Assembly: GCA_028285265.1 (NCBI GenBank)
Contig: JANQPX010000060.1
Span: 1 to 64,000, forward strand
Source: Geminicoccaceae bacterium
GTDB taxonomy: Bacteria; Pseudomonadota; Alphaproteobacteria; Geminicoccales; Geminicoccaceae
Length of the DNA stretch: 64,000 nt
Direction: 5' to 3'
Shown: positions 1 to 64,000 of the stretch, piece by piece
Position numbering within the stretch: the stretch's first letter is position 1
Layout of the letters: each line of letters starts with the position of its first letter
Translations under genes and position numbers: made by a program
Notes under the pieces: generated by a model
Database searches by the model: none
The model's input: only the letters and a program-made list of their open reading frames with translations
What the model was told of the DNA's origin: nothing

Positions 1-935
1 GACATCACCGACATTGATCGTGAAGGTCTCGTCGTAAGTCGCACCGGCACTGTCGGTCACACGAACGGTCACGTCATGACTGTCCGCAGTCTCGTGATCC
101 AGTAAGGACCCATCAGCGACAGTGATCTCGCCACTGCTGCTGTCGATCGCAAAACGACCGCCAGCATCGTCAACAAGGCTGTAGGTCAGACTGTCGCCAA
201 GGTTCGAATCCCGGCCGATAACGCGCGTAACAACTGTCCCGGAATCTGAGTTTTCTGCGATCGTGGCACCGGAAGCAACCATGTCGCTCGGCGCAACATT
301 AAAGGGCATCTCAACAGAAACGGGGGCATCTGACTCGTCATCGGCCCCGTTTGGACTGCCTTCCTCCGGCGAACTCACTGATTCGGTCGGTGAAGGATCA
401 GGAGATGCGGCAGTTGCTTCCTCGCCCGTTGTTGATTGATCATCAAGACCTGAAGCTAGCTCACCCAGCGCCTCCGGCGGGCTCGAGTCTTCGGCTGGAC
501 GTGCATCATTTTGGGTCGAAGGCGTCAGTATCTGACCTGGCGCGTTGGTCGCTCCTAAGGACGATCGACCTGGCTCGCCATCCGAGCTGCCATCTTTTGG
601 TTGGTCTTTTCCACTTTCTTCATCAACTGGCCCCAACGATGTGGACTTTCGATCGTTGCTGGCTGCCTTGCTGTCACTTTGATCCGATTCCTGCTCTGAG
701 ACTCCGAGTGCGTATTTGGGCTCACCACCACTCAGTTCTTCAGCAGCTAGGCTTATTGAATCCTGACTACTCGTCCCAAGATGCTGACTTGGCAAATCAG
801 GTGCAGGGCGGCTTTCTTGACCATCTCTCTGCGTTGTCGCTGAATTACGATTCCGCCACAGTTGTTCCAGCGCGCTATTGTTCTCTGTCGCTTCGTTGGA
901 CTCAACTTTTTGGTTTTCGTCTTCGGTAGCGGCCA
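1..935 (-). CDS. Cadherin-repeat surface/secreted protein, N-terminal part (runs off left edge)
   Basis: An open frame reads from ATG at 935 to the left edge without a stop, so about 311 N-terminal residues are visible. A purine-rich stretch (AGAAGGGG) lies about 7 bases before the ATG. Residues 1 to about 205 are a low-complexity acidic, Ser/Pro/Glu/Gln-rich leader with no signal peptide or membrane segment. From about residue 215 a cadherin-like repeat is readable (LTYSLVDDAGGRFAIDSSSG, then a DHE motif and an FTINVGDV end). Such repeats are typical of large bacterial adhesins that leave through type I secretion with a C-terminal signal. The absence of an N-terminal signal fits that route, but the C-terminus is outside the window. 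A type I-like exporter lies at 41.4-44.5 kb; a link between them is only a guess. Confidence 0.8.
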
Positions 936-1360
936 TCGGTGCCCCTTCTCGCGATCAACATCGCCGACAGTTCTCCTGATGCCAAAGTGTAAAGATGGAC
1001 GTTTAAGATTTTCCTCACAATTAAAGTAAAAGAAAATTATTGATGATTGCCCTCTGAATGGCTGGGATGTCGTTTGCGTGGTTCAGCAGTCAGTGAGACT
1101 GACGGTGGGCCGCTCTTGATTGTCACCCTTGTCGCTATTCTGCGGAGGAAAGAGCGTCATAATTGTTTCCTGCTCCTCAAGTGGCATTTTTGCGAATGTC
1201 GTCCCACATCAAGCCTCGAATAGAGAAAGCTACCCCGATGAGACAATTGGGTCCTTGACCACAAGGACTAGAGAGGTCATTCCGTCGCTGCTGGCGATTG
1301 TCGGACTAGCACCATCTGTTGTCAGCATTAGCAACTTCATTGCCCTTTGCGGAGTGCGGC
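936..1360. other. Intergenic region between divergent cadherin-repeat gene and zwf
   Basis: About 425 bases without a convincing gene. The part next to the cadherin-repeat gene (about 1000-1050) is AT-rich and probably holds the divergent promoters. I could not pick a clear -35/-10 pair. Short open frames here have no recognisable product. Confidence 0.5.
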
Positions 1361-2836
1361 ATGAGCCCAAGCATCATTCCCGTCGAACTCTTTGATCTGG
1401 TGGTCTTTGGCGGAACCGGAGATCTAGCAAAGCGAAAGCTGCTACCAGCTCTCTATCACCGGGACTGCGACGACCAAATTCCAGACGAGAGTCGAATAAT
1501 CGCCATTTCTCGGAGTGAGCTAGACAAGGACACATACGCAAATCTCGTGCGCGACGCGCTCCAGGAACACGTCTCCGAGGAGTTGATCGACGATTCTGTT
1601 CTTGATCGATTTCTGGGACGCCTTGACTATGTTTCCTTGGATGCGAAGGCTGATGCAGGGTGGTCAGAACTAGGCACACGCCTTGGCGGACACGATGACC
1701 GGGTTCGGGTCTTTTATCTAGCTACCGCACCTGGCCTCTTTGGCGAAGTTTGCCGCAAGATAAATGAAAATCGACTGAACACCCCGAAAAGTCGGGTCGT
1801 ACTCGAAAAGCCCATTGGACGCGATCTTGCGTCCGCAAAACAGATAAACGACGCCGTTGGGAAGGTCTTTGCGGAGGACCAAACCTATCGGATCGACCAC
1901 TATCTCGGGAAGGAGACAGTGCAGAACTTGATGGTCCTGCGCTTCGCGAATACACTTTTCGAACCACTTTGGAACGCGACAGCCATCGATCACGTGCAGA
2001 TTACTGTCGCTGAAGCCATCGGTGTCGAAGGGCGGGGAGGCTATTATGACCGCTCTGGCGCGCTACGTGACATGGTTCAAAATCATCTCTTGCAGCTTCT
2101 TTGTCTCGTTGCCATGGAACCACCGACGAGCCTTACCGCCGATGCTGTGCGTGATGAGAAGCTCAAAGTACTGCGCGCGTTGAAACCAATTACCGGCTCA
2201 GACGTGTCAAAGAAGACGGTCCGCGGACAGTATAAGGCTGGGGCTAGCAATGGTGCCGCCGTGCCAGGCTATATCGATGAGCTCGGCTCTGATTTCGAGA
2301 GTCGGACCGAGACGTTCGTCGCGATGAAGGCCGAGATCGAAAACTGGCGATGGGCTGGCGTACCCTTCTATCTGCGCACCGGAAAACGGCTCGCTACACG
2401 AACGTCCGAAATTGTGGTGCACTTTAAGAGTATTCCACACTCAATTTTTCCGGTTGGCGCTGATGATGTGACAGAAAATCGTCTCGTCGTGCGCCTGCAG
2501 CCAGACGAAGGTATGGAGCTGTCCTTGATGGTCAAAGATCCTGGGCCCGGCGGCATGCGCCTTCGTCCAGCTTCCTTGAACCTGTCATTCGCCGAAACCT
2601 TCAAAGTACGTTATCGAGATGCCTATGAACGCCTGTTGATGGACGTTGTTCGCGGCAACCCGACACTCTTTATGCGTCGCGACGAAGTCGAAGCAGCTTG
2701 GACTTGGATCGAGCCGGTCATCAATGCGTGGCAGGAACAGCGCGAACCGCCAAAGCCCTATACCGCGAGTTCCTGGGGCCCTTCTGCCGCAATTGCCTTA
2801 ATCGAGCGCGACGGGCGCACTTGGTATGAGGTCTAG
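1361..2836 (+). CDS. zwf: Glucose-6-phosphate 1-dehydrogenase
   Basis: Oxidises glucose 6-phosphate to 6-phosphogluconolactone with NADP+ (or NAD+), the entry step for both the Entner-Doudoroff and oxidative pentose phosphate routes; cytosolic. The 491-residue length is normal for the family. The nucleotide-binding fingerprint FGGTGDLAKRKL is near residues 16-27 and the substrate/catalytic motif RIDHYLGKE near residue 177. I chose ATG 1361 over in-frame upstream TTG codons because GGAG sits 6 bases before it and the protein then begins just before the Rossmann motif. It is followed after about 100 bases by edd and eda on the same strand, so the three form an Entner-Doudoroff set; gnd lies far away at 55.3 kb. 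Confidence 0.96.
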   Translation: MSPSIIPVELFDLVVFGGTGDLAKRKLLPALYHRDCDDQIPDESRIIAISRSELDKDTYANLVRDALQEHVSEELIDDSVLDRFLGRLDYVSLDAKADAGWSELGTRLGGHDDRVRVFYLATAPGLFGEVCRKINENRLNTPKSRVVLEKPIGRDLASAKQINDAVGKVFAEDQTYRIDHYLGKETVQNLMVLRFANTLFEPLWNATAIDHVQITVAEAIGVEGRGGYYDRSGALRDMVQNHLLQLLCLVAMEPPTSLTADAVRDEKLKVLRALKPITGSDVSKKTVRGQYKAGASNGAAVPGYIDELGSDFESRTETFVAMKAEIENWRWAGVPFYLRTGKRLATRTSEIVVHFKSIPHSIFPVGADDVTENRLVVRLQPDEGMELSLMVKDPGPGGMRLRPASLNLSFAETFKVRYRDAYERLLMDVVRGNPTLFMRRDEVEAAWTWIEPVINAWQEQREPPKPYTASSWGPSAAIALIERDGRTWYEV

Positions 2837-2942
2837 CAGCAAGTCGTTGCTTTTGTTCCCCTGTTGCTGCGAATTGTTGCCGAACCTCTCTCTTTTAACT
2901 CCCGCAAAGTGTCGAAAAGTTTGACGACGGAGACGTCTGGCC

Positions 2943-4775
2943 ATGCATCCCCGCCTGATCGAAATCACGGAGCGGATAATCAGCAGAAGCGCGCCAACCC
3001 GGCGCCCTTACCTCGCTATGATCACCGCAGCAGCGCGTCGCAGCCCAAAGCGATCTGCACTCTCCTGCAGCAACCTTGCCCACGGTTTTGCGGCTTGCAA
3101 TTCTGAAGATAAGGCTTCGTTGAAGGGTGACGCCAAAGCAAATATCGCGATCGTTTCCGCGTATAATGATATGCTTTCTGCACATCAACCGCTGGAAACC
3201 TACCCTGCCCTGATCAAGGATGCCTGCCGCGAAGTCGGTGCTGTTGCGCAATTTGCCGGAGGCGTTCCGGCAATGTGCGATGGCGTGACCCAAGGTCAAC
3301 CGGGCATGGAGCTCTCGCTATTCTCGCGCGACGTGATCGCCATGGCCTCCGCCATCGCACTCTCGCATGATATGTTCGACGGCGCATTATTCTTAGGTGT
3401 CTGCGACAAGATCGTGCCGGGTATGGTGATGGCCGCGGCCAGCTTTGGACATCTACCGGTCATCTTTATACCGGCCGGGCCAATGACATCGGGCCTTCCC
3501 AACGCGGAAAAAGCGAAAGTCCGCCAGCTGTACGCCGAAGGCAAATGTGATCGTGCGGCGCTCTTGGAGTCTGAAAGTCAGTCTTATCATGGCCCAGGTA
3601 CCTGCACGTTTTATGGCACCGCCAATTCGAACCAAATGTTAGTGGAGATTATGGGATTGCATCTGCCGGGGGCTTCTTTCGTCAACCCGGGCACTCCTCT
3701 GCGGCACGCGTTGACCAAATCGGCAGCAAAACGAGTGACCGAAATCACCACTCTAGGCAACAACTACACACCTGTCGGTGAAGTCCTGTCAGAAAAGGCG
3801 TTCGTCAATGCAATGGTCGGGCTCCATGCTACGGGCGGTTCGACCAACCATACCATCCACCTCATCGCCATGGCGCAGGCCGCAGGAATACAGCTGGCAT
3901 GGGAGGATTTCTCTGACCTTTCCGACCTCGTGCCATTGCTTGCACGCGTTTATCCGAATGGACTCGCGGACGTGAATCACTTCCAAGCTGCAGGCGGCCT
4001 ACCCTTCATTATCCGGCAACTGCTCGACGCTGGCCTCCTCCACGATGACGTCAAAACGTCAGCCGGATCAGGGGGGCTTCGGACCTATACTCAAGAGCCG
4101 AAAATGAAAGATGACGACGTCGTTTGGAGTGATGGCCCCGCGGAAAGCCTGGATAAAACGATCGTTACGACAATGGCCGCACCATTCAGTGAAAATGGTG
4201 GGCTCAAATTACTCTCGGGGAATCTTGGGCGTGCGGTCATTAAGGTTTCGGCGGTAAAGCCGGAGCATCGTGTCATTGAAGCTCCAGTCGTCCTCTTTGA
4301 AGATCAAAGTGAGCTCCAAGACGCCTTCAAAGCGGGTAAGCTGGAGAAAGACTTCGTCGCGGTCGTCCGCTTCCAGGGTCCAAAGGCTAACGGCATGCCT
4401 GAGCTCCATAAGCTCACGCCACCACTTGGTGTGTTGCAAGACAAAGGCTTTAAAGTAGCGTTGGTCACAGACGGCCGCATGTCAGGCGCTTCAGGGAAGG
4501 TTCCTGCGGCGATCCATGTGACCCCTGAAGCGGCAGAGGGTGGTGCACTTGCGAAACTTCGCGATGGCGATCCTGTGCGCTTGGATGCGTCGACAGGGGT
4601 CTTAAACGTTCTCGTGGAGTCCGACATTTGGGACTCGCGTCAGCCTGTAGCTCCCGACCTTACCAGCTATCAGTCGGGCCTCGGACGAGAGCTATTCAGT
4701 AATTTCCGCAATCAGGTAACCTCGGCCGAGCAAGGTGCGTCAGCCGTCGGCTTTCTTTCGGCATCCGGAGCCTAA
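2943..4775 (+). CDS. edd: Phosphogluconate dehydratase
   Basis: Dehydrates 6-phosphogluconate to 2-keto-3-deoxy-6-phosphogluconate, the first committed Entner-Doudoroff step. The 610 residues match the family length. The IlvD/Edd iron-sulfur cysteine motifs are present: [30 protein letters not shown] and [14 protein letters not shown]. The C-terminal [15 protein letters not shown] motif is also typical. A GGAGA-like site precedes the ATG. The stop is only two bases before the eda start, so the two are almost certainly cotranscribed and probably translationally coupled. Confidence 0.96.
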
Positions 4776-4777
4776 CG

Positions 4778-5407
4778 ATGACTCTCGACGACATCATGCG
4801 CGCTGCCCCCGTCATTCCTGTGATGATGATCGATGAGATTGACCAAGCCGTTCCTCTAGCACGCGCTTTGGTAAAAGGCGGGTTAAGGGTCCTGGAAATC
4901 ACACTGCGAACGCCGATCGCCCTGGATGCCATAAGAGCGATCATTGCCGACGTCGACGACGCTATTGTCGGTGCTGGCACCGTCCTAACGCCGCAGCAAC
5001 TAGAACATGTCGCAGCTTTGCGTTGTAAATTCGCTGTCTCGCCTGGCTTTACGACCTCTCTCCTCGATGCTGCAACCACATCTCCCTGCCCTCTCCTGCC
5101 AGGTACCTCGACTGCGTCTGAAGTGATGCAGTTGCTGGACCGCGGTCATGATCGGATGAAATTCTTTCCTGCAGAAGCCGCTGGCGGTACCGCCATGCTG
5201 AAGTCGCTCGCATCACCCTTGCCAGCAGCAAAATTCTGTCCCACCGGCGGCATCGGCCCGGATAACGCAGCGGGATATCTTGCCCTGCCTAATGTGCTGT
5301 GTGTCGGTGGTTCCTGGGTGGTCCCAAAGGACGCGATCGCTCAAGGAGATTGGGACAAGATCACCATGCTCGCCACCGATGCCTTCGAGCTCACAAAGAC
5401 AAGATAA
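4778..5407 (+). CDS. eda: 2-dehydro-3-deoxyphosphogluconate (KDPG) aldolase
   Basis: Cleaves KDPG to pyruvate and glyceraldehyde 3-phosphate, completing the Entner-Doudoroff pathway. The protein has 209 residues. The class I aldolase signature is visible: the catalytic Glu in VLEITLRT (E40) and the Schiff-base lysine in DRMKFFPAE (K128), followed by the phosphate-binding CPTGGIG segment. It starts two bases after edd. Its last 17 bases overlap the convergent end of crcB on the other strand. Confidence 0.96.
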   Translation: MTLDDIMRAAPVIPVMMIDEIDQAVPLARALVKGGLRVLEITLRTPIALDAIRAIIADVDDAIVGAGTVLTPQQLEHVAALRCKFAVSPGFTTSLLDAATTSPCPLLPGTSTASEVMQLLDRGHDRMKFFPAEAAGGTAMLKSLASPLPAAKFCPTGGIGPDNAAGYLALPNVLCVGGSWVVPKDAIAQGDWDKITMLATDAFELTKTR

Positions 5408-5777
5408 GACGCCGAGCGACAGCAAGGCCAAGCACAAGGCCCATGAGCGACAGTGTAAAAGACCCCAAAACATAGAGAAGCAGGGGCATATAGGCCTGCC
5501 GTTCGTAGAGCGTGAAAACGTCCAGCGAGAAGGTCGAGAACGTTGTGAATGAACCGAGGAGTCCAACGGCGAGAAACAGCCGAACTTCCTGGTTAGCATT
5601 CCAAGACAGGGCCATGGCAGCCACCAGCGCGCCCATAACAAATGAGCCCAAAATGTTGACGATCATGGTGGCAAGGGGGAAGCCTTGACCGGCGAGCTTG
5701 ATCACGCCCACATTGACGAGGTAGCGCAAGACTGCGCCGATCATGCCACCCGCGGCAACCATGACAATTGCTCGCAT
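5391..5777 (-). CDS. crcB: Fluoride efflux channel CrcB/Fluc
   Basis: A 128-residue, four-helix membrane protein of the Fluc family, which exports fluoride as a dual-topology dimer. Diagnostic segments are GGMIGAVLRYL near the N-terminus, IVNILGSFVMG in the second helix, and the pore motif GLLGSFTTFSTFS in the third. A GGAG lies just upstream; ATG codons at 5781 (out of frame) and 5777 are close together, and 5777 gives the family-like N-terminus. It converges on eda and overlaps it by 17 bases. I did not find a convincing fluoride riboswitch upstream. Confidence 0.93.
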   Translation of the reverse strand: MRAIVMVAAGGMIGAVLRYLVNVGVIKLAGQGFPLATMIVNILGSFVMGALVAAMALSWNANQEVRLFLAVGLLGSFTTFSTFSLDVFTLYERQAYMPLLLYVLGSFTLSLMGLVLGLAVARRLILSL

Positions 5778-5939
5778 TCATTCGCTCCGGTTTCTTCATG
5801 ACTGAAGGTCTTGGTAGTCCGTCACGGTCAAGGCTGAAACCCCCAAATGAACAGCTGGAAGAATCTCGCGTAATCCACAATCTGGTGTAGAACCTGTCAT
5901 GCTGCAGATGGATGCGTCTAACACCGCGAGGTTTGGCTC

Positions 5940-7013
5940 ATGACTGGGCAAGTGCGCAATGAACCGCAAAGACCCGTGCGACGGACTCTCCGCCGTGCCG
6001 TCTATCTGACGCTCGCGCCAGCGGAACCCAACAACGAAGCTGAACATCGCGACATCATCTGGCTCTCTCGGAGCGTCGACGGCTTCTTGATCACACTGAT
6101 CGTTCTCAATGTCGCCGCGGTGATTCTCGAATCCGTGCCGAGCATCGAGTCTCGTTTCGGCACGTGGTTTCTCTGGTTCGAACGAGTTTCGGTGTCGATC
6201 TTCACCGTGGAATACATAGCAAGAATCTGGTCCTCGATTGAACGTAACGACGAAGCGAAATCTCGACCTTTTCTGACACGGCTTCGCTATATGGCGAGAC
6301 CACTCTCTATCGCTGACTTGATCGCCATCGCTCCTTTTTATCTGGGGGCGCTACTCGACGTCGACTTGCGTATGCTGAGGGCACTCCGACTCTTGCGTGT
6401 GCTAAAGCTCAGCCGCTATTCGACGTCGATCGGCCTGCTTCTGGATGCGCTCGAAAAGGAAGCACGTCCCATTGCGGCAGCTGTTTTCGTCCTTAGCCTC
6501 TTGCTATTGATTGCCGCCAGCCTTGCCTATGCCGCCGAACATGCCGTTCAGCCAGAGGCCTTTGGAACCATCCCAGACGCGCTTTGGTGGGCAGTCATCA
6601 CCATGACTACCGTTGGCTTCGGCGATGTCGTTCCGATAACGCCAGCTGGCCGTGTCATTGGCGGCGTGATTGCAGTCATTGGCATCGGCATGGTCGCCCT
6701 TCCCGCGGGTCTACTCGCAGCAGCATTCTCTGAACAAATTCATCTTCGGGACCAACGCTTCGAGGCCGAGGTAGAACATCGTTTAGAGGACGGCCGGCTT
6801 TCCAAGCAGGATAAAGTCGAACTCGAACATTTGAGAAAACGGTTAGGCCTTCGCAGCGGCGACGCACGCATGATCATGCTCACCGTACTGCGCGAAGCGA
6901 GAAGCGAGCCACCAACCTGCCCTCATTGCGGTGAGCCGTTGATGACAGGCGTTTCGGGCCCTAATCCGCGCCCACAAAGGCGCCACTTCGGCAAAGGCCT
7001 TTTGAGATCATGA
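5940..7013 (+). CDS. Voltage-gated potassium channel with C-terminal zinc-ribbon-like tail
   Basis: A 357-residue six-helix cation channel subunit for the inner membrane. S1 is near residues 47-66, and S2 follows. An arginine ladder in S4 (RMLRALRLLRVLKLSRY) marks a voltage sensor. The pore helix leads to the filter TTVGFGD, the GFGD variant of the usual GYGD found in some K+ channels. A soluble tail follows with a coiled-coil-like stretch (about 270-300) and a lone CPHCGEP motif near residue 330 that could be half of a zinc ribbon. The family forms tetramers. No partner gene is adjacent. Identification as a Kv-type K+ channel is firm; gating and physiological role are not visible. Confidence 0.9.
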   Translation: MTGQVRNEPQRPVRRTLRRAVYLTLAPAEPNNEAEHRDIIWLSRSVDGFLITLIVLNVAAVILESVPSIESRFGTWFLWFERVSVSIFTVEYIARIWSSIERNDEAKSRPFLTRLRYMARPLSIADLIAIAPFYLGALLDVDLRMLRALRLLRVLKLSRYSTSIGLLLDALEKEARPIAAAVFVLSLLLLIAASLAYAAEHAVQPEAFGTIPDALWWAVITMTTVGFGDVVPITPAGRVIGGVIAVIGIGMVALPAGLLAAAFSEQIHLRDQRFEAEVEHRLEDGRLSKQDKVELEHLRKRLGLRSGDARMIMLTVLREARSEPPTCPHCGEPLMTGVSGPNPRPQRRHFGKGLLRS

Positions 7014-7252
7014 GCCATGTCAGAGCTGCATAGCGACCACTTGGGCTAACGTTCAATCATCTCTACAATTTGCCAGCAATACAGGAATGGCCCGTTGGTT
7101 TAGGCTGCCAAAATCTGCGTTGACCTCGACGGCTATTTCCATGGCTCGTTTGAGGCAGAAGATCGCTAACGATGCGCTAGATGGTCGTTGTCTTTGAACG
7201 ACCGCCTAGCTCATGAGCGCACCTTTCGATCAGGGCCGTGATTTGTCGGTGT

Positions 7253-7612
7253 CTAAGGACGCCAGGCTTCATAGTCACCGGTCGTGGGCGCGCGATTGCC
7301 GCCGCGCTGCACAGCGCCGGGTGGAAGATAAGCCTCAGACGTGCCTGTGGCATTCGGGAGCGGTTCAGCTTCGAAGTGCGGGGACGGCAGCGAGGTTTCT
7401 GTCGGCGGTTCTTGAAACCGGCCATGAAGCCATCCAACCCAACCCGGTGGGACGCGCGTCGGCTCCGCTTCTTTGCTGTAGACAACCCAGCGACGTTCAC
7501 GGTGACCTTCAGGAGTGCGCTTATCCCGGTAGTAGCGGTTGCCATAAGAATCCTCACCGACCAACTCGCCCCTGAGCCAGGTCTTAAAGTGCGTGAAGAA
7601 GCTATTGGCCAA
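7253..7612 (-). CDS. NADH:ubiquinone oxidoreductase NDUFA12-family accessory subunit
   Basis: A 119-residue protein matching the NDUFA12/B17.2 family, an accessory subunit of complex I that is typical of alphaproteobacteria and mitochondria. Family hallmarks are the G-x-LVGEDSYGNRYYRDK segment, RRWVVY, PPGWVGWLHG, and the C-terminal tail YLPPGAV...APTTGDYEAWRP. The start is a TTG at 7612 preceded by GGGAGAAGG, with GGAG 6 bases away. No ATG offers the correct N-terminus, which in the family reads roughly M-x-F-x-x-x-F-T-W. It stands alone on the minus strand here, away from the nuo operon, as is usual for this gene. Confidence 0.9.
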   Translation of the reverse strand: MANSFFTHFKTWLRGELVGEDSYGNRYYRDKRTPEGHRERRWVVYSKEAEPTRVPPGWVGWLHGRFQEPPTETSLPSPHFEAEPLPNATGTSEAYLPPGAVQRGGNRAPTTGDYEAWRP

Positions 7613-7757
7613 GACCTTCTCCCAAAGCGATCTGATCGCGTGCTCTCAACGATATGCCGCTTGTGCCATTCATCAGGCAAGAGCTCGAACGCCCTCATCT
7701 GGTTTCACTATGATGTTCTCAAACTCTCTGGTCTAGCGTCGATTTTGTCGCGTCTTC

Positions 7758-7778
7758 TTTTCCACATATTGTGGATAA
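7758..7778. promoter_or_regulatory. Inverted pair of DnaA-box-like sites
   Basis: TTTTCCACA reads on the plus strand at 7758-7766 and a perfect TTATCCACA reads on the minus strand at 7778-7770, with three bases between. A weaker match (TTATCCCCA) lies at 7911-7919. DnaA is known to regulate ribonucleotide reductase genes in some bacteria, so control of nrdJ is plausible but inferred. Replication-origin function is unlikely from only two good boxes. Confidence 0.45.
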
Positions 7779-7985
7779 CTTTCAGAAAAAGGTTCGCATT
7801 TTGTTCTTTCTCCAGCACATCCATCTGCTGGATATCCAGGTCCAGTAGATGATTTCTCAATGAAAAATCACCTCCTGTCGGCTCCATCTCCATCACATCC
7901 AGCGGCGGTTTTATCCCCAGTTTTCACAAACCTCAGACGCTGATCGCTGACTTTTCCCGAAATTTCCCACTGCATAGCGCGGCAA

Positions 7986-8001
7986 ACACTACATCTAGTG
8001 G
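7986..8001. promoter_or_regulatory. NrdR-box-like palindrome upstream of nrdJ
   Basis: ACACTACATCTAGTGG fits the NrdR operator pattern ACACWATATATWGTGT at 13 of 16 positions, including both outer CAC/GTG arms. NrdR represses ribonucleotide reductase genes, usually from two boxes. A second, weaker candidate with an ATATAT core lies at about 8020-8035, 34 bases further on. Its location 355 bases before nrdJ implies a long leader. Confidence 0.6.
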
Positions 8002-8304
8002 TTCTTGCGTTCTTGGATGGACAGATATATGGTTAACGCCGCTATATGGACGCGAGCCCATGGACGCTGGACGGCACTCCAAAGGGTTCGAATCGGAGGC
8101 CAAAAAACACCAACTGGCTGCTGCGCTTGACGGTTTTAGGGCCAAAAGCTCGATCGTTGACGTTAGCCAGAGGGATTTGACGCCACTTTTTGTGAGTTAA
8201 TCGTTGCCGTGTGGTCGGGAAGAGCCTAAAACTCAGTTGAGCTGATAAAGATTGAGCGTAACTGTGTTGATTCAACTGGACCTACGGCGTTTGCAGATCA
8301 AAGG

Positions 8305-8327
8305 CGGCCCCGCAAAAAAGCGGGCCG
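8305..8327 (+). other. GC-rich stem-loop before nrdJ
   Basis: CGGCCCCGC pairs with GCGGGCCG across a loop of six A residues, with one bulged C. No run of T follows on the plus strand, so it is not a classic intrinsic terminator. It ends about 28 bases before the nrdJ ATG and could stabilise the mRNA leader or attenuate transcription. Confidence 0.5.
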
Positions 8328-8355
8328 TCGGCCTTGCCGTGATGGAGTCTGGTTG

Positions 8356-11300
8356 ATGAGAGTAGAGCGCGCCTTCACCACCGCCGGAAACTCCCCTTAC
8401 GAGGGAGTGGCTTTTCGGACAGCTACGAGCGAGATCCGCAACCCTGACGGGTCGATCGTCTTCAAACTTGATGAGATCGACGTGCCAGCTGCCTGGTCGC
8501 AGGTCGCGGTCGACGTCCTCGCACAGAAGTATTTCAGGAAAGCTGGCGTGCCGGCCGCACTGAAAACCGTCACCGAGAAGAATGTGCCGGCGTGGCTGCG
8601 CTCCAGAAGACCTGACAACAAAGAGCTGAAGAAGCTTCCCGAAGACAAACGCTTTGGCGGTGAGCGCTCAGCGAAGCAGGTATTCGATCGACTTGCTGGC
8701 ACCTGGACCTATTGGGGTTGGAAGGGCGGCTATTTCGATAGCGCGGCGGATGCCGAAGCGTTCTATGACGAACTTCGCTATATGCTGGCGACTCAGCGCT
8801 GCGCACCAAATTCGCCGCAGTGGTTCAATACTGGCCTCCATTGGGCCTACGGCATCGACGGCCCGGCTCAAGGACACTACTACCCCGACCCGAAAACCGG
8901 CGAAGTCAAAAAGTCTGACAGCGCCTATGAGCGTCCACAGCCCCACGCCTGTTTTATCCAAAGCGTCGACGATGATCTCGTGAACTCAGGCGGAATCATG
9001 GATCTCTGGGTACGGGAAGCCAGGCTTTTCAAATACGGCTCGGGCACGGGCTCGAATTTCTCTAAGCTTCGCGGTGCAAACGAACCTCTTTCCGGTGGTG
9101 GCAAGTCATCGGGTTTGATGAGCTTCCTAAAGATCGGTGATCGGGCGGCAGGAGCCATTAAATCTGGCGGAACGACCAGACGCGCAGCAAAGATGGTCAC
9201 CGTTGACGTCGATCACCCCGATATCGAAGAGTTCGTTAACTGGAAGGTGGTGGAAGAGCAGAAGGTTGCGGCGCTGGTCGCTGGGTCAAAGCTCCTGAAC
9301 CGCCATCTCAATGATATTCTTGGCGCCTGCCATAAGGGTGGCCTCGACGGAGAAGCGCGCTTCGACCCCCAAGAAAATTCGGAGCTGAAGAAGGCTATCA
9401 AAGCAGCAAGAAAAGTACTGCTGCCGGAGAACGCCATTCAGCAGACCATCCAATTCGCACGTCAAGGCTATACCCGCCTTGAAATCCCAACCTATACGAC
9501 GGATTGGGATTCGGATGCCTATCTCACTGTTGCAGGTCAAAATTCCAATAACTCGATCCGAGTGAGCAACGAGTTTCTGGAGCGGGTCAATGACGGCGGT
9601 GCTTGGGATCTAACCACGCGCACCAATGACGGCGTTGCCAAAACCCTCAAGGCGCGGGACCTGTGGGATCAGATCTCAAGAGCAGCCTGGGCGAGTGCCG
9701 ATCCGGGCGTGCAATACGACACGACCATTAACGAATGGCACACTTGTCCTGTTTCAGGGCGGATCAATGCATCCAATCCATGCTCAGAGTACATGTTTTT
9801 GGATGACACAGCCTGCAATCTGGCCTCGCTGAACCTTATTACTTTCCTGAACCAGGACGGCTCATTCGATACGGAGCGCTTCGCGCACAGCACGCGTCTT
9901 TGGACGATCGTGCTCGAAATTTCGGTCATGATGGCGCAATACCCCTCTGAGCGCATCGCCGAGCTTTCCTACCGCTATCGCACGCTGGGTCTCGGCTTCG
10001 CCAATCTCGGCGGCATGCTGATGGCAAGAGGCATCAGCTATGACAGCCCTGAAGGACGGGCGATTGCAGGGGCGATTACCGCGCTGATGACCGGCGTCAC
10101 CTATGCAGTTTCGGCTGAGATGGCGAAGGAGCTTGGCCCCTTCGCCGGCTACGAGCCCAACAAAGACGAAATGCTGCGAGTGATGCGCAATCATCGGCGT
10201 GCCGCTTATGGCGAGAAACGCGACTATGAGGCGCTTTCTGTTCGCCCCGTGCCGCTTGATGCGACTCATTGCGACTGGAAAGATTTGGTCGTCGCTGCAG
10301 AAGAGGCCTGGGATCAAGCGCTAGAACTCGGCGAAGCCCATGGCTACCGCAACGCCCAGACCACCGTGATCGCCCCCACGGGCACGATCGGGCTAGTCAT
10401 GGATTGCGATACCACCGGTATCGAACCCGATTTTGCTCTGGTGAAGTTCAAGAAACTTGCCGGCGGCGGGTATTTCAAGATCATCAATCGCATGGTGCCG
10501 CGAGCCCTTGCCACACTCGGCTACCAGCCGGAACAGATCGAAACGATTATTCGCTATGCGGTCGGCAATGGCTCCTTGAAAAACGCGCCGGAGATCAATC
10601 ACGAAGCCTTGAAGATGAAGGGTTTTACGCCTGACGTGTTGGAGCGTCTGGAACAAGCCCTTCCGAGTGCGTTCGATATCAAATACGCATTCAACCCCTA
10701 CACACTCGGCCAAGACTTCTGCAGGGATGTCCTCGGCATCTCAGATGAGAAGCTTGCAGATTTTGAGCTCGATCTGCTCGCTGAGATCGGCTTCACCAAG
10801 TCCCAATACGAGGCAGCAAACCTTTATTGCTGCGGTGCGATGACTGTCGAGGGTGCCCCTGGCCTTAAAGATGAGCACCTGCCCGTCTTTGACTGTGCGA
10901 ATCCTTGCGGTCGCCTTGGCAAACGTTTCCTGCAAACGTCCAGCCATATTCGTATGATGGCATCGGCACAGCCCTTCATCTCGGGAGCCATATCCAAGAC
11001 CATCAATATGCCCGGCACTGCCACGGTCGAGGATTGCGGTGACGCCTATATGGAGGCTTGGCAACTCGGCCTGAAAGCCATGGCACTCTACCGTGATGGC
11101 TCGAAGCTCTCCCAGCCACTGTCGGCGATCGCTCTCGGTGACGACATCGAAGAAGACGATGATGCGGTCGAAGCGCCGCTTTCCGCAGCACGTGTTCAAG
11201 AGATTGCGGAAAAAGTTGCACGCGCTGCGGTGGAACGTCATCGCCTGCCGAATCGCCGAAAAGGCTACACCCAAAAGGCATCAGTTGGTGGCCATAAGGT

Positions 11301-12000
11301 GTATCTAAGGACTGGCGAATATGCCGATGGCAGTCTCGGTGAGATTTTCATCGACATGCATAAAGAGGGCGCCGCCTTCCGCTCCCTCATGAACAGCTTT
11401 GCGATCGCCGTTTCGATTGGCCTCCAATATGGCGTGCCGCTCGAGGAGTTCGTTGAGGCGTTTGCCTATACCCGCTTTGAGCCTTCTGGCCCAGTTCAGG
11501 GCAATGATACGGTCAAGATGGCAAGCTCGGTGCTCGATTATATCTTCCGCGAGCTTGCAATTTCTTATCTGGACCGCGTCGATCTCGCCCATGTCGATCC
11601 GGCCAACCTACAGCCCGATAGCTTAAGCGACAGCGAAAAAGAACAGCGACTTAAACGAGATGATGGGGACACAATCGCGCGCATCGCCAGCAGTGGTTTT
11701 GTACGCGGCAATCTGCGTCTTCTTCAGGGTGGTAGCCGCCCCGAAGAGCAGATGGAGACGGCCCCACCCGCAATTCATGGCCGGCATGGCGGCGACGGCG
11801 GTAACGCTGTCAGCACCGCGCTGGCTGTGAGTGACTCACCAGAAACGGCCGTTCTTGAAGAACGGTTGGCTCAGGTGAGACTGGCGAGGCTCAAAGGGTA
11901 TGAAGGTGATCCCTGCCCGAGCTGCGCCAACTTCACTCTGGTACGCAGCGGCACCTGCCTGAAATGTGACACTTGCGGCTCCACGACGGGCTGCTCGTGA
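8356..12000 (+). CDS. nrdJ: Adenosylcobalamin-dependent ribonucleotide reductase (class II)
   Basis: Reduces ribonucleotides to deoxyribonucleotides using a radical generated from adenosylcobalamin. The 1214 residues fit the long alphaproteobacterial NrdJ form. Visible features are the substrate-site segment [11 protein letters not shown], a conserved [13 protein letters not shown] stretch, the [11 protein letters not shown] and [16 protein letters not shown] motifs, and a C-terminal cysteine-rich tail (CPSCANF...CLKCDTCGS). The tail is the redox/zinc element that regenerates the active site. GGAG at 8344 supports ATG 8356 (spacing 8); an in-frame TTG at 8353 is a weaker alternative. An NrdR-like box lies upstream and a strong terminator follows. 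B12 dependence means the organism must make or import cobalamin. Confidence 0.96.
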
Positions 12001-12068
12001 TGGGACACATGATGGTGATGACGCACTTCCCAGCGTAGCAGAGACTTACTTCCTCCTCCCAAGCCTGC

Positions 12069-12102
12069 GGCCCGGCATTTCGATGCCGGGCCCATTTTTT
12101 TT
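12069..12102 (+). terminator. Intrinsic terminator after nrdJ
   Basis: A perfect 10-bp stem (GGCCCGGCAT / ATGCCGGGCC) closes a TTCG tetraloop and is followed by CA and eight T residues. It lies about 70 bases after the nrdJ stop. Confidence 0.93.
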
Positions 12103-12756
12103 CGACATGCCGAGGAGCGCGAGCGAACACGAACGCCGCTCTCCCTGACAACACCTTATGTGTTGCAACTATCACAGCCCCTAACCTCACCACGTGCGGC
12201 CTCCTAGAGCCACCTGACCGGGTATGTGCACAATGTGATGCACAGCCTCTTGCTTGACTCAAACTCAACCCAAGTGGAGGCGCGATCCATCGGATCAATT
12301 CTTGCGTCGCAGCATATAAAACCGTGGCAAATCAGTCACATATGGAGAGGGAATAAAGATAGTCCCGGACTTGACTGTGGTTTTTCGTCAAGACCGATTT
12401 ACGCTACCAATGCGTGAATGTTTCGAAGGGTGATCACTTCGTCAGCTGTTGATGGACCAGCCGTTCGGACGTTCAGTGAAACAATAGAATCCGCTGCGAT
12501 TTGAGCTGATCGAAACCGGCAGATGCGTGTCGACACGAGCTCAGGAACAAGCCTTGGGATGCTGGGTTTTCGTGATCAGCGGCTCAGCGCTTTAACCGCT
12601 TGTTAAGCACGACTCCCTAATTTGATGGGAACGTGCCGGAGCCGTGTAGGAACGTCATGCGCTTGCAATGACGTGGGCGACATAAAGGAGCGTCGGGACG
12701 ATGGGGACGATCGCAGACGATAGAGTGCCAGCCCTTACTTTGGTGTAGACAACGTC
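12103..12756. other. Gene-free spacer before the N-formylglutamate amidohydrolase gene
   Basis: About 650 bases without a supportable gene. It contains a CtrA-type box at 12592-12606 and a short dyad (GTGCA...TGCAC) near 12227-12244. Otherwise I see no RNA gene or repeat. Confidence 0.5.
12592..12606. promoter_or_regulatory. CtrA-type box TTAA-N7-TTAA
   Basis: TTAA CCGCTTG TTAA matches the alphaproteobacterial CtrA full-site pattern exactly, and its first arm extends to TTAACC. It lies 150 bases before the ATG of the downstream operon. Chance occurrence cannot be excluded. Confidence 0.45.
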
Positions 12757-13668
12757 ATGGATAGTTTTGCCGCCTCGGCGGAGTCAGAATTCGAGTCAGC
12801 CCCCTCAGCATTGCCCGCGATGTCAATTGGCGAGACACCCGACATCGAGGTTTTCAATCCAGAAGGCAAAGCCTCTGTTTTGCTTTTATCTGATCATTCC
12901 GGATGCCGAATTCCGGAGGAGTTGAATGGGCTCGGGCTCGATGAAAAAGAGCGATCAAGACATATCGCTTGGGATATCGGCACGACCGACATGACGAGAC
13001 GGCTCGCAAAAAAAATTGATGCGCCCGCTGTCCTCAATCACATTTCGCGACTGGTGATCGACCCGAATCGACTGCCACGCACGCCAACCTCGATTCCAGA
13101 AATTTCTGACGGCACGGTCATTCCTGGCAATCAAAACCTCTCAGAAGCGGAGGTTAGGCGCCGGATCGGCCTCTCCTTCATCCCCTATCACCGCGCCATA
13201 TCGCAGCAGCTCGCTCGGTTGCGACGCGGGGGCGCTGTGCCGGCTATCATTGCGATGCACAGCTTCACACCCGCCATGCAAAAGCAATGGCGCCCTTGGG
13301 AAGCAGCGGTTCTCTGGTCGACTCAGGACGATCGTCTGGCAATGCCGGTTCTTCAGGGATTACGGGCCTATTCCGAGTTCTGCATTGGCGCCAATCAACC
13401 CTATTCTGGCGACCATCCCGACGGATATTCACTTCAGTTTCACGGCTTGCGCACGGGTTTTCCAAACGTGGCTTTCGAGGTCCGTCAAGACCAGATTTCC
13501 ACCAAGAACGACGCCGAAGGTTGGGCAGATCGACTCTACAAGGTCTTGCAACCTGCGCTTTCCGATCCCACACTCTACCGACGATGGGGGAGCTGGAGGC
13601 GCCTAGATCATGTCGATTGTGCCGCCGTCACTGACGCTGGGAGTCGAAGAAGAATACCTGCTGGTTGA
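12757..13668 (+). CDS. N-formylglutamate amidohydrolase family protein
   Basis: A 303-residue member of the FGase family, enzymes that hydrolyse N-formylglutamate to glutamate and formate or act on related N-acylated substrates. The family pattern is readable: LLLSDHSGCRIP, HIAWDIGTTDM, SRLVIDPNR and the IIAMHSFTPAM segment, which carry the likely metal-binding His/Asp residues. The first 30 residues are Ser/Glu-rich and may be dispensable; the ATG at 12757 lacks a strong ribosome site. Its 3' end overlaps the next gene by 59 bases in another frame, so the two are probably coupled. No other histidine-degradation gene is nearby, so a role in the Hut pathway is uncertain. Confidence 0.87.
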   Translation: MDSFAASAESEFESAPSALPAMSIGETPDIEVFNPEGKASVLLLSDHSGCRIPEELNGLGLDEKERSRHIAWDIGTTDMTRRLAKKIDAPAVLNHISRLVIDPNRLPRTPTSIPEISDGTVIPGNQNLSEAEVRRRIGLSFIPYHRAISQQLARLRRGGAVPAIIAMHSFTPAMQKQWRPWEAAVLWSTQDDRLAMPVLQGLRAYSEFCIGANQPYSGDHPDGYSLQFHGLRTGFPNVAFEVRQDQISTKNDAEGWADRLYKVLQPALSDPTLYRRWGSWRRLDHVDCAAVTDAGSRRRIPAG

Positions 13669-14818
13669 TCCCAAAAGCCGTGACCTTGTCAAGGCACCGC
13701 CAGACGGGTTCATGAAGGCTTGTAAGGATCGTTTGGGCGACGGCGTCGGCCACGAACTCCTCGAGTCACAGATCGAGGTGGGAACACCAGTCTGTTCAGA
13801 TATCGCTGAGGTTCGCCACGAGCTGACCAAACTGCGCCTTGGCGTTTCTGAAATTGCGCAGGAATTCGGTATGGCGATGATGGCATCGTCTACACATCCG
13901 TTTGCGCGCTATGCCGATCAGGCCCAGGTCAAGAATGACCGGTATGATGGGCTTATCGCCGATCTTCGAGCCCTTGTTGATCGCATGCTGATCTGTGGCA
14001 TGCATGTTCATGCGGCGATAGAAGATGAGGAGCTTAGGATCGACCTGATGAATCAGGCGACCTATTTCTTACCGCATCTTCTAGCGCTCTCGACCTCATC
14101 GCCGTTTTGGGAGGGCAAAAATACCGGCCTCAAAGCTTATCGCCCGACCTGCTTCGGTGATTTGCCGAGAACCGGCCTGCCCGAATATTTCTCAAGTGCT
14201 GCCGCCTGGCATGAAATGCTTGGCCAGCTGGCACAGACAGGCCTGTGTCAGGATCCAAGCAAGATCTGGTGGGATATCCGACCAAGCTGTCGCTTTCCGA
14301 CTCTCGAAATGCGAATCTGCGATATCTGCACTACACTTGATGATACGATCACGATCGCTGCGCTTTATCAGGCGATCCTCGCGACCTTGTATCGCGCACG
14401 CTCGCAGAATCAAAGCTGGCGGCAATATCGTCAGATTTTGATTGCCGAGAACAAATCGTTAGCCCAACGTTACGGAATCGATGCCTCGCTTGCAGATTAT
14501 GGGGCACTGTCCTGTAAGCCTTTTCCTGAGCTGGTTGACGAAATCATCGATCTGGTTCAGATCGAGGCAGCTCGCTGGGGATGCCTTGCAGAGATTGAAC
14601 ATGCCCGTACAATCCTCATGCGCGGCACCAGCGCCGATCGACAATTGGATGTTTTCACGCGCGCACGGGCTGCAGGGGCCGATCACGAGGAAGCCTGCCG
14701 TGAAGTGGTTGACTGGCTGGTCGCCGAAACTGTAGCCGGGCTTGAGGCCAGCGAGGCTCCTATCGCCCCAAAGTGGGCTAAGTCTGAGGAAGAGCATGAA
14801 CGAAACCGATTTGGATGA
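13610..14818 (+). CDS. YbdK-type carboxylate-amine ligase (glutamate-cysteine ligase 2 family)
   Basis: A 402-residue protein of the GCS2/YbdK family, ATP-dependent enzymes that join a carboxylate (glutamate in tested members) to an amine. The N-terminal LGVEEEYLLVDP carries the acidic metal/ATP-site residues. HELLESQIEVGTPVC, CGMHVHAAI and IWWDIRPSCRFPTLEMRICD are the other conserved blocks. It overlaps the N-formylglutamate amidohydrolase by 59 bases and the DUF1244 gene by 23 bases, so a three-gene operon is likely. Pairing with an N-acylglutamate hydrolase suggests glutamyl-conjugate metabolism; the true substrate is unknown. Confidence 0.9.
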   Translation: MSIVPPSLTLGVEEEYLLVDPKSRDLVKAPPDGFMKACKDRLGDGVGHELLESQIEVGTPVCSDIAEVRHELTKLRLGVSEIAQEFGMAMMASSTHPFARYADQAQVKNDRYDGLIADLRALVDRMLICGMHVHAAIEDEELRIDLMNQATYFLPHLLALSTSSPFWEGKNTGLKAYRPTCFGDLPRTGLPEYFSSAAAWHEMLGQLAQTGLCQDPSKIWWDIRPSCRFPTLEMRICDICTTLDDTITIAALYQAILATLYRARSQNQSWRQYRQILIAENKSLAQRYGIDASLADYGALSCKPFPELVDEIIDLVQIEAARWGCLAEIEHARTILMRGTSADRQLDVFTRARAAGADHEEACREVVDWLVAETVAGLEASEAPIAPKWAKSEEEHERNRFG

Positions 14819-15110
14819 GACGACCCGCACAGAGCTGGAAGCTGCGGCCTTTCGGACTCTGGTTGGTCATTTACGCGAGCGGACGGATGTTCAAAATATC
14901 GATTTGATGAATCTGTCCGGGTTTTGCCGAAACTGCCTTTCCAAATGGTATCGAGCTGCCGCGGAAGATCGTGGACTGGATCTTTCCTATGAAGATGCCC
15001 GCGAGATCGTCTATGGCATGCCCTACGCCGAGTGGAAGTCCGCACATCAGACCGAAGCCACGCCCGAGCAAAAGGCGGCCTACGCGAAATCACATAAGAC
15101 CGGCCATTAA
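14796..15110 (+). CDS. DUF1244 family protein
   Basis: A 104-residue protein with the conserved DUF1244 core SGFCRNCLSKWYRAAAED, which includes two cysteines, followed by a YEDAREIVYGMPY segment and an alanine-rich tail. The family is widespread in proteobacteria and has no assigned biochemical function that I can state. GAGGAAGA lies directly before the ATG at 14796. The start is inside the end of the YbdK gene (23-base overlap), which argues for translation as part of that operon. Confidence 0.88.
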   Translation: MNETDLDETTRTELEAAAFRTLVGHLRERTDVQNIDLMNLSGFCRNCLSKWYRAAAEDRGLDLSYEDAREIVYGMPYAEWKSAHQTEATPEQKAAYAKSHKTGH

Positions 15111-15297
15111 CCCTACGGTCAGGCAAGTCGACTGAAATAGAATGAAGTTAGATCAAGCCATATTAACCAATTCCTTGCGTGATTTTGGTTAAAATTTGGT
15201 ATGTGAGTATTCCATTTTGCATTAGTTTTTCATTAACTATTTTACAAACTCGATCGGCTTTGCTCTCAAATCTATAGATATCCCCAGACAGTCTTTT

Positions 15298-18200
15298 ATG
15301 GGGATGTCGATGAACAAGCGCCATCGGAACAGTCGCTTATCAAAACTTCTTGCACGCGGCGTCGCTGGGTCAGCGTTGTTGATCCTCTGTGCCGTTGCTG
15401 CATTCGAGCTTCAGACATCCTGGTTGCAATCCGAATTCTTCAGCAGCTTTGCAAAGGAGCTGACTTTCGATTTGAAGGATGGCCACCATCCAAACGCCCA
15501 TCGCCCTGATACCGGGCCTCACAATAAGCGGCTTGGCTACGTTCAATTGGACAGGTTTGAGGGTCGTCTCGAACAACGCGGTTTTGATCTGACTCGCCAG
15601 GCCGGCCTTTCACCGAGACATTTCCAATTTGTGCAGGCAGGCGGTTTCCCGATCTACTCAGAGAAGAACCGTGCTGGACTGAAGCTCCTCGATCACAAAG
15701 GCGAAGTCGTTCATCAAGCGCGCTTTCCTGCACGAGTCTATCCAGCGTTCGAGGCCGTTCCGTCGTTGGTTCTCGCAACGCTGCTCTTTATCGAAAACCG
15801 CGAGCTACTTGATCCTATCGAAGACCGACGGAATCCTTCTGTCGACTGGAGCAGGCTCGCAGCCCTCCTTCCAGGCCTCGCTAAGCAGCTGGTTGGAGGC
15901 AGCGGGCGTGCCGCCGGGGGCAGCACGCTCGCCACCCAGATCGAAAAGTTCCGGCATTCACCAGGTGGTCAAACACAAGGCCCTGAGGACAAACTCCGTC
16001 AGATGGTCTCTGCAAGCCTTCGCGCCTATCGAGATGGTGCCGATACCAAGGACCATCGCCAGCAAGTCGCACTCGACTATCTGAATGGTACGCCGTTAAG
16101 CGCCAGGCGTGGCTTTGGGGAAATCAATGGTATCGGCGATGGTCTTTTTGCCTGGTTCGGCGCTGATTTTGGCGAAGTCAACGGTCTCCTCAGCAAACCT
16201 GCGGACTCGATGTATGGGTTAATGCGCAAGGCACATGCCTATAAGCAGGTCCTCGCCCTGCTGATCGCTCAACGGAGGCCTTCCTACTATCTGCTCGCCG
16301 GTCGTGATGATCTGGAAGCTCTCTGCAATCAGCACCTGCGCCTGCTTATGCGGGAAGGCGTGATCGAGTCCAAGCTTGCTGAAACTGCCCTTGGCTTGGA
16401 TCTCCATTTTGTCGATGCGCTACCAAAAGCCGAGACGACCTCGCATCTCGATCTCAAGGCGACCAACGCGCTTCGAAACGAACTGATGTCCCTCTTGGGG
16501 ATCTCTGATCTCTACGCACTCGATCGGCTCGATCTGACACTTGCGAGCAGCATCAATGTTGAAGCCCAGCGCCGGGTTACTGATGTGCTTCAGGGCCTAC
16601 GTGATCCCGAAACTGCAAGAAAACTCGGGCTTTATGGCCACCGGCTCCTAAAGCCGGACGCAAGCAATGACCCGCTTGTTATCAGTCTTGCTGTCTATGA
16701 GCGCGGCAGCGACACCAATTTCCTTCGCGTTCAGGCCGACAATCTGAACAAGCCCTTTGACATCAATAGCGGTGCCAAGCTTGATCTGGGCTCGACGGCG
16801 AAGCTAAGGACCCTCATTACCTACCTTGAAGTGATCGCTGAGATCCATGAGCGATTCGCTGGATCGGACTTCAAGGACCTTGCCAAGGCTGCGCGCAACG
16901 GTCCGGATGGGCTGACACGCTGGGTCGCGCAAACTTTGAGAAGTCGCCCTGATCGTTCGCTTTCGACTCTACTCCAATCAGCGATGGAGAAGCGCTATTC
17001 CGCCAGCACCCGCGAGCGCTTTCGCACCGGCGGAGGTCTCCATCAATTCGCCAACTTCAATAAGCGTGACAATGGCCGTGTCGTGTCAGTCGCCGAAGCG
17101 ATGCGCCATTCGATCAACCTGCCATTCATTCGGATGATGCGCGACATCGTCAACTATCATATCGGCGAAGATGGCTATGCGGTTCTCGCCGACAGGAGCC
17201 ACGCCAGGCGCACAAGCTATCTAAGGAGATACACGGACCAAGAAGCCATGACATTTCTCCGGCGCTTTCATCGTGAACTTGCCCATCTCGAGGCGGATGA
17301 GGTCCTGGCGCACATGACCAACCGTATTCGGCCAACGAAACATCGACTGGCAGCTCTTTTCCGATTTGTGCGCCCGGATGCCTCGAAATCAGCATTTATC
17401 GAATTCCTGAAGGAACACGAGAAGACCATGCATCTATCCGCCAAGGCGATGGTGGACTTGTACGACGACTACGATCCTCAGACCTTTAGCTTTGAAGATC
17501 AGGCTTTCCTTGTGAGACTTCATCCACTCCACCTATGGCTTGCGCGTGGCCTGCAGACTCAGCAGTTTCCAACAGTGCAAGATGCATGGATCGCAAGTGA
17601 TGAAGCCAAAACAGCAGCGGCTGCCTGGCTCTTCAAAACCAGGCGCAAAGGCGCCCAAGACCTGCGCATTAAGCAGATGTTGGAGGAAGATGCATTCAAG
17701 CGGATTCATCAGCGTTGGACGAAACTCGGCTATCCGTTCCCGTCCCTTGTTCCTTCCTATGCGACGTCAATAGGAAGTTCAGCTGACCGGCCGGATGCGC
17801 TTGCGACGCTGGTCGGCATTATCCTCAACGACGGTATCCTGAAACCGTCAACGCGGATTGAGGCCCTGCACTTTGCTGCCAGTACGCCTTATGAAACACG
17901 CTTCGAGCGACGCCTTGCGACTCCGGTTCGGGTCATGGCCGCAGACATTGCCAAAGCGGTACAGCGTACCATGATCGATATCGTCGACAACGGCACGGCA
18001 CGACGCCTAAGAGGAGGCTTTGACCGCGGGTCTGAATTCAAAACGGCCATCGGGGCAAAGACGGGTACGGGGGACCATCGGAAAAAGACATTCGATCGTC
18101 GCGGTAACCTGGTCAGCAGTGAGGTGATGAACCGCACGGCCACCGTGACCTTTTTCATCGGCGAACGCCTGTTCGGTAACCTCACGATCTTCGTCGCTGG

Positions 18201-18339
18201 TTCCGAGGCTGAGAACTATAGTTTCACCAGCTCGCTTCCGGCACAATTGCTGAAGGCACTCGCGCCGGCACTCATTCCCCTCATGCAGGAAAATGAACTC
18301 CTGACTGTGGACGCTCCACCGGTTCGCGAGGCATCTTGA
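15298..18339 (+). CDS. Bifunctional class A penicillin-binding protein with long insertion
   Basis: Peptidoglycan glycosyltransferase/transpeptidase, 1013 residues. A cytosolic tail and one membrane helix (about 20-38) precede the catalytic part. The GT51-like region has the catalytic Glu in FIENREL (E166) and GGSTLATQIEKFRHSPGG. The transpeptidase triad is SxxK at S499-T-A-K502, SxN at S605-I-N607 and KTG at 921-923. The spacing is odd: 106 residues between SxxK and SxN and about 314 between SxN and KTG, far above the roughly 125 in E. coli PBP1b. The excess (about 617-800) is rich in Arg, His and Leu. Start choice between ATG 15298 and ATG 15310 is unclear. It is monocistronic; the preceding 187 bases are AT-rich. 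Confidence 0.88.
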   Translation: MGMSMNKRHRNSRLSKLLARGVAGSALLILCAVAAFELQTSWLQSEFFSSFAKELTFDLKDGHHPNAHRPDTGPHNKRLGYVQLDRFEGRLEQRGFDLTRQAGLSPRHFQFVQAGGFPIYSEKNRAGLKLLDHKGEVVHQARFPARVYPAFEAVPSLVLATLLFIENRELLDPIEDRRNPSVDWSRLAALLPGLAKQLVGGSGRAAGGSTLATQIEKFRHSPGGQTQGPEDKLRQMVSASLRAYRDGADTKDHRQQVALDYLNGTPLSARRGFGEINGIGDGLFAWFGADFGEVNGLLSKPADSMYGLMRKAHAYKQVLALLIAQRRPSYYLLAGRDDLEALCNQHLRLLMREGVIESKLAETALGLDLHFVDALPKAETTSHLDLKATNALRNELMSLLGISDLYALDRLDLTLASSINVEAQRRVTDVLQGLRDPETARKLGLYGHRLLKPDASNDPLVISLAVYERGSDTNFLRVQADNLNKPFDINSGAKLDLGSTAKLRTLITYLEVIAEIHERFAGSDFKDLAKAARNGPDGLTRWVAQTLRSRPDRSLSTLLQSAMEKRYSASTRERFRTGGGLHQFANFNKRDNGRVVSVAEAMRHSINLPFIRMMRDIVNYHIGEDGYAVLADRSHARRTSYLRRYTDQEAMTFLRRFHRELAHLEADEVLAHMTNRIRPTKHRLAALFRFVRPDASKSAFIEFLKEHEKTMHLSAKAMVDLYDDYDPQTFSFEDQAFLVRLHPLHLWLARGLQTQQFPTVQDAWIASDEAKTAAAAWLFKTRRKGAQDLRIKQMLEEDAFKRIHQRWTKLGYPFPSLVPSYATSIGSSADRPDALATLVGIILNDGILKPSTRIEALHFAASTPYETRFERRLATPVRVMAADIAKAVQRTMIDIVDNGTARRLRGGFDRGSEFKTAIGAKTGTGDHRKKTFDRRGNLVSSEVMNRTATVTFFIGERLFGNLTIFVAGSEAENYSFTSSLPAQLLKALAPALIPLMQENELLTVDAPPVREAS

Positions 18340-18375
18340 CAACTCCTATCGCAGCTCACCTCAAGATCCAGCGAT

Positions 18376-19020
18376 TTACGCGCCCGGCTGGTGTTGAGGT
18401 GCGGCCATGGCGAAGGCCTCGATTTCCTGACAACGGTCGTTAATGGTGCGCAGTGTCGGGAATGGACCAAGGTCAACTTCGTAGCGCTTGGCATTGTAGA
18501 CCTGCGGAACAAGGCAGATATCGGCAAGGGTCGGCTCATCGCCATAGCAAAAGTCGCCTGGTGCCGCCTTCGCAGCAGCCTCAAGCGCCTTGAATCCATC
18601 AGCGATCCATCGATGATACCAAATCATGCGCTTCAGCTGGTCGCAGCCAAGATCTTTTTCGAGGTAGCTGATCACCCGCTGATTATTCAATGGATGGATA
18701 TCACACGCGATGATCTGTGCCATCGATCGCACATAAGCACGCCCCGCTGCATCATTTGGTAAGACGGCGGGCGTTGGATGGAGTTCCTCCAGGTAGTCAA
18801 TGATCGCGAGAGACTGGCTAATCTTGACATCACCACTTTCGAAAAATGGCAAAAGGGCTTGAGGATTGACCGCAAGATACTCCTCAGTTCGCTGACCGCC
18901 AGCCCGCAGATCTACAGGGATCTGCTCAAAGGTCAGCCCCTTGATATTGAGCGCGATGCGAACGCGATACGAAGCGCTGCTTCGCCAATAATCATACAAT
19001 CGCATTTCCATTGTCCCCAT
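18376..19020 (-). CDS. maiA: Maleylacetoacetate isomerase-like glutathione transferase (zeta class)
   Basis: A 214-residue GST-fold protein. The N-terminal YWRSSASYRVRIALN aligns with the zeta-class SSCxxRVRIAL active site, with Ala in the usual cysteine position, a change common in bacterial members. The C-terminal LADICLVPQVYNAKRY is strongly diagnostic of maleylacetoacetate isomerases, which use glutathione to isomerise maleylacetoacetate in tyrosine/homogentisate breakdown. No other homogentisate genes are in the window, so it may act on other small cis-unsaturated or chlorinated acids. Start is ATG 19020 or ATG 19011. A dehydrogenase and an aldolase gene follow upstream on the same strand. 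Confidence 0.88.
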   Translation of the reverse strand: MGTMEMRLYDYWRSSASYRVRIALNIKGLTFEQIPVDLRAGGQRTEEYLAVNPQALLPFFESGDVKISQSLAIIDYLEELHPTPAVLPNDAAGRAYVRSMAQIIACDIHPLNNQRVISYLEKDLGCDQLKRMIWYHRWIADGFKALEAAAKAAPGDFCYGDEPTLADICLVPQVYNAKRYEVDLGPFPTLRTINDRCQEIEAFAMAAPQHQPGA

Positions 19021-19054
19021 CTCTAATTGGCTGGTCCGCAGCGGCTTCGCTGAC

Positions 19055-19999
19055 TCAGGTCACGGCCGTCGGCAGCGGCTTGCTGGTAAAGTGCGCGCTT
19101 AGATTTGCCAGAACGAGATCGCCCATGGCGTCACGCGTTTCAATCGATGCGCTGCCTTGATGCGGCTGCAGAACAACGTTCTCCAGCGCGATCAGATCGG
19201 CCGGTACATTGGGTTCGTTTGCAAATACATCTAACCCTGCTGCACCAAGTCGCCCCGCCTTGAGCGCCTCAATCAAAGCCTGTTCGTCAACTACCGATCC
19301 ACGAGATACGTTGATGAGCCAGCCTCGCGGGCCGACCGCGTCGATCACCTCAGCACTCACTAATCCGGCAGTCTCGGCACCGCCTTTGCAAGCAATCATC
19401 AACACGTCGCAGGCCTGCGCTAGGTCCACCGGATCACTGTAGAAATCATGAGCTAGATCAGGCTTGCGATTGGGCCCGCCATACACGATCTGCATGCCGA
19501 AAACGCTAGCGCGCTCAGCAATGGCCTGACCGATGCGGCCCATACCAAGGACACCAAGCGTACGGCCAGAGAGCGATGATGCGAGCGGCGGATCACCCTC
19601 CAAAGGCCATCGACCGGCGCGCAGATATCGATCGTTCCAAGTGATCTTTCGCGCGACATCAAGGAGGATGCCCATCGCTAGCTCGGCCACACCAACCGTC
19701 AGCACGTCAGGCGTATTGGTGACGTGCACATGACGACTCCTCGCAGTCTCAAGATCGACCGAGTCCACACCGACACCCAAGACAGCGATGATTTCAAGCT
19801 TTGGGAGGCGCTTAATCAGCTCGCCCTTTATCCCTACGATGCCGTTCGTGACGACGCCGCGACACGTCTGCGCCACCTCGTCGATCAGCGCGTCCTGATC
19901 ACCGGCTTCCCATAACTTATGGAGGATGTAGTCGGCATCGAGTTTAGCCGTGGTGCCCGGATGGACGTCCAAGAGCTCCAGGATCTCCGGTTTCCTCAT
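19055..19999 (-). CDS. D-isomer-specific 2-hydroxyacid dehydrogenase
   Basis: A 314-residue NAD(P)-dependent enzyme that interconverts 2-oxoacids and D-2-hydroxyacids; the closest functional class is glyoxylate/hydroxypyruvate reductase. The Rossmann motif GVLGMGRIGQA lies in the middle. The catalytic residues are visible as Arg in NVSRGSVVDE, Glu in FANEPNVP and His in LQPHQGSAS. AGGAGA precedes the ATG at 19999. It is 34 bases upstream of the GST gene and 66 bases downstream of the aldolase gene, so the three probably form one transcript handling short oxo- and hydroxy-acids. Confidence 0.93.
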   Translation of the reverse strand: MRKPEILELLDVHPGTTAKLDADYILHKLWEAGDQDALIDEVAQTCRGVVTNGIVGIKGELIKRLPKLEIIAVLGVGVDSVDLETARSRHVHVTNTPDVLTVGVAELAMGILLDVARKITWNDRYLRAGRWPLEGDPPLASSLSGRTLGVLGMGRIGQAIAERASVFGMQIVYGGPNRKPDLAHDFYSDPVDLAQACDVLMIACKGGAETAGLVSAEVIDAVGPRGWLINVSRGSVVDEQALIEALKAGRLGAAGLDVFANEPNVPADLIALENVVLQPHQGSASIETRDAMGDLVLANLSAHFTSKPLPTAVT

Positions 20000-20065
20000 A
20001 CTTCTCCTCGCATCGCGAATGGCAAGGCCAGAGCAGTCAGCTGCATCTCGACATGCGGCCTGGGA

Positions 20066-20860
20066 CTAGTATGGACCGCCAGCCCCGTCACCCTCACCCG
20101 TTTCGCCACGCGCGACCTTGATGGCCGCTTGGCACGCGCCGGCGAGCAGGCGGCCATCGGAGGCGATGGTGACGAATTGGTAGCCCTTTTCTACGCAGTG
20201 GCGCGCATAATTGGGGTCCATTGTGTGAATACCGCAGATCAAGTTTCGCTTCTTACAGCCATCGAGGATCTTATCAAGGATGGCGACCATAGCCGGCTCC
20301 TTGAGATCGACACGCTCAGCAGCGCCATAGCTCTGACAAAGATCTGCTGGCCCAATATAGACGCCGTCCAAACCATCGGTATCGAGAATGCCATCGAGAT
20401 TATCGACCGCTTCCTCAGTCTCGATCATGGCGAATGTCAGAACGCTGTCATTGGCGTGCGCAGGATAATCCGCCCCTGCATACAGCATGGCGCGGGTCGG
20501 CCCGAAACTTCTGAAGCCTTTCGGCGGATAACGGCATGTCTTAACAAATTGCTCAGCCTGCTCAGCGGTATTCACCATCGGGCAGATGATGCCGAAAGCG
20601 CCAGCGTCCAAACATTTCATGATGATACCAGGTTCGTTCCAGGGCACACGAACCGTCGGCGTTGGATCCTTGTGCGACATCGCCTGAAGCATGGCCAGCG
20701 CTGCCTGATAGTCGACAGGGCCATGCTGCATATCGATGGTCAGACTGTCCCAGGGCTGAGACGCCATAACTTCAGCAGCAAAGCCGCTGGGTATCTGAAC
20801 CCAGCCATTAATCGCCGCGCCGCCGTTAGCACATAACTCCCGTAGCCGATTGGCCCGCAT
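20066..20860 (-). CDS. HpcH/HpaI-type class II aldolase
   Basis: A 264-residue divalent-metal aldolase of the HpcH/HpaI family, which cleaves 4-hydroxy-2-oxoacids such as 2,4-dihydroxyhept-2-enedioate or 2-keto-3-deoxyrhamnonate into pyruvate plus an aldehyde. Visible motifs are IDMQHGPVDY (catalytic His), VRVPWNEP, FAMIETEEAV (metal-binding Glu) and VYIGPADL. I placed the start at ATG 20860, where GGGAGAGG is well spaced; an upstream in-frame ATG at 20926 adds 22 unconserved residues. The neighbouring 2-hydroxyacid dehydrogenase could reduce an aldolase product. Exact substrate not determinable. Confidence 0.9.
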   Translation of the reverse strand: MRANRLRELCANGGAAINGWVQIPSGFAAEVMASQPWDSLTIDMQHGPVDYQAALAMLQAMSHKDPTPTVRVPWNEPGIIMKCLDAGAFGIICPMVNTAEQAEQFVKTCRYPPKGFRSFGPTRAMLYAGADYPAHANDSVLTFAMIETEEAVDNLDGILDTDGLDGVYIGPADLCQSYGAAERVDLKEPAMVAILDKILDGCKKRNLICGIHTMDPNYARHCVEKGYQFVTIASDGRLLAGACQAAIKVARGETGEGDGAGGPY

Positions 20861-20973
20861 CCCTGCCTCTCCCGCTCCTGAATGACGTCCGGCCCTATTC
20901 CTGGACCAGGACGCCATCTCGTGCAAGAGGGCCGCAATGATACGTCGCTAGCGAAGCGGCGCAATCATGTCGA

Positions 20974-21597
20974 TCAATCGCCCTGCCGAATGCCTTCAGC
21001 ACCGATCACTAGCTTGATCTCGTCACCGACGATGTCGCCTTGAACGCCATAGCTCATGCCGAAATCACTACGCTTGAAACTTCCCGTGGCGTCGAATCCG
21101 ACGGCATAATGGCCATCGCCAAAAGGATAATTGCCAGCCTTGTTGAAGGTGACGTCAAGCGTTACAGGCTTCGTGACCCCAAGCAGGGTGAGATCGCCCG
21201 TGACCGTGCCTTCCGTATCCGAAATCCGCTCCGCCTTGGTTGCGACGAAGGTCATTTCGGGGAATTCCTTGACGTTAAGGAAGTCCGCACCACGCAAGTG
21301 ATTGTCGCGCGCCTCGTGATTGGTGAAAACGCTGTCGGTCTTGATAGTGACCTCGGCAGCAGACAATTCTTTTGCGTCCTCGTCATAGGTGAAGCTGCCG
21401 TCTGCCTCGAGAAACATCCCGGCTAGGTCGGAATAACCGATATGACTGACAAAGAAGGTGATGTAGAGATGAGTCTTGTCGAGGACGAAGTCTCTTGGCT
21501 CTGCCTTACTCTCCGCCATCCCGAGCGTGAGGCCGCCAGCGACCAAAAAGATCCCTGCGACGAGGCTCTTCCCTCGAGTTTTCATAGCATTCAACAT
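20974..21597 (-). CDS. YceI family periplasmic lipid-binding protein
   Basis: A 207-residue protein with a signal peptide (MLNAMKTRGKSLVAGIFLVA, cleavage probably after SKA) and a YceI lipocalin-like domain. Conserved segments are FVLDKTHLYITFFVSHIGY, TNHEARDNHLRGADFLNV and GDLTLLGVTKPV. YceI proteins bind long-chain isoprenoid or fatty molecules in a beta-barrel and act in the periplasm, often in stress or respiratory contexts. Start ATG 21597 is chosen because GGAAGGA lies 8 bases before it. No cytochrome b561 gene, its common partner, is adjacent. Confidence 0.92.
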   Translation of the reverse strand: MLNAMKTRGKSLVAGIFLVAGGLTLGMAESKAEPRDFVLDKTHLYITFFVSHIGYSDLAGMFLEADGSFTYDEDAKELSAAEVTIKTDSVFTNHEARDNHLRGADFLNVKEFPEMTFVATKAERISDTEGTVTGDLTLLGVTKPVTLDVTFNKAGNYPFGDGHYAVGFDATGSFKRSDFGMSYGVQGDIVGDEIKLVIGAEGIRQGD

Positions 21598-21756
21598 CAA
21601 GCCAATCCTTCCGCTCCGATTTGCACCTTGCGCGCATGTGGTTAACATTGGGCGCAATGGCAATCCCTAGCAGCACGCTTTCAACAGATCGTGACAACGA
21701 CATCTTCAAGCGTTTTGGTCTATAATTTCATAGCCACAAGCTAGGAAGAGCTGTCC

Positions 21757-22359
21757 ATGCAGACGATCCAATCCATTGATGAACTCGAAGATCTCTATGA
21801 CGAGGCATCGCCGACGTCCCTAACCAAGGTCGCGAACAGGATGACACCACTGTATCAGAAGTGGATCGAAGCCAGCCGCTTTCTGATCTTGACCACGGTT
21901 GGTCCGGAAGGAACGGACGCCAGCCCGAGAGGCGACGACGGCCAGGTCGTGCACATCACCGACGACAGGACTCTCCTATTGCCGGATTGGCAAGGCAATA
22001 ATCGCCTGGATTCGCTACGCAATATCGTCCGGGACGGCCGTATCAGTCTTCTGTTCATGGTGCCGGGCTCCAACAATGTCGTCCGAATAAACGGGTCGGC
22101 CAAGCTGACGGCGGACAGCGAGTTAACCTGCCGGTTCGACAAAAAGGGTAGACGCCCGAAGACCGTCATTATCGCAAGGATCGATGAGATGTATTTCCAA
22201 TGTGCCAAGGCACTAATGCGGTCCAACCTTTGGCACGCTGGCGATGAAAGCGCGACGGTGCCGACGGCTGGACAGTTCATCCGTGAGGTTAAGGACGATT
22301 TCGACGCTGAGACCTATGATTCGGGTTATGCGGCCTATGCTGAACCGAAGATGTGGTAG
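21757..22359 (+). CDS. PPOX-type FMN-binding flavoprotein (pyridoxamine 5'-phosphate oxidase-like)
   Basis: A 200-residue split-barrel flavin protein. The segment FLILTTVGPEGTDASPRGD and the following DDRTLLLPDWQGNNRLDSLRN match FMN-binding pyridoxamine oxidase-like proteins of the MSMEG_1061 subgroup. VVRINGSAKL and the C-terminal cysteine-containing YFQCAKALMRSNLW are also typical. The true PNPOx pyridoxal site is not evident, so vitamin B6 oxidation is unlikely. Members are linked to F420- or FMN-dependent redox reactions of unknown substrates. AGGAAGAG precedes ATG 21757. Monocistronic. Confidence 0.85.
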   Translation: MQTIQSIDELEDLYDEASPTSLTKVANRMTPLYQKWIEASRFLILTTVGPEGTDASPRGDDGQVVHITDDRTLLLPDWQGNNRLDSLRNIVRDGRISLLFMVPGSNNVVRINGSAKLTADSELTCRFDKKGRRPKTVIIARIDEMYFQCAKALMRSNLWHAGDESATVPTAGQFIREVKDDFDAETYDSGYAAYAEPKMW

Positions 22360-22427
22360 GCCGCTTGGCGATCGGTTTGGAGTGTCATGCAGTTCGAGTG
22401 TGAAGGGCTCGATGAGCAACACAGCTG

Positions 22428-23852
22428 CTATGCATGTCTCCAGCGTTTCACCTCATCGGCGATGGGATGCTTTAGAAAAAAGGCGCTCGTCATAAAAGCC
22501 AACAAATAGGGCAATCCAACACAAACCAGGTAGAGGAACGTTCCTAGCCGCCAATGTTCAGCGAATTGGGCAGCCAAGACTCCAACGATGATGGCTGGCA
22601 GAACAACAAGGATGGCATTTGCGAAGGCTCTGATCAGCGCTTTCCGCGTCACATCAATAAGGGTCGGTAGAAAGAACAGATCGGCAAGCGCACCAAGGAT
22701 GGAGGTTCCGACGAGCGCCCAAAGCGCGGGCATGACACCGAATGGTGCGGCGATGATCAGAGCAAAGACCGTGACTGGAGCCAAAAATGACTGGATCTTG
22801 AGCACGATATCGACCCGTCCGTGGGCGATGTAGATCGGCGTAGCCAGCCGCTCAAATGCCGAGCCGAATAAGGCCGCCAGCATCATCGGCGGCACAAATG
22901 CAGCTGCATCGCGCCACTGCTCACCATAGAGAAAAATCAACACCGGCTCAGCGGCAATAATCAAGAACCCGTAGACGCCCATCGCCGTCAGGTTGAGCAT
23001 AGCCTGACCTTTGAGCAGCGGCTCCACGCTGTCAGCACCTGATCGGCGTAGTTCAGCAAAGGCGGGCAAGACAACCGGATATATTCCGGCAATGACCTTG
23101 TCATACAACCTGATGATCGAAAGGGACCGATCTGCGAGGCCAACTGGCGCTGGCCCAATCAAGCGTCCAGCAATGATCGCGAAAGCACCGTCTTTGACCT
23201 CGCGCAGAATGAGGGATCCTGTGGCAACCACAGAAAAGCTTAGAACAGCCAAGACACCGGTGAAGCGTACTCGGAAGCGTTTCAGGTCTGGAACCACGGC
23301 AAGGCAAAAGACTGCGCGGACGAAGCTACTGGTCGTAAGGGCAATCGCAAGGCTGTAAACGCCAAAACCAAGAAAGACCAACGATAGGGCAACAAATGAT
23401 TGAACCAACGAAACAGTAACTTCCATGATCAGAATGGTGTGAAACCGCATCTCCCTTTGCAGTGTTGCAAAGACCGTAGCAACGAAGGGATAGGCCAGAA
23501 AACTGGCCATGATGATCCAGAGAATGGAGGTCACTTCCGGAGCATTGAAGAAGCCACTAGCGAGGGGTGCCATGATCAATAAAATCAATGCAGAGATCAG
23601 GCTCAAAAACGTGGCGGCTGTAAAGGCAGCTTGGAGGACGTCGAGATCATCGGATTGATGCTGGATGATATAGGCGTTGACACCGCCTTCCCTCAGAGCA
23701 TTTAGAAATCCTGTCGAGGCCAACGAAATCGAATAAATTCCAAATTCTGTAGGCGTAAGTTGACGTGCAATGATCAGCATCGCCCCGAAGGAAATAAGCA
23801 TCGTCACATAATTGCTGACAGTTGCCAGCGCCAACGACTTGCGCACGGTCAT
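22428..23852 (-). CDS. Oligosaccharide/lipid-linked glycan flippase (Wzx/MATE-like)
   Basis: A 474-residue integral membrane protein with about 12-14 hydrophobic helices and no obvious soluble domain. The N-terminus (MTVRKSLALATVSNYVTMLI, then ARQLTPTEFGIYSIS) is characteristic of the polysaccharide transporter branch of the MOP superfamily. GEQWRDAAAFVPPM between later helices is also typical. Family members flip undecaprenyl-linked oligosaccharides or other amphipathic glycoconjugates across the inner membrane. It sits next to a glycosyltransferase and the NRPS genes, so it may move a glycosylated product or an unrelated surface glycan. Confidence 0.85.
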   Translation of the reverse strand: MTVRKSLALATVSNYVTMLISFGAMLIIARQLTPTEFGIYSISLASTGFLNALREGGVNAYIIQHQSDDLDVLQAAFTAATFLSLISALILLIMAPLASGFFNAPEVTSILWIIMASFLAYPFVATVFATLQREMRFHTILIMEVTVSLVQSFVALSLVFLGFGVYSLAIALTTSSFVRAVFCLAVVPDLKRFRVRFTGVLAVLSFSVVATGSLILREVKDGAFAIIAGRLIGPAPVGLADRSLSIIRLYDKVIAGIYPVVLPAFAELRRSGADSVEPLLKGQAMLNLTAMGVYGFLIIAAEPVLIFLYGEQWRDAAAFVPPMMLAALFGSAFERLATPIYIAHGRVDIVLKIQSFLAPVTVFALIIAAPFGVMPALWALVGTSILGALADLFFLPTLIDVTRKALIRAFANAILVVLPAIIVGVLAAQFAEHWRLGTFLYLVCVGLPYLLAFMTSAFFLKHPIADEVKRWRHA

Positions 23853-23998
23853 GCATTCAGCCCTTCAGCCGTGCTTGCATGCTTTGGAGATGCCAAACAA
23901 TTGATGAAAAGCAACATGTCGACCTTAGCAGCTACCAACAAAGCTGTTAGCGTCCAGGCACAAAAGGTCTCATCATCAGGGCTTCTTTCGAATTCTCC

Positions 23999-25339
23999 AT
24001 GGCTCATATCGCGTTTATCACCAATGGCCTCACCGGCTTGCTTTTCGCAAGTTTCGAAATGGTCCGACGCCTTAGGGCTCATGGCCATCACATCACCTAT
24101 TGGGCACCAGAACTGGCCCGAGATGCCGTGATCCGTGAAGGGTTGCCTTTTCACGCCATCCCCGACTTTCAGGCCAAGGGTGTCACTGAAAGCGACATGG
24201 ATCAAATTGCTGAGAACCTAGACACACATTCCCCAGATCTCGCATTGATCGATACAGAGTTGCCAGAAGTCGTCCTGGCGGCCCAAGCCGCTTGCTTGCA
24301 AACCGTACTCCTCAACACCTGGATGTCTATCTGGCAGCATCCAGGCCTACCCCCACTCCACCGCTCTATACAGCCCGGCGTAGGCTGGCATGGTTCAAGC
24401 ATTGGCGTGAACCTTGCGTGGACGAGGCATCGATTGACCCGTCGCATGAAACATATAGTTCGCCGTTGCTGGCATGGTCGCAAATATCGCGTTACGCGGC
24501 TCAGAGCCTATAGTAACAAGATTGGCTTTCCCCATACCAAAGAGTTCGATTTCGACAACTGGCTCCTTCCATTCTCCTTCAGATCCCTTCCGATTTTGAC
24601 TCTGCACGCCCACGAACTCGATTTCCCGCATACCCCGAGGGATCATGTTCACTATGTTGGACCGATGGTGAACCCTAATCGCCAGGAATCGCCATCCCAC
24701 GCCACCGACCTGGCGATCGTCGAAGCCGTCTTGTCGAGACGCCAGTCCAGCAATACACGCCTCATCTACGGTGGATTTGGCTCGCATTTCATTGCGGATG
24801 ACCGTCTTTTGTCGGCGCTTTTCTCGGCATTTTCGGAACAACGCGAATGGGAATTGATCGCGCCGCTTGGCGATAGGGTCTCGAGCATCGATGTTTCGAA
24901 GAAACCCGCCAATGTCCACTTGGTAACATGGGCACCTCAATTGGCATTGCTGCAACATGCAGATGCCGCGATCATTCACGGTGGCATCAACACAATTGAC
25001 GAGTGCATCCACTATAAGACACCGATGTTGGCGTGTTCTGGTGGCATGACTGACATGCCCGGCAACATTGCGAGGGTCGTCCATCATCGGCTTGGTCTTT
25101 CTTACGACGTCCATCGCGACAGCCCTGAAGCGGTCACGAAAAGCCTTGATCGTGTTATGACGGATCCTGACATCAAAGAAAGCCTCAAGGCCCAACAGTC
25201 AGCTGCGGAACGATATGCCAAGGACAAAGTCCTCGAGTGCATCATCGATGGTTTCCTCGAAGGTGACCTCGCATCATCGGCAGGCGTGCTCACGTTATCT
25301 CGTTCAGCTTCGCCGCAAGCCGCTGCGTCCAGGACTTGA
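23999..25339 (+). CDS. UGT-like (GT1 family) glycosyltransferase
   Basis: A 446-residue GT-B fold enzyme. The N-terminus (IAFITNGLTGLLFASFEMVR) starts an acceptor domain. The donor-site motif WAPQLALLQHADAAIIHGG, followed by INTIDECIHYKTPML, is the signature of the UGT/MGT group that glycosylates small lipophilic acceptors such as natural products. It lies between the flippase (opposite strand) and the NRPS operon, and its 3' end overlaps the convergent end of the terminal NRPS gene by 50 bases. This context makes glycosylation of the NRPS product plausible. No clear ribosome site precedes ATG 23999. Confidence 0.85.
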   Translation: MAHIAFITNGLTGLLFASFEMVRRLRAHGHHITYWAPELARDAVIREGLPFHAIPDFQAKGVTESDMDQIAENLDTHSPDLALIDTELPEVVLAAQAACLQTVLLNTWMSIWQHPGLPPLHRSIQPGVGWHGSSIGVNLAWTRHRLTRRMKHIVRRCWHGRKYRVTRLRAYSNKIGFPHTKEFDFDNWLLPFSFRSLPILTLHAHELDFPHTPRDHVHYVGPMVNPNRQESPSHATDLAIVEAVLSRRQSSNTRLIYGGFGSHFIADDRLLSALFSAFSEQREWELIAPLGDRVSSIDVSKKPANVHLVTWAPQLALLQHADAAIIHGGINTIDECIHYKTPMLACSGGMTDMPGNIARVVHHRLGLSYDVHRDSPEAVTKSLDRVMTDPDIKESLKAQQSAAERYAKDKVLECIIDGFLEGDLASSAGVLTLSRSASPQAAASRT

Positions 25340-28300
25340 CGATCGTTAGATCCCGACGAAACGCAATATGCTCACAATAAAAATGCTCCTCGTCATAACG
25401 CCCTTTCGCAAGCTCTTTCCAAAGATAGCGGCAACTTGTGTCGCGACCGAGAAGCGATCGGAACACGAGTAGTCGACCGGAATAAGGCGACAATTCGTGA
25501 CGTTGGATCGCGAAGTTATAAACGATCCAGGCATAATGGGCTGCAGCACCGGGTGAGAGCCTATAACCCAAGCTGTAGGCCAGCGATCCCTGGGCCAGCC
25601 GAAATGGCCCGCGCACATAACGATAGTATTTTCTGACGATGACATTACATGCTCGAACCATCCAGCCCGGCAGAAAACGCTGTCCTATCTCAGGAACGAT
25701 GGATGGACTTGTTAGTTGAGAGGATGTCGTCGAAACAGCTTTGAGCGTGTCTTTGTCGAGTCCGCGAACACGGCCGAGGAAGTCCATATCATCAGGTGGA
25801 TCGAGAAGAAATAGGACCTCAACCTCTTCGCCAGCGGCCAATAGTCGACGCGCCATCTCAACCGAAGCAGCTGCACCGATAGAATAGCCCCCGAGACGAT
25901 AGGGCCCATGCGGCGAGATATTTCGGAGTTGAACAAGATAGTCATCGGCCATGCTGTCAACGGACGTCAAAGGGCTGAGACAGCCGTCATTCCAATGGTC
26001 TTCAAGAAGGTGAACGGCATGATGCTCCCGAAGTGCATCCTCAAGACACTCGCGCATGCGTTCCCCGCCCTGGACCATAAAGAACGTTTTTCTTGGTGAT
26101 GGTCGGCTTTCCTGTTGTTGCTCGAGCGGTGCCTCCATAGACCGTACCAAAGCCTGAATCGTTGGAAACTCGAGGACGCTTGTCGGTTTAACGTCGAGTC
26201 CCTCACGTCTTGCTAACGACACAATCCTGATGCTCGTCAACGAGTCACCGCCCAACGAAAAGAAGTCGTCGTCTATGCCGACCTGCTTGACCTTGAGCAC
26301 TCGCTCCCAAATTCGAACCAAAGCCGTTTCGGTTGGGTTGGTCGGAGGCTGATAGACGTTTCTCGCTTGTTGGACGGTTTGAGTCTCAGCCAGTTTGGTC
26401 AGTTCTTGACGGTCGACTTTGCCATTAGGCAGCATCGGCATCGCCGACAAGGCGATGATCGTTTGCGGGACCATGGCTTCAGGTAGTCGGCTGGCTATGC
26501 CGGGACGGAACGAGCCCACATCATCTCCGCGGTCCTCAACAAAGGCAGTGAGGCGGACACTATTCTCGTTGATTGCTGACGCAATCACTGCCGATGCCGT
26601 TCCAGAAATCGCTGTAAGTACGGCTTCTATCTCAGCAATCTCAACGCGATGCCCCCTCATCTTCAGCTGGCCATCCCGCCTGCCGAGATAGTCAAGTGTC
26701 CCATCCGTCCGCCAACGTGCAACATCGCCGGTTCGATAGAATCGGCCGCCGCTGTCCCCAGGTTCTAGCGGAAAACGCGATGCCGTCATCTCAGGCTTTC
26801 CGAAATACCCTAGCGCGACGCCCGGACCGCCGACCATGATTTCGCCTGGGACGGCAGCAGGTGTCTGACGGCCACGGTGGTCCACCAATTTGATCGCCGT
26901 GCCGGGAATCGGTTGCCCTATTGAGGGCACCTGGTTCGTCGGCATGTCAGTAATGTCCGATACGGTGCACCAAACCGTCGCTTCCGTTGGGCCGTATTCG
27001 TTGATCAGCCTTGCCGCCGGCAAGACCGTCCGGTGGCGCACAGGCAAAGCGGCGGGACATGTTTCGCCAGCGACGATGGCATGGCTCAGCGATGCAAGCT
27101 TCGTTGGGTCGCCATAGTCGATAAGGATCGCATAGAGGGATGGCAAACAGAGCAGATGGGTCACCTGGTATCTATAAATGAGCGCGGTCAGATGCTCGAC
27201 ATTTTGCTCTGAGCGGTGCTGGGCAATAACGAGCGTCCCACCTGTCGATAGAGTCCAGAACAACCCTGCAACGGAACTGTCAAAGGATAGAGATGACATC
27301 AGCAAGAACGCACTCGGCGGCTCGCCATAGTGGCTCAGTCTTGCACCATTGGAATAAGCAAGGTTGGATCGGCTGACGACCACGCCCTTTGGATGTCCAG
27401 TCGAACCTGAGGTGTAGATGATGTAGGCGGGGGTTTCCGGAGGGGGCTTTGATCGGGTCCGCAGTTCCTCAGTGACGGCTTCGATCCGATCCAAATCAAC
27501 CTTGTCGAGTTGATCGAGCGTTTGCGTACTGGCTCCGGCAACGACGACAATGCGCGCCTGGCTGTCCTCGATAATCGCTACGCGCCTGGCGTGAGGATAG
27601 GTCGGATCCAGCGGCACATAGGCAGCACCCGCCATCAAAACAGCAAGGATTCCAACGATAGCTTTCGGGCCACGGTCGACGTGAACAATCACTGGCTCGC
27701 CAAGCTTGACGCCTCGGTCCATCAAGGTTCGGGCTGCGGATTGAGCCGTGTTGACGAGCTCAATGTAGGTTAACTTCTGATCGTGATCAGCAACGGCAAT
27801 GGCGTCTGGATGAAGAGTGGCCATTGCTTCAATCATGTCGACAACATCATCGACAGGATGTTTGAGATCGCCACCATTTCCGCGTCGAGTGAGTTCCTGC
27901 CGCTCAGCGACAGGAAGGTCGTCGATCGTCGCTAAGGTTGCATCAACGTCGCGAGCGATTGCCTTTGCCGTCTCGACAACGGCGATGACCAATTGTTCAC
28001 CAAGACTAATGTCAAATCGCGATGGATCCGTGACCGTGCTGACGACCAGACCTCCCTTGCCATCAGGATCGATCAGCAGGGCAAGCGGAAACGTACTTGG
28101 TGCTTTGATATCCAATGATCGCAGGTGCAATGTTGCACGTTGTCTGTCTTTTGCTGGTGGATAATTTCCGAAGACATAAAGGCAGTCGAATAGAGCCTCA
28201 CCAGGCGGCACATCGCTCCAGCTCTGGATCTGAGAGAGAGGAGCCTGTTCGTGCTGCCGTATCATCGTCGCATCGTCTTGAAGATGCTTCAGAAACGTTC

Positions 28301-29264
28301 GAACGGCATCGTTGTGGTGGATCTTAGCCCGCATCGGTGTTGTCGTGACCAAGAGCCCAATCATTCGCTCAATATCGGGCACATCGTCGGGGCGACCGGA
28401 TGATACGACGCCAAAGACGACATCATCTGCTGACGTGTAACGGCTCAGGACCAGAGCCCATGCGGCTTGAAACAATGTATTTAAGGTGACGCGTGATGAT
28501 GCTGCAGCTGAAACAATCGGACTCAAAACGTCAGCATCGATGCGATGTGACCAATACTCCCGGCGTTCGGATCGTTGGCTTTGATCGCTTGGTCGCGCCG
28601 CATCGATGACGCTTTGGCGCCTAAAGCCCTTGAGATAGCGACGCCAAAACTGCTCGTCAGCGCTAGCATCCCGTCGTAGCAGCCAGGCGATATGGTTACG
28701 ATAAGGAGGCGCTTTTGGGAGCAGCGTGTTGTGGGCATTCGCGCATGACAGAAGTTCCTCAAGTGCAATGCCGATAGACCAGCCATCTGCGATCACATGG
28801 TGGCAGGCCCAGACCATGCGATGATCATCCGCTGCCAACGAAAACACATCAACGCGGCACAGCGGCGCTGCAGCAAGATCAAATCCAACTATGGATTCTT
28901 GCCAGAGCCAGTCATTCAACTTCTTCTCTGATTCGCTTGCCGATAGCGCGGTCCAATCATGATGGCGGACGGGCATTTCAAGGGTCTTACGGACCACTTG
29001 CATCGGTGCGTCGAGCCCTTCCCAAACAAACGCAGTGCGCAGGGCCGGATGACGTGCCAGGACCTCCCTCCAAGCCCGGCGGAACATTTCCATGTCGAGC
29101 TTGCCGCCCAAATGGCAAACAATACGGCCGACATGCATGGTTGTGTCAGGTTTGGCAATTGCGTGAAAAACCATACCTTCCTGGAGCGGCGTCAACGGGT
29201 AGATATCTTCGACATTGTCGAGAGCCGAAGCCGCGGTCTCCTTTTTTAAATCCGACGCCGTCAT
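25290..29264 (-). CDS. Nonribosomal peptide synthetase, C-A-PCP-TE termination module
   Basis: A 1324-residue final module. The condensation domain opens with DIYPLTPLQEGM and has an intact CHHVIADGWS active site. The adenylation domain shows YIIYTSGSTG, INEYGPTEATVW and an RTGD motif. Reading the specificity pocket by eye gives DSACIAEVW plus the invariant Lys, which I cannot assign to an amino acid. The carrier domain has FFSLGGDSL (phosphopantetheine Ser near 1008). A thioesterase fills about 1059-1324 with GGYSIGA (Ser near 1128), FLLDPPDD and a late His in CEHIAF. I chose ATG 29264, ten bases after the upstream NRPS stop, over a TTG at 29303. Last gene of the operon. Confidence 0.93.
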   Translation of the reverse strand: MTASDLKKETAASALDNVEDIYPLTPLQEGMVFHAIAKPDTTMHVGRIVCHLGGKLDMEMFRRAWREVLARHPALRTAFVWEGLDAPMQVVRKTLEMPVRHHDWTALSASESEKKLNDWLWQESIVGFDLAAAPLCRVDVFSLAADDHRMVWACHHVIADGWSIGIALEELLSCANAHNTLLPKAPPYRNHIAWLLRRDASADEQFWRRYLKGFRRQSVIDAARPSDQSQRSERREYWSHRIDADVLSPIVSAAASSRVTLNTLFQAAWALVLSRYTSADDVVFGVVSSGRPDDVPDIERMIGLLVTTTPMRAKIHHNDAVRTFLKHLQDDATMIRQHEQAPLSQIQSWSDVPPGEALFDCLYVFGNYPPAKDRQRATLHLRSLDIKAPSTFPLALLIDPDGKGGLVVSTVTDPSRFDISLGEQLVIAVVETAKAIARDVDATLATIDDLPVAERQELTRRGNGGDLKHPVDDVVDMIEAMATLHPDAIAVADHDQKLTYIELVNTAQSAARTLMDRGVKLGEPVIVHVDRGPKAIVGILAVLMAGAAYVPLDPTYPHARRVAIIEDSQARIVVVAGASTQTLDQLDKVDLDRIEAVTEELRTRSKPPPETPAYIIYTSGSTGHPKGVVVSRSNLAYSNGARLSHYGEPPSAFLLMSSLSFDSSVAGLFWTLSTGGTLVIAQHRSEQNVEHLTALIYRYQVTHLLCLPSLYAILIDYGDPTKLASLSHAIVAGETCPAALPVRHRTVLPAARLINEYGPTEATVWCTVSDITDMPTNQVPSIGQPIPGTAIKLVDHRGRQTPAAVPGEIMVGGPGVALGYFGKPEMTASRFPLEPGDSGGRFYRTGDVARWRTDGTLDYLGRRDGQLKMRGHRVEIAEIEAVLTAISGTASAVIASAINENSVRLTAFVEDRGDDVGSFRPGIASRLPEAMVPQTIIALSAMPMLPNGKVDRQELTKLAETQTVQQARNVYQPPTNPTETALVRIWERVLKVKQVGIDDDFFSLGGDSLTSIRIVSLARREGLDVKPTSVLEFPTIQALVRSMEAPLEQQQESRPSPRKTFFMVQGGERMRECLEDALREHHAVHLLEDHWNDGCLSPLTSVDSMADDYLVQLRNISPHGPYRLGGYSIGAAASVEMARRLLAAGEEVEVLFLLDPPDDMDFLGRVRGLDKDTLKAVSTTSSQLTSPSIVPEIGQRFLPGWMVRACNVIVRKYYRYVRGPFRLAQGSLAYSLGYRLSPGAAAHYAWIVYNFAIQRHELSPYSGRLLVFRSLLGRDTSCRYLWKELAKGRYDEEHFYCEHIAFRRDLTIVKSWTQRLAAKLNEIT

Positions 29265-29274
29265 CGAGTCTCTA

Positions 29275-32200
29275 CTAAGATTCGATCTTGTGCGATGAGC
29301 CAAGCGCTTCTGCTATTGCGCTAAGCCCCTCAGCCCCAAGTCCTGAAAGTGCGAAGGGGGCCGGATCGTTATTGTCCGGGAGAGCTATCGCCGTATCAGC
29401 GTCAGCACTGATCGCAGCAGCTAGTTGGGCAATGGTCTGATGCTGGAAGATTAATGCCGGCGCGAGTTCGACACCGCTCCTTCGTGCGCGGGCGGCAATT
29501 CTTATTGCAGCGATAGAGTCACCACCAAGTTCGTAGTAATTATCGTCCACACCCGGCCGCTCGATACGAAGTATATCTGCCCAAATCGCACAAATCTTTA
29601 CCTCAATCTCAGTCGAAGGCGCCCTGTAGGCACTTGGTTGTGTGTGTGCAACTTTGTCTGGCAGCGGCAGAGCTCCAACGTCAACTTTGCCATTGGTCGT
29701 GAGTGGGATGGCGTCCAGGCACATCACCCGTGACGGAATCATTTCTAGCGGCAGGCATTCCTTCAGCAAGCTTCGTAGATGTGATGCCGGTGTATTGGGG
29801 TCGGATACGACATAGGCAGTGAGTTGCATCTCATTGGACGTCTCAAAGAGATCGTCAGCGTCATAGCCTATATCCTTGAGTATGCGTCGCACCCGTGCGA
29901 CGTCGATATCGTCATTTAATTCATCGAGCGCTGCATCGCGCTCCTTGTGTCCCATGCGAACGTCCCAGGAGTAAGGGAGTGCATAATTGTGGAAGCCTTG
30001 CCGCCTTTTGTGAACGTAGATGCCGACATCATTGATCAGACAATTGGATGACCGACCTGTGTCGTCCGGGCGTCGCCACGGCAGCCGTTCATGCAAGTAA
30101 CGATAGATCTCATCGAGGGATACGTCGCAGTAGCGATAGAAATCAACAAATTGGATTTGCTCAAAGGTGGCATCATCTTTGACGGCTCGAACATCGAGAA
30201 GCTGTGACACGGCGTCATTGGTGCGGTGATAGGCTTTCCGTGCTTCCAGTACCATCGCCTCAATGGCCGCACAGCTTACAGGACCGGACTTAAACAGTTC
30301 GGGTGTCAGACGCGTTTCAAAGAATTGGCCACGCGACAGACCTGTCACGATGATCGGAGCACCGACCTCGATGGCCGTCTGCATGGCGAGCGCGTAGATG
30401 GTCTTGAAGCAACCATTGCAGACATTCGAATGTCGTTTCAGGCTGTCAATAAAGATTGCGTTCATCGCCGCTGTCGACACATAACGATGTTCGACGCCAA
30501 GCAGCTCGGTAACACGTTGGATATTGTCTTTGGCACCGTCGGACAGATAGCCGTTGTCCAAGGTCAATGCGAGAATGCGCGGCCTCATCTCGGCGACTCG
30601 TGCGAGCGCATAGATGCTGTCCTTGCCTCCCGATGTCAAAACGATACAGTCATAGTCGCCGGTCGCCCGATGGTGAGCATCGGTCAAAATGGCGGCCAGG
30701 GCCTCCATATCGCTGAAATAGACATCGGCACGACTCCGATAGCTCTCCAGCTCCCGACAGATTGAACATACCTGGCTTTCGTCGATCGTCGCCTCGGGAT
30801 AGTCGGAAGAAAGGCCGCAGCGCATGCAGTAGACGTCACTTGAGCCAGCCTTGATCGGTCGTTGCTCCTGCGGCGCAGCGTGGGCCAAAACAACAGCGTC
30901 GCTGACACCAGGAAGCTGTGCGAGCGCTTGCTCGATTTCTCCAAGTTCGATCCGTACACCGCGTAATTTGATCTGCCGATCCGACCGACCAAGAAAGTCG
31001 AGTTGTAGACGGTCATTGAACCTCGCGAGATCCCCGGTGCGATAGAGACGCTCGCCCGCATGGAACGGATCGTCGATGAAGCGTTCGTCGGTGAGATCTT
31101 CTCGGCCCACATATCCTCTCGCCAACCGATTGCCACCGATAAAGACCTCGCCAGGAACCCCTTGCGGAACCGGGTTCATACCTGCATCGAGTACATAGAT
31201 CCGCATTCCGTCCGCCGGCGCACCGATCGGCACCGAGACACCAGTATCGTCTCCGGGCTCGAAGCGATGAACCATGCAGCCGATGACCGCTTCTGTCGGT
31301 CCATATTCATTGAAAATAGCGATGTCTCGTCCAAGTCGATCGAGCGCACGCGTTGCCAATTGCGTCCTGAGATCCTCACCCCCAAGAATCAAGGTTCTAA
31401 TCGTTTGTGGAGGACCAGCATGTTCCGCAACAAGCGCAAGATGGGCCGGCGTAAGTTTGACGATATCAACCCTATCCTCGTCGAAGACATCGAGGACTGA
31501 GAGGTCCCCACCCTCCAACGGCTCCTGATAAACAACAACCGACCCACCACTTATCAATGGCAGGAAGAGCGAGGTCAGCGTCAGGTCAAATCCGATCGCC
31601 GTAAATAGCGGCATAGAAACTGCCCTGTTGCGACCGTAGACGGATCCGGCCCATGTGAGATAGGCTGCGAGTGCTCCATGCTCGACCTCGACACCTTTTG
31701 GCTGACCCGTCGATCCAGACGTGTAGATGACGTAGGCCATGTCGGTTGGGTCGGCGATGCGAAATGCAGTCTCCGATGTCCGGCTCGGCGGCGCATCGAC
31801 TTCGAGCACAGGTGCTGCCTGTCCCTCCAAGCGATGAATAAGCGATGGATCCGCGACGATGGCAGCAACTACAGAGTCGGCGACCATGTAAGAAAGCCGG
31901 TCTTGCGGCAAATGAGAGTCAAGGGGAAGGAACGCAGCGCCTGTCTTCATGACGCCCAGAACCGCCACTGGGTAGGCCATCGACCGTCTCATGTGAACGC
32001 CGACGATAGCGCCAGGCCGAACACCCATCGCCTTAAGCTCTGCAGCGATCGCGTCGGACCAATCATTCATGGCCGCGAAGGTGAGCGTCTCTTCTCCGAA
32101 AATCACAGCTGGCACGTCTGCTGATGATAACACAGCCTTTCTGAAGAGAGAGAGCACGGTCTCTTCACCAACGCCGACCGAGGCCGCTCGATTGTACGTT

Positions 32201-33522
32201 TTCAAATGCGCCACTCGCTCCGATTCTGTGACGATCGGAACCGCATCGATTGGCTGATCGAAGTTGTCCAGCATGGCGTTCAGGATGACTACGAAATGGT
32301 CCAAAATGTTCGATCTCAATGGCTCTGGAAAGACACCGCATTTGAGATCCATGGCCAGAACCGGAACACCGTCGCCATTCATATCCATGACGTGCAAGCG
32401 CAAATCATGGCCTGTATCCATGGCTCCGGTCGATAGCCACTCGACTCGGCGCGTCAGCCCGCTGACCTCGGGAAACGCCACGTTGATATAGTTCATTATG
32501 ATGTTGAAGGACCGCGCCGACTCAGCCGACGCAGCACCGGCTTGGCTGAAACGCATGTGCTCCATGTTCGCTGCTGCGACCTTGTCATAAAGCGTATGGA
32601 AGGTCTCACCTTCATCGAGTTCTGCAACGAATGGGAAAACCTCGACGAGCAAGCCGGGTAGCCTCTTCAGGAGAAGCGTCGAGCGGTTGTGCGCCGGCGT
32701 TCCTATGGTGATCTTTCGCTGATCCGTGACACGCGCCAGATAGGCGAAAAGAGCCGTAACAAATAGATTGAAACGCGTAAGATGGATCGAAAAGCTTCGA
32801 ACGCCATCCGTCTGAGATAACGACGTGAGGCTCTCGACTTGCGAATCCGTCAGGGAGCGAACAAGCCTAACAGTCTCCGTGGAGGCCTCAATATTTCGCC
32901 GGTTGTAAGGACGGGGCAATCCAGTTGAGCTTTCAGCAATACGACGCCAATGGTCCGCCGCAGCCTGTCCCTGATCACTCGCTCGAAATTCCTGCTCTTC
33001 AAGGACAAAGTTTTGGAACATCGGGAGTGGATCCGACGGCATAGCCAGACCTGAACGAAGCGCCTCTAAATGCTCGCAAAGGGCTTCGAACAGGACCGCG
33101 ACAGACCATGCATCGGTAACGATGTGATGTTGACTCAAGAAAAAGACCTGATGATTGTCCCCAAGTTTGAGGAGAGCAGCATCGTAACTTGCCCGACCGA
33201 GGTCGAATGGTTTCCTACTTCTTGTCTCGATATGGGATTGAGCTTGTTCCTCGGGATCCGTCAACGAAGATAGGTCAATATGGTCGAGAGGCTTTGGTGC
33301 CTCTGCCGAAACATCTTGGTAGATCCCATTCGGCGTCTCGCGGAAAATCGTACGCAAGACATCCGTACGTTCGACTAACCGCTCGAAGGCTTGCGTAAAG
33401 TGACTTGGGCTAAGCGGCCCAATCAAATCGATACGCCAGGCTTGATTGTAGAGCGGAACATCGCCAGCCAAGGCCTGACCAGTCCAGAACAATTCTTGAC
33501 TTTTAGTGAGCTGACGCGTCAT
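29275..33522 (-). CDS. Nonribosomal peptide synthetase, C-A(Asn)-PCP with inserted WbpG-like PP-loop domain
   Basis: A 1415-residue elongation module. A condensation domain (HHIVTDAWS) covers about 1-440. The A domain follows (AYVIYTSGSTGQPKG, FNEYGPTEA, RTGDLARF, QIKLRGVRIELGEIE). My by-eye pocket code is DLTKIGEIG plus Lys, close to the known asparagine code DLTKLGEVGK. Between A8 and A10 (LTTNGK, about 1279) the domain is interrupted by about 330 residues: CxxC...CxxC (from 899), the PP-loop SGGKDS (964-969), CNGC (1035-1038) and a tail like sugar amidotransferases. A carrier domain follows (YELGGDS, Ser near 1336). ATGA overlap with the carrier gene upstream. Confidence 0.93.
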   Translation of the reverse strand: MTRQLTKSQELFWTGQALAGDVPLYNQAWRIDLIGPLSPSHFTQAFERLVERTDVLRTIFRETPNGIYQDVSAEAPKPLDHIDLSSLTDPEEQAQSHIETRSRKPFDLGRASYDAALLKLGDNHQVFFLSQHHIVTDAWSVAVLFEALCEHLEALRSGLAMPSDPLPMFQNFVLEEQEFRASDQGQAAADHWRRIAESSTGLPRPYNRRNIEASTETVRLVRSLTDSQVESLTSLSQTDGVRSFSIHLTRFNLFVTALFAYLARVTDQRKITIGTPAHNRSTLLLKRLPGLLVEVFPFVAELDEGETFHTLYDKVAAANMEHMRFSQAGAASAESARSFNIIMNYINVAFPEVSGLTRRVEWLSTGAMDTGHDLRLHVMDMNGDGVPVLAMDLKCGVFPEPLRSNILDHFVVILNAMLDNFDQPIDAVPIVTESERVAHLKTYNRAASVGVGEETVLSLFRKAVLSSADVPAVIFGEETLTFAAMNDWSDAIAAELKAMGVRPGAIVGVHMRRSMAYPVAVLGVMKTGAAFLPLDSHLPQDRLSYMVADSVVAAIVADPSLIHRLEGQAAPVLEVDAPPSRTSETAFRIADPTDMAYVIYTSGSTGQPKGVEVEHGALAAYLTWAGSVYGRNRAVSMPLFTAIGFDLTLTSLFLPLISGGSVVVYQEPLEGGDLSVLDVFDEDRVDIVKLTPAHLALVAEHAGPPQTIRTLILGGEDLRTQLATRALDRLGRDIAIFNEYGPTEAVIGCMVHRFEPGDDTGVSVPIGAPADGMRIYVLDAGMNPVPQGVPGEVFIGGNRLARGYVGREDLTDERFIDDPFHAGERLYRTGDLARFNDRLQLDFLGRSDRQIKLRGVRIELGEIEQALAQLPGVSDAVVLAHAAPQEQRPIKAGSSDVYCMRCGLSSDYPEATIDESQVCSICRELESYRSRADVYFSDMEALAAILTDAHHRATGDYDCIVLTSGGKDSIYALARVAEMRPRILALTLDNGYLSDGAKDNIQRVTELLGVEHRYVSTAAMNAIFIDSLKRHSNVCNGCFKTIYALAMQTAIEVGAPIIVTGLSRGQFFETRLTPELFKSGPVSCAAIEAMVLEARKAYHRTNDAVSQLLDVRAVKDDATFEQIQFVDFYRYCDVSLDEIYRYLHERLPWRRPDDTGRSSNCLINDVGIYVHKRRQGFHNYALPYSWDVRMGHKERDAALDELNDDIDVARVRRILKDIGYDADDLFETSNEMQLTAYVVSDPNTPASHLRSLLKECLPLEMIPSRVMCLDAIPLTTNGKVDVGALPLPDKVAHTQPSAYRAPSTEIEVKICAIWADILRIERPGVDDNYYELGGDSIAAIRIAARARRSGVELAPALIFQHQTIAQLAAAISADADTAIALPDNNDPAPFALSGLGAEGLSAIAEALGSSHKIES
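29836..30828 (-). other. PP-loop ATPase domain inserted in an adenylation domain
   Basis: Codons about 899-1229 of the second NRPS. The order of motifs (two CxxC pairs, TSGGKDSIYAL, LDNGYL, VCNGCFK, a GLSRGQFF turn, NCLINDVGIYVHKRRQGFHN, then DVRMGHKERDAAL) matches WbpG/PseA-type N-acetyl sugar amidotransferases of the adenine nucleotide alpha-hydrolase superfamily. The insertion site between A8 and A10 is where methyltransferase domains interrupt A domains elsewhere. The chemistry here (amidation, amidine formation or thiolation of carrier-bound Asn) is unknown. Confidence 0.85.
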
Positions 33523-33752
33523 GCAGTCGTTCGCTTTCCGAGATAGGCGGCAATTGTGTCTACCGATGTAAAGTTCTCGATGACCACATCCTGTGGCGGC
33601 ACTTTCACACTGAACGCCGTTTCGAGATGCATGACCAAGCGCATGACGTTCATCGAATCGAGAAGGCCAGAAAGTAACAGATCGTCATCGTCGCTTATGC
33701 TCTTGCCTGAAAGAAGGTGGTCAACAATGAATGTTCGGATGTGGTCTTTCAT
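33519..33752 (-). CDS. Stand-alone peptidyl/acyl carrier protein
   Basis: A 77-residue carrier protein with the phosphopantetheine site in LLLSGLLDSMNVMRLV (Ser near 33) and the usual four-helix pattern ending in DTIAAYL. Its ATG overlaps the stop of the adenylation gene (ATGA), and its stop overlaps the NRPS start in the same way. This tight coupling argues that it carries the starter unit activated by the adjacent stand-alone adenylation enzyme and hands it to the condensation domain of the next protein. Confidence 0.92.
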   Translation of the reverse strand: MKDHIRTFIVDHLLSGKSISDDDDLLLSGLLDSMNVMRLVMHLETAFSVKVPPQDVVIENFTSVDTIAAYLGKRTTA

Positions 33753-35368
33753 GGTTTTGGCTTTCCATCAAACCTTCGCTCCCTGACGAGATGTCGTAGA
33801 GCGCGGCGATCGATTTTGTCCGTTGCCGTTCGCGGTAAGGTCGGGGCGACGACCACGTGTTCTGGCACGGCATAAGGAGGAAGCCGACGCGCCGCGTCGG
33901 CCTTGACCTCTTCTGAAATGCCTGAATCAAAGCCTGCATTCAACGTCAGGACAGCGGTGATCAAGTCATGACCGTCATCACCTTGAATAAGGATGGCGGC
34001 AACTTCGTCAACGGCGGGATGACATGCGGTAGCGGCTTCCACCTCGTCGAGTTCAATCCGAAAACCACGCAGTTTGATCTGGCGGTCTTGTCGACCCAAA
34101 AATCGAAAGACACCACCGCCCTCATCGACCACGACATCGCCTGTTCGATAAAATAGCTCCGTCACATCGGCTGTCTTACGGCGGACGTAAAATGCCTTAC
34201 TGTCGAGTTCGGGTCGTCGCCAGTAGCCGGCCATCATCGTCGGACTACTCACCAATAACTCGCCGGATTCGCCGCACTTGACTTCTCTGTCGTCGCCATC
34301 CACGACCAACGCCTCAGCGCCGTTCCAGACCTGACCGATCGGTGGCGGGCGATCGTCAGTGATATCGCCCATTTCAATGTGGTGATAGGTGCATTGGTTG
34401 GTCTCGGTAGGACCGTAGGAATTACTAAAGCGAGCTGTCGGTAGCGACGCCATCAGAGCATGGAGGTGTTTTGCCACGAACGGCTCACCAGCAAAAATCA
34501 CCCAGCGAAGTGTACTCAGATCACGCTGATCGAGCACGCCGCCTTGCAAAAGTTGAGTCAAGGCAAAGGGCACGGAGTACCAATGCGTGAGCCGCTCGTC
34601 TTGGATCAGTTTCGACAGGCTTGCCGGCAGCTTCGTGTAGGGCTCAGGGATGATGATCGTACAGGCACCGCGGATCAGGCCACTGACATAGTCGAAGATC
34701 GACATATCAAAATGAAGCGGCGGATGATTGCTTAGCCGATCGCCATGCCGGACCTCGTAAACATCCGCGGCCAGGTTCGCATAGGCGAGACCGCTTTTAT
34801 GCGAGTGCATGATGCCTTTTGGTATGCCGGTCGATCCGGACGTGAAGAGGATATAGGCCAGATCATCCGGATCAACTTTAGACCGCAACAATGGACCGGC
34901 TCGATGTACGTCAGCCCAGCTAATCATAACCGAGGCAAACGACGGGGAATCGTCAGCTCCAATGACGCATTGAAGCCTGCGACATCCATCGCCGCTCTGC
35001 AAAGCCACCTCAAGATCCCTCGCCTTTGGCGGATGAGTAATCACGACATCGATCCCACACTGCTCAATGATCGCCCAGGTACGAGCAGGTGGCGCTGCAG
35101 GATCAAGAGGGACGTAAATGGCACCAGCCTTCAGTACGCCATAGAGTGAGATCACGGATTCGATCGATTTATTGAAGTAGAGCCCTATCCGATCTCCATG
35201 CCGCACCCCCTGCGCCAACAGCGTTGCGCCAAGCCGATCGCTCTGCTCTGCAAGGCCCTCATAAGACAAAATAGCCTTGGCGAATTTCAGCGCGGGCGCC
35301 TGAGGAAATCGCTCAGCCGCTGTGTCCATTGCGGTATCGATGAGCATTGTCACGCTACTTGGTGCCAC
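33749..35368 (-). CDS. Stand-alone amino acid adenylation enzyme (starter loading)
   Basis: A 539-residue adenylation enzyme with no carrier or condensation domain. Core motifs are YILFTSGSTGIPKG, FDMSIFDYVSGLI, NSYGPTETNQ, YRTGD and QIKLRGFRIELDEVE, with the catalytic lysine in TATDKIDRRAL. The pocket read by eye is DMFSIASQC plus Lys. This partly resembles the proline codes of PltF/RedM-type enzymes (D, hydrophobic, F, then A and C in the same places) but is more polar, so the substrate may be proline-like or something else. It starts at GTG 35368, seven bases after the HupE-like gene; ATG 35347 is an alternative. Its substrate likely goes to the adjacent carrier protein. Confidence 0.88.
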   Translation of the reverse strand: MAPSSVTMLIDTAMDTAAERFPQAPALKFAKAILSYEGLAEQSDRLGATLLAQGVRHGDRIGLYFNKSIESVISLYGVLKAGAIYVPLDPAAPPARTWAIIEQCGIDVVITHPPKARDLEVALQSGDGCRRLQCVIGADDSPSFASVMISWADVHRAGPLLRSKVDPDDLAYILFTSGSTGIPKGIMHSHKSGLAYANLAADVYEVRHGDRLSNHPPLHFDMSIFDYVSGLIRGACTIIIPEPYTKLPASLSKLIQDERLTHWYSVPFALTQLLQGGVLDQRDLSTLRWVIFAGEPFVAKHLHALMASLPTARFSNSYGPTETNQCTYHHIEMGDITDDRPPPIGQVWNGAEALVVDGDDREVKCGESGELLVSSPTMMAGYWRRPELDSKAFYVRRKTADVTELFYRTGDVVVDEGGGVFRFLGRQDRQIKLRGFRIELDEVEAATACHPAVDEVAAILIQGDDGHDLITAVLTLNAGFDSGISEEVKADAARRLPPYAVPEHVVVAPTLPRTATDKIDRRALRHLVRERRFDGKPKP

Positions 35369-35375
35369 GGAGGCA

Positions 35376-36590
35376 CTATAGTCCCAATGCGCTCTTTATT
35401 GGTTCATGGATCGGACCCATCACATCGAACGTTCGCTCGACAAACCACAGACCGGCGACGGCGATCATGGCAACGGAACCAGCCTGCAAGACCACCGGCT
35501 TATAAACTGGTAGACGGCGAATCAGATAGAGAAGCGGGAAAGCCGCCATCACAACGATTAACTGCCCTATTTCGACGCCAATGTTGAAACCGGAAAGTGC
35601 AGCCAGAAGAGAGTGGCCTTGTGCTCCTAACGGATCCAGGACGTTGGCGAAGCCGAATCCATGAAACAGGCCGAGAATAAAGACGATTGACCAGGTTTTG
35701 TTTGCGATGAACGGATAAAGATTGTTGAAAGCGGCAATCGCGATCGAAAGCGCGATGACGGCCTCAACCAACATCACGGGTAATCTGACGATGCCAAGCG
35801 CTGCCAGCGTTAACGTGATGGTATGGGCCACCGTGAACAGGGTGACGACCTTCACAACAAACCAGAATGGCTCGCGAAAGCTCGGAGCAGGCGTCCACTT
35901 TCCGGAACGCACGACCATGACGGAGGCAAGAAGCAGCGAGAGAAGGAAGAGAATATGGTCATAGCCGATAGGCACGATGTGGTAGATGCCCTCTCCCACA
36001 AAGCGGCCGAAGATCACCCAACTTGAGACACCGTCGACGTTGAACGATTGCCGACGACGTTCTTCACCAAAAATGAGGGAATGCTGCGCTTCGTTCTCAA
36101 CAATGCCTGCACGCGTATTGCTCTCGATAAGAAGAAGTCCGCGATGATTGCGATCAACCCCGTCAAAGAGAAAACGATAGTCTGCCTCAAGCGTTTCAGG
36201 CGGCCGGTTCAGACTGGGTACGTCAAACTGAACCTGCACGAAGATATCGAAGCCTGCGCCGTCAAAGAACTGATGACCAGTTACCTCAACCGGATGCGCA
36301 ACATCACCGTCGTAAAAGACCAAACGCGGCTGCAAGTATTCATAGACCTGCTGAGCATTCGAATCGAACTCATCCTTGCTAATGGTGCCATTGCCATCGA
36401 CATCAAGTGAGATCGCTTTGTCCAGCTCCTGGAACGGGATTTCGAAGCGTCCGGAAAGGCTTGTTTCGGTTACGTTTAGATAAACATAACTTTCACCTGT
36501 GCTATGGGCCCTCGCTTCACCGGACAGCCCGATAGCCGCGCTGACGATGATGAGCAAGCCTAACATTCGCTTAAACTGACGATAGAGCAC
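35376..36590 (-). CDS. HupE/UreJ-like membrane protein with EF-hand-like motif
   Basis: A 404-residue protein with a signal peptide (cleavage near EARA), a periplasmic region of about 180 residues and six to seven C-terminal helices. The membrane part has the HupE/UreJ_2 hallmarks IGYDHILFLLSL, FTVAHTITL and GLFHGFGFANVL. Several histidines in these motifs could bind metal. The soluble part carries LDVDGNGTISKDEF, an EF-hand calcium-loop pattern. HupE/UreJ relatives are nickel/cobalt permeases or metal-linked accessory proteins. It is placed between the acyl-CoA dehydrogenase (38 bases) and the adenylation gene (7 bases), so it belongs to the NRPS operon. Function there is unknown. Confidence 0.85.
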   Translation of the reverse strand: MLYRQFKRMLGLLIIVSAAIGLSGEARAHSTGESYVYLNVTETSLSGRFEIPFQELDKAISLDVDGNGTISKDEFDSNAQQVYEYLQPRLVFYDGDVAHPVEVTGHQFFDGAGFDIFVQVQFDVPSLNRPPETLEADYRFLFDGVDRNHRGLLLIESNTRAGIVENEAQHSLIFGEERRRQSFNVDGVSSWVIFGRFVGEGIYHIVPIGYDHILFLLSLLLASVMVVRSGKWTPAPSFREPFWFVVKVVTLFTVAHTITLTLAALGIVRLPVMLVEAVIALSIAIAAFNNLYPFIANKTWSIVFILGLFHGFGFANVLDPLGAQGHSLLAALSGFNIGVEIGQLIVVMAAFPLLYLIRRLPVYKPVVLQAGSVAMIAVAGLWFVERTFDVMGPIHEPIKSALGL

Positions 36591-36628
36591 GATGTTCCCC
36601 TTATCCCCGACGTTCTGGTCTTGTCCGA

Positions 36629-37786
36629 TCAGCTCTTGAGGAGCTGCGCGATGATCTGTCTTTGGATGTCGGATGTGCCTGAGTAAATGACGCCGCCGAT
36701 CGCATCACGTAAGTCTCGCTCAATGCCAGTCTCCGAGAGATAGCCTTTGCCACCGTGAATGCGGATCGCATCAAGGCTCGATTCGACGAATGCTTCCGAC
36801 ATATGCAGATTAGCGAGGGCGGCCTCCACGGGACACGACTGGCCCTGGGCCTTCAACCAAGCCGCCTTGTAAAGAAGAAGCTGGGCCGTCTCTAGGCGCA
36901 GCTTCATATTAGCAAGCCGGTTTGACACCGATTGAAACTGATCAATTGGTTGATCGAAGACAATGCGACTGCGGGCAAAACCAACGCAATCGTCAAGCTG
37001 ACGGCGCATTGATCCGACATGGCTTGCAAGAATGAAGCTCCGTTCCCACTCCATTATATGCTGAAAGATGGCGAGCCCCGCTCCCTCGCGACCGAGGCGC
37101 GCCTCCTTTGGTATGCCGCAGTTTTCGAAGATGAACTCGCCCATCGGCGTTGTCCGCAAGCCCATTTTCTGTTGCGGCGGACGACGGATAAACCCTGAGG
37201 TCTCTGCGTCGACCAAAAAGGCCGATATGCCCCATGACCCTCGATCGGGCGCGGTCGAAGCAAAGACCAGGGCTACATCACACGAGGGGCCCAGGCCGAC
37301 ATAGGCCTTAGCACCGTTGAGTACATAACCTCCGTCGATCGGCTCGGCGGTCGTCTTAATACCGGCTGCGTTTGAACCCGCCCCATGTTCTGTCATGCTT
37401 ACGGCTCCAATGATTGAGCCATCGCATAGTCCAGGCAGATAGCGACGTTTTTGATCATCCGTGCCGAATGAGAAGATTGGTTCCTGGACCGCCCAAATCT
37501 GCCCATTGGCCACAAGGGTGAGCCCGTTATCCCGACAGCCATAACCGATCGCTTCTAGAATCAGAATCGATGTCAGGATGTCTCGTCCGCGCCCTCCATA
37601 TTCCTCAGGGATTGATAGGCCAAAAATCCCAAACTCTGCACATTTGCGCCAGTCTTCACGCCAGGTCTCAAGGTTGTCGCTACCGGATTGGTCTCGATGC
37701 ACGAGATCGCGCCCCAGATGTTGGGCCGCGAAACGTTGCGCTTCGTCGCGAAGCGCCAGCTGCTCGTCGCTCCAAGAGAAATCCAT
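36629..37786 (-). CDS. Acyl-CoA dehydrogenase-like flavoprotein of the NRPS operon
   Basis: A 385-residue acyl-CoA dehydrogenase family enzyme. FAD/substrate motifs include GAVSMTEHGAGSNA and RIHGGKGYLSETGIERD. The usual C-terminal base of MCAD-type enzymes (Glu in YEGTS) is replaced by Ser in IYSGTSDIQ (S369). A Glu in EWERSFILA (E248) sits where isovaleryl-CoA dehydrogenase keeps its base. In pyrrole pathways (PltE, RedW) such flavoproteins oxidise prolyl-carrier protein made by a stand-alone A enzyme. Here the first gene of an operon with exactly such an A enzyme and carrier protein, it is a candidate oxidase for the carrier-bound starter. Ordinary fatty or branched acyl-CoA oxidation remains possible. 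Confidence 0.87.
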   Translation of the reverse strand: MDFSWSDEQLALRDEAQRFAAQHLGRDLVHRDQSGSDNLETWREDWRKCAEFGIFGLSIPEEYGGRGRDILTSILILEAIGYGCRDNGLTLVANGQIWAVQEPIFSFGTDDQKRRYLPGLCDGSIIGAVSMTEHGAGSNAAGIKTTAEPIDGGYVLNGAKAYVGLGPSCDVALVFASTAPDRGSWGISAFLVDAETSGFIRRPPQQKMGLRTTPMGEFIFENCGIPKEARLGREGAGLAIFQHIMEWERSFILASHVGSMRRQLDDCVGFARSRIVFDQPIDQFQSVSNRLANMKLRLETAQLLLYKAAWLKAQGQSCPVEAALANLHMSEAFVESSLDAIRIHGGKGYLSETGIERDLRDAIGGVIYSGTSDIQRQIIAQLLKS

Positions 37787-38164
37787 TTAATGCCTCGCCA
37801 GACCGCGAGCGACCAATGATCCAGCTCAGGTTGTTCGGTGGCACAGCTAAATTAAGGTGACCGAAGACCAAGGATCATTGGACGATGCAGTGTTGTTCTA
37901 CAGATGACAAACGTACGTCCTTAACGTTTGGATCTCTCATGGTGCATTTTCGTTAACGGTATTTTATGAACTCAACTTTGACGTCCATCGAAGGGACATT
38001 GACTTCAATCAAGATTCTCGTCGTATCCCTGATCGTTCCAGCTTCAGGTCGTCGTTATCTCCCGCATTCAAGCGGCCCATGTCGGTTTCACCTCGATCTT
38101 TGCTCCGGTGATACCTGTCTGTCGTGACAGCTTGTCAATGGACGAATGGCGGCCACTCTTTCGC
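37787..38164. other. Promoter region of the NRPS operon / 3' side of the exporter operon
   Basis: About 380 bases separating the NRPS operon start from the end of the alpha/beta hydrolase gene. No gene is supportable. The AT-rich part at about 37910-37985, with several GTTAAC-like stretches, is a likely promoter area. I see no clear intrinsic terminator for the upstream operon. Confidence 0.45.
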
Positions 38165-39115
38165 CTATTCAGTCGTCAAGCTTAGCCCAAGGGCATGCTC
38201 GATCTCCGCGGCTTGCAACATGCCTCTCGATGAGTGGCCAACGCCTCCTGCAATGACGAGCCTCCAGGAAAATGGCCAATCTCGCGAGCGAGCCAGATCT
38301 CGCGCCATCTCATAGACGAATTGAGCTCGCTCGAACCGGTTGACGCCTTGCCGCATAGCAGCCTCATTGGACACCAGGTTCTTGCGTCCCGTGTCGTCGC
38401 TGCCGACGTAAAGTGTTATTGGAAGATCAAGATAGCCCTGAAGGTCCGGTTCGCTGTTGAGGGCATTAGAAATCTTGCCGAAACCGTAAGGAACGGGCTC
38501 AGTAAGTGATGGAAGCACGTGAACCGATGGGTTCGCAATCAGGATCCGTTCGGCATCAGCAGGCGGAGAATACGCCGAGACCCTTGAAAGGAATTGACCT
38601 CCTGCGGAGTGGCCAAAAAGGAAGTAACGGGCATTCGCATCGCCGAGCCAATGACGCGCCCATGTCACGAGGGCGTCGACCTTATAGCCGGTCCAACGTT
38701 CGCGAGGCTGAACTCGGCCTTTGCGAAAGACACCCGCCCGATGGTAGCGCCAATTGGGAAACGTCTGCTCATCGAAAAGAGGCGCGATCACAGCTAGGCA
38801 AGCCCGATCTGCCAAGGGGCGCGCCCTACGACGCATTTTTGAGGCCTTTCTGCCCTTACCGTGAAAGACCAGCAGAAGGCTAGGCGAAGCGCAGTGTTGC
38901 GGACGATAGGTGAAAACTGAGATGACGTCATTGCCGAGCTTGACCTCGAATTGGTCATGGCCTGAATCCCGCGCGAGAACGGACGACGTCATCAACGACA
39001 AGATGAGTGCGAGTAACAAGCCCACCCAAGTCATCGTCACCACGGGCGCCAATGAAGCGTGATATCCAGGGGCGAAACCACCAAAAGCTCCCATCTTCCA
39101 GCAGCTCTGGTTCAT
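38165..39115 (-). CDS. Alpha/beta hydrolase with N-terminal membrane anchor or signal
   Basis: A 316-residue alpha/beta hydrolase. LLLVFHGKGR gives the oxyanion region, YFLFGHSAGGQFLSR the nucleophile elbow (Ser), and VGHSSRG near the end the probable catalytic His. A hydrophobic segment (about 24-48: PVVTMTWVGLLLALILSLMT, then SSVLA) suggests export to the periplasm or membrane anchoring. The overall pattern resembles polymer or peptide ester hydrolases but I cannot assign a substrate. The ATG overlaps the stop of the cyanophycin synthetase-like gene (ATGA), so it is the last gene of the exporter operon. It could trim or hydrolyse the exported product. Confidence 0.85.
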   Translation of the reverse strand: MNQSCWKMGAFGGFAPGYHASLAPVVTMTWVGLLLALILSLMTSSVLARDSGHDQFEVKLGNDVISVFTYRPQHCASPSLLLVFHGKGRKASKMRRRARPLADRACLAVIAPLFDEQTFPNWRYHRAGVFRKGRVQPRERWTGYKVDALVTWARHWLGDANARYFLFGHSAGGQFLSRVSAYSPPADAERILIANPSVHVLPSLTEPVPYGFGKISNALNSEPDLQGYLDLPITLYVGSDDTGRKNLVSNEAAMRQGVNRFERAQFVYEMARDLARSRDWPFSWRLVIAGGVGHSSRGMLQAAEIEHALGLSLTTE

Positions 39116-41403
39116 GGCAGCCCTGAAACTGCGGCTGCCGGGTTTGGCCGCCCCTCGCGTTTAATGGTCGGGACCAAGGCCGGAGCCTGGCCGATCGCCT
39201 GCTCAAGCTCACTCACCTGCAGTCCCAGTCCATGAGCGAGGGCGAGCGCAAACATCCTCGCCTCGATTGAGCGCTTTTGTGGACGTCTAGGACTTGGTCG
39301 GCCGGTGTCTCCAGTTGGCAGCGTTAGGATCGGCTCGCCCGCCTCAATCAAGACAATTTGCTCCTGGTCCTCGCGCCAACGAGTCACGATGGCAGGCCCA
39401 CCCTCGGCAAGATGCCGTTCGAGGGTATTCCCCTGCCGACGAGGCGTAACGAGAATGACACGCGATGCCTCAACCATACGGACTGCGTCAAGGGCAAGCA
39501 CATCGTCCGCACTGACCACGATATGTCCCAAGGTTGCGCGGATCAGCACATCCATTCCCTTGCGAAACAAGTCGACGTCACCGTCGACATTTCGGCTTGT
39601 TATCGCGGAACTCTGGCAAGTTTCCAGCTGCATGCCGCGTTTAACGATCTGCCGAAGCGAAACAGCGCCGACAAGGGCTTCGATTCGTGGATCATGAATC
39701 AAAAGTCCAAGCGAACGACGCCGGCGTGAGTCGGGGATGTCGAGCGCTTCACCATTAATAAAGGCTCCATGACGAGTGACCAAACCGACGGAACGTCGAT
39801 TGCCACGAAGAAGACCGTCAAGCTCACGGGCGATCCGTCCAGTGCCCCGGTCCCCGGCGATCAAACTTGCGGGGATCTGCACCTCGGCTCGCCCCTTGAG
39901 AAGATGAGCCAAGACCGTCGGCGCGAGGCCGTCCCGCTTGCTGTGTCGAGGCCACAGATAGCCGTGAAGTTCCGGTTCGGCATTGATTTTCATAATCGTG
40001 CCGACTCCGACCTTGTATGATCTGCTGATATCCGTCGTTACAAAATCGATGCTGATGAAATCTTGATCCAGGACTTTCCCGACACGCTCCGCAAGCATTC
40101 GATTGTCGTGATGGACTTCATCCGTGACGTCAATCGCTGCGCCACCGGCTGAAATCGACGGGCTAGATCGGAGCGAAACAACCCTGCCGGCTGGCAAAAC
40201 GTCGTCAAGTCTTACACCCTGCTTGCCGAGATGATTGATGAGATCATCATCGATAGGCACCTGCATCATTCTGAAGTCATCACGGAAGGGATCGCGATTG
40301 AGCTGGCGGATCAGATCCTTGGTTGTACCTTCTCCGTCTCCTTCAATGATCGGTGGCATGCGCCTTACAGCAGCAGTGTAGCTTCCATCGATCACCAGAA
40401 GACTAAAGTCTTGGCCACCAAAACCACCGTCAACCGACCTGTCTTCCCTTGGTGTCTCAGTTTGGTCTGCAACACTGATGATACGGGCACTGGCATCGAT
40501 CGGAGACGGTCTTTGGTCATGTCTCGCAGGACCAGGCAGGTTGACCAAGACTCCGGCCCGTGCCGGTTCCAAGCTGTCGGCAACCTGCCGCTCTAATGCT
40601 GGCCTATATTGTTGCGGCACTGGCAACCCGACATCCGCCAGTCGCTGCATCACGTCGTTACTATCATCAGTAAGACCAACGGCGTTGATGGATGTGCTGA
40701 CGGCAATCGTGCGTTGTAAGGCGCCTTGGCCCAAACGCAGACGATCCCCGCCAAGGACCTGACAAGCTATTCCCTGCCCTAGCGCAGCTGCGGCCAGTGC
40801 TGCAGCGCCGGCTGTGGGACGTCGGCGGCGGACGCGCCGTCTAAGCTTTGCAAACTGATCCTCTAAGGCGCTCACGTCCAGACTTGGCATCTTAGAATAG
40901 TGAGCGGGCAAAAGTGCGATGACACCAGCCAATCCAATTTCGGCAACTTGGCGCGAGGTGTTGGGGCTGTTGCTCGGCCAGATAAGCGCCGTCTGCCGCG
41001 CGATGTCCACCGGCTCAATCATGCCGAAGATCTCGGCATCGAGCCGCCCCCGTTCGAACGCCAGTGTGGCCTCAAGGGCCATGATCGCTTCGAGAACAGC
41101 CTCCTCGATAGCCACTCCCGGAGGCTCGCTCAATCGTTGGAAAAAGTCTCTGGAAAAGTCGCCATTCGGCAAAGCCCGCCTCAGTGTGCGAAAACTCTCG
41201 ATGAATTGCTCGGCAAAACCGGAACCAATCTCCCCACTACGCAATGCATGCAGGCTTCCGAAGTCAAACGTTTGACGGACGACAGTCGACGTATGATAGG
41301 GATTACGCCCTCGAAGCACCGTACGAGTCAAAAGCTTGACGGGTTCGCTTTGGCGATGGGTGTCCGGCTCCACGGTCTCTTCGTCTTCTTGCCATTGGGC
41401 CAC
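39112..41403 (-). CDS. Cyanophycin synthetase-like protein with degenerate ATP-grasp (predicted pseudoenzyme)
   Basis: A 763-residue paralogue of the divergent gene at 46.2-48.5 kb. The N-terminal CphA-like domain (VLRGRNPYHTSTVVRQ) and the SISAGGAAIDVTDEVHHDN block are kept. The ATP-grasp site is damaged: the lysine/glycine loop reads GVLVNLPGPARHDQR where the partner has VVVKPQKGSRGAG, and the metal-site Glu-x-Asn is KINAEPE rather than EINSRPG. The Mur-ligase P-loop is also lost (LIAGDRGTGRI). The reading frame is intact, so it is not a decaying pseudogene. A structural or regulatory partner role is likely. It lies 4 bases after the HlyD-like gene. Confidence 0.85.
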   Translation of the reverse strand: MAQWQEDEETVEPDTHRQSEPVKLLTRTVLRGRNPYHTSTVVRQTFDFGSLHALRSGEIGSGFAEQFIESFRTLRRALPNGDFSRDFFQRLSEPPGVAIEEAVLEAIMALEATLAFERGRLDAEIFGMIEPVDIARQTALIWPSNSPNTSRQVAEIGLAGVIALLPAHYSKMPSLDVSALEDQFAKLRRRVRRRRPTAGAAALAAAALGQGIACQVLGGDRLRLGQGALQRTIAVSTSINAVGLTDDSNDVMQRLADVGLPVPQQYRPALERQVADSLEPARAGVLVNLPGPARHDQRPSPIDASARIISVADQTETPREDRSVDGGFGGQDFSLLVIDGSYTAAVRRMPPIIEGDGEGTTKDLIRQLNRDPFRDDFRMMQVPIDDDLINHLGKQGVRLDDVLPAGRVVSLRSSPSISAGGAAIDVTDEVHHDNRMLAERVGKVLDQDFISIDFVTTDISRSYKVGVGTIMKINAEPELHGYLWPRHSKRDGLAPTVLAHLLKGRAEVQIPASLIAGDRGTGRIARELDGLLRGNRRSVGLVTRHGAFINGEALDIPDSRRRRSLGLLIHDPRIEALVGAVSLRQIVKRGMQLETCQSSAITSRNVDGDVDLFRKGMDVLIRATLGHIVVSADDVLALDAVRMVEASRVILVTPRRQGNTLERHLAEGGPAIVTRWREDQEQIVLIEAGEPILTLPTGDTGRPSPRRPQKRSIEARMFALALAHGLGLQVSELEQAIGQAPALVPTIKREGRPNPAAAVSGLP

Positions 41404-41407
41404 AGCG

Positions 41408-42772
41408 TTAGTTCTCCCTAAGGCCTAGTTGAATAGTGCGGGCAATGGGTTGAATGAGGTAGTCGAAGGGTGTGCGAGCGCCGGTTCGTATGAAGACATC
41501 CGCGCCCATGCCTGCGAGGAGTGTGGTCCCACCCTGTTCGAGGCTTTGCGTATCGAGCTCTATTCGGGCGCGATAGTATGCTGCCCCCGTCTCTTCATCC
41601 AAAAGGCGGTCGGCAGAAACAGCCGATACTGTTCCCTCGAGGAGTTTGCGCTGACGCCGATTCTGCGCTGTCAGATGGACATGTGCGGGCAAACCCAGCC
41701 TGACTTCGTCAATGTCGACCGGGTCAACAAAGGCCTCGACGACCAATTCGTCGGCAACCGGGACAATCTCCATCAGCGGCTGACCGGCACCGACGACGCC
41801 ATCCCTCGTATGGACTTGCAAGTTGACAACCACGCCTTCAATTGGGGAACGAATCTCCGTTCGCGCGAGAACGTCTTCCGAGGCGACAATCTGCTGCGAG
41901 AGCTCGTAAGCACGGGCGCGTTCGGTACGCAATTGCTCCGTGATCGCCGCAGTAGTTGATGTCTTGAGCTCGCTAATCTCCAAATGGGCTTCAAGTATCG
42001 TCTTCTCTTCGCGGGCGATGTCACCCGAATATTCGCTGATCAATCCATCAAACTCGGCGATACGCCCCTCAAGCTCGCGTAGTCGGGGTGCAGGCACCAA
42101 AGACTTTTCGACAAGTGGCTGGATCTCTTGACGCTCGCGCTTAGCCAAGTCGAGGCGCCGCGTTGCCGAGTCGATTTGCCCCCTAAGGCCGATGATCAAG
42201 GCTTGTGACTGAGCAATCTTCTGTTCGAGAACTGCTTGGCGATCTTCGTGAAGTGCGCGGCGCGCTCGCAGGATGCTCGCCTGGCCGTCAAAGGCCCGTT
42301 TGATCTGATGGTCGGATCCGTCTAGCCCCGCGAGATCCTCTGGTACAGTAATCGCGGGCTTACCCTCTCGCTCTGCTAAGAGACGTTCGACCACCGCTCG
42401 AGCTTCAGCATACTGCACGCGAAGCTGTTTGACCTCGGCAATAGGCCGGATGTCTCGAAGCTTGATCAAGAGCTCACCAACTTGAACACGATCGCCGTCG
42501 CGCACTTGAATCGTCTCAACAATGCCGCCTTCAAGATGCTGTATCGTCTTCCGATAACTTGCGACGCTCACGACACCTGGCGAAATCACAGCACTCTCGA
42601 TCGGTGCCAACGCGGACCAAAATGAAAAACATCCAAGAAAGGCCAGGATCGCAATGATTCCGATGATCATCGAACCTAGTGGAAATGGGCGACGAACCAA
42701 CGTCAGCGTGGAACGTCCTTCATGGTCCTCAACGGGTTTTGAGTCATCATGACGACTGTCTTCCTTCCTCAT
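41408..42772 (-). CDS. HlyD-family membrane fusion (periplasmic adaptor) protein
   Basis: A 454-residue type I secretion adaptor. A single membrane helix lies at about 33-55 after a charged cytosolic tail. HLEGGIVETIQVRDGDRVQVGE is the first half of the lipoyl-like domain (quoted residues are 20 or fewer in the core, HLEGGIVETI to VQVGE). A long alpha-helical hairpin (about 115-290) follows, then RSPIEGVVVNLQVHTRDGVV, the second lipoyl half, and a beta-barrel. This is the PrtE/AprE-type layout that links an inner membrane ABC exporter to a TolC-like channel. Its ATG overlaps the ABC gene stop (ATGA). No outer membrane channel gene is in the window. Confidence 0.93.
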   Translation of the reverse strand: MRKEDSRHDDSKPVEDHEGRSTLTLVRRPFPLGSMIIGIIAILAFLGCFSFWSALAPIESAVISPGVVSVASYRKTIQHLEGGIVETIQVRDGDRVQVGELLIKLRDIRPIAEVKQLRVQYAEARAVVERLLAEREGKPAITVPEDLAGLDGSDHQIKRAFDGQASILRARRALHEDRQAVLEQKIAQSQALIIGLRGQIDSATRRLDLAKRERQEIQPLVEKSLVPAPRLRELEGRIAEFDGLISEYSGDIAREEKTILEAHLEISELKTSTTAAITEQLRTERARAYELSQQIVASEDVLARTEIRSPIEGVVVNLQVHTRDGVVGAGQPLMEIVPVADELVVEAFVDPVDIDEVRLGLPAHVHLTAQNRRQRKLLEGTVSAVSADRLLDEETGAAYYRARIELDTQSLEQGGTTLLAGMGADVFIRTGARTPFDYLIQPIARTIQLGLREN

Positions 42773-44496
42773 GCCCTCATCCTTACTGAGCGGCGAGATC
42801 TTGATCGTCGAAGCGACTCGATCTCCTCCCGCGTCTCAAGTAGGCGTATCGTGCCCTCATCCAATGCCAGAACTTTGTCCGCTATTCGGCTAAGGGACTT
42901 GGATTGGCTGGTGACGATGATGATGGATCCCTGTGCCGCGCAGTCTTTCAAAGCACGGTTCATGACCCTACGGGCGCTGCGGTCCAGATGCGGTTCAGGT
43001 TCATCCATAACAATCAGCTGAGGCCAACCGTAGAAAGCGCGCGCAAGGGCGATCGACTTTCGCTGACCTGCAGAGAGTGTCATGTGTTCATCATCGAGTT
43101 CTGTATCGTAGCCATAGGGTAAAGACAGGATGGCTTCATGCGCCCCAGCAAGTTGCGCCGCTTCAACCACCTGACCGAAATCGCCTTTCGCCATGTGAGC
43201 AATGTTCTCTCGTGCGGTCCCGCGAAACAGCCGAATCTCCTGCGGCAAATAGCCGACATAGCGTTGAGGCCCGTCCTGACGAAGCCGAGAGATATCAATG
43301 TCGCCAAGTCGGACCGAACCGTATCGTGGCTTCAGTCTCCCAATGGCAAGTCTGGAAAACGTCGTTTTACCAGAGGCTGAGGGACCAATGACGCAAAGAA
43401 TACTTCCCGGATCCAAATCAATGTCGATCCGTTTCAAGATCGATGCTTGCTGATTTGGATATCTATAGCCGAGATTACTAATTTTAAGTGCTGCCGGAAG
43501 CGCATGATCATGCATTGAGACCGGATCACGACTTACCGATGAAAATGCGCTACAAATTCGACCATAGGCTCGCCGCGCATTAGTGAGCTCCCGCCAGCGA
43601 AGCATGGCGTCCTTCACTGCTTGGAAAGCCATCCGGCCGAGGAATCCAGCAGCGATAACGCCGCCCAGTGTCATAACATCACCAATGACGAGCCAGAGCC
43701 CGACCGCTAAGAGGGCCACTCTTAAACAACGACCACAAAAGCGAATCGCGGCGCTGATGGTAATCGTGACGCGCCTAGATCGCAGGTTTTCATCAAGGCG
43801 CTCAAACGTCGCCTCGGACCAACGCTCGGTCACGTTCTCCGCCATGCGCAGCGGTCCGATCGTCTCACCGCTGCGTTCCGCTGCCGCTACGAGCTCTTTA
43901 CTGTCAGCTGATGCACGGAGGGCGGCGTCGCGCGACGAACGGGTTAAAACTTCGTTGAGGATACCGAGGACGAAGACGACCAGCACACCGGACAATGCAA
44001 TACCGGCCAACAAGGGGTTGATGAGATAAGCAACGAGAATGAAGGCAGGCGCCCATATGATGTCCAGCCACGCCAAGATGGCATGCCCCGAAACGAAGGA
44101 CCTGATGGTGGCAAGATCGCGCAGTACCCTTGATGGCGTCGTCGAATCGCTGTTACCGGCAACATTCAGGCTGCCTTGAACGAGGGTTGGGCCAAAGGAT
44201 CGCTCGATCCAACTACCCCAATGCAGAAACATGCGCCGTCGGATCAACTCCAACAACACGCCCGTCCCAACCGCTGCGACGGTAATCACCGTCAACATGA
44301 CCAATGTCTCGACGCTTCTGCTCGCCGGAATACGATCGAGAATCTGAAGGACGTAAATTGGCGTCACTAGGCGAAACAGATTGATAAATATACTGAAAAT
44401 TCCAATGACAAGCAGGCCTAAGCGAGATTGTCGCCATGCGCTTTTGATAAGCTCATTGGCCGATTTCGTGGATTGCTTTGACGTTCTTGTCGACAT
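42769..44496 (-). CDS. Type I secretion ABC exporter (PrtD-type, permease-ATPase)
   Basis: A 575-residue half-transporter: about six membrane helices (roughly 25-300), then an ATPase domain. Walker A is GPSASGKTTFSRLA, the signature is LSAGQRKSIALARAF (Ala in place of the first Gly), and Walker B is LIVMDEPEPHLD. This follows the PrtD/AprD pattern of exporters for RTX-type or metalloprotease substrates. There is no N-terminal C39 peptidase or peptidase-like domain, so leader cleavage of a bacteriocin-like peptide is not indicated. It is followed by the HlyD-like adaptor with a 4-base overlap. Substrate unknown; the operon context suggests the product of the cyanophycin synthetase-like proteins, or a protein. 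Confidence 0.93.
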   Translation of the reverse strand: MSTRTSKQSTKSANELIKSAWRQSRLGLLVIGIFSIFINLFRLVTPIYVLQILDRIPASRSVETLVMLTVITVAAVGTGVLLELIRRRMFLHWGSWIERSFGPTLVQGSLNVAGNSDSTTPSRVLRDLATIRSFVSGHAILAWLDIIWAPAFILVAYLINPLLAGIALSGVLVVFVLGILNEVLTRSSRDAALRASADSKELVAAAERSGETIGPLRMAENVTERWSEATFERLDENLRSRRVTITISAAIRFCGRCLRVALLAVGLWLVIGDVMTLGGVIAAGFLGRMAFQAVKDAMLRWRELTNARRAYGRICSAFSSVSRDPVSMHDHALPAALKISNLGYRYPNQQASILKRIDIDLDPGSILCVIGPSASGKTTFSRLAIGRLKPRYGSVRLGDIDISRLRQDGPQRYVGYLPQEIRLFRGTARENIAHMAKGDFGQVVEAAQLAGAHEAILSLPYGYDTELDDEHMTLSAGQRKSIALARAFYGWPQLIVMDEPEPHLDRSARRVMNRALKDCAAQGSIIIVTSQSKSLSRIADKVLALDEGTIRLLETREEIESLRRSRSRRSVRMRA

Positions 44497-44503
44497 GGGA
44501 TCT

Positions 44504-45700
44504 TCAGTAGCGGCTTGGCAGCCAAACCTCCGAAGGTGACGTTTGTTGCATGTCTGTCAGGCTTGCATGCTTCTCCGCACCCACATCGTTTGCCGCTTTA
44601 ACCTCCCCGGATTGCCAGGATTTGAACTGGGGCGAAACGAACGTGACCTGTTCTTGATGGTCAGCGTTACATGTCGCCATCAGCTGCTCGACGAGGGCGC
44701 CTGACTGCAACTCGATGGGCGTATAGACGGGACACTCAATTGATCTTTGAGCCTCACGGATTGCTAGCGGCGACCGCGTCAGCTGGCCGCTTACTGCGAG
44801 GACCTCATGTCCTTCCTGCTGAAGCCTTTCGACGCCAGCGCGTGCGCCCATCGAATCATAGGCCGCGAAAAGGACGCCCTTACTTTGCGCGCGCAGCTTG
44901 TCAGAACGAAGGAGTTCTGCCGTCTCCTCATGCTGAAGACCATCGGCGATCTCGACGACGGCATATTGGCATTTCAGACGCGCCGCGTAGCTGATGAGTC
45001 CTAAGACACAGGTTTCGATCTTAAGCGCAGGAACCAGATAGGTGCTGGCAAGTCCGGCGTCGGTGAAGTCGAGCACGGCGTAGGCGCCCATGTCCTTCAT
45101 TTGCCAAAGGTCGCCGCCGGCACCTGTGCCTGTCGCCTTGATCCCGGCGACCTTGTGTCCCCATGAGTGGATCCCGCGCACTAAAGAGGAGGCGGAGAAC
45201 GTTTTGCCAGAATTCATGGCCGTTCCGGCAACAAGTATCGTCTCGATGGGCGATGGCTCCCGAAAAAACGGGATCGCATAATCGGCGAGATTGATCCGCT
45301 CGCCTTTACTGTTGCCGACCAGACCAAGCGGCGCAATTTTCGTTGGCTCGATCATGCGATCGTGCCGACACATCTCTTTCGCTGCAATCCCTCCCGCTGC
45401 AACAAGGTCACAAGGGCTGAGATCTTCCGGTACAAGCGCTTCGAACTGATCAGGCGCATATCGGTTACCAAAGGCAACGATGATTTCGTCGCCTGGTAAC
45501 ATAAGCGCACGTCTGCCATTTGGTTTTTCGATTTTGCGGTGCTTACCGATCTCGACAACCGTCGCTAGAACCAGGTCGCCCGTTCTCGGTCTGACATCAC
45601 CTGCGATCAGACATCGCATCTCTTTGGCCGGTACACGCCGGGTCGTAAATGCCCGTTTAGCGGCGCGTATACGGTCTTCACTCAAGGTTTCTTTGTTCAT
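44504..45700 (-). CDS. BioD/DUF1611-like P-loop protein heading the exporter operon
   Basis: A 398-residue cytosolic protein. Residues about 20-110 look like a small beta-rich domain (DLVLATVVEIGKHRKIE). The C-terminal half is a P-loop domain with VAGTAMNSGKTFSAS as Walker A and KVAGIKATGTGAGGD and VVEIADGLQHEET behind it. This order matches the dethiobiotin synthetase/CobQ and DUF1611 groups, whose members activate carboxylates or bind nucleotides. I infer an ATP-dependent ligase or NTPase role for this operon. Start is taken at ATG 45700; ATG 45739 is possible. It ends 7 bases before the ABC exporter. It is the first gene, divergent from the intact cyanophycin synthetase-like gene. Confidence 0.75.
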   Translation of the reverse strand: MNKETLSEDRIRAAKRAFTTRRVPAKEMRCLIAGDVRPRTGDLVLATVVEIGKHRKIEKPNGRRALMLPGDEIIVAFGNRYAPDQFEALVPEDLSPCDLVAAGGIAAKEMCRHDRMIEPTKIAPLGLVGNSKGERINLADYAIPFFREPSPIETILVAGTAMNSGKTFSASSLVRGIHSWGHKVAGIKATGTGAGGDLWQMKDMGAYAVLDFTDAGLASTYLVPALKIETCVLGLISYAARLKCQYAVVEIADGLQHEETAELLRSDKLRAQSKGVLFAAYDSMGARAGVERLQQEGHEVLAVSGQLTRSPLAIREAQRSIECPVYTPIELQSGALVEQLMATCNADHQEQVTFVSPQFKSWQSGEVKAANDVGAEKHASLTDMQQTSPSEVWLPSRY

Positions 45701-46221
45701 TGTCGATGTCTCATTCACCGGCGGCGCTACCGGTTGCATTTCTGGAGCCAGCCATCTGGACGTGACTCTACTTTGCCCTTTTCAAAGGACGCTCACGTCT
45801 GATGAAAAGCCAGTTTTCATAAGACAAAAGGCGATCGTCATTGGCATCAGCACAGGATTCGACAGTTCTTTGACATCGCCATCATCTGCTCTGTCTTCAT
45901 CAACTCAAGGGTCCCGGTCCGGGAACGGCAGGTGCTTGCCAGCGGGACGTCCCAATTCGTAAATCTCATCGTGTGCCAGCCGATCACTAAGCCGAGACCG
46001 CTATTGACCCACTAAAACAACACCCGGAGATCGCTGTTTCTTTTTTTGGCTGCAAAAAACTTTGAGATTTTTTTCTGAAGAAAAAAACAAAGTGCATAGC
46101 CGGCGTGTTGTTCAACAGATCGAGATCATCGCCAGGCGGCTGTGAAATATGCCTTTCGACATTGGGGGAATTGAGCGATGCGCCAACGCTCAAGTCATCC
46201 CAGGAATATTCGGTCGGCCAC
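45701..46221. other. Divergent promoter region between the two cyanophycin synthetase-like transcription units
   Basis: About 520 bases between the P-loop gene (minus) and the synthetase-like gene (plus). It holds a strongly AT-rich stretch around 46035-46095, including a long inverted repeat. The codons upstream of 46222 (from GTG 46105) are open in the same frame but not conserved with the paralogue. Confidence 0.5.
46059..46093. repeat. AT-rich inverted repeat in the divergent promoter region
   Basis: ACTTTG-AGA-TTTTTTTC pairs with GAAAAAAA-CAAAGT around a TGAA loop (8 + 6 bp with a 3-base bulge on the left arm). It could be an operator shared by the divergent units or, since runs of T follow on both strands, a bidirectional attenuator. 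Confidence 0.55.
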
Positions 46222-48510
46222 ATGATCTCGTCTGCCGTCCTGGCTAACGAGAGAAGAGCGTTGAATAAGGTCCTCACGAGCGACGATGTATTCGATGGTA
46301 CTGTCATGCCAAGAAATCCATCGACGCCACACCTCAAGCGAGGTGAAGTCTTACGCGGCTATAACATCTACCATCGCGCGAGCGTGATGCGTCAGCGACT
46401 CCATCTCGGTGCGCTCAAGGGATTGAGTACTGCCGATCTCGGTGACACCTTCGTCGCTCAATATCTTAGTCGATTTCAGGCATTGAAGAGTCTCCTCGAC
46501 GGCGGTCCTGTCAGGAACGAGTTCATCGCCCGCCTCGGCGATGGCTTACCGATTGAGACGGCTTTACTCGAGGCTATTCGCGCCGTTGAGTCCGCGATCC
46601 TTGCAGCAGCTCATTGTCTCGACCGTGTCGACTTCACAACATTGGTCAGGGGAGACCGCGACGACGACGTTTGGTTGATTTGGGAAACGCACTCGCCACG
46701 CTTCTCTCGTGCGGCGTCAACCGTCGCCTTTGCCGGACTTGTAGAACTACTCCCGGAGCGACTTCGCCCCCACCTTGACCATTCCTTTATTGAGGGGCTT
46801 TCGGCTGCACTTGAACAGGCGAAACGCCGTCGCTTGTCGCCGACAAGCGCTGTTCTCAAGCATGCCGCTAAGCTGCGCGGCCTTGCCGTAGACAACATCA
46901 CGGGACAACATCTACGCCTTGGACAAGGGGCTCGACAGCACCAGCTCTACGCATCGATGACCGGCTTCACATCGATCAGCGCGACGAAGCTTGCCAATGA
47001 CAAAAGACAAGCCAACCGACGTCTCAGGCAACTTCGATTACCTGCACCGGAGCAACTTCGCGTCGAGTCCGCTGCAGCTCTCTATGAAGCAATCGAGGAA
47101 CTCGGCGGCAAGGTTGTCGTCAAACCACAAAAGGGCAGCCGCGGTGCCGGCGTCACCGCCGGTTTGGAGGCGTCCGATGATGTCGAGGCCGCCTTCGAGC
47201 AAGCGATCAAATCGGGCTCGGGTGTGCTCGTGGAGCGGTTCATTCCAGGCGTCGATCATCGAATTCTCGTTATTGGCGGACGTTTCCGAGCCGCATTGAT
47301 CCGCGTACCCCCGGCGATAACAGGTGATGGCCGCCTCACGGCTCAAGAATTGATCGACAATCTCAATGCTGATCCGTATCGGGATGGTTTCCGTCTTTTC
47401 CACGTCACGGTCGACGAGACGATCGAGGGTCTTCTACGTGCACGTGGTTACGGCCTGAATGATGTGCTTGCCGAAAATGAGATGATTCCGCTCCGCACAA
47501 CCTCGAATGTCTCAACGGGCGGCATTCCGATTGACGTAACGGATAGTGTTCACCCAGACAATCGGCAAATGGCGGAAGATGCTGCCAACGGCATCGGACT
47601 AGACGTTGCCGGAATCGACTTTATCACGACAGACGTCCAACGCTCTTACAACGACGTTGGCGGTGGTATCATCGAGATTAACTCGCGGCCAGGGCTCTGC
47701 ATGCACACATGGCCACGCGACGGCAAGCGCCGTAACGTCGCTGGTGCAGTTCTTGAGTTAGCCTTTCCCAAAGGCAAAGATGGCATGATCCCCAAGCTTG
47801 TGGTTGCTGGCGATTGTGGACTTGGCGGGGTTGCAAGAGCTACCGAACAACTTATCCGATCAACCGGACAGGTCGTTGGCCTCGTCGCCCATGACGGGGC
47901 GACGTTCGATCAGCAATCGCTGCCGTTCGACGACGCTAAACGCCATCAGCTCATGAAATCACTCCTCTTCGAACAGAGGCTGCAAATGCTCGTCGCGACA
48001 ACGACGATGCGCCGTGCTGTGCGGAAGGGATTACTGCTCGATAATTGTGAAGCCGTCGCCATCCTTCCGCCGTCAGCTGACGGAGATCCAAAGATATTCG
48101 CTCAGGGGCTTGATCTCTTGGTCAAAGCTAATCGAGGCTGCTTTGTTACCTGGTCGGACGACACCGTCATTGCCAAGGCACTACAACCTGTGGAACCCCG
48201 TCGCGTGATTTTGGTCGCAACATGTTCCGACGATAAGGTTGCGGCCGCCCATATCGCACGTGGTGCTCCCGCGGTGATACCACATTGGGAGGCATCCGGC
48301 CCGGGCTTTACGCTCTATGATCGAGGCAAGCCTCAATTTTCCACGTCGCTAGCGCCTAGCGATCATACGCGGCGGCCCCTCAAACCGCGTGAGCTGGACG
48401 ATCGCGTTCTTGCTGCCGCGCTGGCTTACGCATCTGGCCTCAGTGTCCTATCCCTCGAAAAGGCCCTCAATCAGCCAGATCCAAAGGCGCCGGAAGCGCT
48501 CAGCGCGTGA
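46222..48510 (+). CDS. Cyanophycin synthetase-like ATP-grasp protein (intact ATP site, degenerate Mur-ligase part)
   Basis: A 762-residue protein with a CphA-type layout: N-domain (LRGYNIYHRASVMRQRLHLG), ATP-grasp domain with VVVKPQKGSRGAGV, VLVERFIPGVDHRILVIGG, TTSNVSTGGIPIDVTD and EINSRPG, then a shortened Mur-ligase-like region. In true CphA the latter has GTNGKTTT; here it reads VVAGDCGLGGVAR, so ATP binding there is lost. CphA2-type enzymes are also reported to rely on one ATP site. It probably forms amide bonds between amino acids or dipeptides, but the substrate is unknown. ATG 46222 gives nearly the paralogue's length; GTG 46105 is an alternative. Transcribed alone, divergent from the exporter operon. 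Confidence 0.85.
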   Translation: MISSAVLANERRALNKVLTSDDVFDGTVMPRNPSTPHLKRGEVLRGYNIYHRASVMRQRLHLGALKGLSTADLGDTFVAQYLSRFQALKSLLDGGPVRNEFIARLGDGLPIETALLEAIRAVESAILAAAHCLDRVDFTTLVRGDRDDDVWLIWETHSPRFSRAASTVAFAGLVELLPERLRPHLDHSFIEGLSAALEQAKRRRLSPTSAVLKHAAKLRGLAVDNITGQHLRLGQGARQHQLYASMTGFTSISATKLANDKRQANRRLRQLRLPAPEQLRVESAAALYEAIEELGGKVVVKPQKGSRGAGVTAGLEASDDVEAAFEQAIKSGSGVLVERFIPGVDHRILVIGGRFRAALIRVPPAITGDGRLTAQELIDNLNADPYRDGFRLFHVTVDETIEGLLRARGYGLNDVLAENEMIPLRTTSNVSTGGIPIDVTDSVHPDNRQMAEDAANGIGLDVAGIDFITTDVQRSYNDVGGGIIEINSRPGLCMHTWPRDGKRRNVAGAVLELAFPKGKDGMIPKLVVAGDCGLGGVARATEQLIRSTGQVVGLVAHDGATFDQQSLPFDDAKRHQLMKSLLFEQRLQMLVATTTMRRAVRKGLLLDNCEAVAILPPSADGDPKIFAQGLDLLVKANRGCFVTWSDDTVIAKALQPVEPRRVILVATCSDDKVAAAHIARGAPAVIPHWEASGPGFTLYDRGKPQFSTSLAPSDHTRRPLKPRELDDRVLAAALAYASGLSVLSLEKALNQPDPKAPEALSA

Positions 48511-48643
48511 CCGATCTCGAACTGGAGCGGATTACGACTGACCTCCAGCTTCGTCGTCACAGACCCAACTGGGTCAATGACCAGCCTACATTTTTTGCAT
48601 GTCGGGTAGCCGGGAAGACCTTTCGGTCCTCCCAGCCCCCTAA

Positions 48644-48677
48644 GAACTGTACGTGCGACTTTCGCTGCATACAGCTC
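48644..48677 (-). ncRNA. Group II intron domain V
   Basis: A 34-base hairpin with the classic GAGC...GAAA...GTTC form: GAGCTGTATGCAG CGAAAG TCGCACGTACAGTTC written in parts, with the two-base bulge typical of domain V. It is the catalytic heart of the former intron and looks intact. Confidence 0.85.
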
Positions 48678-48685
48678 GAGCCTTC

Positions 48686-49190
48686 CTAAGTCGCTGATGA
48701 TGCCTCGGTACGACCGGCAACCGACCGTGGAGCCGGATGGTGGACATGGTGGGCCTGATGGCAAACGAGGTGAATAAGTTCCAAATTGGAATCCTCATCC
48801 GTTCCGTCGGCTGATCGGGGGATCACATGATGTTCGTGATGCCCGGTCTCCACCGTCAGAAGCTGCCCGCAGTGCGTGCAGCGCCCCTCTTGCCGTTTCA
48901 AGAGCCGAGCACCTTGAGACCTCTCCCGGTGTTTAGCCAAGAGACGTTCTCGATGTCGGTTCTCGAAATAGGCGTCCCATGCAGGATCAAATGGATTGGC
49001 ATCCATCTTCACCTTCTTATGGCGTCGGATCTTGACCTCGTCACAAGCATATAACGCGGCCCCTCTCCAAACGCCTCTGTCGTCTAGCCCATGACCGGTA
49101 AACAGCCAGCGATTGCGACCTCGGATGTTGAAGTACTTGTTCCTAATCCAATGACCACGCAGCCTAGCCTCTTCCGCACGTGCTGCTCGT
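48686..49190 (-). pseudogene. Truncated group II intron maturase (X/C-terminal and HNH domain)
   Basis: An open frame ending at 48686 encodes the end of a group II intron protein: RNKYFNIRGRNRWLF (maturase C-part), KIRRHKKVKMDANPFDPAW, then an HNH endonuclease with CTHCGQLL, HHEHHVIPRSADGTD, NLELIHLVCHQAHH. The same frame stays open to 49495, but upstream of about 49190 it has no reverse transcriptase similarity. All RT motifs are therefore missing, most likely by internal deletion. Confidence 0.82.
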
Positions 49191-50094
49191 GCAGTCCAAG
49201 ATCCCACCTCACGGCAAGACCCTGCGGGCAGATGCCCAGAGTTCATTGTCAGGACGCTCAGCACCCCGCCGTTACCAGCGACGCACCGTCCATAGGCTAC
49301 TGATGGCTGAACATCAGGTTCGCTACGCTGAGACGTGCCTCTATACCCAAGGGGATCCGAACCATAACGTTGGCACGAATTTCCTGGGCTCCAGAACACC
49401 TTATCGGATCGAGCTGGATGATCGACCACGTCAAAACATCCAAGATCCTCTAAGATCCTCAGCGCTGAACAATTATCGACTAAGCTTACAGTCACATGTC
49501 ATCCTTCACACCCAAACCACCGACCAAAGGTCGGCAGCCAACATCACTTCCAACGCCTTTTGCGGGCGCTGGAATTTAAGCGAGTTTCAGGCATGCCCGA
49601 GGACATACCAAGCTCGCAGGCGTCTAGTCGGACGCCGACATTGAATCATACAGGTAGAGAAACCAGCGAGACCGCTGGATCGTTGACCCGTAGAGGGAGT
49701 AAATCTTCAGACCATAGGTCCGAACGTCACTCCGGGTGTTGGGCCCCGTTTCAGGACCGGCAGACACAACAACTTGCGTTGTTCGTCGCGGGAGACAGAA
49801 CCGTTATTGGTTCCTTGAACGCAAATAGTCTCCGAAGCGTTCAATTTTCTCACTTAAGGAGCATGTCACTTCCAAAAGTGATGATGAGCAGACCACGCTC
49901 ATCGGAAACGGTAAGACCTAACAACGAACTTTCTTCCGGTCTTTGAGAAGTCTTTGCCAGCCTCTATGGAGGAGGCCCAGCCGTCCAACGATGTATTCTC
50001 GAAGCCATTTTGGTCTTGCTTCTCGAACAATCGCAGCCCTCGAATTGCCTGACAATTCATAGACTTAGCCGTGACATGCGACATCTGGTCGCAC
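49191..50094. other. Gene-free stretch between intron remnant and tRNA-Glu
   Basis: About 900 bases with no supportable gene. Part of it (to about 49500) may derive from the intron's 5' ribozyme domains. Further right I see only short, unconserved open frames. The composition and the lack of coding suggest debris of past insertions next to the tRNA. Confidence 0.5.
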
Positions 50095-50169
50095 TGGTAC
50101 CCCCAAGGGGACTCGAACCCCTGTTTCTGCCGTGAGAGGGCAGCGTCCTAACCGCTAGACGATGGGGGC
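50095..50169 (-). tRNA. tRNA-Glu (anticodon CTC)
   Basis: A 75-base cloverleaf on the minus strand with encoded CCA. The acceptor stem GCCCCCA pairs with TGGGGGT (first pair G-U). The anticodon arm is CTGCC-CTCTCAC-GGCAG, giving CTC, and the T arm is CAGGG-GTTCGAG-TCCCCT in form. It reads GAG glutamate codons. tRNA genes are frequent integration sites, and decayed mobile sequence lies just downstream. Confidence 0.95.
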
Positions 50170-50211
50170 GCGGTGAACGTGTGTTGTATTTAAAAGGCAA
50201 TCATTTGGGAA

Positions 50212-51543
50212 TCAAGAGGCCTTGGCACGATCAAATGCAGCAACGAGTTCGATTTCTGCTGAATACACGAAAGCGTCGACGGGTTGCACCCACTTGAGAC
50301 GATAGCCAGAATCGATCAATATACGTGAATCACGGGCGAATGTGGCGGGGTTGCAGGAGACCATTGCCAGTCTGAATGGCTGCTCGTGCTCTGCAATGGC
50401 ATCGACCTGTACACGAGCGCCAGCACGTGGAGGGTCAAGAATAAGGGCATCGAACGGAGCGAGCTCAGTCCCGGTGAGGGGGTCTCGGTCAAGATCGCGG
50501 CTCTCGGCCTGGATCTTCATGTGTAGCCCTGCATACCTCGCCGCCGCATTGAGGGTGCGAACCATCGCGGGATCACGCTCATAGGCCTGAACTCTCTGTC
50601 CGTGACGAGCCAGCGGTAGGCCAATAGCGCCGCAACCCGAGAAGAAATCAGCAATCCGCCCTGCCCCATCCACCGCCGACATGACTGCGTCGACGATCGC
50701 GCGCTCGGCGACGTCCGTTGCTTGAAGAAATGCACCTGATGGAAGGTTTACGAGAACATCACCGAATAGAACGGTGACGTCACACCTAGCGGCTACCGGC
50801 TCGACAGCGCTCATCACATCAGGGCGCCAGGCAATGCGCGCCAGATCCTCCTCTTCCGCTAAAGCTGCCAATTTTTCGCGGTCGCCTAAGGATGGTTCAG
50901 TCTTGGTATCGAATAGAAGATCGATTCCGCTCTCGACCTTAGTTATGGAAACCTCGCCGCCCTCTTTGGCCATGTCGAGTGAGGCCAAAACCCGATGCAG
51001 AGGCTTGAAAAAATTCGCGATTGCCGGAAGCGCTATCGGGCATTCTCGGATCTGTACGATCTCATGCCGCGCACGCCGTCGAAACCCCAGGACCGTCCGC
51101 CTGTCTTGATTGGCAAATGCCAAACGCAAACGCCGGCGGGTCGCAGGTCGCCCTTGGGTCAGTGAACGACATGAATCGCAGTCAATGCCTTGGGATCTGA
51201 GCGCCTTTAGGATTTGATCCCTTTTCCAATCCCGATAGTCTGAGCTCGGTAAATGCTGAAGCCGACAGCCACCGCAAGTCCCAAAATGGCGGCAATCGGC
51301 GTTACGTCTCGGTACTCGATGCCCGTCTCCGACCGCCGTCGCGCCATAGCCAACACCACGTTTTTCGTTGAGCTGAACCGAGAGGTGATCGCCAGGAAGC
51401 GCCAGCGGTACGTAGACCAATGTCCCCTCAACGGAGGCGATGCCATCACCGCTCTTGCCTAGGTGCGTAATCTCAACATCATGCACTTGGCCAATGTTAC
51501 GATCCGGCTTTGACTGCCGCTTTCGCCTGCGCTCTCGCTTCAT
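50212..51543 (-). CDS. rlmD: 23S rRNA (uracil-5-)-methyltransferase, RlmD/RumA type
   Basis: A 443-residue SAM-dependent RNA m5U methyltransferase. A TRAM-like RNA-binding region opens the protein. The iron-sulfur cysteine cluster is CRHFGTCGGCRLQHL. The methyltransferase part shows DFFSGCGAIGLPLARHG (SAM site), ILDPPRAGA and the catalytic-Cys motif VSCNPATFARD. The family also includes RlmC and TrmA, so the exact target base (U1939 in RlmD) is inferred from overall architecture. The ATG overlaps the stop of the small membrane protein gene by 4 bases. Confidence 0.92.
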   Translation of the reverse strand: MKRERRRKRQSKPDRNIGQVHDVEITHLGKSGDGIASVEGTLVYVPLALPGDHLSVQLNEKRGVGYGATAVGDGHRVPRRNADCRHFGTCGGCRLQHLPSSDYRDWKRDQILKALRSQGIDCDSCRSLTQGRPATRRRLRLAFANQDRRTVLGFRRRARHEIVQIRECPIALPAIANFFKPLHRVLASLDMAKEGGEVSITKVESGIDLLFDTKTEPSLGDREKLAALAEEEDLARIAWRPDVMSAVEPVAARCDVTVLFGDVLVNLPSGAFLQATDVAERAIVDAVMSAVDGAGRIADFFSGCGAIGLPLARHGQRVQAYERDPAMVRTLNAAARYAGLHMKIQAESRDLDRDPLTGTELAPFDALILDPPRAGARVQVDAIAEHEQPFRLAMVSCNPATFARDSRILIDSGYRLKWVQPVDAFVYSAEIELVAAFDRAKAS

Positions 51544-51875
51544 TCCGTCGGCGCCACACGGATCAAGCTCTTCCGCTTGCCGCTATCAGCATCAACAACG
51601 GCGATGTATTGCTGTCCGTCAGCCCCCTCGCCCAACAAGACCAGACGCTTACCATCCACGACGACTTGTAAGATCTGAACACCGATTGGCAGGGCCAGCT
51701 CAACAGGTTCCGAAGGAATAGCCTCGCTGTCCCTGGTGTCACCAGTGGTGGCGCGGATGATGACCATGACTGCCAACAGCAGCATGCCGATAATGAGAAC
51801 GACCCCGCCCAAAATCACAAAAGCCTTGAGAAGCCCCGAAACGTTGTTCACGTTAGGAGCTGCGTCATCCTGCAT
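51540..51875 (-). CDS. Small single-pass membrane protein (DUF6476-like)
   Basis: A 111-residue protein with one strong membrane helix (about residues 14-40: LLKAFVILGGVVLIIGMLLL and on) and a periplasmic beta-rich domain containing GVQILQVVVDGKRLVLLGEG and YIAVVDADSGKRKSLIRV. This pattern occurs in small alphaproteobacterial proteins with no assigned function. It is translationally coupled to the rlmD-like gene (ATGA overlap) and divergent from the pseudouridine synthase gene. Confidence 0.75.
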   Translation of the reverse strand: MQDDAAPNVNNVSGLLKAFVILGGVVLIIGMLLLAVMVIIRATTGDTRDSEAIPSEPVELALPIGVQILQVVVDGKRLVLLGEGADGQQYIAVVDADSGKRKSLIRVAPTE

Positions 51876-51918
51876 GGCTATTGTCTTTCATCTCTTGGCT
51901 TTCCATTCTTTGAATTCC

Positions 51919-52863
51919 ATGCCCGAAACTTACGATCTCACTGCCAGTTCTGACGATGCCGGTCTCCGGCTCGACAAGTTTTTGGCCTCCAAGCTGCCCA
52001 ATTTTTCCCGTGCAAGGCTGCAGGCGCTCGTCACCGCTGGCGAAATTCGCCGGAATGGCGCTCAGATAGCCGACACATCTGCCAAGGTCAAACCAGGACA
52101 GCATTTTTCCGTGACGGTACCGGACGCCAAGCCCGCGACACCGGAACCTGAGGCGATCCCCCTCGACATTCTCTTCGAAGATGAGCATCTGCTCGTGCTG
52201 GAAAAACCTGCCGGTATGGTCGTCCATCCAGCGCCCGGCCATCAGACCGGAACGCTCGTCCATGCTCTGTTGCACCATTGCAAGGGCACACTTTCGGGGA
52301 TCGGTGGCATCCAACGGCCAGGGATCGTTCACCGCCTCGACAAGGACGTGAGCGGATTGATGGTGGTTGCCAAGAACGACAGGGCACATATTGGTCTTTC
52401 AGCGCAATTCACGGTGCATCGCATCGCTCGAGCCTATGAGGCTGTCACGTGGTGGGTCCCGGCGGCAGCAGCAGGCAAGGTCGATCAGCCGATTGGGCGG
52501 CATCCGAAAGACCGAAAGCGCATGGCCGTCGTGGCACATGGGAAACGTGCCGTGACCCACTATCGTCTGCTTAGTGCAGCTGGAATGACAGCAGCTCGCC
52601 TAGAAGTGACCCTGGAGACTGGCCGCACCCACCAAATCCGCGTTCACCTCGGCACACTCGGCCTAGGCATTATTGGTGATCCAATCTATCGTCCTCGCCG
52701 TATACCTCATGTTAACGAAAAATTAATAATTGACATAAGAAAACTTGGTCGCGTTTTGCTACATGCACGTGTGCTTGGCTTTGAACATCCTATTTCTGGT
52801 AAGAAACTGGACTTCGAACGGCCTCCACCTGTAGTTTTCGAGCGAATTTTTGAACAATTCTAA
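51919..52863 (+). CDS. Pseudouridine synthase, RluD family
   Basis: A 314-residue RNA pseudouridine synthase. An S4 RNA-binding domain (LDKFLASKLPNFSRARLQALV) precedes the catalytic domain with GIVHRLDKDVSGLMVVAKN, which carries the catalytic Asp. LETGRTHQIRVHL near the end is also diagnostic. RluD-type enzymes modify helix 69 of 23S rRNA; RluC or RluA targets cannot be excluded. ATG 51919 gives the family N-terminus, though no strong ribosome site is seen. The last 150 bases are unusually AT-rich and may contain promoter elements for rpoH. Confidence 0.92.
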   Translation: MPETYDLTASSDDAGLRLDKFLASKLPNFSRARLQALVTAGEIRRNGAQIADTSAKVKPGQHFSVTVPDAKPATPEPEAIPLDILFEDEHLLVLEKPAGMVVHPAPGHQTGTLVHALLHHCKGTLSGIGGIQRPGIVHRLDKDVSGLMVVAKNDRAHIGLSAQFTVHRIARAYEAVTWWVPAAAAGKVDQPIGRHPKDRKRMAVVAHGKRAVTHYRLLSAAGMTAARLEVTLETGRTHQIRVHLGTLGLGIIGDPIYRPRRIPHVNEKLIIDIRKLGRVLLHARVLGFEHPISGKKLDFERPPPVVFERIFEQF

Positions 52864-52941
52864 GGGGAATTTTAGTCGTTCATCCTCTGTTAACAATTTG
52901 AGCACGACAATTCACGCATGGCTGATAGTCAGTTTTACACT

Positions 52942-52970
52942 GGATTTTTCCGGAAAAGCGCAGATATAAT
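52942..52970 (+). promoter_or_regulatory. rpoH: Probable rpoH promoter
   Basis: A perfect TATAAT lies at 52965-52970, 35 bases before the rpoH start. The -35 region is weak and overlaps a perfect 12-base palindrome (TTTTCCGGAAAA, 52946-52957) that could be an operator. Confidence 0.5.
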
Positions 52971-53005
52971 GCGCGGCAACTCTTGAGGTCAGGAGACTCA
53001 CGACT

Positions 53006-53923
53006 TTGGGCAACTTCTTATCCGTACCCGCGGAAGGCACCGGCCTGTCCCGCTACCTCGATGAAATCCGCCGTTTCCCGATGTTGGAAGCGGAAGAGGA
53101 GTTCATGCTTGCCAAGAAGTGGCAAGAGCAGGAACACATCGAGTCTGCCCATAAGCTAGTCACCAGCCATCTGCGGCTGGTGGCGAAGATCGCCATGGGC
53201 TATCGCGGCTATGGCCTTCCCATTAATGAAATCATCTCAGAAGGCAATGTCGGCCTTATGCAGGCCGTCAAGCGCTTCGATCCTGATCGTGGTTTCAGGT
53301 TAGCGACCTATGCGATGTGGTGGATCCGGGCGGCTATTCAGGAATACATCCTGCATTCGTGGTCCCTCGTAAAAATGGGCACCACAGCAGCCCAGAAGAA
53401 GCTCTTCTTCAATCTGCGCAAGTTGAAGGGCCAGATGCAAGCGATCGACGATGGTGATTTGCCTCCGGAGACCGTCAAAGCGATTGCAGATCGTCTTGAT
53501 GTCACGGAAGAGGACGTCATCAGCATGAACCGCCGATTGAGCGGTGGCGATCACTCGTTGAACGTACCGCTCAGAGCAGATGGAGATAGTGACTGGCAGG
53601 ATTGGCTGGTGGATGACAGCCAGAGCCAAGAGACGACGATTGCCGATGCTGATGAGCACGATCATCGAATGTCACTACTCCATCGTGCGATGGACGTTTT
53701 GAACGAGCGCGAACGGCATATCCTTACAGAACGACGACTGAAGGAAGAGCCAAGCACGCTTGAAGAATTGAGCCACGTTTATGACATCTCGCGCGAACGC
53801 GTCCGCCAGATCGAGGTTCGCGCGTTCGAGAAGCTGCAAAAGCAAATGAAGGCGCTGGAAGCCGAACAAGCGATTGCCATGGCACAGGCGCTTCCCTCGC
53901 CAGAGCAGCAAGCGGCTCAGTAA
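53006..53923 (+). CDS. rpoH: RNA polymerase heat-shock sigma factor RpoH (sigma-32)
   Basis: A 305-residue group 3-like sigma factor that directs transcription of heat-shock genes. Region 2 reads KLVTSHLRLVAKIAMGYRGY and RFDPDRGFRLATYAMWWIRA. The RpoH box region includes NLRKLKGQMQAID, and region 4 ends with EELSHVYDISRERVRQIEVR. The N-terminus GLSRYLDEIRRFPML is typical of alphaproteobacterial RpoH. The start is a TTG at 53006 with AGGAG 10 bases upstream; no ATG fits. A TATAAT element lies 35 bases before it and a stem-loop follows the gene. Confidence 0.93.
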   Translation: MGNFLSVPAEGTGLSRYLDEIRRFPMLEAEEEFMLAKKWQEQEHIESAHKLVTSHLRLVAKIAMGYRGYGLPINEIISEGNVGLMQAVKRFDPDRGFRLATYAMWWIRAAIQEYILHSWSLVKMGTTAAQKKLFFNLRKLKGQMQAIDDGDLPPETVKAIADRLDVTEEDVISMNRRLSGGDHSLNVPLRADGDSDWQDWLVDDSQSQETTIADADEHDHRMSLLHRAMDVLNERERHILTERRLKEEPSTLEELSHVYDISRERVRQIEVRAFEKLQKQMKALEAEQAIAMAQALPSPEQQAAQ

Positions 53924-53932
53924 GACGGGCAA

Positions 53933-53966
53933 GACCGGCCGGCATCATGGCAATGCCGGCCCGGTC
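53933..53966 (+). terminator. Stem-loop after rpoH
   Basis: GACCGGCCGGCAT pairs with ATGCCGGCCCGGTC around a seven-base loop. The stem has 13 pairs with one unpaired C. Only a weak T-containing tail follows (ATCCTTCC), so it may be a poor intrinsic terminator or a 3' stability element. Confidence 0.65.
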
Positions 53967-54281
53967 ATCCTTCCTAAAGAACCGATCCATCGGCGACTTT
54001 TGTTTCCCCTGAGCGAAGGTCAGCGTTCGTACCGCGCCGTTGACGCTAACCACCCTGATGTGTTGACAACTCTTCACGTTTAGAGAACGACCGTTTCTGA
54101 CCGGAGGTCGGAAGCGACGTCGTGCGATGCTGGCGTTGTGCGATCCTAGGGTTTTTCGACGATACGGACGAAGCAACACTCTTTCAGCGCAGGCTGCCCA
54201 TTCGCTCCATCGAGATGCAACGACAAAGGTCGATGTCACGTTGACCCAAGACTCGGTCAGCTCGGCCTCTTGAGCAAGAGT
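53967..54281. other. Gene-free spacer between convergent rpoH and ClpP-like gene
   Basis: About 315 bases in which I see no supportable gene or RNA. Confidence 0.5.
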
Positions 54282-55148
54282 TCAGTCCGGCACGATCTGG
54301 TGGATCACGCCAGCGTCTAGTAGATGCTCGGGCAGGGGATGCCACATATCGTCATGCGGTGTCACAAAGATTTGTTCGACAAAGCTGGGGTCTAATCCCT
54401 GCCTTAGAAAAAAAGCACGATCCTTTTCCTGCTCCTCTTCAGGATCGATGAAGGCCATAACCCCATTGAGCCGATAGCTGTGAAATCCGAGAACGCCGTC
54501 TTTGCCGAGACTCCTGATCTGACCGGCGATAAAGACAATGGTACAAGCCGAACGGCAGTGGCCAGCGACGAAAGTGTCTAAACCACGGTCAATGATCTGC
54601 CTGGCAACCCCCCTCGCCTCAAAGATCCGACCGCCATTGCTGTTCAGGATAATTCTTTCAATCGACCGCTCCTTTGCCAAAAGTGCTTTCATATCGCGTG
54701 ACAGACCATTCCCGATCTGCCCTTCGATCACGACCGCCCTGTCGGCAGGAACCACGCGCAGCTGATAATCCGGTATCAGGGCATCTTCGACTCGGACAGC
54801 GTCAAGACCGAGGGTACGCTGCACCGTTGTGGCGGCACTGCCGACCGCCGTGATCAAAGCAACAACGGCTCCAGCCTGCGCAAACGTTGCGACAGTGATG
54901 CCGCCCTGTTCCTTAACGTGACGCTGACTGCTTCGCCAAAGTCCCACAAGCTGCCAGGGTAAAATGATGAGATAGGCGCCCATGAGGTACAGGACGGCGA
55001 TGACAATGTCCGAAAGAGTCCCACCTGCGATCGGGGGCCGTACCGTCGTCTCACCAAAGAGGATCAGGACAAACAGGATGAAAAAGTTGACCCAAAACGC
55101 CCTTGAAAGCGAGTGCTTACCCAGCCAGTGATCGCGTAAGTATTTCAT
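54282..55148 (-). CDS. ClpP-fold (crotonase-like) serine protease-like membrane protein
   Basis: About 288 residues. Two or three membrane helices occupy the first 110 residues (FWVNFFILFVLILFG, DIVIAVLYLMGAYLIILPW, AGAVVALITAVGSAATTV). The C-terminal domain has the ClpP-like layout: ILNSNGGRIFEARGVARQII and the probable nucleophile in GHCRSACTIVFIAG, followed by LGFHSYR. Such proteins are usually annotated as predicted periplasmic ClpP-like proteases; substrates are unknown. I use ATG 55148 just before the first helix; longer in-frame starts up to 55310 exist but overlap the gnd start. Confidence 0.75.
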   Translation of the reverse strand: MKYLRDHWLGKHSLSRAFWVNFFILFVLILFGETTVRPPIAGGTLSDIVIAVLYLMGAYLIILPWQLVGLWRSSQRHVKEQGGITVATFAQAGAVVALITAVGSAATTVQRTLGLDAVRVEDALIPDYQLRVVPADRAVVIEGQIGNGLSRDMKALLAKERSIERIILNSNGGRIFEARGVARQIIDRGLDTFVAGHCRSACTIVFIAGQIRSLGKDGVLGFHSYRLNGVMAFIDPEEEQEKDRAFFLRQGLDPSFVEQIFVTPHDDMWHPLPEHLLDAGVIHQIVPD

Positions 55149-55300
55149 ATCAGAACTATCTGATGCCAGCTCGAGGGACGCCAGTCGAAAAATAGCCCGC
55201 ATTGCAGAGCTTGATCTGATACCGGCATGATCGTCGAGGCATTGCCTGGACCGACGGCATATGCGACATCCAACCTTTATGCCACCGTCGGGATAGAGGA

Positions 55301-56716
55301 ATGGAACCACAAGCAGACATCGGCCTGATCGGCCTTGCGGTCATGGGTCAGAATCTGGCGCTCAATATCGCCGACAATGGTCATCGCGTAGCGGTGTTCA
55401 ATCGATCCGCCGAGCGGACCAGGGCATTCGTTGACAGCCCGGAAGCCAAGGGGAGGCCCATCATCCCGACCTATGACCTTGCTGAGCTGGTCAAGGCCAT
55501 CAAGAAACCTAGGGCCATCATCATGATGGTGAAAGCTGGCGATCCGGTCGATCAACAGATCGACCAGCTTCTGCCGCTTATTGAGCCGGGCGATATTCTG
55601 GTTGATGGAGGCAACGCGCTCTATCAGGACACCATCCGGCGTGAATCAGCACTTCGCCAGCAGGGCATTCGCTTCATCGGCACGGGTATCTCCGGCGGCG
55701 AAGAAGGCGCACGCAATGGCCCCTCGATTATGGCTGGCGGTGAGGCGGACGCCCTCGGTCGCGTCGCGCAGATCTTTGAGGCCATCGCTGCAAAGGTGGA
55801 CGATGAATCCTGTTACGCTCACATCGGTAGTGATGGTGCAGGTCACTTCGTCAAAATGATGCACAACGGCATCGAATATGCCGATATGCAGCTCATTGCG
55901 GAAGCCTATGCACTTTTGAAAGGTCCGGCAGCCCTAAGTCATCTTGAGATGCGTGACATCTTTGCAAGCTGGAACAAAGGCGAGCTGGATAGCTATCTGA
56001 TTGAAATAACGGCAGACATTCTCGGCAAGAACGACCCTGAGACTGGTCGCCCCATGGTCGAGGTGATTCTCGATCGCGCTGGGCAAAAGGGAACGGGCGG
56101 TTGGGCCGTGCGCGCCGCACTCGACTATGGCAGCACGGCACCGACGATCGCAGCGGCAGTCGAGGCGCGCACGCTTTCCTCGATGAAGACTGAACGCGTC
56201 ACGGCAGCGACGAGACTTGGCGGTCCGGACCCGTCGCAAGGCCTTGATCATAGGACGGTTATCGATCAGCTGGAACTGGCCCTGCTTGCCAGTAAGGTCT
56301 GCGCCTACGCTCAGGGCTTTGCCGTGATGGACGCTGCGGCGGCAGAGCATGGCTGGACGCTCAACAAGGCAGAAATCGCGAGCATCTGGCGCGGCGGCTG
56401 TATCATCCGCGCGCGCTTTCTTCGTCACATCAGGGCGGCCTATCAACGAGACCCTAAGCTTCCCAATCTTATGCTCGATCCTTACTTCGCCGAGCTCCTC
56501 GAACGCGCGCAGCCTGCATGGCGTAACATCGTCACACTTGGCCTACAACAGGGCCTACCGCTTCCAGCCTTTAGCTCCGCACTCGCCTATTACGATGGCT
56601 ATCGATCGGCAACGCTTCCGGCGAATCTCATCCAAGCGCAGCGAGATTATTTCGGCGCGCACACCTATGAACGTATCGATCAGGAAGGGACGTTCCACAC
56701 GGACTGGTCAGAATAA
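55301..56716 (+). CDS. gnd: 6-phosphogluconate dehydrogenase (decarboxylating)
   Basis: A 471-residue long-chain enzyme that oxidatively decarboxylates 6-phosphogluconate to ribulose 5-phosphate with NADP+. The N-terminal Rossmann motif is IGLIGLAVMGQNLALN; the substrate signature includes GISGGEEGARNGPSIM and FVKMMHNGIEYADMQLI, with the catalytic Lys in VKMMHNGIEY. The C-terminal RDYFGAHTYERID is conserved. GGATAGAGG directly precedes the ATG. With zwf at 1.4 kb this completes the oxidative pentose phosphate branch next to the Entner-Doudoroff genes found elsewhere in the window. Confidence 0.96.
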   Translation: MEPQADIGLIGLAVMGQNLALNIADNGHRVAVFNRSAERTRAFVDSPEAKGRPIIPTYDLAELVKAIKKPRAIIMMVKAGDPVDQQIDQLLPLIEPGDILVDGGNALYQDTIRRESALRQQGIRFIGTGISGGEEGARNGPSIMAGGEADALGRVAQIFEAIAAKVDDESCYAHIGSDGAGHFVKMMHNGIEYADMQLIAEAYALLKGPAALSHLEMRDIFASWNKGELDSYLIEITADILGKNDPETGRPMVEVILDRAGQKGTGGWAVRAALDYGSTAPTIAAAVEARTLSSMKTERVTAATRLGGPDPSQGLDHRTVIDQLELALLASKVCAYAQGFAVMDAAAAEHGWTLNKAEIASIWRGGCIIRARFLRHIRAAYQRDPKLPNLMLDPYFAELLERAQPAWRNIVTLGLQQGLPLPAFSSALAYYDGYRSATLPANLIQAQRDYFGAHTYERIDQEGTFHTDWSE

Positions 56717-56752
56717 GAAACGTTTGGTCGCGCCGCCCGATCATGTGTTGCT

Positions 56753-58210
56753 ATGGTGCCTGTGATGCTTGGATGGTTTCTGGTTGTCATCTTGATAGTC
56801 TTCGGTTCGATCACCGAGCCGGCGGCGGCGGACACATCTTGTGTGGTGGAAGCCGACCACCCATTGATCGGCGAAGCGCGATGGTACGGCCTCTATTTTG
56901 AAGATCGCAAGATCGGACACGCCACGACCGCTATGGCTGTCGAAAAACCGGCTGATCCCGACATCACATCAAATGTCATCGTCCAGCGATTCGCTATGAC
57001 CTTCAGACTGGAAAAGACGGAAGAAACGATCGAGCAGATTCGACGCTTCGATGCCAAGCCTCCTCACCGACTTTTAGATGGTGCCTTTACCACAGCGGAT
57101 CGGCAAATCACCTACCAACAACAAGATCATGCACTGGAGATGAAGGAAGATGGCCTCATCAGAGCTTGGCCAGGGCTCGAGCGTCATCTCTGCGACGAGG
57201 AGGATATCGCGGTCCATCGCTTCTTAACCAGCAACCCTCCGATCGGTGCGCGTCTCGAGACGATCGATTTTGATGTCGAACAGCAAGTCTTGGCAAGCTC
57301 GACCCATGATCTCGATGAGGTTAGTCGCCGGAGGATTCTCGGCGCTAGTCATCTCTTTCAATCACTGCGCACAGAATCCTCGAGTGACGTCTTCTCTTAT
57401 GTCGCCAAGACCCGCTTCCAAAATGGAGAAGCAGTCAATCTATTCGTCGGCCCAATCGAACTCCGCGCTGAGACCCAGGCGATCGCCCATCAGCCCAATC
57501 AAGGGGTCGATCTCTTTGCTGAGTTTGAAAAGCCACTGAACCGTCCGTTGGCTCGACTAGCGGCTGTTCGATCCCTGAGCTTGAAGGCCACAATCGACGA
57601 CGAGGCCATGACGATACGCGATGTTGTTCAGGACTCCTTTGGCCAACGCGTGGAATACCTGGATCATCAGACCGCCATGATCCATCTGAGTGACCAGCCC
57701 GCACTGGACGATGGGGCTGATTTTGAGCGCTTCCGTCGAGCGACCTCGACACACCCGGCTGACCATCCGAGAATTCGGTCCATAGTTGATGAAATCAAAG
57801 GCACATTGGAAACAACAGCGGATGATCGGACGCTCGCTGAAGCCATGATCAGGTTTGTTGCTGACTTCATCGAGATCGTGCCTGAAAGTCCGTATCACTA
57901 TCACACGACATCCGTCTTCGACATCCTCGACAACCGCACGGGCGATTGCACGGAGCACAGTCAGCTCTTTGTCACGCTGGCGCGTGCCGCTGGCCTGGCT
58001 GCGCGTGAGGTATCAGGCTTTGTCTATGGCGGTAACGATCAGACACCTTCACTTGGCGGGCATGCTTGGGTGGAAGTCTTGATCGATGGCCGTTGGATCG
58101 GCATGGACCCAACATGGGAAGAGGTCCGGCTGAACAAATCGCATGTACAAACACGGGGTATGCTTGTGCCAAGCCTAGCGTTCGAGGTCATCGAGATCGA
58201 ATATGACTGA
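56753..58210 (+). CDS. Secreted transglutaminase-like cysteine protease/transferase domain protein
   Basis: A 485-residue protein with a signal peptide (LGWFLVVILIVFG, cleavage near AAA). The C-terminal domain has the transglutaminase-like triad: Cys in RTGDCTEHSQLF, His in LGGHAWVEV and Asp in GMDPTWEE. The N-terminal 330 residues form a beta-rich region of unknown role. These bacterial proteins act in the periplasm as proteases or peptide-modifying enzymes. The ATG at 56753 has no clear ribosome site; ATG 56765 is an alternative. It is followed on the same strand by the GNAT gene after 122 bases. Confidence 0.85.
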   Translation: MVPVMLGWFLVVILIVFGSITEPAAADTSCVVEADHPLIGEARWYGLYFEDRKIGHATTAMAVEKPADPDITSNVIVQRFAMTFRLEKTEETIEQIRRFDAKPPHRLLDGAFTTADRQITYQQQDHALEMKEDGLIRAWPGLERHLCDEEDIAVHRFLTSNPPIGARLETIDFDVEQQVLASSTHDLDEVSRRRILGASHLFQSLRTESSSDVFSYVAKTRFQNGEAVNLFVGPIELRAETQAIAHQPNQGVDLFAEFEKPLNRPLARLAAVRSLSLKATIDDEAMTIRDVVQDSFGQRVEYLDHQTAMIHLSDQPALDDGADFERFRRATSTHPADHPRIRSIVDEIKGTLETTADDRTLAEAMIRFVADFIEIVPESPYHYHTTSVFDILDNRTGDCTEHSQLFVTLARAAGLAAREVSGFVYGGNDQTPSLGGHAWVEVLIDGRWIGMDPTWEEVRLNKSHVQTRGMLVPSLAFEVIEIEYD

Positions 58211-58332
58211 TTGAGGCATCCCATCGATCTCGCGGCATGCTTGCGGTTGCTGCCCGCAGCTTCTAAATTGCGCGACCGCTGACGGGTCAGCCGTCACGAG
58301 TTTATCATCGAATCCCACTGCACCATCTTTGG

Positions 58333-59496
58333 ATGCCCATGACCAAAGCCTTAGCAGACGGAATGGTCGAGGTTCGGGAGGTTGCCGACCGAGCGGACTT
58401 ACGGGCATTCATCGATTTGCCCAATCAGCTCTATCGACATCAGAACACTTACGTGCCGCCGCTCGCCATGGAGCGGGACGAAACCTTGAACACTGCCAAG
58501 AATGCCTATTTCGAGCACGCGGACGGACAATATTGGCTGGCGTTCCGTGGCGATCGACCCGTCGGCAGGATCAGCGCACAGATCGACCAACTTCACCTCG
58601 AACGCTACCGAGATGATGCTGGCCATTTTGGGCTCATTGACGCTGAAGATGATCAGGAAGTGTTTCATAGGCTGCTGGCTACGGCCGAGGCTTGGCTTGG
58701 TGAACGAGGAATGAAACGAGCTCGCGGACCATTCAACCTCTCCATCAACGAGGAATGTGGCCTTCTCATTGCTGGGTTTGATCACCCGGCGATGATGCTG
58801 ATGCCCTTTGCACCTCCTTATGCTGCTGAACGGCTGGAACGGAGCGGTTACCAGCCCACCAAGGATCTCCTTGCCTATACGCTCGATGTCGAGGAGACGA
58901 TTCAAATCCGTGGCGAACGTTTTTTGGAACGTATTAGTCAGGAAGCTCGCATTACCGTCCGACAAATCGAGACAAAGCGGTATCTCGACGAACTCGCAGT
59001 CGTTCTCGACATCTTCAACGATGCCTGGGCCGACAATTGGGGTTTTGTCCCCTTCACCGATGCCGAAATGCGTCAGATCGCCAAGAGCATGCGCCCCTTG
59101 GTGCGACCACGCCTTAATTATATTGCCGAGGTCGACGGCGAGCCTGCAGCCATGGTGATCTGCCTCCCTAATCTCTATGAAATCATCGCCGATCTCGACG
59201 GCAAGCTGCTTCCCTTTGGCTGGGCTAAGTTGCTGTGGCGTCTGAAGATGCACAGCTTTAAGAGTTGCCGTGTGCCACTGATGGGGGTGCGGAAGCGTTA
59301 CCATGGCACGATGATCGGCTCAGCGCTGCTGCCATTGCTCCTGAAGTCGCTTCATCACGGGCTCCTCACCGAGGGCTTCTCACGTGTCGAGATGTCCTGG
59401 GTCCTTGATGACAATAAGCCGATGCGCCGTATCCTTGAGGAGCTAGGTGCCGACGCATATCGGACCTATCGGCTCTTCGAAAAGCAGTTGAATTGA
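58333..59496 (+). CDS. GNAT-type acyltransferase family protein (YghO/bCerS-like)
   Basis: A 387-residue protein of the group often called dATP pyrophosphohydrolase/YghO, which has a GNAT acyltransferase fold. Conserved elements are YVPPLAMERDETLN, a RPVGRISAQID core strand, RARGPFNLSINEECGLLI and MMLMPFAPPYAAE. Bacterial ceramide synthase (bCerS) of Caulobacter belongs to this type, so N-acylation of a sphingoid base or similar amine is a reasonable hypothesis, but no serine palmitoyltransferase gene is in this window. Its stop overlaps the start of the nucleotidyltransferase gene (TGATG), so the two are coupled. Confidence 0.78.
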   Translation: MPMTKALADGMVEVREVADRADLRAFIDLPNQLYRHQNTYVPPLAMERDETLNTAKNAYFEHADGQYWLAFRGDRPVGRISAQIDQLHLERYRDDAGHFGLIDAEDDQEVFHRLLATAEAWLGERGMKRARGPFNLSINEECGLLIAGFDHPAMMLMPFAPPYAAERLERSGYQPTKDLLAYTLDVEETIQIRGERFLERISQEARITVRQIETKRYLDELAVVLDIFNDAWADNWGFVPFTDAEMRQIAKSMRPLVRPRLNYIAEVDGEPAAMVICLPNLYEIIADLDGKLLPFGWAKLLWRLKMHSFKSCRVPLMGVRKRYHGTMIGSALLPLLLKSLHHGLLTEGFSRVEMSWVLDDNKPMRRILEELGADAYRTYRLFEKQLN

Positions 59497-60317
59497 TGGA
59501 TCGACCACGCCAGGCCTTAGTTCTTGCAGGCTCTCGCGGGCCGACCGATCCGGTTGCAAGCGCGGTCGGACTGCCACACAAGGCCTTGGTCCCCGTTGGC
59601 GGCATTCCAATGTTGGAGCGCGTCGTTAGCACCCTCTTCGCTTCTCCTGACATCGACCACATCATCCTTTGCACTGATCCGGACTTTGCAAGACACGGCT
59701 TCGGTTCCGCCCTGACAAGAGCGATCGATGAAGGCCGAATAACTCTCGCTTCGCCCAAGCCCTCACCCAGTCAAAGTGTGGCGCATGTGCTCGATAGCTT
59801 GGTCGAGAGGCCCGCTTATCCTCTGTTGATCACGACAGCGGATCATCCGCTCCTGACAACGCCAATTGTCGAACATTTGATCGCCAATGCGCCGCCTTCT
59901 TCTGACTTTGTGGTTGGTCTTGCCAACGCAACGACCATCAAGAGGTCATATCCTGACGCGATCCGCACCTTCTACCGCTTCAAAGGGCAGGGATACAGCG
60001 GTTGCAATCTATTCCTTGCAACCACGCCTAAGGCCCGGCAGATCGTCGACTTCTGGCAACAGGTTGAACGTCATCGGAAGAACCCCCTCCGTTTGGTTGC
60101 AACCGTTGGGATGTTGCCACTCCTGCAGTTTGTCATCGGCCAGCTTGGTATCGACGATGCCCTTGCTCATCTCTCGAAGCGGATCGGCGTGAATATTGGC
60201 ATGGTTGACATGCCGTTTGCCGAGGCTGCGATCGACGTCGACAAACCAAGCGATCTCGATCTCGTCGAAACGATTCTCAGCACAAAACCCAACGTTGCTC
60301 AGACGCCAAGCTTATGA
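59496..60317 (+). CDS. MobA-like nucleotidyltransferase
   Basis: A 273-residue protein with a GT-A/MobA-like nucleotidyltransferase fold. The N-terminus ALVLAGSRGPTDP followed by PHKALVPVGGIPMLERVV is the NTP-binding pattern; LITTADHPLLTT holds the metal-binding Asp. The C-terminal VDKPSDLDLVE is typical. Substrate unknown; coupling to the YghO-type acyltransferase suggests lipid head-group or sugar activation. The 3' end overlaps the convergent HAD gene by 19 bases. Confidence 0.8.
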   Translation: MDRPRQALVLAGSRGPTDPVASAVGLPHKALVPVGGIPMLERVVSTLFASPDIDHIILCTDPDFARHGFGSALTRAIDEGRITLASPKPSPSQSVAHVLDSLVERPAYPLLITTADHPLLTTPIVEHLIANAPPSSDFVVGLANATTIKRSYPDAIRTFYRFKGQGYSGCNLFLATTPKARQIVDFWQQVERHRKNPLRLVATVGMLPLLQFVIGQLGIDDALAHLSKRIGVNIGMVDMPFAEAAIDVDKPSDLDLVETILSTKPNVAQTPSL

Positions 60318-61012
60318 GCTAGATCTTCGAAGTCATCAGCGATGATGTCAAAGTCGTGCTCCGCGGCGAAGTCCGCCTTTTGATGAGCACCATATTCGTC
60401 AATCCTCGGCACGAATGCGGTTTTCATGCCCGTTGCCGCCGCCGCGACAAGGTCGCTATTGTGTGCCGCTACCATCAGGCAGCGGCTGGGATGGAGATCG
60501 AGAAGCGCTGCGGCACGCTTATAAGCCTCTGGCTCGGGCTTGTATGCCTCTGCGATTTCGGCACCAAGAATGACGTCCCAACCAAGCCCCTCATGTTTGG
60601 CAAGGTTCACCATCAGTGAGACATTGCCATTCGAAAGCGGGGCAATGATGAAGCGCTGTTTGAGACGAGCCAGCCCTTTCGTGACGTCCGGCCATGCAGG
60701 CAGGCGGTGCCAAGCGCGGTTCAACTGGTCGGTCGTGTCGTCAGACACGCCATCGATCTCGAACTCCCGAAAGACATCCAAGAGGTTCTCACGATGAAGC
60801 ACGTCCAAACGAACAAAGGGGCGACGCCGCGCCCGAACTTCTTCCATCGACGGTTGGTAACGTGCCCGCCAGGCAAGGGCAAAGGCCTGACCGTCAACAT
60901 GGTGCCCCTCCGCCGCAAGGATGTTTTCGGCCTCCTTTGCAATGCCGTTTCGCCAGTCTACGACTGTGCCAAAGACATCGAAGGTAAGCGCCTCAATTTC
61001 CGGTTCCGCCAT
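60299..61012 (-). CDS. Haloacid dehalogenase type II-like HAD hydrolase
   Basis: A 237-residue HAD superfamily enzyme. Motif I is LTFDVFGTVVDWR with the nucleophile Asp (in haloacid dehalogenases this Asp displaces halide). Motif II is APLSNGN and motif III is YKPEPEAYKRA; CLMVAAHNSDLVAA precedes the last acidic site. These features fit 2-haloacid dehalogenases more than phosphatases, but substrate cannot be shown. I chose ATG 61012 because it starts just before motif I; longer starts at 61036 and 61081 are possible. Convergent with the nucleotidyltransferase gene. Confidence 0.87.
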   Translation of the reverse strand: MAEPEIEALTFDVFGTVVDWRNGIAKEAENILAAEGHHVDGQAFALAWRARYQPSMEEVRARRRPFVRLDVLHRENLLDVFREFEIDGVSDDTTDQLNRAWHRLPAWPDVTKGLARLKQRFIIAPLSNGNVSLMVNLAKHEGLGWDVILGAEIAEAYKPEPEAYKRAAALLDLHPSRCLMVAAHNSDLVAAAATGMKTAFVPRIDEYGAHQKADFAAEHDFDIIADDFEDLAHKLGV

Positions 61013-61179
61013 GTCGTGTACCCCATCAAACTCCATGATCAGTTTGCCCGAAAAAGCCGGTGAGTAAAGCGTGCTCGACAAGTGTTGATTGCGGGTCGAG
61101 ACTTGTCTGAATATTCAATCCAGTTGATGTCCTTGGTATGGATGGGTCTCATGGCAACACATCGGCGGTTTGACCAGTG

Positions 61180-61644
61180 ATGGAGTCTCATAGGAAGAAG
61201 CTCTTTCTCGACGATCTCGAGGCCGGCCAGGTTTATCACCTCGGCCGTCAGACATTGTCAGAGGAGGAGATCATTACGTTCGCGACGCGCTATGATCCCC
61301 AGCCCTTTCATATCGACCCAGACGCTGCGTCCCAGTCAATCTATGGCGGTGTCATCGCCAGTGGCTGGCAGACAGCATGCATGTTTACGCGACTTTTCGT
61401 TGATGGCCTGCTGAATCGATCTGCGGCGATGGGCTCGCCGGGACTGGATGAGCTTCGATGGCTGAAGCCGGTGAGACCTGGTGAAACCCTGACTGCCAGC
61501 GTTGAGGTCCTTGACGTTCGGGACAGCCGATCGAAACCTGATCGCGGTCTCGTTAAGCTCCGATGTATCGTTGCTGACTCCAGCGATGATGAGGTAATGA
61601 CTTTTGTAGCTAATGTCCTGTTCCAAAAGAACGAAACAGGCTAG
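61180..61644 (+). CDS. MaoC-like (R)-specific enoyl hydratase/dehydratase
   Basis: A 154-residue hot-dog fold protein. FATRYDPQPFHIDPDAA is the hydratase-2 motif with the catalytic Asp and His, followed by GGVIASGWQTACMFTRL. Family members hydrate trans-2-enoyl-CoA or dehydrate beta-hydroxyacyl substrates. ATG 61180 is preferred over GTG 61177. It stands between a minus-strand HAD gene and the peptidoglycan-binding protein gene, with no fatty acid genes except the acyl-CoA dehydrogenase at the right edge. Confidence 0.88.
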   Translation: MESHRKKLFLDDLEAGQVYHLGRQTLSEEEIITFATRYDPQPFHIDPDAASQSIYGGVIASGWQTACMFTRLFVDGLLNRSAAMGSPGLDELRWLKPVRPGETLTASVEVLDVRDSRSKPDRGLVKLRCIVADSSDDEVMTFVANVLFQKNETG

Positions 61645-61756
61645 AACTGCCGAATCTTTGGTTGGTGACGTGAATTGATAGGCTTGAGGTCAACTTGCTG
61701 ATTGATGTCCAGGGCGCACTCCAGTCCATGGACGAGGTGCAATCCGGGGAGTGAAC

Positions 61757-62884
61757 ATGACGTCGGAAAACGCTACCAGGCGGTTCGACAAGCACATTGG
61801 TCTTTGCGCACTGTTCTTGTCCTGTTTGATTGGCATGCCAGACATCCCGCACGCCCAATCGACGGCACCGAACGGCGTTAACGGTCCGGACCAGAATGAT
61901 GAGGCCGCCCCTCTCGATCGCGGCAAGATGCGGCTGAGGCTTCTGATCAATCTCGTCGAGAACGAGTTTAAAGAAGCGAAGCTCAAACAAGGCCGCTTAG
62001 CGACCGAGGCGTCGGCGTTAGACCAGCAGCAGCGCTCACTTCTGAGCGGTCCAAAGACCGGCACCGAAGCTGAACGACGGCAGATCGAGGTGATTAGGCA
62101 GCGGCTGGAGCAAATCGACCGAGAAGTTGCCGACGTCAACGCGCGGTTGCCGGAAATCAGTGCCGAACTTGCCGAGCTGCAAGCGCGGCTCGATGAGGCG
62201 AATGGCATTGTGCGTGAACCCGAAACTGACGTCGCCACCGAAGAAGTCGTGGTCGACAGCGCCAGCCGCTGGCTTGACAGCAAGCGGCAAGTTCAAGAGG
62301 CCCTTGTCTATCTCGGAGGCTATAATGGGCTGATTGATGGCGATTTCGGCCCGCGAACCCAGGCTGCCGTCAAGGTGTATCAGGCAAGCCAGCAGGTAAG
62401 CCAATCCGGAACACTGACGGCTGATCAAGAAGCCGGATTGCTTGAGGAAGCTGATCGGCTCCGCGGGCGCTATGGCGTGACGACTCTTGAGGACGAGCGG
62501 CTCGGCTATCGAATCACTTATCCAAGTGGCCTCTTGAAGGAAGCCCCATCCGATGATGCCAATCGCCGACGGTTTGTCACAGATGATGGCGAAGGCGACC
62601 TCTTGATCACGTCGTCTGGTGATGCTGATTCGGTCGTACTTAGCGCGCTCTATGATGAACTTTTGCAGGACTACAACGTTGAATATCGTCGTATCCGCGA
62701 TGATTGGTTCGTCGTTGCAGGGCCTATCGAAGGAGACCGCATCGTTTATGACACGGCCCGACTCAACGGCAATCGCCTCATCAGGGCCAGGATTAGCTAC
62801 CCCGCACCATGGCGCGATCTATGGTCTCCCTTTGCCGTGATCATGTTTAACAGCTTTGAGGGTTTGTTGCCGGGGCAGAGCTAA
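61757..62884 (+). CDS. Secreted coiled-coil protein with peptidoglycan-binding domain
   Basis: A 375-residue exported protein. A signal sequence (HIGLCALFLSCLIGMPDIP, then HAQ) is followed by a Glu/Arg-rich coiled coil (about 60-155). A PG_binding_1 domain follows (YLGGYNGLIDGDFGPRTQAA). The C-terminal 150 residues (LGYRITYPSGLLKEAP and on) form a globular beta-containing domain of unknown type. Peptidoglycan binding anchors it in the periplasm. GGGGAG 5-6 bases before ATG 61757 supports this start over GTG 61751. No enzymatic residues recognised. Confidence 0.82.
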   Translation: MTSENATRRFDKHIGLCALFLSCLIGMPDIPHAQSTAPNGVNGPDQNDEAAPLDRGKMRLRLLINLVENEFKEAKLKQGRLATEASALDQQQRSLLSGPKTGTEAERRQIEVIRQRLEQIDREVADVNARLPEISAELAELQARLDEANGIVREPETDVATEEVVVDSASRWLDSKRQVQEALVYLGGYNGLIDGDFGPRTQAAVKVYQASQQVSQSGTLTADQEAGLLEEADRLRGRYGVTTLEDERLGYRITYPSGLLKEAPSDDANRRRFVTDDGEGDLLITSSGDADSVVLSALYDELLQDYNVEYRRIRDDWFVVAGPIEGDRIVYDTARLNGNRLIRARISYPAPWRDLWSPFAVIMFNSFEGLLPGQS

Positions 62885-62923
62885 TCGTTAAGATTGGTGC
62901 TCGCAGTCAGATCGGTTGGCGGT

Positions 62924-63163
62924 TCAAGTCTCGGGCAGCTCTTCCTCTTTCAATCTCCGAGCTTCACCACGTGGGGGAACCAGTTCGACGCTCGACGGAA
63001 CGGCAATGATTTCCGCAAGCAAGCTGCCGACCAGCTCCGTATGCACTTTGCCACCACCGCACTCGGCAACGAAAGCTATCGCGTCTTCGAGGCTGTCGAA
63101 AAGCTCCGCGTCGACTGAGCAGCGGATAGGATCATCGTCTGACGTGTTCATGACGTTGATCAT
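62924..63163 (-). CDS. Small hypothetical protein
   Basis: A 79-residue acidic protein (DDDPIRCSVDAELFDSLED at the start, EARRLKEEELPET at the end). I do not recognise a family. It has no signal or membrane segment. Codon use looks like the neighbours and the sequence is not simple, but support is modest. ATG 63151 is an alternative start. It is divergent from the acyl-CoA dehydrogenase gene with a short spacer. Confidence 0.5.
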   Translation of the reverse strand: MINVMNTSDDDPIRCSVDAELFDSLEDAIAFVAECGGGKVHTELVGSLLAEIIAVPSSVELVPPRGEARRLKEEELPET

Positions 63164-63175
63164 GTGGCAAACAGC

Positions 63176-63190
63176 TTAAATTAACGTTAA
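63176..63190. promoter_or_regulatory. CtrA-type box TTAA-N7-TTAA
   Basis: TTAA ATTAACG TTAA lies 37 bases before the acyl-CoA dehydrogenase ATG, in the divergent spacer. The pattern is exact and the position fits a promoter, but the sequence is AT-rich, so chance matches are more likely here. Confidence 0.4.
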
Positions 63191-63226
63191 GGGCCTTTCA
63201 CAAGAAGCCACACTGATGGAGGCAGC

Positions 63227-64000
63227 ATGGATTTTGGCTACTCATCCCGAGTGGAAGATTTGCGCACGCGCCTAGAGGCGTTCATGGAGCAGCATGTCAT
63301 CCCAGCCATACCCGCGTGGGAGCGCGAGGTGGCTGCGGGTGTTTACCCGCCCTCTATGATCGAACCGCTCAAGCAGGAAGCGAAGGCGCTTGGTCTTTGG
63401 AACCTGTTTTTGCCGGACCTGGAGGAACATGAGCCCGGAACAAAACTCTCTAATCTCGACTATGCGCCGCTCGCTGAGATCATGGGGCGGGTCTTCTGGG
63501 CATCAGAACTCTTCAATTGCAACGCTCCGGATACTGGCAATATGGAGCTGTTGCACATGTTCGCGACAGCTGAACAGCGCGAACGCTGGTTGACCCCCCT
63601 TCTCGATGGCACCATCCGCTCCTGCTTCGCGATGACAGAGCCCGAGGTTGCCTCGTCCGACGCGACCAATATCAACACACGTATTGAGCGCGATGGCGCT
63701 CACTACGTGATCACGGGACGAAAGTGGTTTATCACAGGGGCTGCCGATCCACGCTGTAAGCTTTGTATTTGTCTTGGTGTAACAGATGAGGATGGTGAGC
63801 CTCACGCTCGCCATTCCATGGTCCTGGTGCCTATGGACTCCCCCGGACTGCACGTCACACGCAATCTGCCCATCATGCATCACACCGCGCCTGAGGGGCA
63901 TTGTGAGGTTGTCTTTGAAAATGTGCGCGTGCCTACGGATCACCTACTCGGCGAAAAGGGTAAAGGCTTTGCGCTCGCCCAAGCCCGCCTGGGTCCGGGG
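63227..64000 (+). CDS. Acyl-CoA dehydrogenase, N-terminal part (runs off right edge)
   Basis: The frame opens at ATG 63227 with GGAGG four bases upstream and continues to the end of the window, giving 258 residues. CFAMTEPEVASSDATN is the FAD/substrate motif of acyl-CoA dehydrogenases, followed by VITGRKWFITGAAD and VPMDSPGLHVTRNLPIM. FENVRVPTDHLLGEKGKGFALAQARLGPG leads to the cut. The pattern is close to the ACAD10/11 branch. The catalytic base region is partly outside, so substrate range cannot be judged. Confidence 0.92.
   Translation, partial: MDFGYSSRVEDLRTRLEAFMEQHVIPAIPAWEREVAAGVYPPSMIEPLKQEAKALGLWNLFLPDLEEHEPGTKLSNLDYAPLAEIMGRVFWASELFNCNAPDTGNMELLHMFATAEQRERWLTPLLDGTIRSCFAMTEPEVASSDATNINTRIERDGAHYVITGRKWFITGAADPRCKLCICLGVTDEDGEPHARHSMVLVPMDSPGLHVTRNLPIMHHTAPEGHCEVVFENVRVPTDHLLGEKGKGFALAQARLGPG

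What the first reader, a model, noticed from the sequence alone, without database searches (positions are those of the whole stretch)
25290..37786. Six-gene NRPS operon predicted to make a tripeptide with an oxidised starter
Acyl-CoA dehydrogenase-like flavoprotein, stand-alone A enzyme and stand-alone carrier protein mirror the PltE/PltF/PltL-type cassette that makes pyrrolyl-carrier protein. They are followed by C-A(Asn)-PCP and C-A-PCP-TE. The A enzyme pocket (DMFSIASQC) differs from known proline codes and the last module's code (DSACIAEVW) is unassigned. The product would be starter-Asn*-X, possibly glycosylated and exported by the adjacent GT1 enzyme and flippase.
Basis: partly seen in the sequence, partly recalled or inferred. 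Interest (0 to 1): 0.75.

Follow-up and report, generated by a model that had tools for sequence, protein, structure and literature searches.

The report
Peptide cluster, possibly for gathering copper
This bacterium carries a six-gene assembly line, related to clusters scattered across many bacterial phyla, that is predicted to build a small oxidised-proline / modified-asparagine / histidine peptide, and a conserved partner protein hints that the peptide is used to bind copper.

Summary
(1) The 'C-A-PCP' protein has a 340-residue PP-loop domain inserted in its A domain: the AMDH domain of CysH (cystobactamid) and AlbIV (albicidin), which turns carrier-bound Asn into beta-cyanoalanine. (2) The 'unassigned' last code, DSACIAEVW, is one residue from a published His code. 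The starter cassette is supported: the flavoprotein groups with prolyl-carrier dehydrogenases (nearest AnaB), the stand-alone A enzyme with PltF. Predicted core: dehydroproline or pyrrole, Asn* (probably cyanoalanine), His.

The cluster belongs to an orphan family in eleven named phyla. Of 43 long loci, 33 also carry a HupE/UreJ-type membrane protein whose periplasmic domain resembles a copper-bound structure and has an invariant His at the predicted mature N-terminus. An X-X-His peptide beside it suggests a copper (or nickel) chelator; this is inference. Also, 77 of 77 AMDH sequences keep three cysteines of the LarE/TtuA [4Fe-4S] type, absent from 15 of 15 sugar amidotransferases, which could explain the brown colour reported for CysH. 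Nothing was tested at the bench.

The parts
36629..37786 (-). Prolyl-carrier-protein dehydrogenase-like flavoprotein (AnaB/PigA/RedW/PltE group), 385 aa; catalytic Glu equivalent E248
   Evidence: NCBIfam PigA 365.9 bits (cut-off 500), RedW 346.4 (cut-off 650); PDB best AnaB 4irn 382.5 bits, 5zw0 266.2, ordinary enzymes 244 or less; tree; Glu column
35376..36590 (-). HupE/UreJ-2 family membrane protein with an N-terminal periplasmic domain; His29 follows the signal-peptide AxA motif
   Evidence: Pfam PF13795 151.7 bits; invariant His29, 204, 212, 256, 310 in 23 aligned; model matches copper-bound Ang-1 domain 9gce, Foldseek E 1.9e-4, VIA Z 10.9 over model residues 30-196
33749..35368 (-). Stand-alone adenylation enzyme, predicted proline, code DMFYIASQC
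   Evidence: PltF 6o6e best single-domain match; code
33519..33752 (-). Stand-alone carrier protein (77 aa, DSM site)
   Evidence: PF00550 37.2 bits; sequence
29275..33522 (-). NRPS1: C-A(Asn)[AMDH]-PCP, 1415 aa; A code DLTKIGEIG; C motif HHxxxDA
   Evidence: ortholog in G031, 44% over residues 4-1373
29830..30861 (-). AMDH-type PP-loop domain inserted in the A domain of NRPS1 (SGGKDS; zinc-type C899/902/919/922; FeS-type C1035/1038/1161)
25290..29303 (-). NRPS2: C-A(His, predicted)-PCP-TE, code DSACIAEVW (listed start TTG; an internal ATG 39 bases downstream is also possible)
   Evidence: domains; code conserved; His signature DSALIAEVWK in PMC12283262
23999..25339 (+). GT1 (UDPGT/macrolide type) glycosyltransferase, convergent, 3' end overlaps NRPS2 by 50 bases; likely part of the cluster
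   Evidence: relatives beside AMDH clusters in 15 of 77 loci including this one
22428..23852 (-). MOP-family flippase (Polysacc_synt_3); membership in the cluster uncertain
   Evidence: flippase-type families recur in 5 of 113 neighbour proteins scanned; no close relative in the loci

Best explanation
An NRPS cluster that makes a short peptide with the core (dehydro)Pro - Asn* - His, most likely used outside the cell to bind copper (or nickel). Steps: the stand-alone A enzyme loads L-proline on the small carrier; the flavoprotein oxidises it to a pyrroline or pyrrole while carrier-bound; NRPS1 activates Asn, and its embedded AMDH domain, using ATP, dehydrates the side chain on the carrier to beta-cyanoalanine (iso-Asn or a thioamide are alternatives); NRPS1's C domain joins starter to Asn*; NRPS2 adds His and its TE releases the peptide, which the GT1 enzyme may glycosylate. 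The HupE/UreJ-type protein then handles the metal at the membrane. Shown by sequence: enzyme families, order, codes, insertion, conservation. Inferred: each reaction, the released structure, and the metal role.
For: Starter: prolyl-dehydrogenase tree, PltF match, ornithine cyclodeaminase-family gene in 10 loci. Asn: Asn-type code in 72 of 72 scored. AMDH: inserted in the A domain, 55% identical to the domain of the X. albilineans protein L066; PMC7966384 passages report Asn to beta-cyanoalanine by CysH AMDH. His: code DS...AEVW in 41 of 50 loci with a scored second A domain, 23 exactly DSACIAEVW, 3 exactly DSALIAEVW, the latter a His signature in PMC12283262. Metal: HupE-like gene in 44 of 77 loci and 33 of 43 long loci, against 25 above-cut-off rows in 100 whole Pseudomonadota genomes; Ang-1 copper-domain fold match; TonB receptor plug domains in 8 of 113 neighbour proteins scanned.
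Against: No compound is known to me from any of these loci. The His assignment rests on a code one residue away from a published one. The flavoprotein is nearest AnaB, so pyrroline versus pyrrole is open. A nitrile adds little to metal binding. HupE/UreJ proteins are often tied to nickel or cobalt (PMC9973294, PMC5557971 passages). The fold match to 9gce has 11% identity and no sequence match. The TonB receptor cluster was seen in 8 loci, mostly Bacteroidota, and none is recognised in the window; no metal-responsive riboswitch was found. 15 of 77 AMDH loci show none of flavoprotein, HupE or His module, 5 of them with long flanks.
Confidence: 0.5

Rival explanations
1. Same peptide chemistry, but the product is an antibiotic or signal (as albicidin and cystobactamid are), and the HupE/UreJ protein is a resistance or bystander membrane protein.
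For: The two characterised AMDH products are antibiotics (PMC7966384 passages; albicidin review passage). AlbIV-type and CysH-like rows nest inside the family tree. The GT1 gene scores to macrolide-inactivating families, below their cut-offs.
Against: AlbIV/CysH-type loci lack the flavoprotein, HupE and His module (L066, L068). The HupE and His modules recur together across phyla.
Confidence: 0.27
2. The AMDH domain here does not stop at the nitrile: it makes iso-asparagine (as CysH does after hydroxylation) or, using its [4Fe-4S]-type cysteines, a thioamide.
For: CysH AMDH also yields iso-Asn. The cysteine triad resembles the sulfur-inserting LarE/TtuA families, and the superfamily enzyme CtaC makes thioamides on a carrier protein (PMC6772006, part 1 of 3 read). 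A thioamide would suit copper.
Against: The X. albilineans AMDH with the same cysteines (L066) serves a nitrile product (passage). No CysJ-like hydroxylase was recognised in the window, and no sulfur-donor family stands out among neighbours.
Confidence: 0.25
3. The last A domain activates an amino acid other than His, so the peptide is not an X-X-His chelator.
For: The exact code DSACIAEVW was not found in print (searched six code strings); variants such as DSVAMAEVW occur in Acidimicrobiales.
Against: 8 of 9 residues equal the His signature, and 3 loci have the signature exactly.
Confidence: 0.12
4. One reading: starter-Asn*-X tripeptide, X unassigned, no embedded enzyme.
For: Gene content and Asn code are right.
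Against: The inserted PP-loop domain is plain and conserved, and X has a His-type code.
Confidence: 0.03

Closest known systems
AMDH domain of CysH (cystobactamid) and its homolog in AlbIV (albicidin)
   Same: PP-loop domain (SGGKD) inserted in an Asn-specific A domain; 55% identity to the X. albilineans domain; nested in one tree
   Different: CysH/AlbIV are free-standing A-AMDH-T enzymes feeding PABA peptides; here C-A-AMDH-T works in line, after a proline starter and before a His module
PltE/PltF/PltL and AnaB/AnaC-type proline oxidation cassettes
   Same: Stand-alone A, carrier and flavoprotein of the right families
   Different: Feeds an NRPS with AMDH; nearest flavoprotein is AnaB, so possibly two-electron oxidation only
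LarE / TtuA / NcsA and CtaC, [4Fe-4S] PP-loop enzymes
   Same: Fold (Z 12-14) and CxxC aligned with LarE and TtuA CxxC; third Cys invariant
   Different: Overall closest fold is the sugar amidotransferase 8wex (Z 20.5); known AMDH product is a nitrile; no cluster has been demonstrated
N-acetyl sugar amidotransferase (WbuX, TIGR03573; 8wex)
   Same: Fold, zinc-type CxxC...CxxC, PP-loop
   Different: 100.8 bits against a cut-off of 203.2; WbuX lacks the FeS-type triad (0 of 15)
HupE/UreJ-2 protein with copper-bound Ang-1 domain (PDB 9gce)
   Same: Family name and fold of the periplasmic domain starting at the mature N-terminus
   Different: 11% identity; copper binding not tested here; only the PDB title was seen
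Diisonitrile chalkophores, chalkophomycin, methanobactin
   Same: Role proposed here: small peptide that gathers copper (search listings only; methanobactin recalled)
   Different: No isonitrile synthase or ribosomal precursor gene was recognised; chemistry would be X-X-His

Membership tests
AMDH domain (CysH/AlbIV type) | Inserted inside an A domain, between the A8 region and A10 | tested here: met
   Pairwise alignment shows A8 (LRGVRIELGEIE), insert, then LTAYVV and NGKVD; same layout in the loci
AMDH domain (CysH/AlbIV type) | Host A domain specific for Asn | tested here: met
   DLTKIGEIG; DLTK/DLSK with GEV or GEI in 72 of 72
AMDH domain (CysH/AlbIV type) | SGGKD ATP motif | tested here: met
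   77 of 77
AMDH domain (CysH/AlbIV type) | Asn dehydratase / aminomutase activity | not testable with these tools
   needs enzyme
CysH/AlbIV enzymes as whole proteins | Free-standing A-AMDH-T without a C domain | tested here: not met
   Window is C-A-AMDH-T; so it carries an AMDH domain but is not filed as a CysH/AlbIV protein
N-acetyl sugar amidotransferase WbuX (TIGR03573) | Score above curated cut-off | tested here: not met
   100.8 versus 203.2 bits
Prolyl-carrier dehydrogenases (PltE/PigA/RedW/AnaB group) | Groups with them and not with ordinary acyl-CoA dehydrogenases | tested here: met
   100/100 split, sister to AnaB 94/93
PigA or RedW equivalog | NCBIfam equivalog cut-off for PigA or RedW | tested here: not met
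   365.9 of 500 and 346.4 of 650: related, not an equivalog of either
Prolyl-carrier dehydrogenases (PltE/PigA/RedW/AnaB group) | Catalytic Glu in the AnaB/PltE place, none in the MCAD place | tested here: met
   E248 present, S369 at the MCAD place (roles of the two places recalled)
PltF-type proline ligase | Best match and pocket like PltF-type enzymes | tested here: met
   150 and 99 bits versus 93 or less; D, F, Y, I, A, C shared with the 7thn pocket (read by eye)
His-activating A domain | Published His code | tested here: inconclusive
   8 of 9 residues of DSALIAEVW(K)
[4Fe-4S] PP-loop enzymes (LarE/TtuA) | CxxC plus a third Cys ligating a cluster | tested here: inconclusive
   Cysteines invariant and CxxC aligned; third Cys and cluster not verified in structure
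HupE/UreJ-2 | PF13795 above gathering score | tested here: met
   151.7 versus 24.5 bits
NRPS metallophore | Product binds metal and is metal-regulated | not testable with these tools
   inference only

The most novel reading that the evidence does not exclude
A phylum-spanning, undescribed family of NRPS copper-gathering peptides of the form (dehydro)Pro-Asn*-His (an ATCUN-like X-X-His chelator), in which Asn* is made by an A-domain-embedded [4Fe-4S] PP-loop enzyme (nitrile, or in this setting even thioamide), and whose metal is received by a HupE/UreJ protein with an N-terminal-His copper domain.
Probability: 0.35. Interest if true: 0.9.

Novelty: new variant of a known kind. Interest (0 to 1): 0.75.

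Why it matters
AMDH homologs were noted in 2021 but none was tied to a product or role (PMC7966384 passage). Here the wider family gets a conserved gene set, a predicted three-residue core and a testable role in copper or nickel handling across eleven named phyla. The invariant cysteine triad gives a concrete hypothesis for the unexplained metal and mechanism of Asn dehydration in albicidin and cystobactamid biosynthesis.

Tried and rejected
Considered and set aside: plain sugar-amidotransferase function for the insert (below cut-off; it shares the zinc-type cysteines but has an extra triad). Ordinary acyl-CoA dehydrogenase (rejected by tree). CtaC (closthioamide) as closest relative: same superfamily by the paper, but CtaC itself was not aligned here. 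Riboswitch control: Rfam found none near the cluster in the window, nor in 7 loci. Flippase as conserved partner: window and Roseovarius flippases show no significant BLAST similarity. Upstream HlyD/ABC genes as cluster members: not recurrent at the loci. A first ACAD tree used a wrong open frame for L093 and was replaced. My regular expressions for the A8/A10 motifs missed many true motifs and are not used as counts. Sequence searches of HupE against the PDB gave only weak matches such as EF-hands; the copper link comes from fold comparison alone. In one search, 2 of 32 cluster flavoproteins (L036, L045) fell outside the AnaB-joined group.

Full report
WHAT IS THERE. The six genes are present at the stated coordinates on the - strand and carry the stated domains. 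The only condensation domains found in the 8.5 Mb genome are these two. The gene between flavoprotein and A enzyme is a HupE_UreJ_2 membrane protein. The 1415-aa NRPS scores to NCBIfam WbuX over residues 898-1208: a PP-loop domain sits inside the A domain, after A8 and before A10, with motif SGGKDS and three CxxC pairs.

THE INSERT. An ortholog in another family of the same class (G031) has the same layout, 44% identical over the NRPS and 53% over the insert. One is Xanthomonas albilineans L066, a 941-aa A-AMDH-T protein that I take to be AlbIV (name recalled; architecture). My gene calls recovered the domain in frame in 77 loci, the window included. Gross et al. 2021 (PMC7966384, passages) named this domain AMDH in CysH, showed that it converts carrier-bound Asn to beta-cyanoalanine, or yields iso-Asn depending on prior hydroxylation, said its homologs all lie in Asn A domains and that none was linked to a product, found CysH dark brown, and left the mechanism open because no CxxCxxxC motif was seen.

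A CYSTEINE TRIAD. Across 77 sequences C899, C902, C922, C1035, C1038 and C1161 are invariant and C919 is kept in 76. Aligned with bona fide WbuX proteins (20 fetched; 15 usable because my motif filter missed 5), the first four are shared, while C1035, C1038 and C1161 are Cys in 0 of 15 by the commonest-residue lists printed (its numbering is one lower). In a profile search of the PDB the CxxC aligns with that of [4Fe-4S] LarE and with TtuA. An AlphaFold model (pLDDT 93.2) is closest to the sugar amidotransferase 8wex (Z 20.5, 308 residues), then LarE 13.9, NcsA with [4Fe-4S] 13.7, ArtA nitrile synthetase 13.4 (Foldseek list). So the domain looks like an amidotransferase scaffold with a LarE/TtuA-type cluster site. 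A cluster is a prediction; coordinates could not be measured.

SUBSTRATES. NRPS1 A domains carry an Asn-type code in all 72 scored (the Asn code itself recalled, and stated for homologs in PMC7966384). The stand-alone A code is DMFYIASQC; its core hits PltF 6o6e at 150 bits and 7thn at 99 before the two-domain LgrA entries at 93. The flavoprotein tree places 30 of 32 cluster enzymes beside AnaB (94/93), with PltE-type 5zw0 and a PigA-like enzyme next, and 12 ordinary enzymes apart at 100/100. An ornithine cyclodeaminase-family gene lies near the flavoprotein in 10 loci, in keeping with a proline starter. The second module's code is DSACIAEVW, shared exactly by 23 loci and in the form DS...AEVW by 41 of 50 loci with a scored second A domain. 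PMC12283262 (passage) lists DSALIAEVWK as His-activating; L053, L079 and L091 have that code exactly at the nine positions read. The C domain of NRPS1 has HHxxxDA in 56 of 65 with a readable motif, against DG in L027, L060 and L084, which may mark a specialised starter condensation; that reading is inference.

A FAMILY OF CLUSTERS. Of 77 loci, 41 have the flavoprotein, 44 the HupE-like protein, 49 the stand-alone A, 43 a His-type second A (this count also takes in two partial codes), 15 the GT1; of 43 loci of 18 kb or more the counts are 30, 33, 32, 29 and 13. Gene order and strand vary. HupE_UreJ_2 gave 25 above-cut-off rows in 100 whole genomes, so its presence in 33 of 43 short stretches is far above chance (rough comparison, not a test). 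The loci span eleven named phyla. The family is rare: among 398 Pseudomonadota genomes the only hit listed was the window's own. Two of three plasmid hits are roseobacterial, one with a UDP-glycosyltransferase and a flippase beside the cluster, so plasmids may move it. In the A-AMDH tree the albicidin/cystobactamid-like rows L066 and L068 nest among the others and the window lies by roseobacterial loci (quick method). These loci were chosen by likeness to the window's AMDH, so shared neighbours also reflect common descent of the cluster.

THE METAL LINK. The HupE-like proteins keep His29, 204, 212, 256 and 310 in all 23 aligned; His29 follows an AxA-like signal-peptide end in most of the 15 shown, so it is the likely mature N-terminus. 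The model (pLDDT 87.2) matches 9gce, the copper-bound Ang-1 domain of a HupE/UreJ-2 protein, from model residue 30 to 196 (Foldseek E 1.9e-4; Z 10.9, 144 aligned, 11% identity), ahead of zinc-binding ZrgA/PA4063 folds (Z 7-9). Papers seen in passages tie HupE/UreJ to nickel and cobalt. Neighbour scanning (113 of 165 candidates) found TonB plug domains in 8, phosphopantetheinyl transferases in 9, ornithine cyclodeaminases in 9 and polysaccharide-flippase domains in 5. A peptide with a nitrogen donor at its start and His third is the ATCUN pattern (recalled), a strong Cu(II)/Ni(II) ligand; with these partners a copper or nickel carrier is the best single reading, but it is inference.

NOVELTY. 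Ten full-text searches (open-licence papers only) listed no description of this cluster family, of an iron-sulfur role for AMDH, or of an NRPS X-X-His metallophore; subscription papers were not searchable. The parts are known kinds; the combination, its spread and the cysteine triad are new to me, hence 'new variant of a known kind'.

Noticed in passing
window 48601-49495 (-): Group II intron: Rfam D1-D4-7 at 49168-49318 and catalytic core at 48601-48679, with a 269-aa HNH-domain ORF at 48686-49495.
   Followed up: no
window 38165-45739 (-): A possible export block upstream of the cluster, same strand: HlyD protein, ABC transporter, and three proteins without Pfam match (763, 411 and 316 aa); not recurrent in other loci.
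   Followed up: partly
window 46105-48510 (+): 801-aa protein with ATP-grasp matches in two places.
   Followed up: no
L129 12001-12939: Streptomyces sp. NBC_01216 plasmid: a divergent AMDH relative (39.8%) near an asparagine synthase, two acyl-CoA dehydrogenases and a tyrosine aminomutase, apparently a different orphan cluster.
   Followed up: no
L036, L029, L038, L045, L020: Acidobacterial and myxobacterial AMDH loci carry a sulfotransferase gene, several also a family-2 glycosyltransferase: the product may be sulfated there.
   Followed up: no
13 loci including L011, L014, L015, L018, L051: NRPS1 ends in an epimerisation-like domain (AMDH-T-E) in 13 loci: Asn* would be D in these, unlike the window.
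   Followed up: partly

What the first reader, a model, noticed from the sequence alone, without database searches (positions are those of the whole stretch)
29836..30828. Asparagine-type adenylation domain interrupted by a WbpG-like PP-loop ATPase
Between A8 and A10 of the second NRPS, about 330 residues insert with two CxxC pairs, SGGKDS, CNGC and a C-terminal tail like WbpG/PseA N-acetyl sugar amidotransferases. A domains interrupted at this site by methyltransferases are well known, but I know of no described PP-loop example. PP-loop enzymes make amidines, thioamides or amides from activated acyl groups, so the insert may tailor carrier-bound asparagine (for example to an amidine, nitrile-like or thio form). 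The reading frame is clean and the flanking A motifs are present.
Basis: partly seen in the sequence, partly recalled or inferred. Interest (0 to 1): 0.88.

Follow-up and report, generated by a model that had tools for sequence, protein, structure and literature searches.

The report
Asparagine-dehydrating domain inside NRPS module
A peptide-building enzyme carries, spliced into its asparagine-loading domain, an ATP-using domain of a type already shown in the antibiotic enzyme CysH to turn bound asparagine into a nitrile; the domain itself is known, but here it sits in an apparently undescribed, metal-transport-linked gene cassette found across many bacterial phyla, and it carries cysteines that point to an overlooked iron-sulfur cluster.

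Summary
ORF 29275-33522(-) is C-A-T with about 340 residues inserted in frame between A8 and A9 of an asparagine-coded A domain; the insert is a WbuX-like PP-loop (AANH-fold) domain. All 80 best relatives show the same arrangement, so it is not an artefact. The claim that no PP-loop example is described is wrong. This is the AMDH (aminomutase/amide dehydratase) domain of CysH (cystobactamid, 2021) and AlbIV (albicidin, 2015); it is 54% identical to the AMDH of a cystobactamid-like Corallococcus cluster. CysH dehydrates carrier-bound Asn to beta-cyanoalanine, mostly when the hydroxylase CysJ is absent; the window and the 79 other relatives lack a CysJ-like gene nearby, so nitrile formation is the best prediction. 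Two points go beyond the literature I could read. (1) The domain carries an invariant CXXC-C cysteine triad that WbuX lacks and that aligns with the [4Fe-4S] ligands of LarE; this could explain why CysH is brown. (2) The module sits in a cassette (prolyl A, carrier protein, prolyl dehydrogenase, HupE, His-coded NRPS, sometimes a TonB receptor) shared by many phyla. Predicted product: pyrrolyl-cyanoalanyl-histidine, possibly a metallophore. Both points are inferences.

The parts
29275..33522 (-). NRPS, 1415 aa, C-A(AMDH)-T, Asn module
29836..30864 (-). AMDH (PP-loop, WbuX-like) insert, about residues 887-1229, between A8 and A9 in the A subdomain
30757..30828 (-). CxxC (899/902) and CxxC (919/922), tetracysteine knuckle shared with WbuX; zinc site in LpNASAT
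30616..30633 (-). PP-loop SGGKDS, residues 964-969
   Evidence: invariant in 81/81 inserts
30409..30420 (-). CNGC, C1035 and C1038: first two cysteines of the CXXC-C triad, aligned with LarE [4Fe-4S] ligands
30040..30042 (-). C1161 (RSSNC): third cysteine of CXXC-C
30958..30996 (-). A8 motif FLGRSDRQIKLRG, upstream flank of the insert
29680..29700 (-). A10 motif TTNGKVD with catalytic Lys, downstream flank of the insert
25290..29303 (-). partner NRPS, C-A-T-TE; A code DSALIAEVW = His type
33519..33752 (-). stand-alone carrier protein, 77 aa, PltL-like position
   Evidence: tblastn homologue in 63/80 loci, mostly just upstream of the NRPS
33749..35368 (-). stand-alone A domain, putative L-prolyl (PltF/RedM-like)
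35376..36590 (-). HupE_UreJ_2 membrane protein, putative metal transporter; 46/81 loci
36629..37786 (-). prolyl-carrier dehydrogenase of the acyl-CoA dehydrogenase fold (PigA/RedW-like); 41/81 loci
23999..25339 (+). MGT/UGT-like glycosyltransferase, 26/81 loci

Best explanation
The insert is an AMDH domain. Steps: (1) the surrounding A domain adenylates L-Asn and loads it on the T domain. (2) The PP-loop domain uses ATP to adenylate the side-chain amide oxygen of T-bound Asn, and loss of AMP gives the nitrile beta-cyanoalanine; a [4Fe-4S] cluster held by C1035, C1038 and C1161, with one open iron, probably takes part as Lewis acid or through a bound sulfide. (3) The C domain of the module joins this residue to a proline-derived acyl group (pyrrole- or pyrroline-2-carbonyl) made on the stand-alone carrier protein by the prolyl A domain and the dehydrogenase. 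(4) The partner C-A-T-TE adds His and releases a small peptide, roughly pyrrolyl-cyanoalanyl-histidine, perhaps glycosylated. HupE, and TonB receptors in Bacteroidota, suggest that it is a metallophore. Shown here: anatomy, homology to a CysH-type AMDH, conserved cysteines, conserved cassette. Shown by others for CysH: Asn loading and dehydration. Inferred: the reaction in this protein, the Fe-S cluster, the product, the metal role. Confidence by step: AMDH identity 0.95, dehydration as main reaction 0.65-0.7, Fe-S cluster 0.75, metallophore 0.4.
For: 54% identity over 351 residues (BLASTP 2e-141) to the insert of the A-AMDH-T protein in L088, whose neighbours (chorismate-binding PabB-like, O-methyltransferase, A-T-C-A-T-TE NRPS, TauD-type oxygenase) match a cystobactamid cluster. 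CysH AMDH dehydrates Asn (+96 instead of +114 Da), not seen without the domain, and makes nitrile mainly when CysJ is absent (PMC7966384). Only L088 of the 81 loci has a CysJ-like gene nearby. The Asn code is kept in the inserts whose code was read. AANH fold: AF2 pLDDT 88, best PDB matches LpNASAT 8wex, TtuA, [4Fe-4S] LarE. C1035/C1038/C1161 are in 81/81 inserts but essentially absent from 25 stand-alone WbuX proteins; the triad aligns with LarE CXXC-C, which binds [4Fe-4S] in T. maritima LarE (PMC9283937). Purified CysH is dark brown. Cassette counts; His code from PMC12283262.
Against: No product is known for any cassette of this type in the papers I could search. CysH can also isomerise Asn, so nitrile is not certain. 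LarE and TtuA use their clusters for sulfur transfer, so thioamide formation is not excluded. Placement of C1161 on the third LarE cysteine rests on a global profile alignment; the local alignment ends before it. One of the six patterns used to find the loci was NVCNGCFK, so the 81/81 figure for C1035 and C1038 is partly selected (not for C1161, nor for L003, found by a separate search). The metal role rests on gene neighbourhood.
Confidence: 0.7

Rival explanations
1. The insert thiolates Asn (side chain or backbone amide) to a thioamide, using the CXXC-C [4Fe-4S] cluster as LarE and TtuA do, giving a soft copper ligand.
For: CXXC-C triad as in LarE; fold matches TtuA and LarE; a thioamide would fit a metallophore cassette.
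Against: The CysH-like protein L088 has the same invariant residues, and CysH dehydrates Asn rather than thiolating it (PMC7966384). No sulfur-carrier or desulfurase gene stood out among the recurrent neighbours.
Confidence: 0.12
2. The insert acts mainly as an aminomutase, giving isoasparagine.
For: AMDH of CysH also makes isoAsn and hydroxy-isoAsn.
Against: In CysH the mutase product is minor without CysJ, and no CysJ-like gene lies near the window gene or the 79 other relatives.
Confidence: 0.1
3. The insert is an ammonia-using amidotransferase like WbpG/PseA, making an amidine.
For: Full-length WbuX match and 8wex as the best fold match.
Against: Score is half the WbuX cut-off; the inserts form their own branch apart from WbuX; they have a cysteine triad WbuX lacks; no glutaminase stood out among the recurrent neighbours.
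Confidence: 0.04
4. The insert is degenerate or structural and Asn passes unchanged.
For: None found.
Against: About 70 invariant columns, including the PP-loop and seven cysteines, across many phyla.
Confidence: 0.02

Closest known systems
AMDH domain of CysH (cystobactamid) and its homologue in AlbIV (albicidin)
   Same: PP-loop insert in an Asn-coded A domain, SGGKDS motif; 54% identity to a CysH-like protein, which has the same cysteine triad
   Different: CysH and AlbIV are stand-alone A-T modules in antibiotic clusters with a hydroxylase and trans loading; here the module has its own C domain, works in line, and sits in a different cassette
WbuX/WbpG/PseA N-acetyl sugar amidotransferases (LpNASAT, 8wex)
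   Same: tetracysteine knuckle, PP-loop, overall fold
   Different: no CXXC-C triad; free-standing; sugar substrate; ammonia ligation
LarE / TtuA [4Fe-4S] sulfur transferases
   Same: PP-loop followed by CXXC-C
   Different: different substrates; sulfur insertion; low overall sequence similarity
A domains interrupted by methyltransferases
   Same: enzyme domain inserted in the A subdomain near A8-A9 (own knowledge)
   Different: unrelated fold and chemistry
PltF/PltE/PltL-type pyrrole starter
   Same: prolyl A, dehydrogenase and small carrier protein together
   Different: feeds an Asn(AMDH)-His line with HupE; pyrrole versus pyrroline not determined

Membership tests
AMDH domain (CysH/AlbIV) | inserted in an A domain with Asn specificity | tested here: met
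AMDH domain (CysH/AlbIV) | ATP-binding SGGKD motif | tested here: met
   residues 964-969
AMDH domain (CysH/AlbIV) | full-length sequence homology to a CysH-type domain | tested here: met
   54% identity over 351 aa to L088, identified as cystobactamid-like by its neighbours; the deposited CysH and AlbIV sequences themselves were not compared
AMDH domain (CysH/AlbIV) | dehydrates or isomerises carrier-bound Asn | not testable with these tools
   needs purified protein
WbuX N-acetyl sugar amidotransferase (TIGR03573) | score over curated cut-off of 203 bits | tested here: not met
   96-101 bits
[4Fe-4S] PP-loop enzymes (LarE/TtuA type) | CXXC-C triad after the PP-loop | tested here: met
   third Cys by global profile alignment
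[4Fe-4S] PP-loop enzymes (LarE/TtuA type) | bound cluster | not testable with these tools
   CysH reported dark brown (PMC7966384)
metallophore cluster | chelating peptide with uptake genes | tested here: inconclusive
   HupE in 46/81 and TonB receptor in 21/81 loci; metal and product unknown

The most novel reading that the evidence does not exclude
AMDH domains are [4Fe-4S] enzymes of the LarE/TtuA type built into NRPS modules, and the window belongs to a large, apparently undescribed family of Pro-Asn*-His cassettes, spread across many phyla, that make nitrile- (or thioamide-) bearing metallophores taken up with HupE and TonB receptors.
Probability: 0.35. Interest if true: 0.78.

Novelty: new member of a known kind. 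Interest (0 to 1): 0.52.

Why it matters
How AMDH domains turn an amide into a nitrile was left open in 2021, with a brown protein and no recognised metal site. The CXXC-C alignment gives a direct test: remove three named cysteines. The cassette also suggests that the main natural use of AMDH is not in gyrase inhibitors but in a widespread small peptide that may carry metal.

Tried and rejected
Frameshift or two-gene artefact: rejected. Plain WbuX membership: rejected. Thioamide as first choice: my own leading idea after the cysteine analysis, demoted once CysH was found to dehydrate Asn and a CysH-like protein to have the same cysteines. Paper searches for PP-loop plus NRPS terms found nothing; the precedent surfaced only through the His-code search. 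Searches for a published cassette of this type or for Fe-S in AMDH found none, but most subscription papers are not held. The deposited CysH and AlbIV sequences were not fetched; L088 served in their place.

Full report
What is there. ORF 29275-33522 on the minus strand encodes one uninterrupted 1415-residue NRPS: condensation domain 4-436, A domain from 461, carrier domain 1309-1371. In the A subdomain, between A8 (843-855) and A9 (1257-1264), about 340 residues are inserted. They match WbuX (TIGR03573) at E=3e-27 over residues 898-1208, well under that family's cut-off. The A3, A5, A7, A8 and A10 motifs, with the A10 lysine, are present and conserved in relatives, so the A domain should be active. 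Base composition does not change across the insert.

Not an artefact, not rare. A scan of one genome per species gave 195 relatives, of which the best 80 were kept. All 80 lie inside NRPS ORFs, and where the downstream part is present the insert is mostly followed by A10-like and carrier motifs at regular spacing. They come from Cyanobacteria, Bacteroidota, Rhodothermota, Actinomycetota, Chloroflexota, Acidobacteriota, Verrucomicrobiota, Planctomycetota, Gemmatimonadota, Nitrospirota, Myxococcota and Pseudomonadota. A separate search found one more in G031.

What it is. Gross et al. 2021 (PMC7966384) described a domain inserted in the Asn-activating CysH of cystobactamid biosynthesis, 69% identical to that of AlbIV in albicidin biosynthesis, named it AMDH, and reported numerous homologues, all in Asn-type A domains, without known products. 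PMC12283262 ties the code DLTKIGEVGK to beta-cyanoalanine and reports the 342-residue AlbIV insert. Of 76 insert-bearing A domains read here, 55 have DLTKIGEVG, 14 DLTKVGEVG and the rest near variants or a cut code; the window has DLTKIGEIG. Among my loci, L088 (Corallococcus) has a chorismate-binding enzyme, an O-methyltransferase, an A-T-C-A-T-TE NRPS, the A-AMDH-T protein and a TauD-family oxygenase in a row, which is what a cystobactamid cluster looks like; its insert is 54% identical to the window's.

What it does. CysH dehydrates bound Asn to beta-cyanoalanine, and does not without the domain; isomerisation is favoured when CysJ first hydroxylates the Asn. A CysJ-like gene occurs near none of the loci but L088, so dehydration is the best guess for the window. 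ATP-dependent amide-to-nitrile conversion through an AMP-imidate is the mechanism proposed for other nitrile synthetases (PMC13060819), and QueC is among the Pfam matches of 39 of 40 inserts.

A cysteine triad. The insert family shares the four-cysteine knuckle with WbuX; in LpNASAT this binds zinc (PMC10607449). It also has C1035, C1038 and C1161 in 81 of 81 sequences, while 25 stand-alone WbuX proteins show other residues at these places, with a single Cys at the third. The PDB profile search and HHalign put C1035/C1038 on the CxxC of LarE, and a global HHalign puts C1161 (WRRPDDTGRSSNCLIN) on the third cysteine (WNKP..CLSSR). In T. maritima LarE this CXXC-C motif binds a [4Fe-4S] cluster with an open iron (PMC9283937). 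Gross et al. saw a dark brown CysH, looked for CxxCxxxC only and left the metal open. I predict a [4Fe-4S] cluster in AMDH domains (about 0.75). Caveat: one search pattern contained CNGC, so part of the 81/81 is selected; C1161 and L003 are not affected. The AF2 model of the insert (pLDDT 88, pTM 0.87) matches LpNASAT best, then TtuA, the thiolase YcfA and [4Fe-4S] LarE.

The cassette. Directly upstream of the NRPS, in the same orientation, are a 77-residue carrier protein overlapping its start (33519-33752), a stand-alone A domain, HupE_UreJ_2 and a PigA/RedW-like dehydrogenase; downstream is a C-A-T-TE NRPS with code DSALIAEVW, a His code. Across the loci: carrier protein 63/80, HupE 46/81, dehydrogenase 41, ornithine cyclodeaminase-like 27, glycosyltransferase 26, TonB receptor 21 (many contigs are short). 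In 40 relatives HupE_UreJ_2 occurs about 0.6 times per genome, and the only copy in G031 lies about 8 kb from its AMDH gene, so the link is far above chance. A Pro-Asn*-His peptide resembles the Cu/Ni-binding N-terminal X-X-His arrangement (own knowledge); with HupE and TonB receptors this suggests a metallophore (about 0.4). The substrate of the stand-alone A domain is inferred from its company and a weak code. I found no paper on such a cassette in the open library.

Verdict. Observation confirmed; interpretation partly right; the domain is already known; the cassette and the cysteine triad are what deserve a second look.

Noticed in passing
38165-48510: Next to the cassette: type I secretion ABC and HlyD genes (42769-44496, 41408-42772), two cyanophycin-synthetase-like ATP-grasp proteins (39112-41403 minus, 46105-48510 plus) and an ORF without Pfam match (44504-45739). 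Looks like a separate peptide-making and export locus.
   Followed up: no
35376-36590: The HupE_UreJ_2 protein has an EF-hand-like DVDGNGTISKDEF in its N-terminal part.
   Followed up: no
L075:11486-11938: Small His-rich protein of about 150 aa between the AMDH NRPS and the TonB receptor in flavobacterial cassettes; no Pfam match.
   Followed up: partly
L043:4500-18475: AMDH-bearing NRPS in a Gemmatimonadaceae contig followed by a 3153-aa NRPS with other A codes; a third type of context besides cystobactamid and the HupE cassette.
   Followed up: no
15298-18339: 1013-aa protein with only a weak transglycosylase match (E=3e-9).
   Followed up: no
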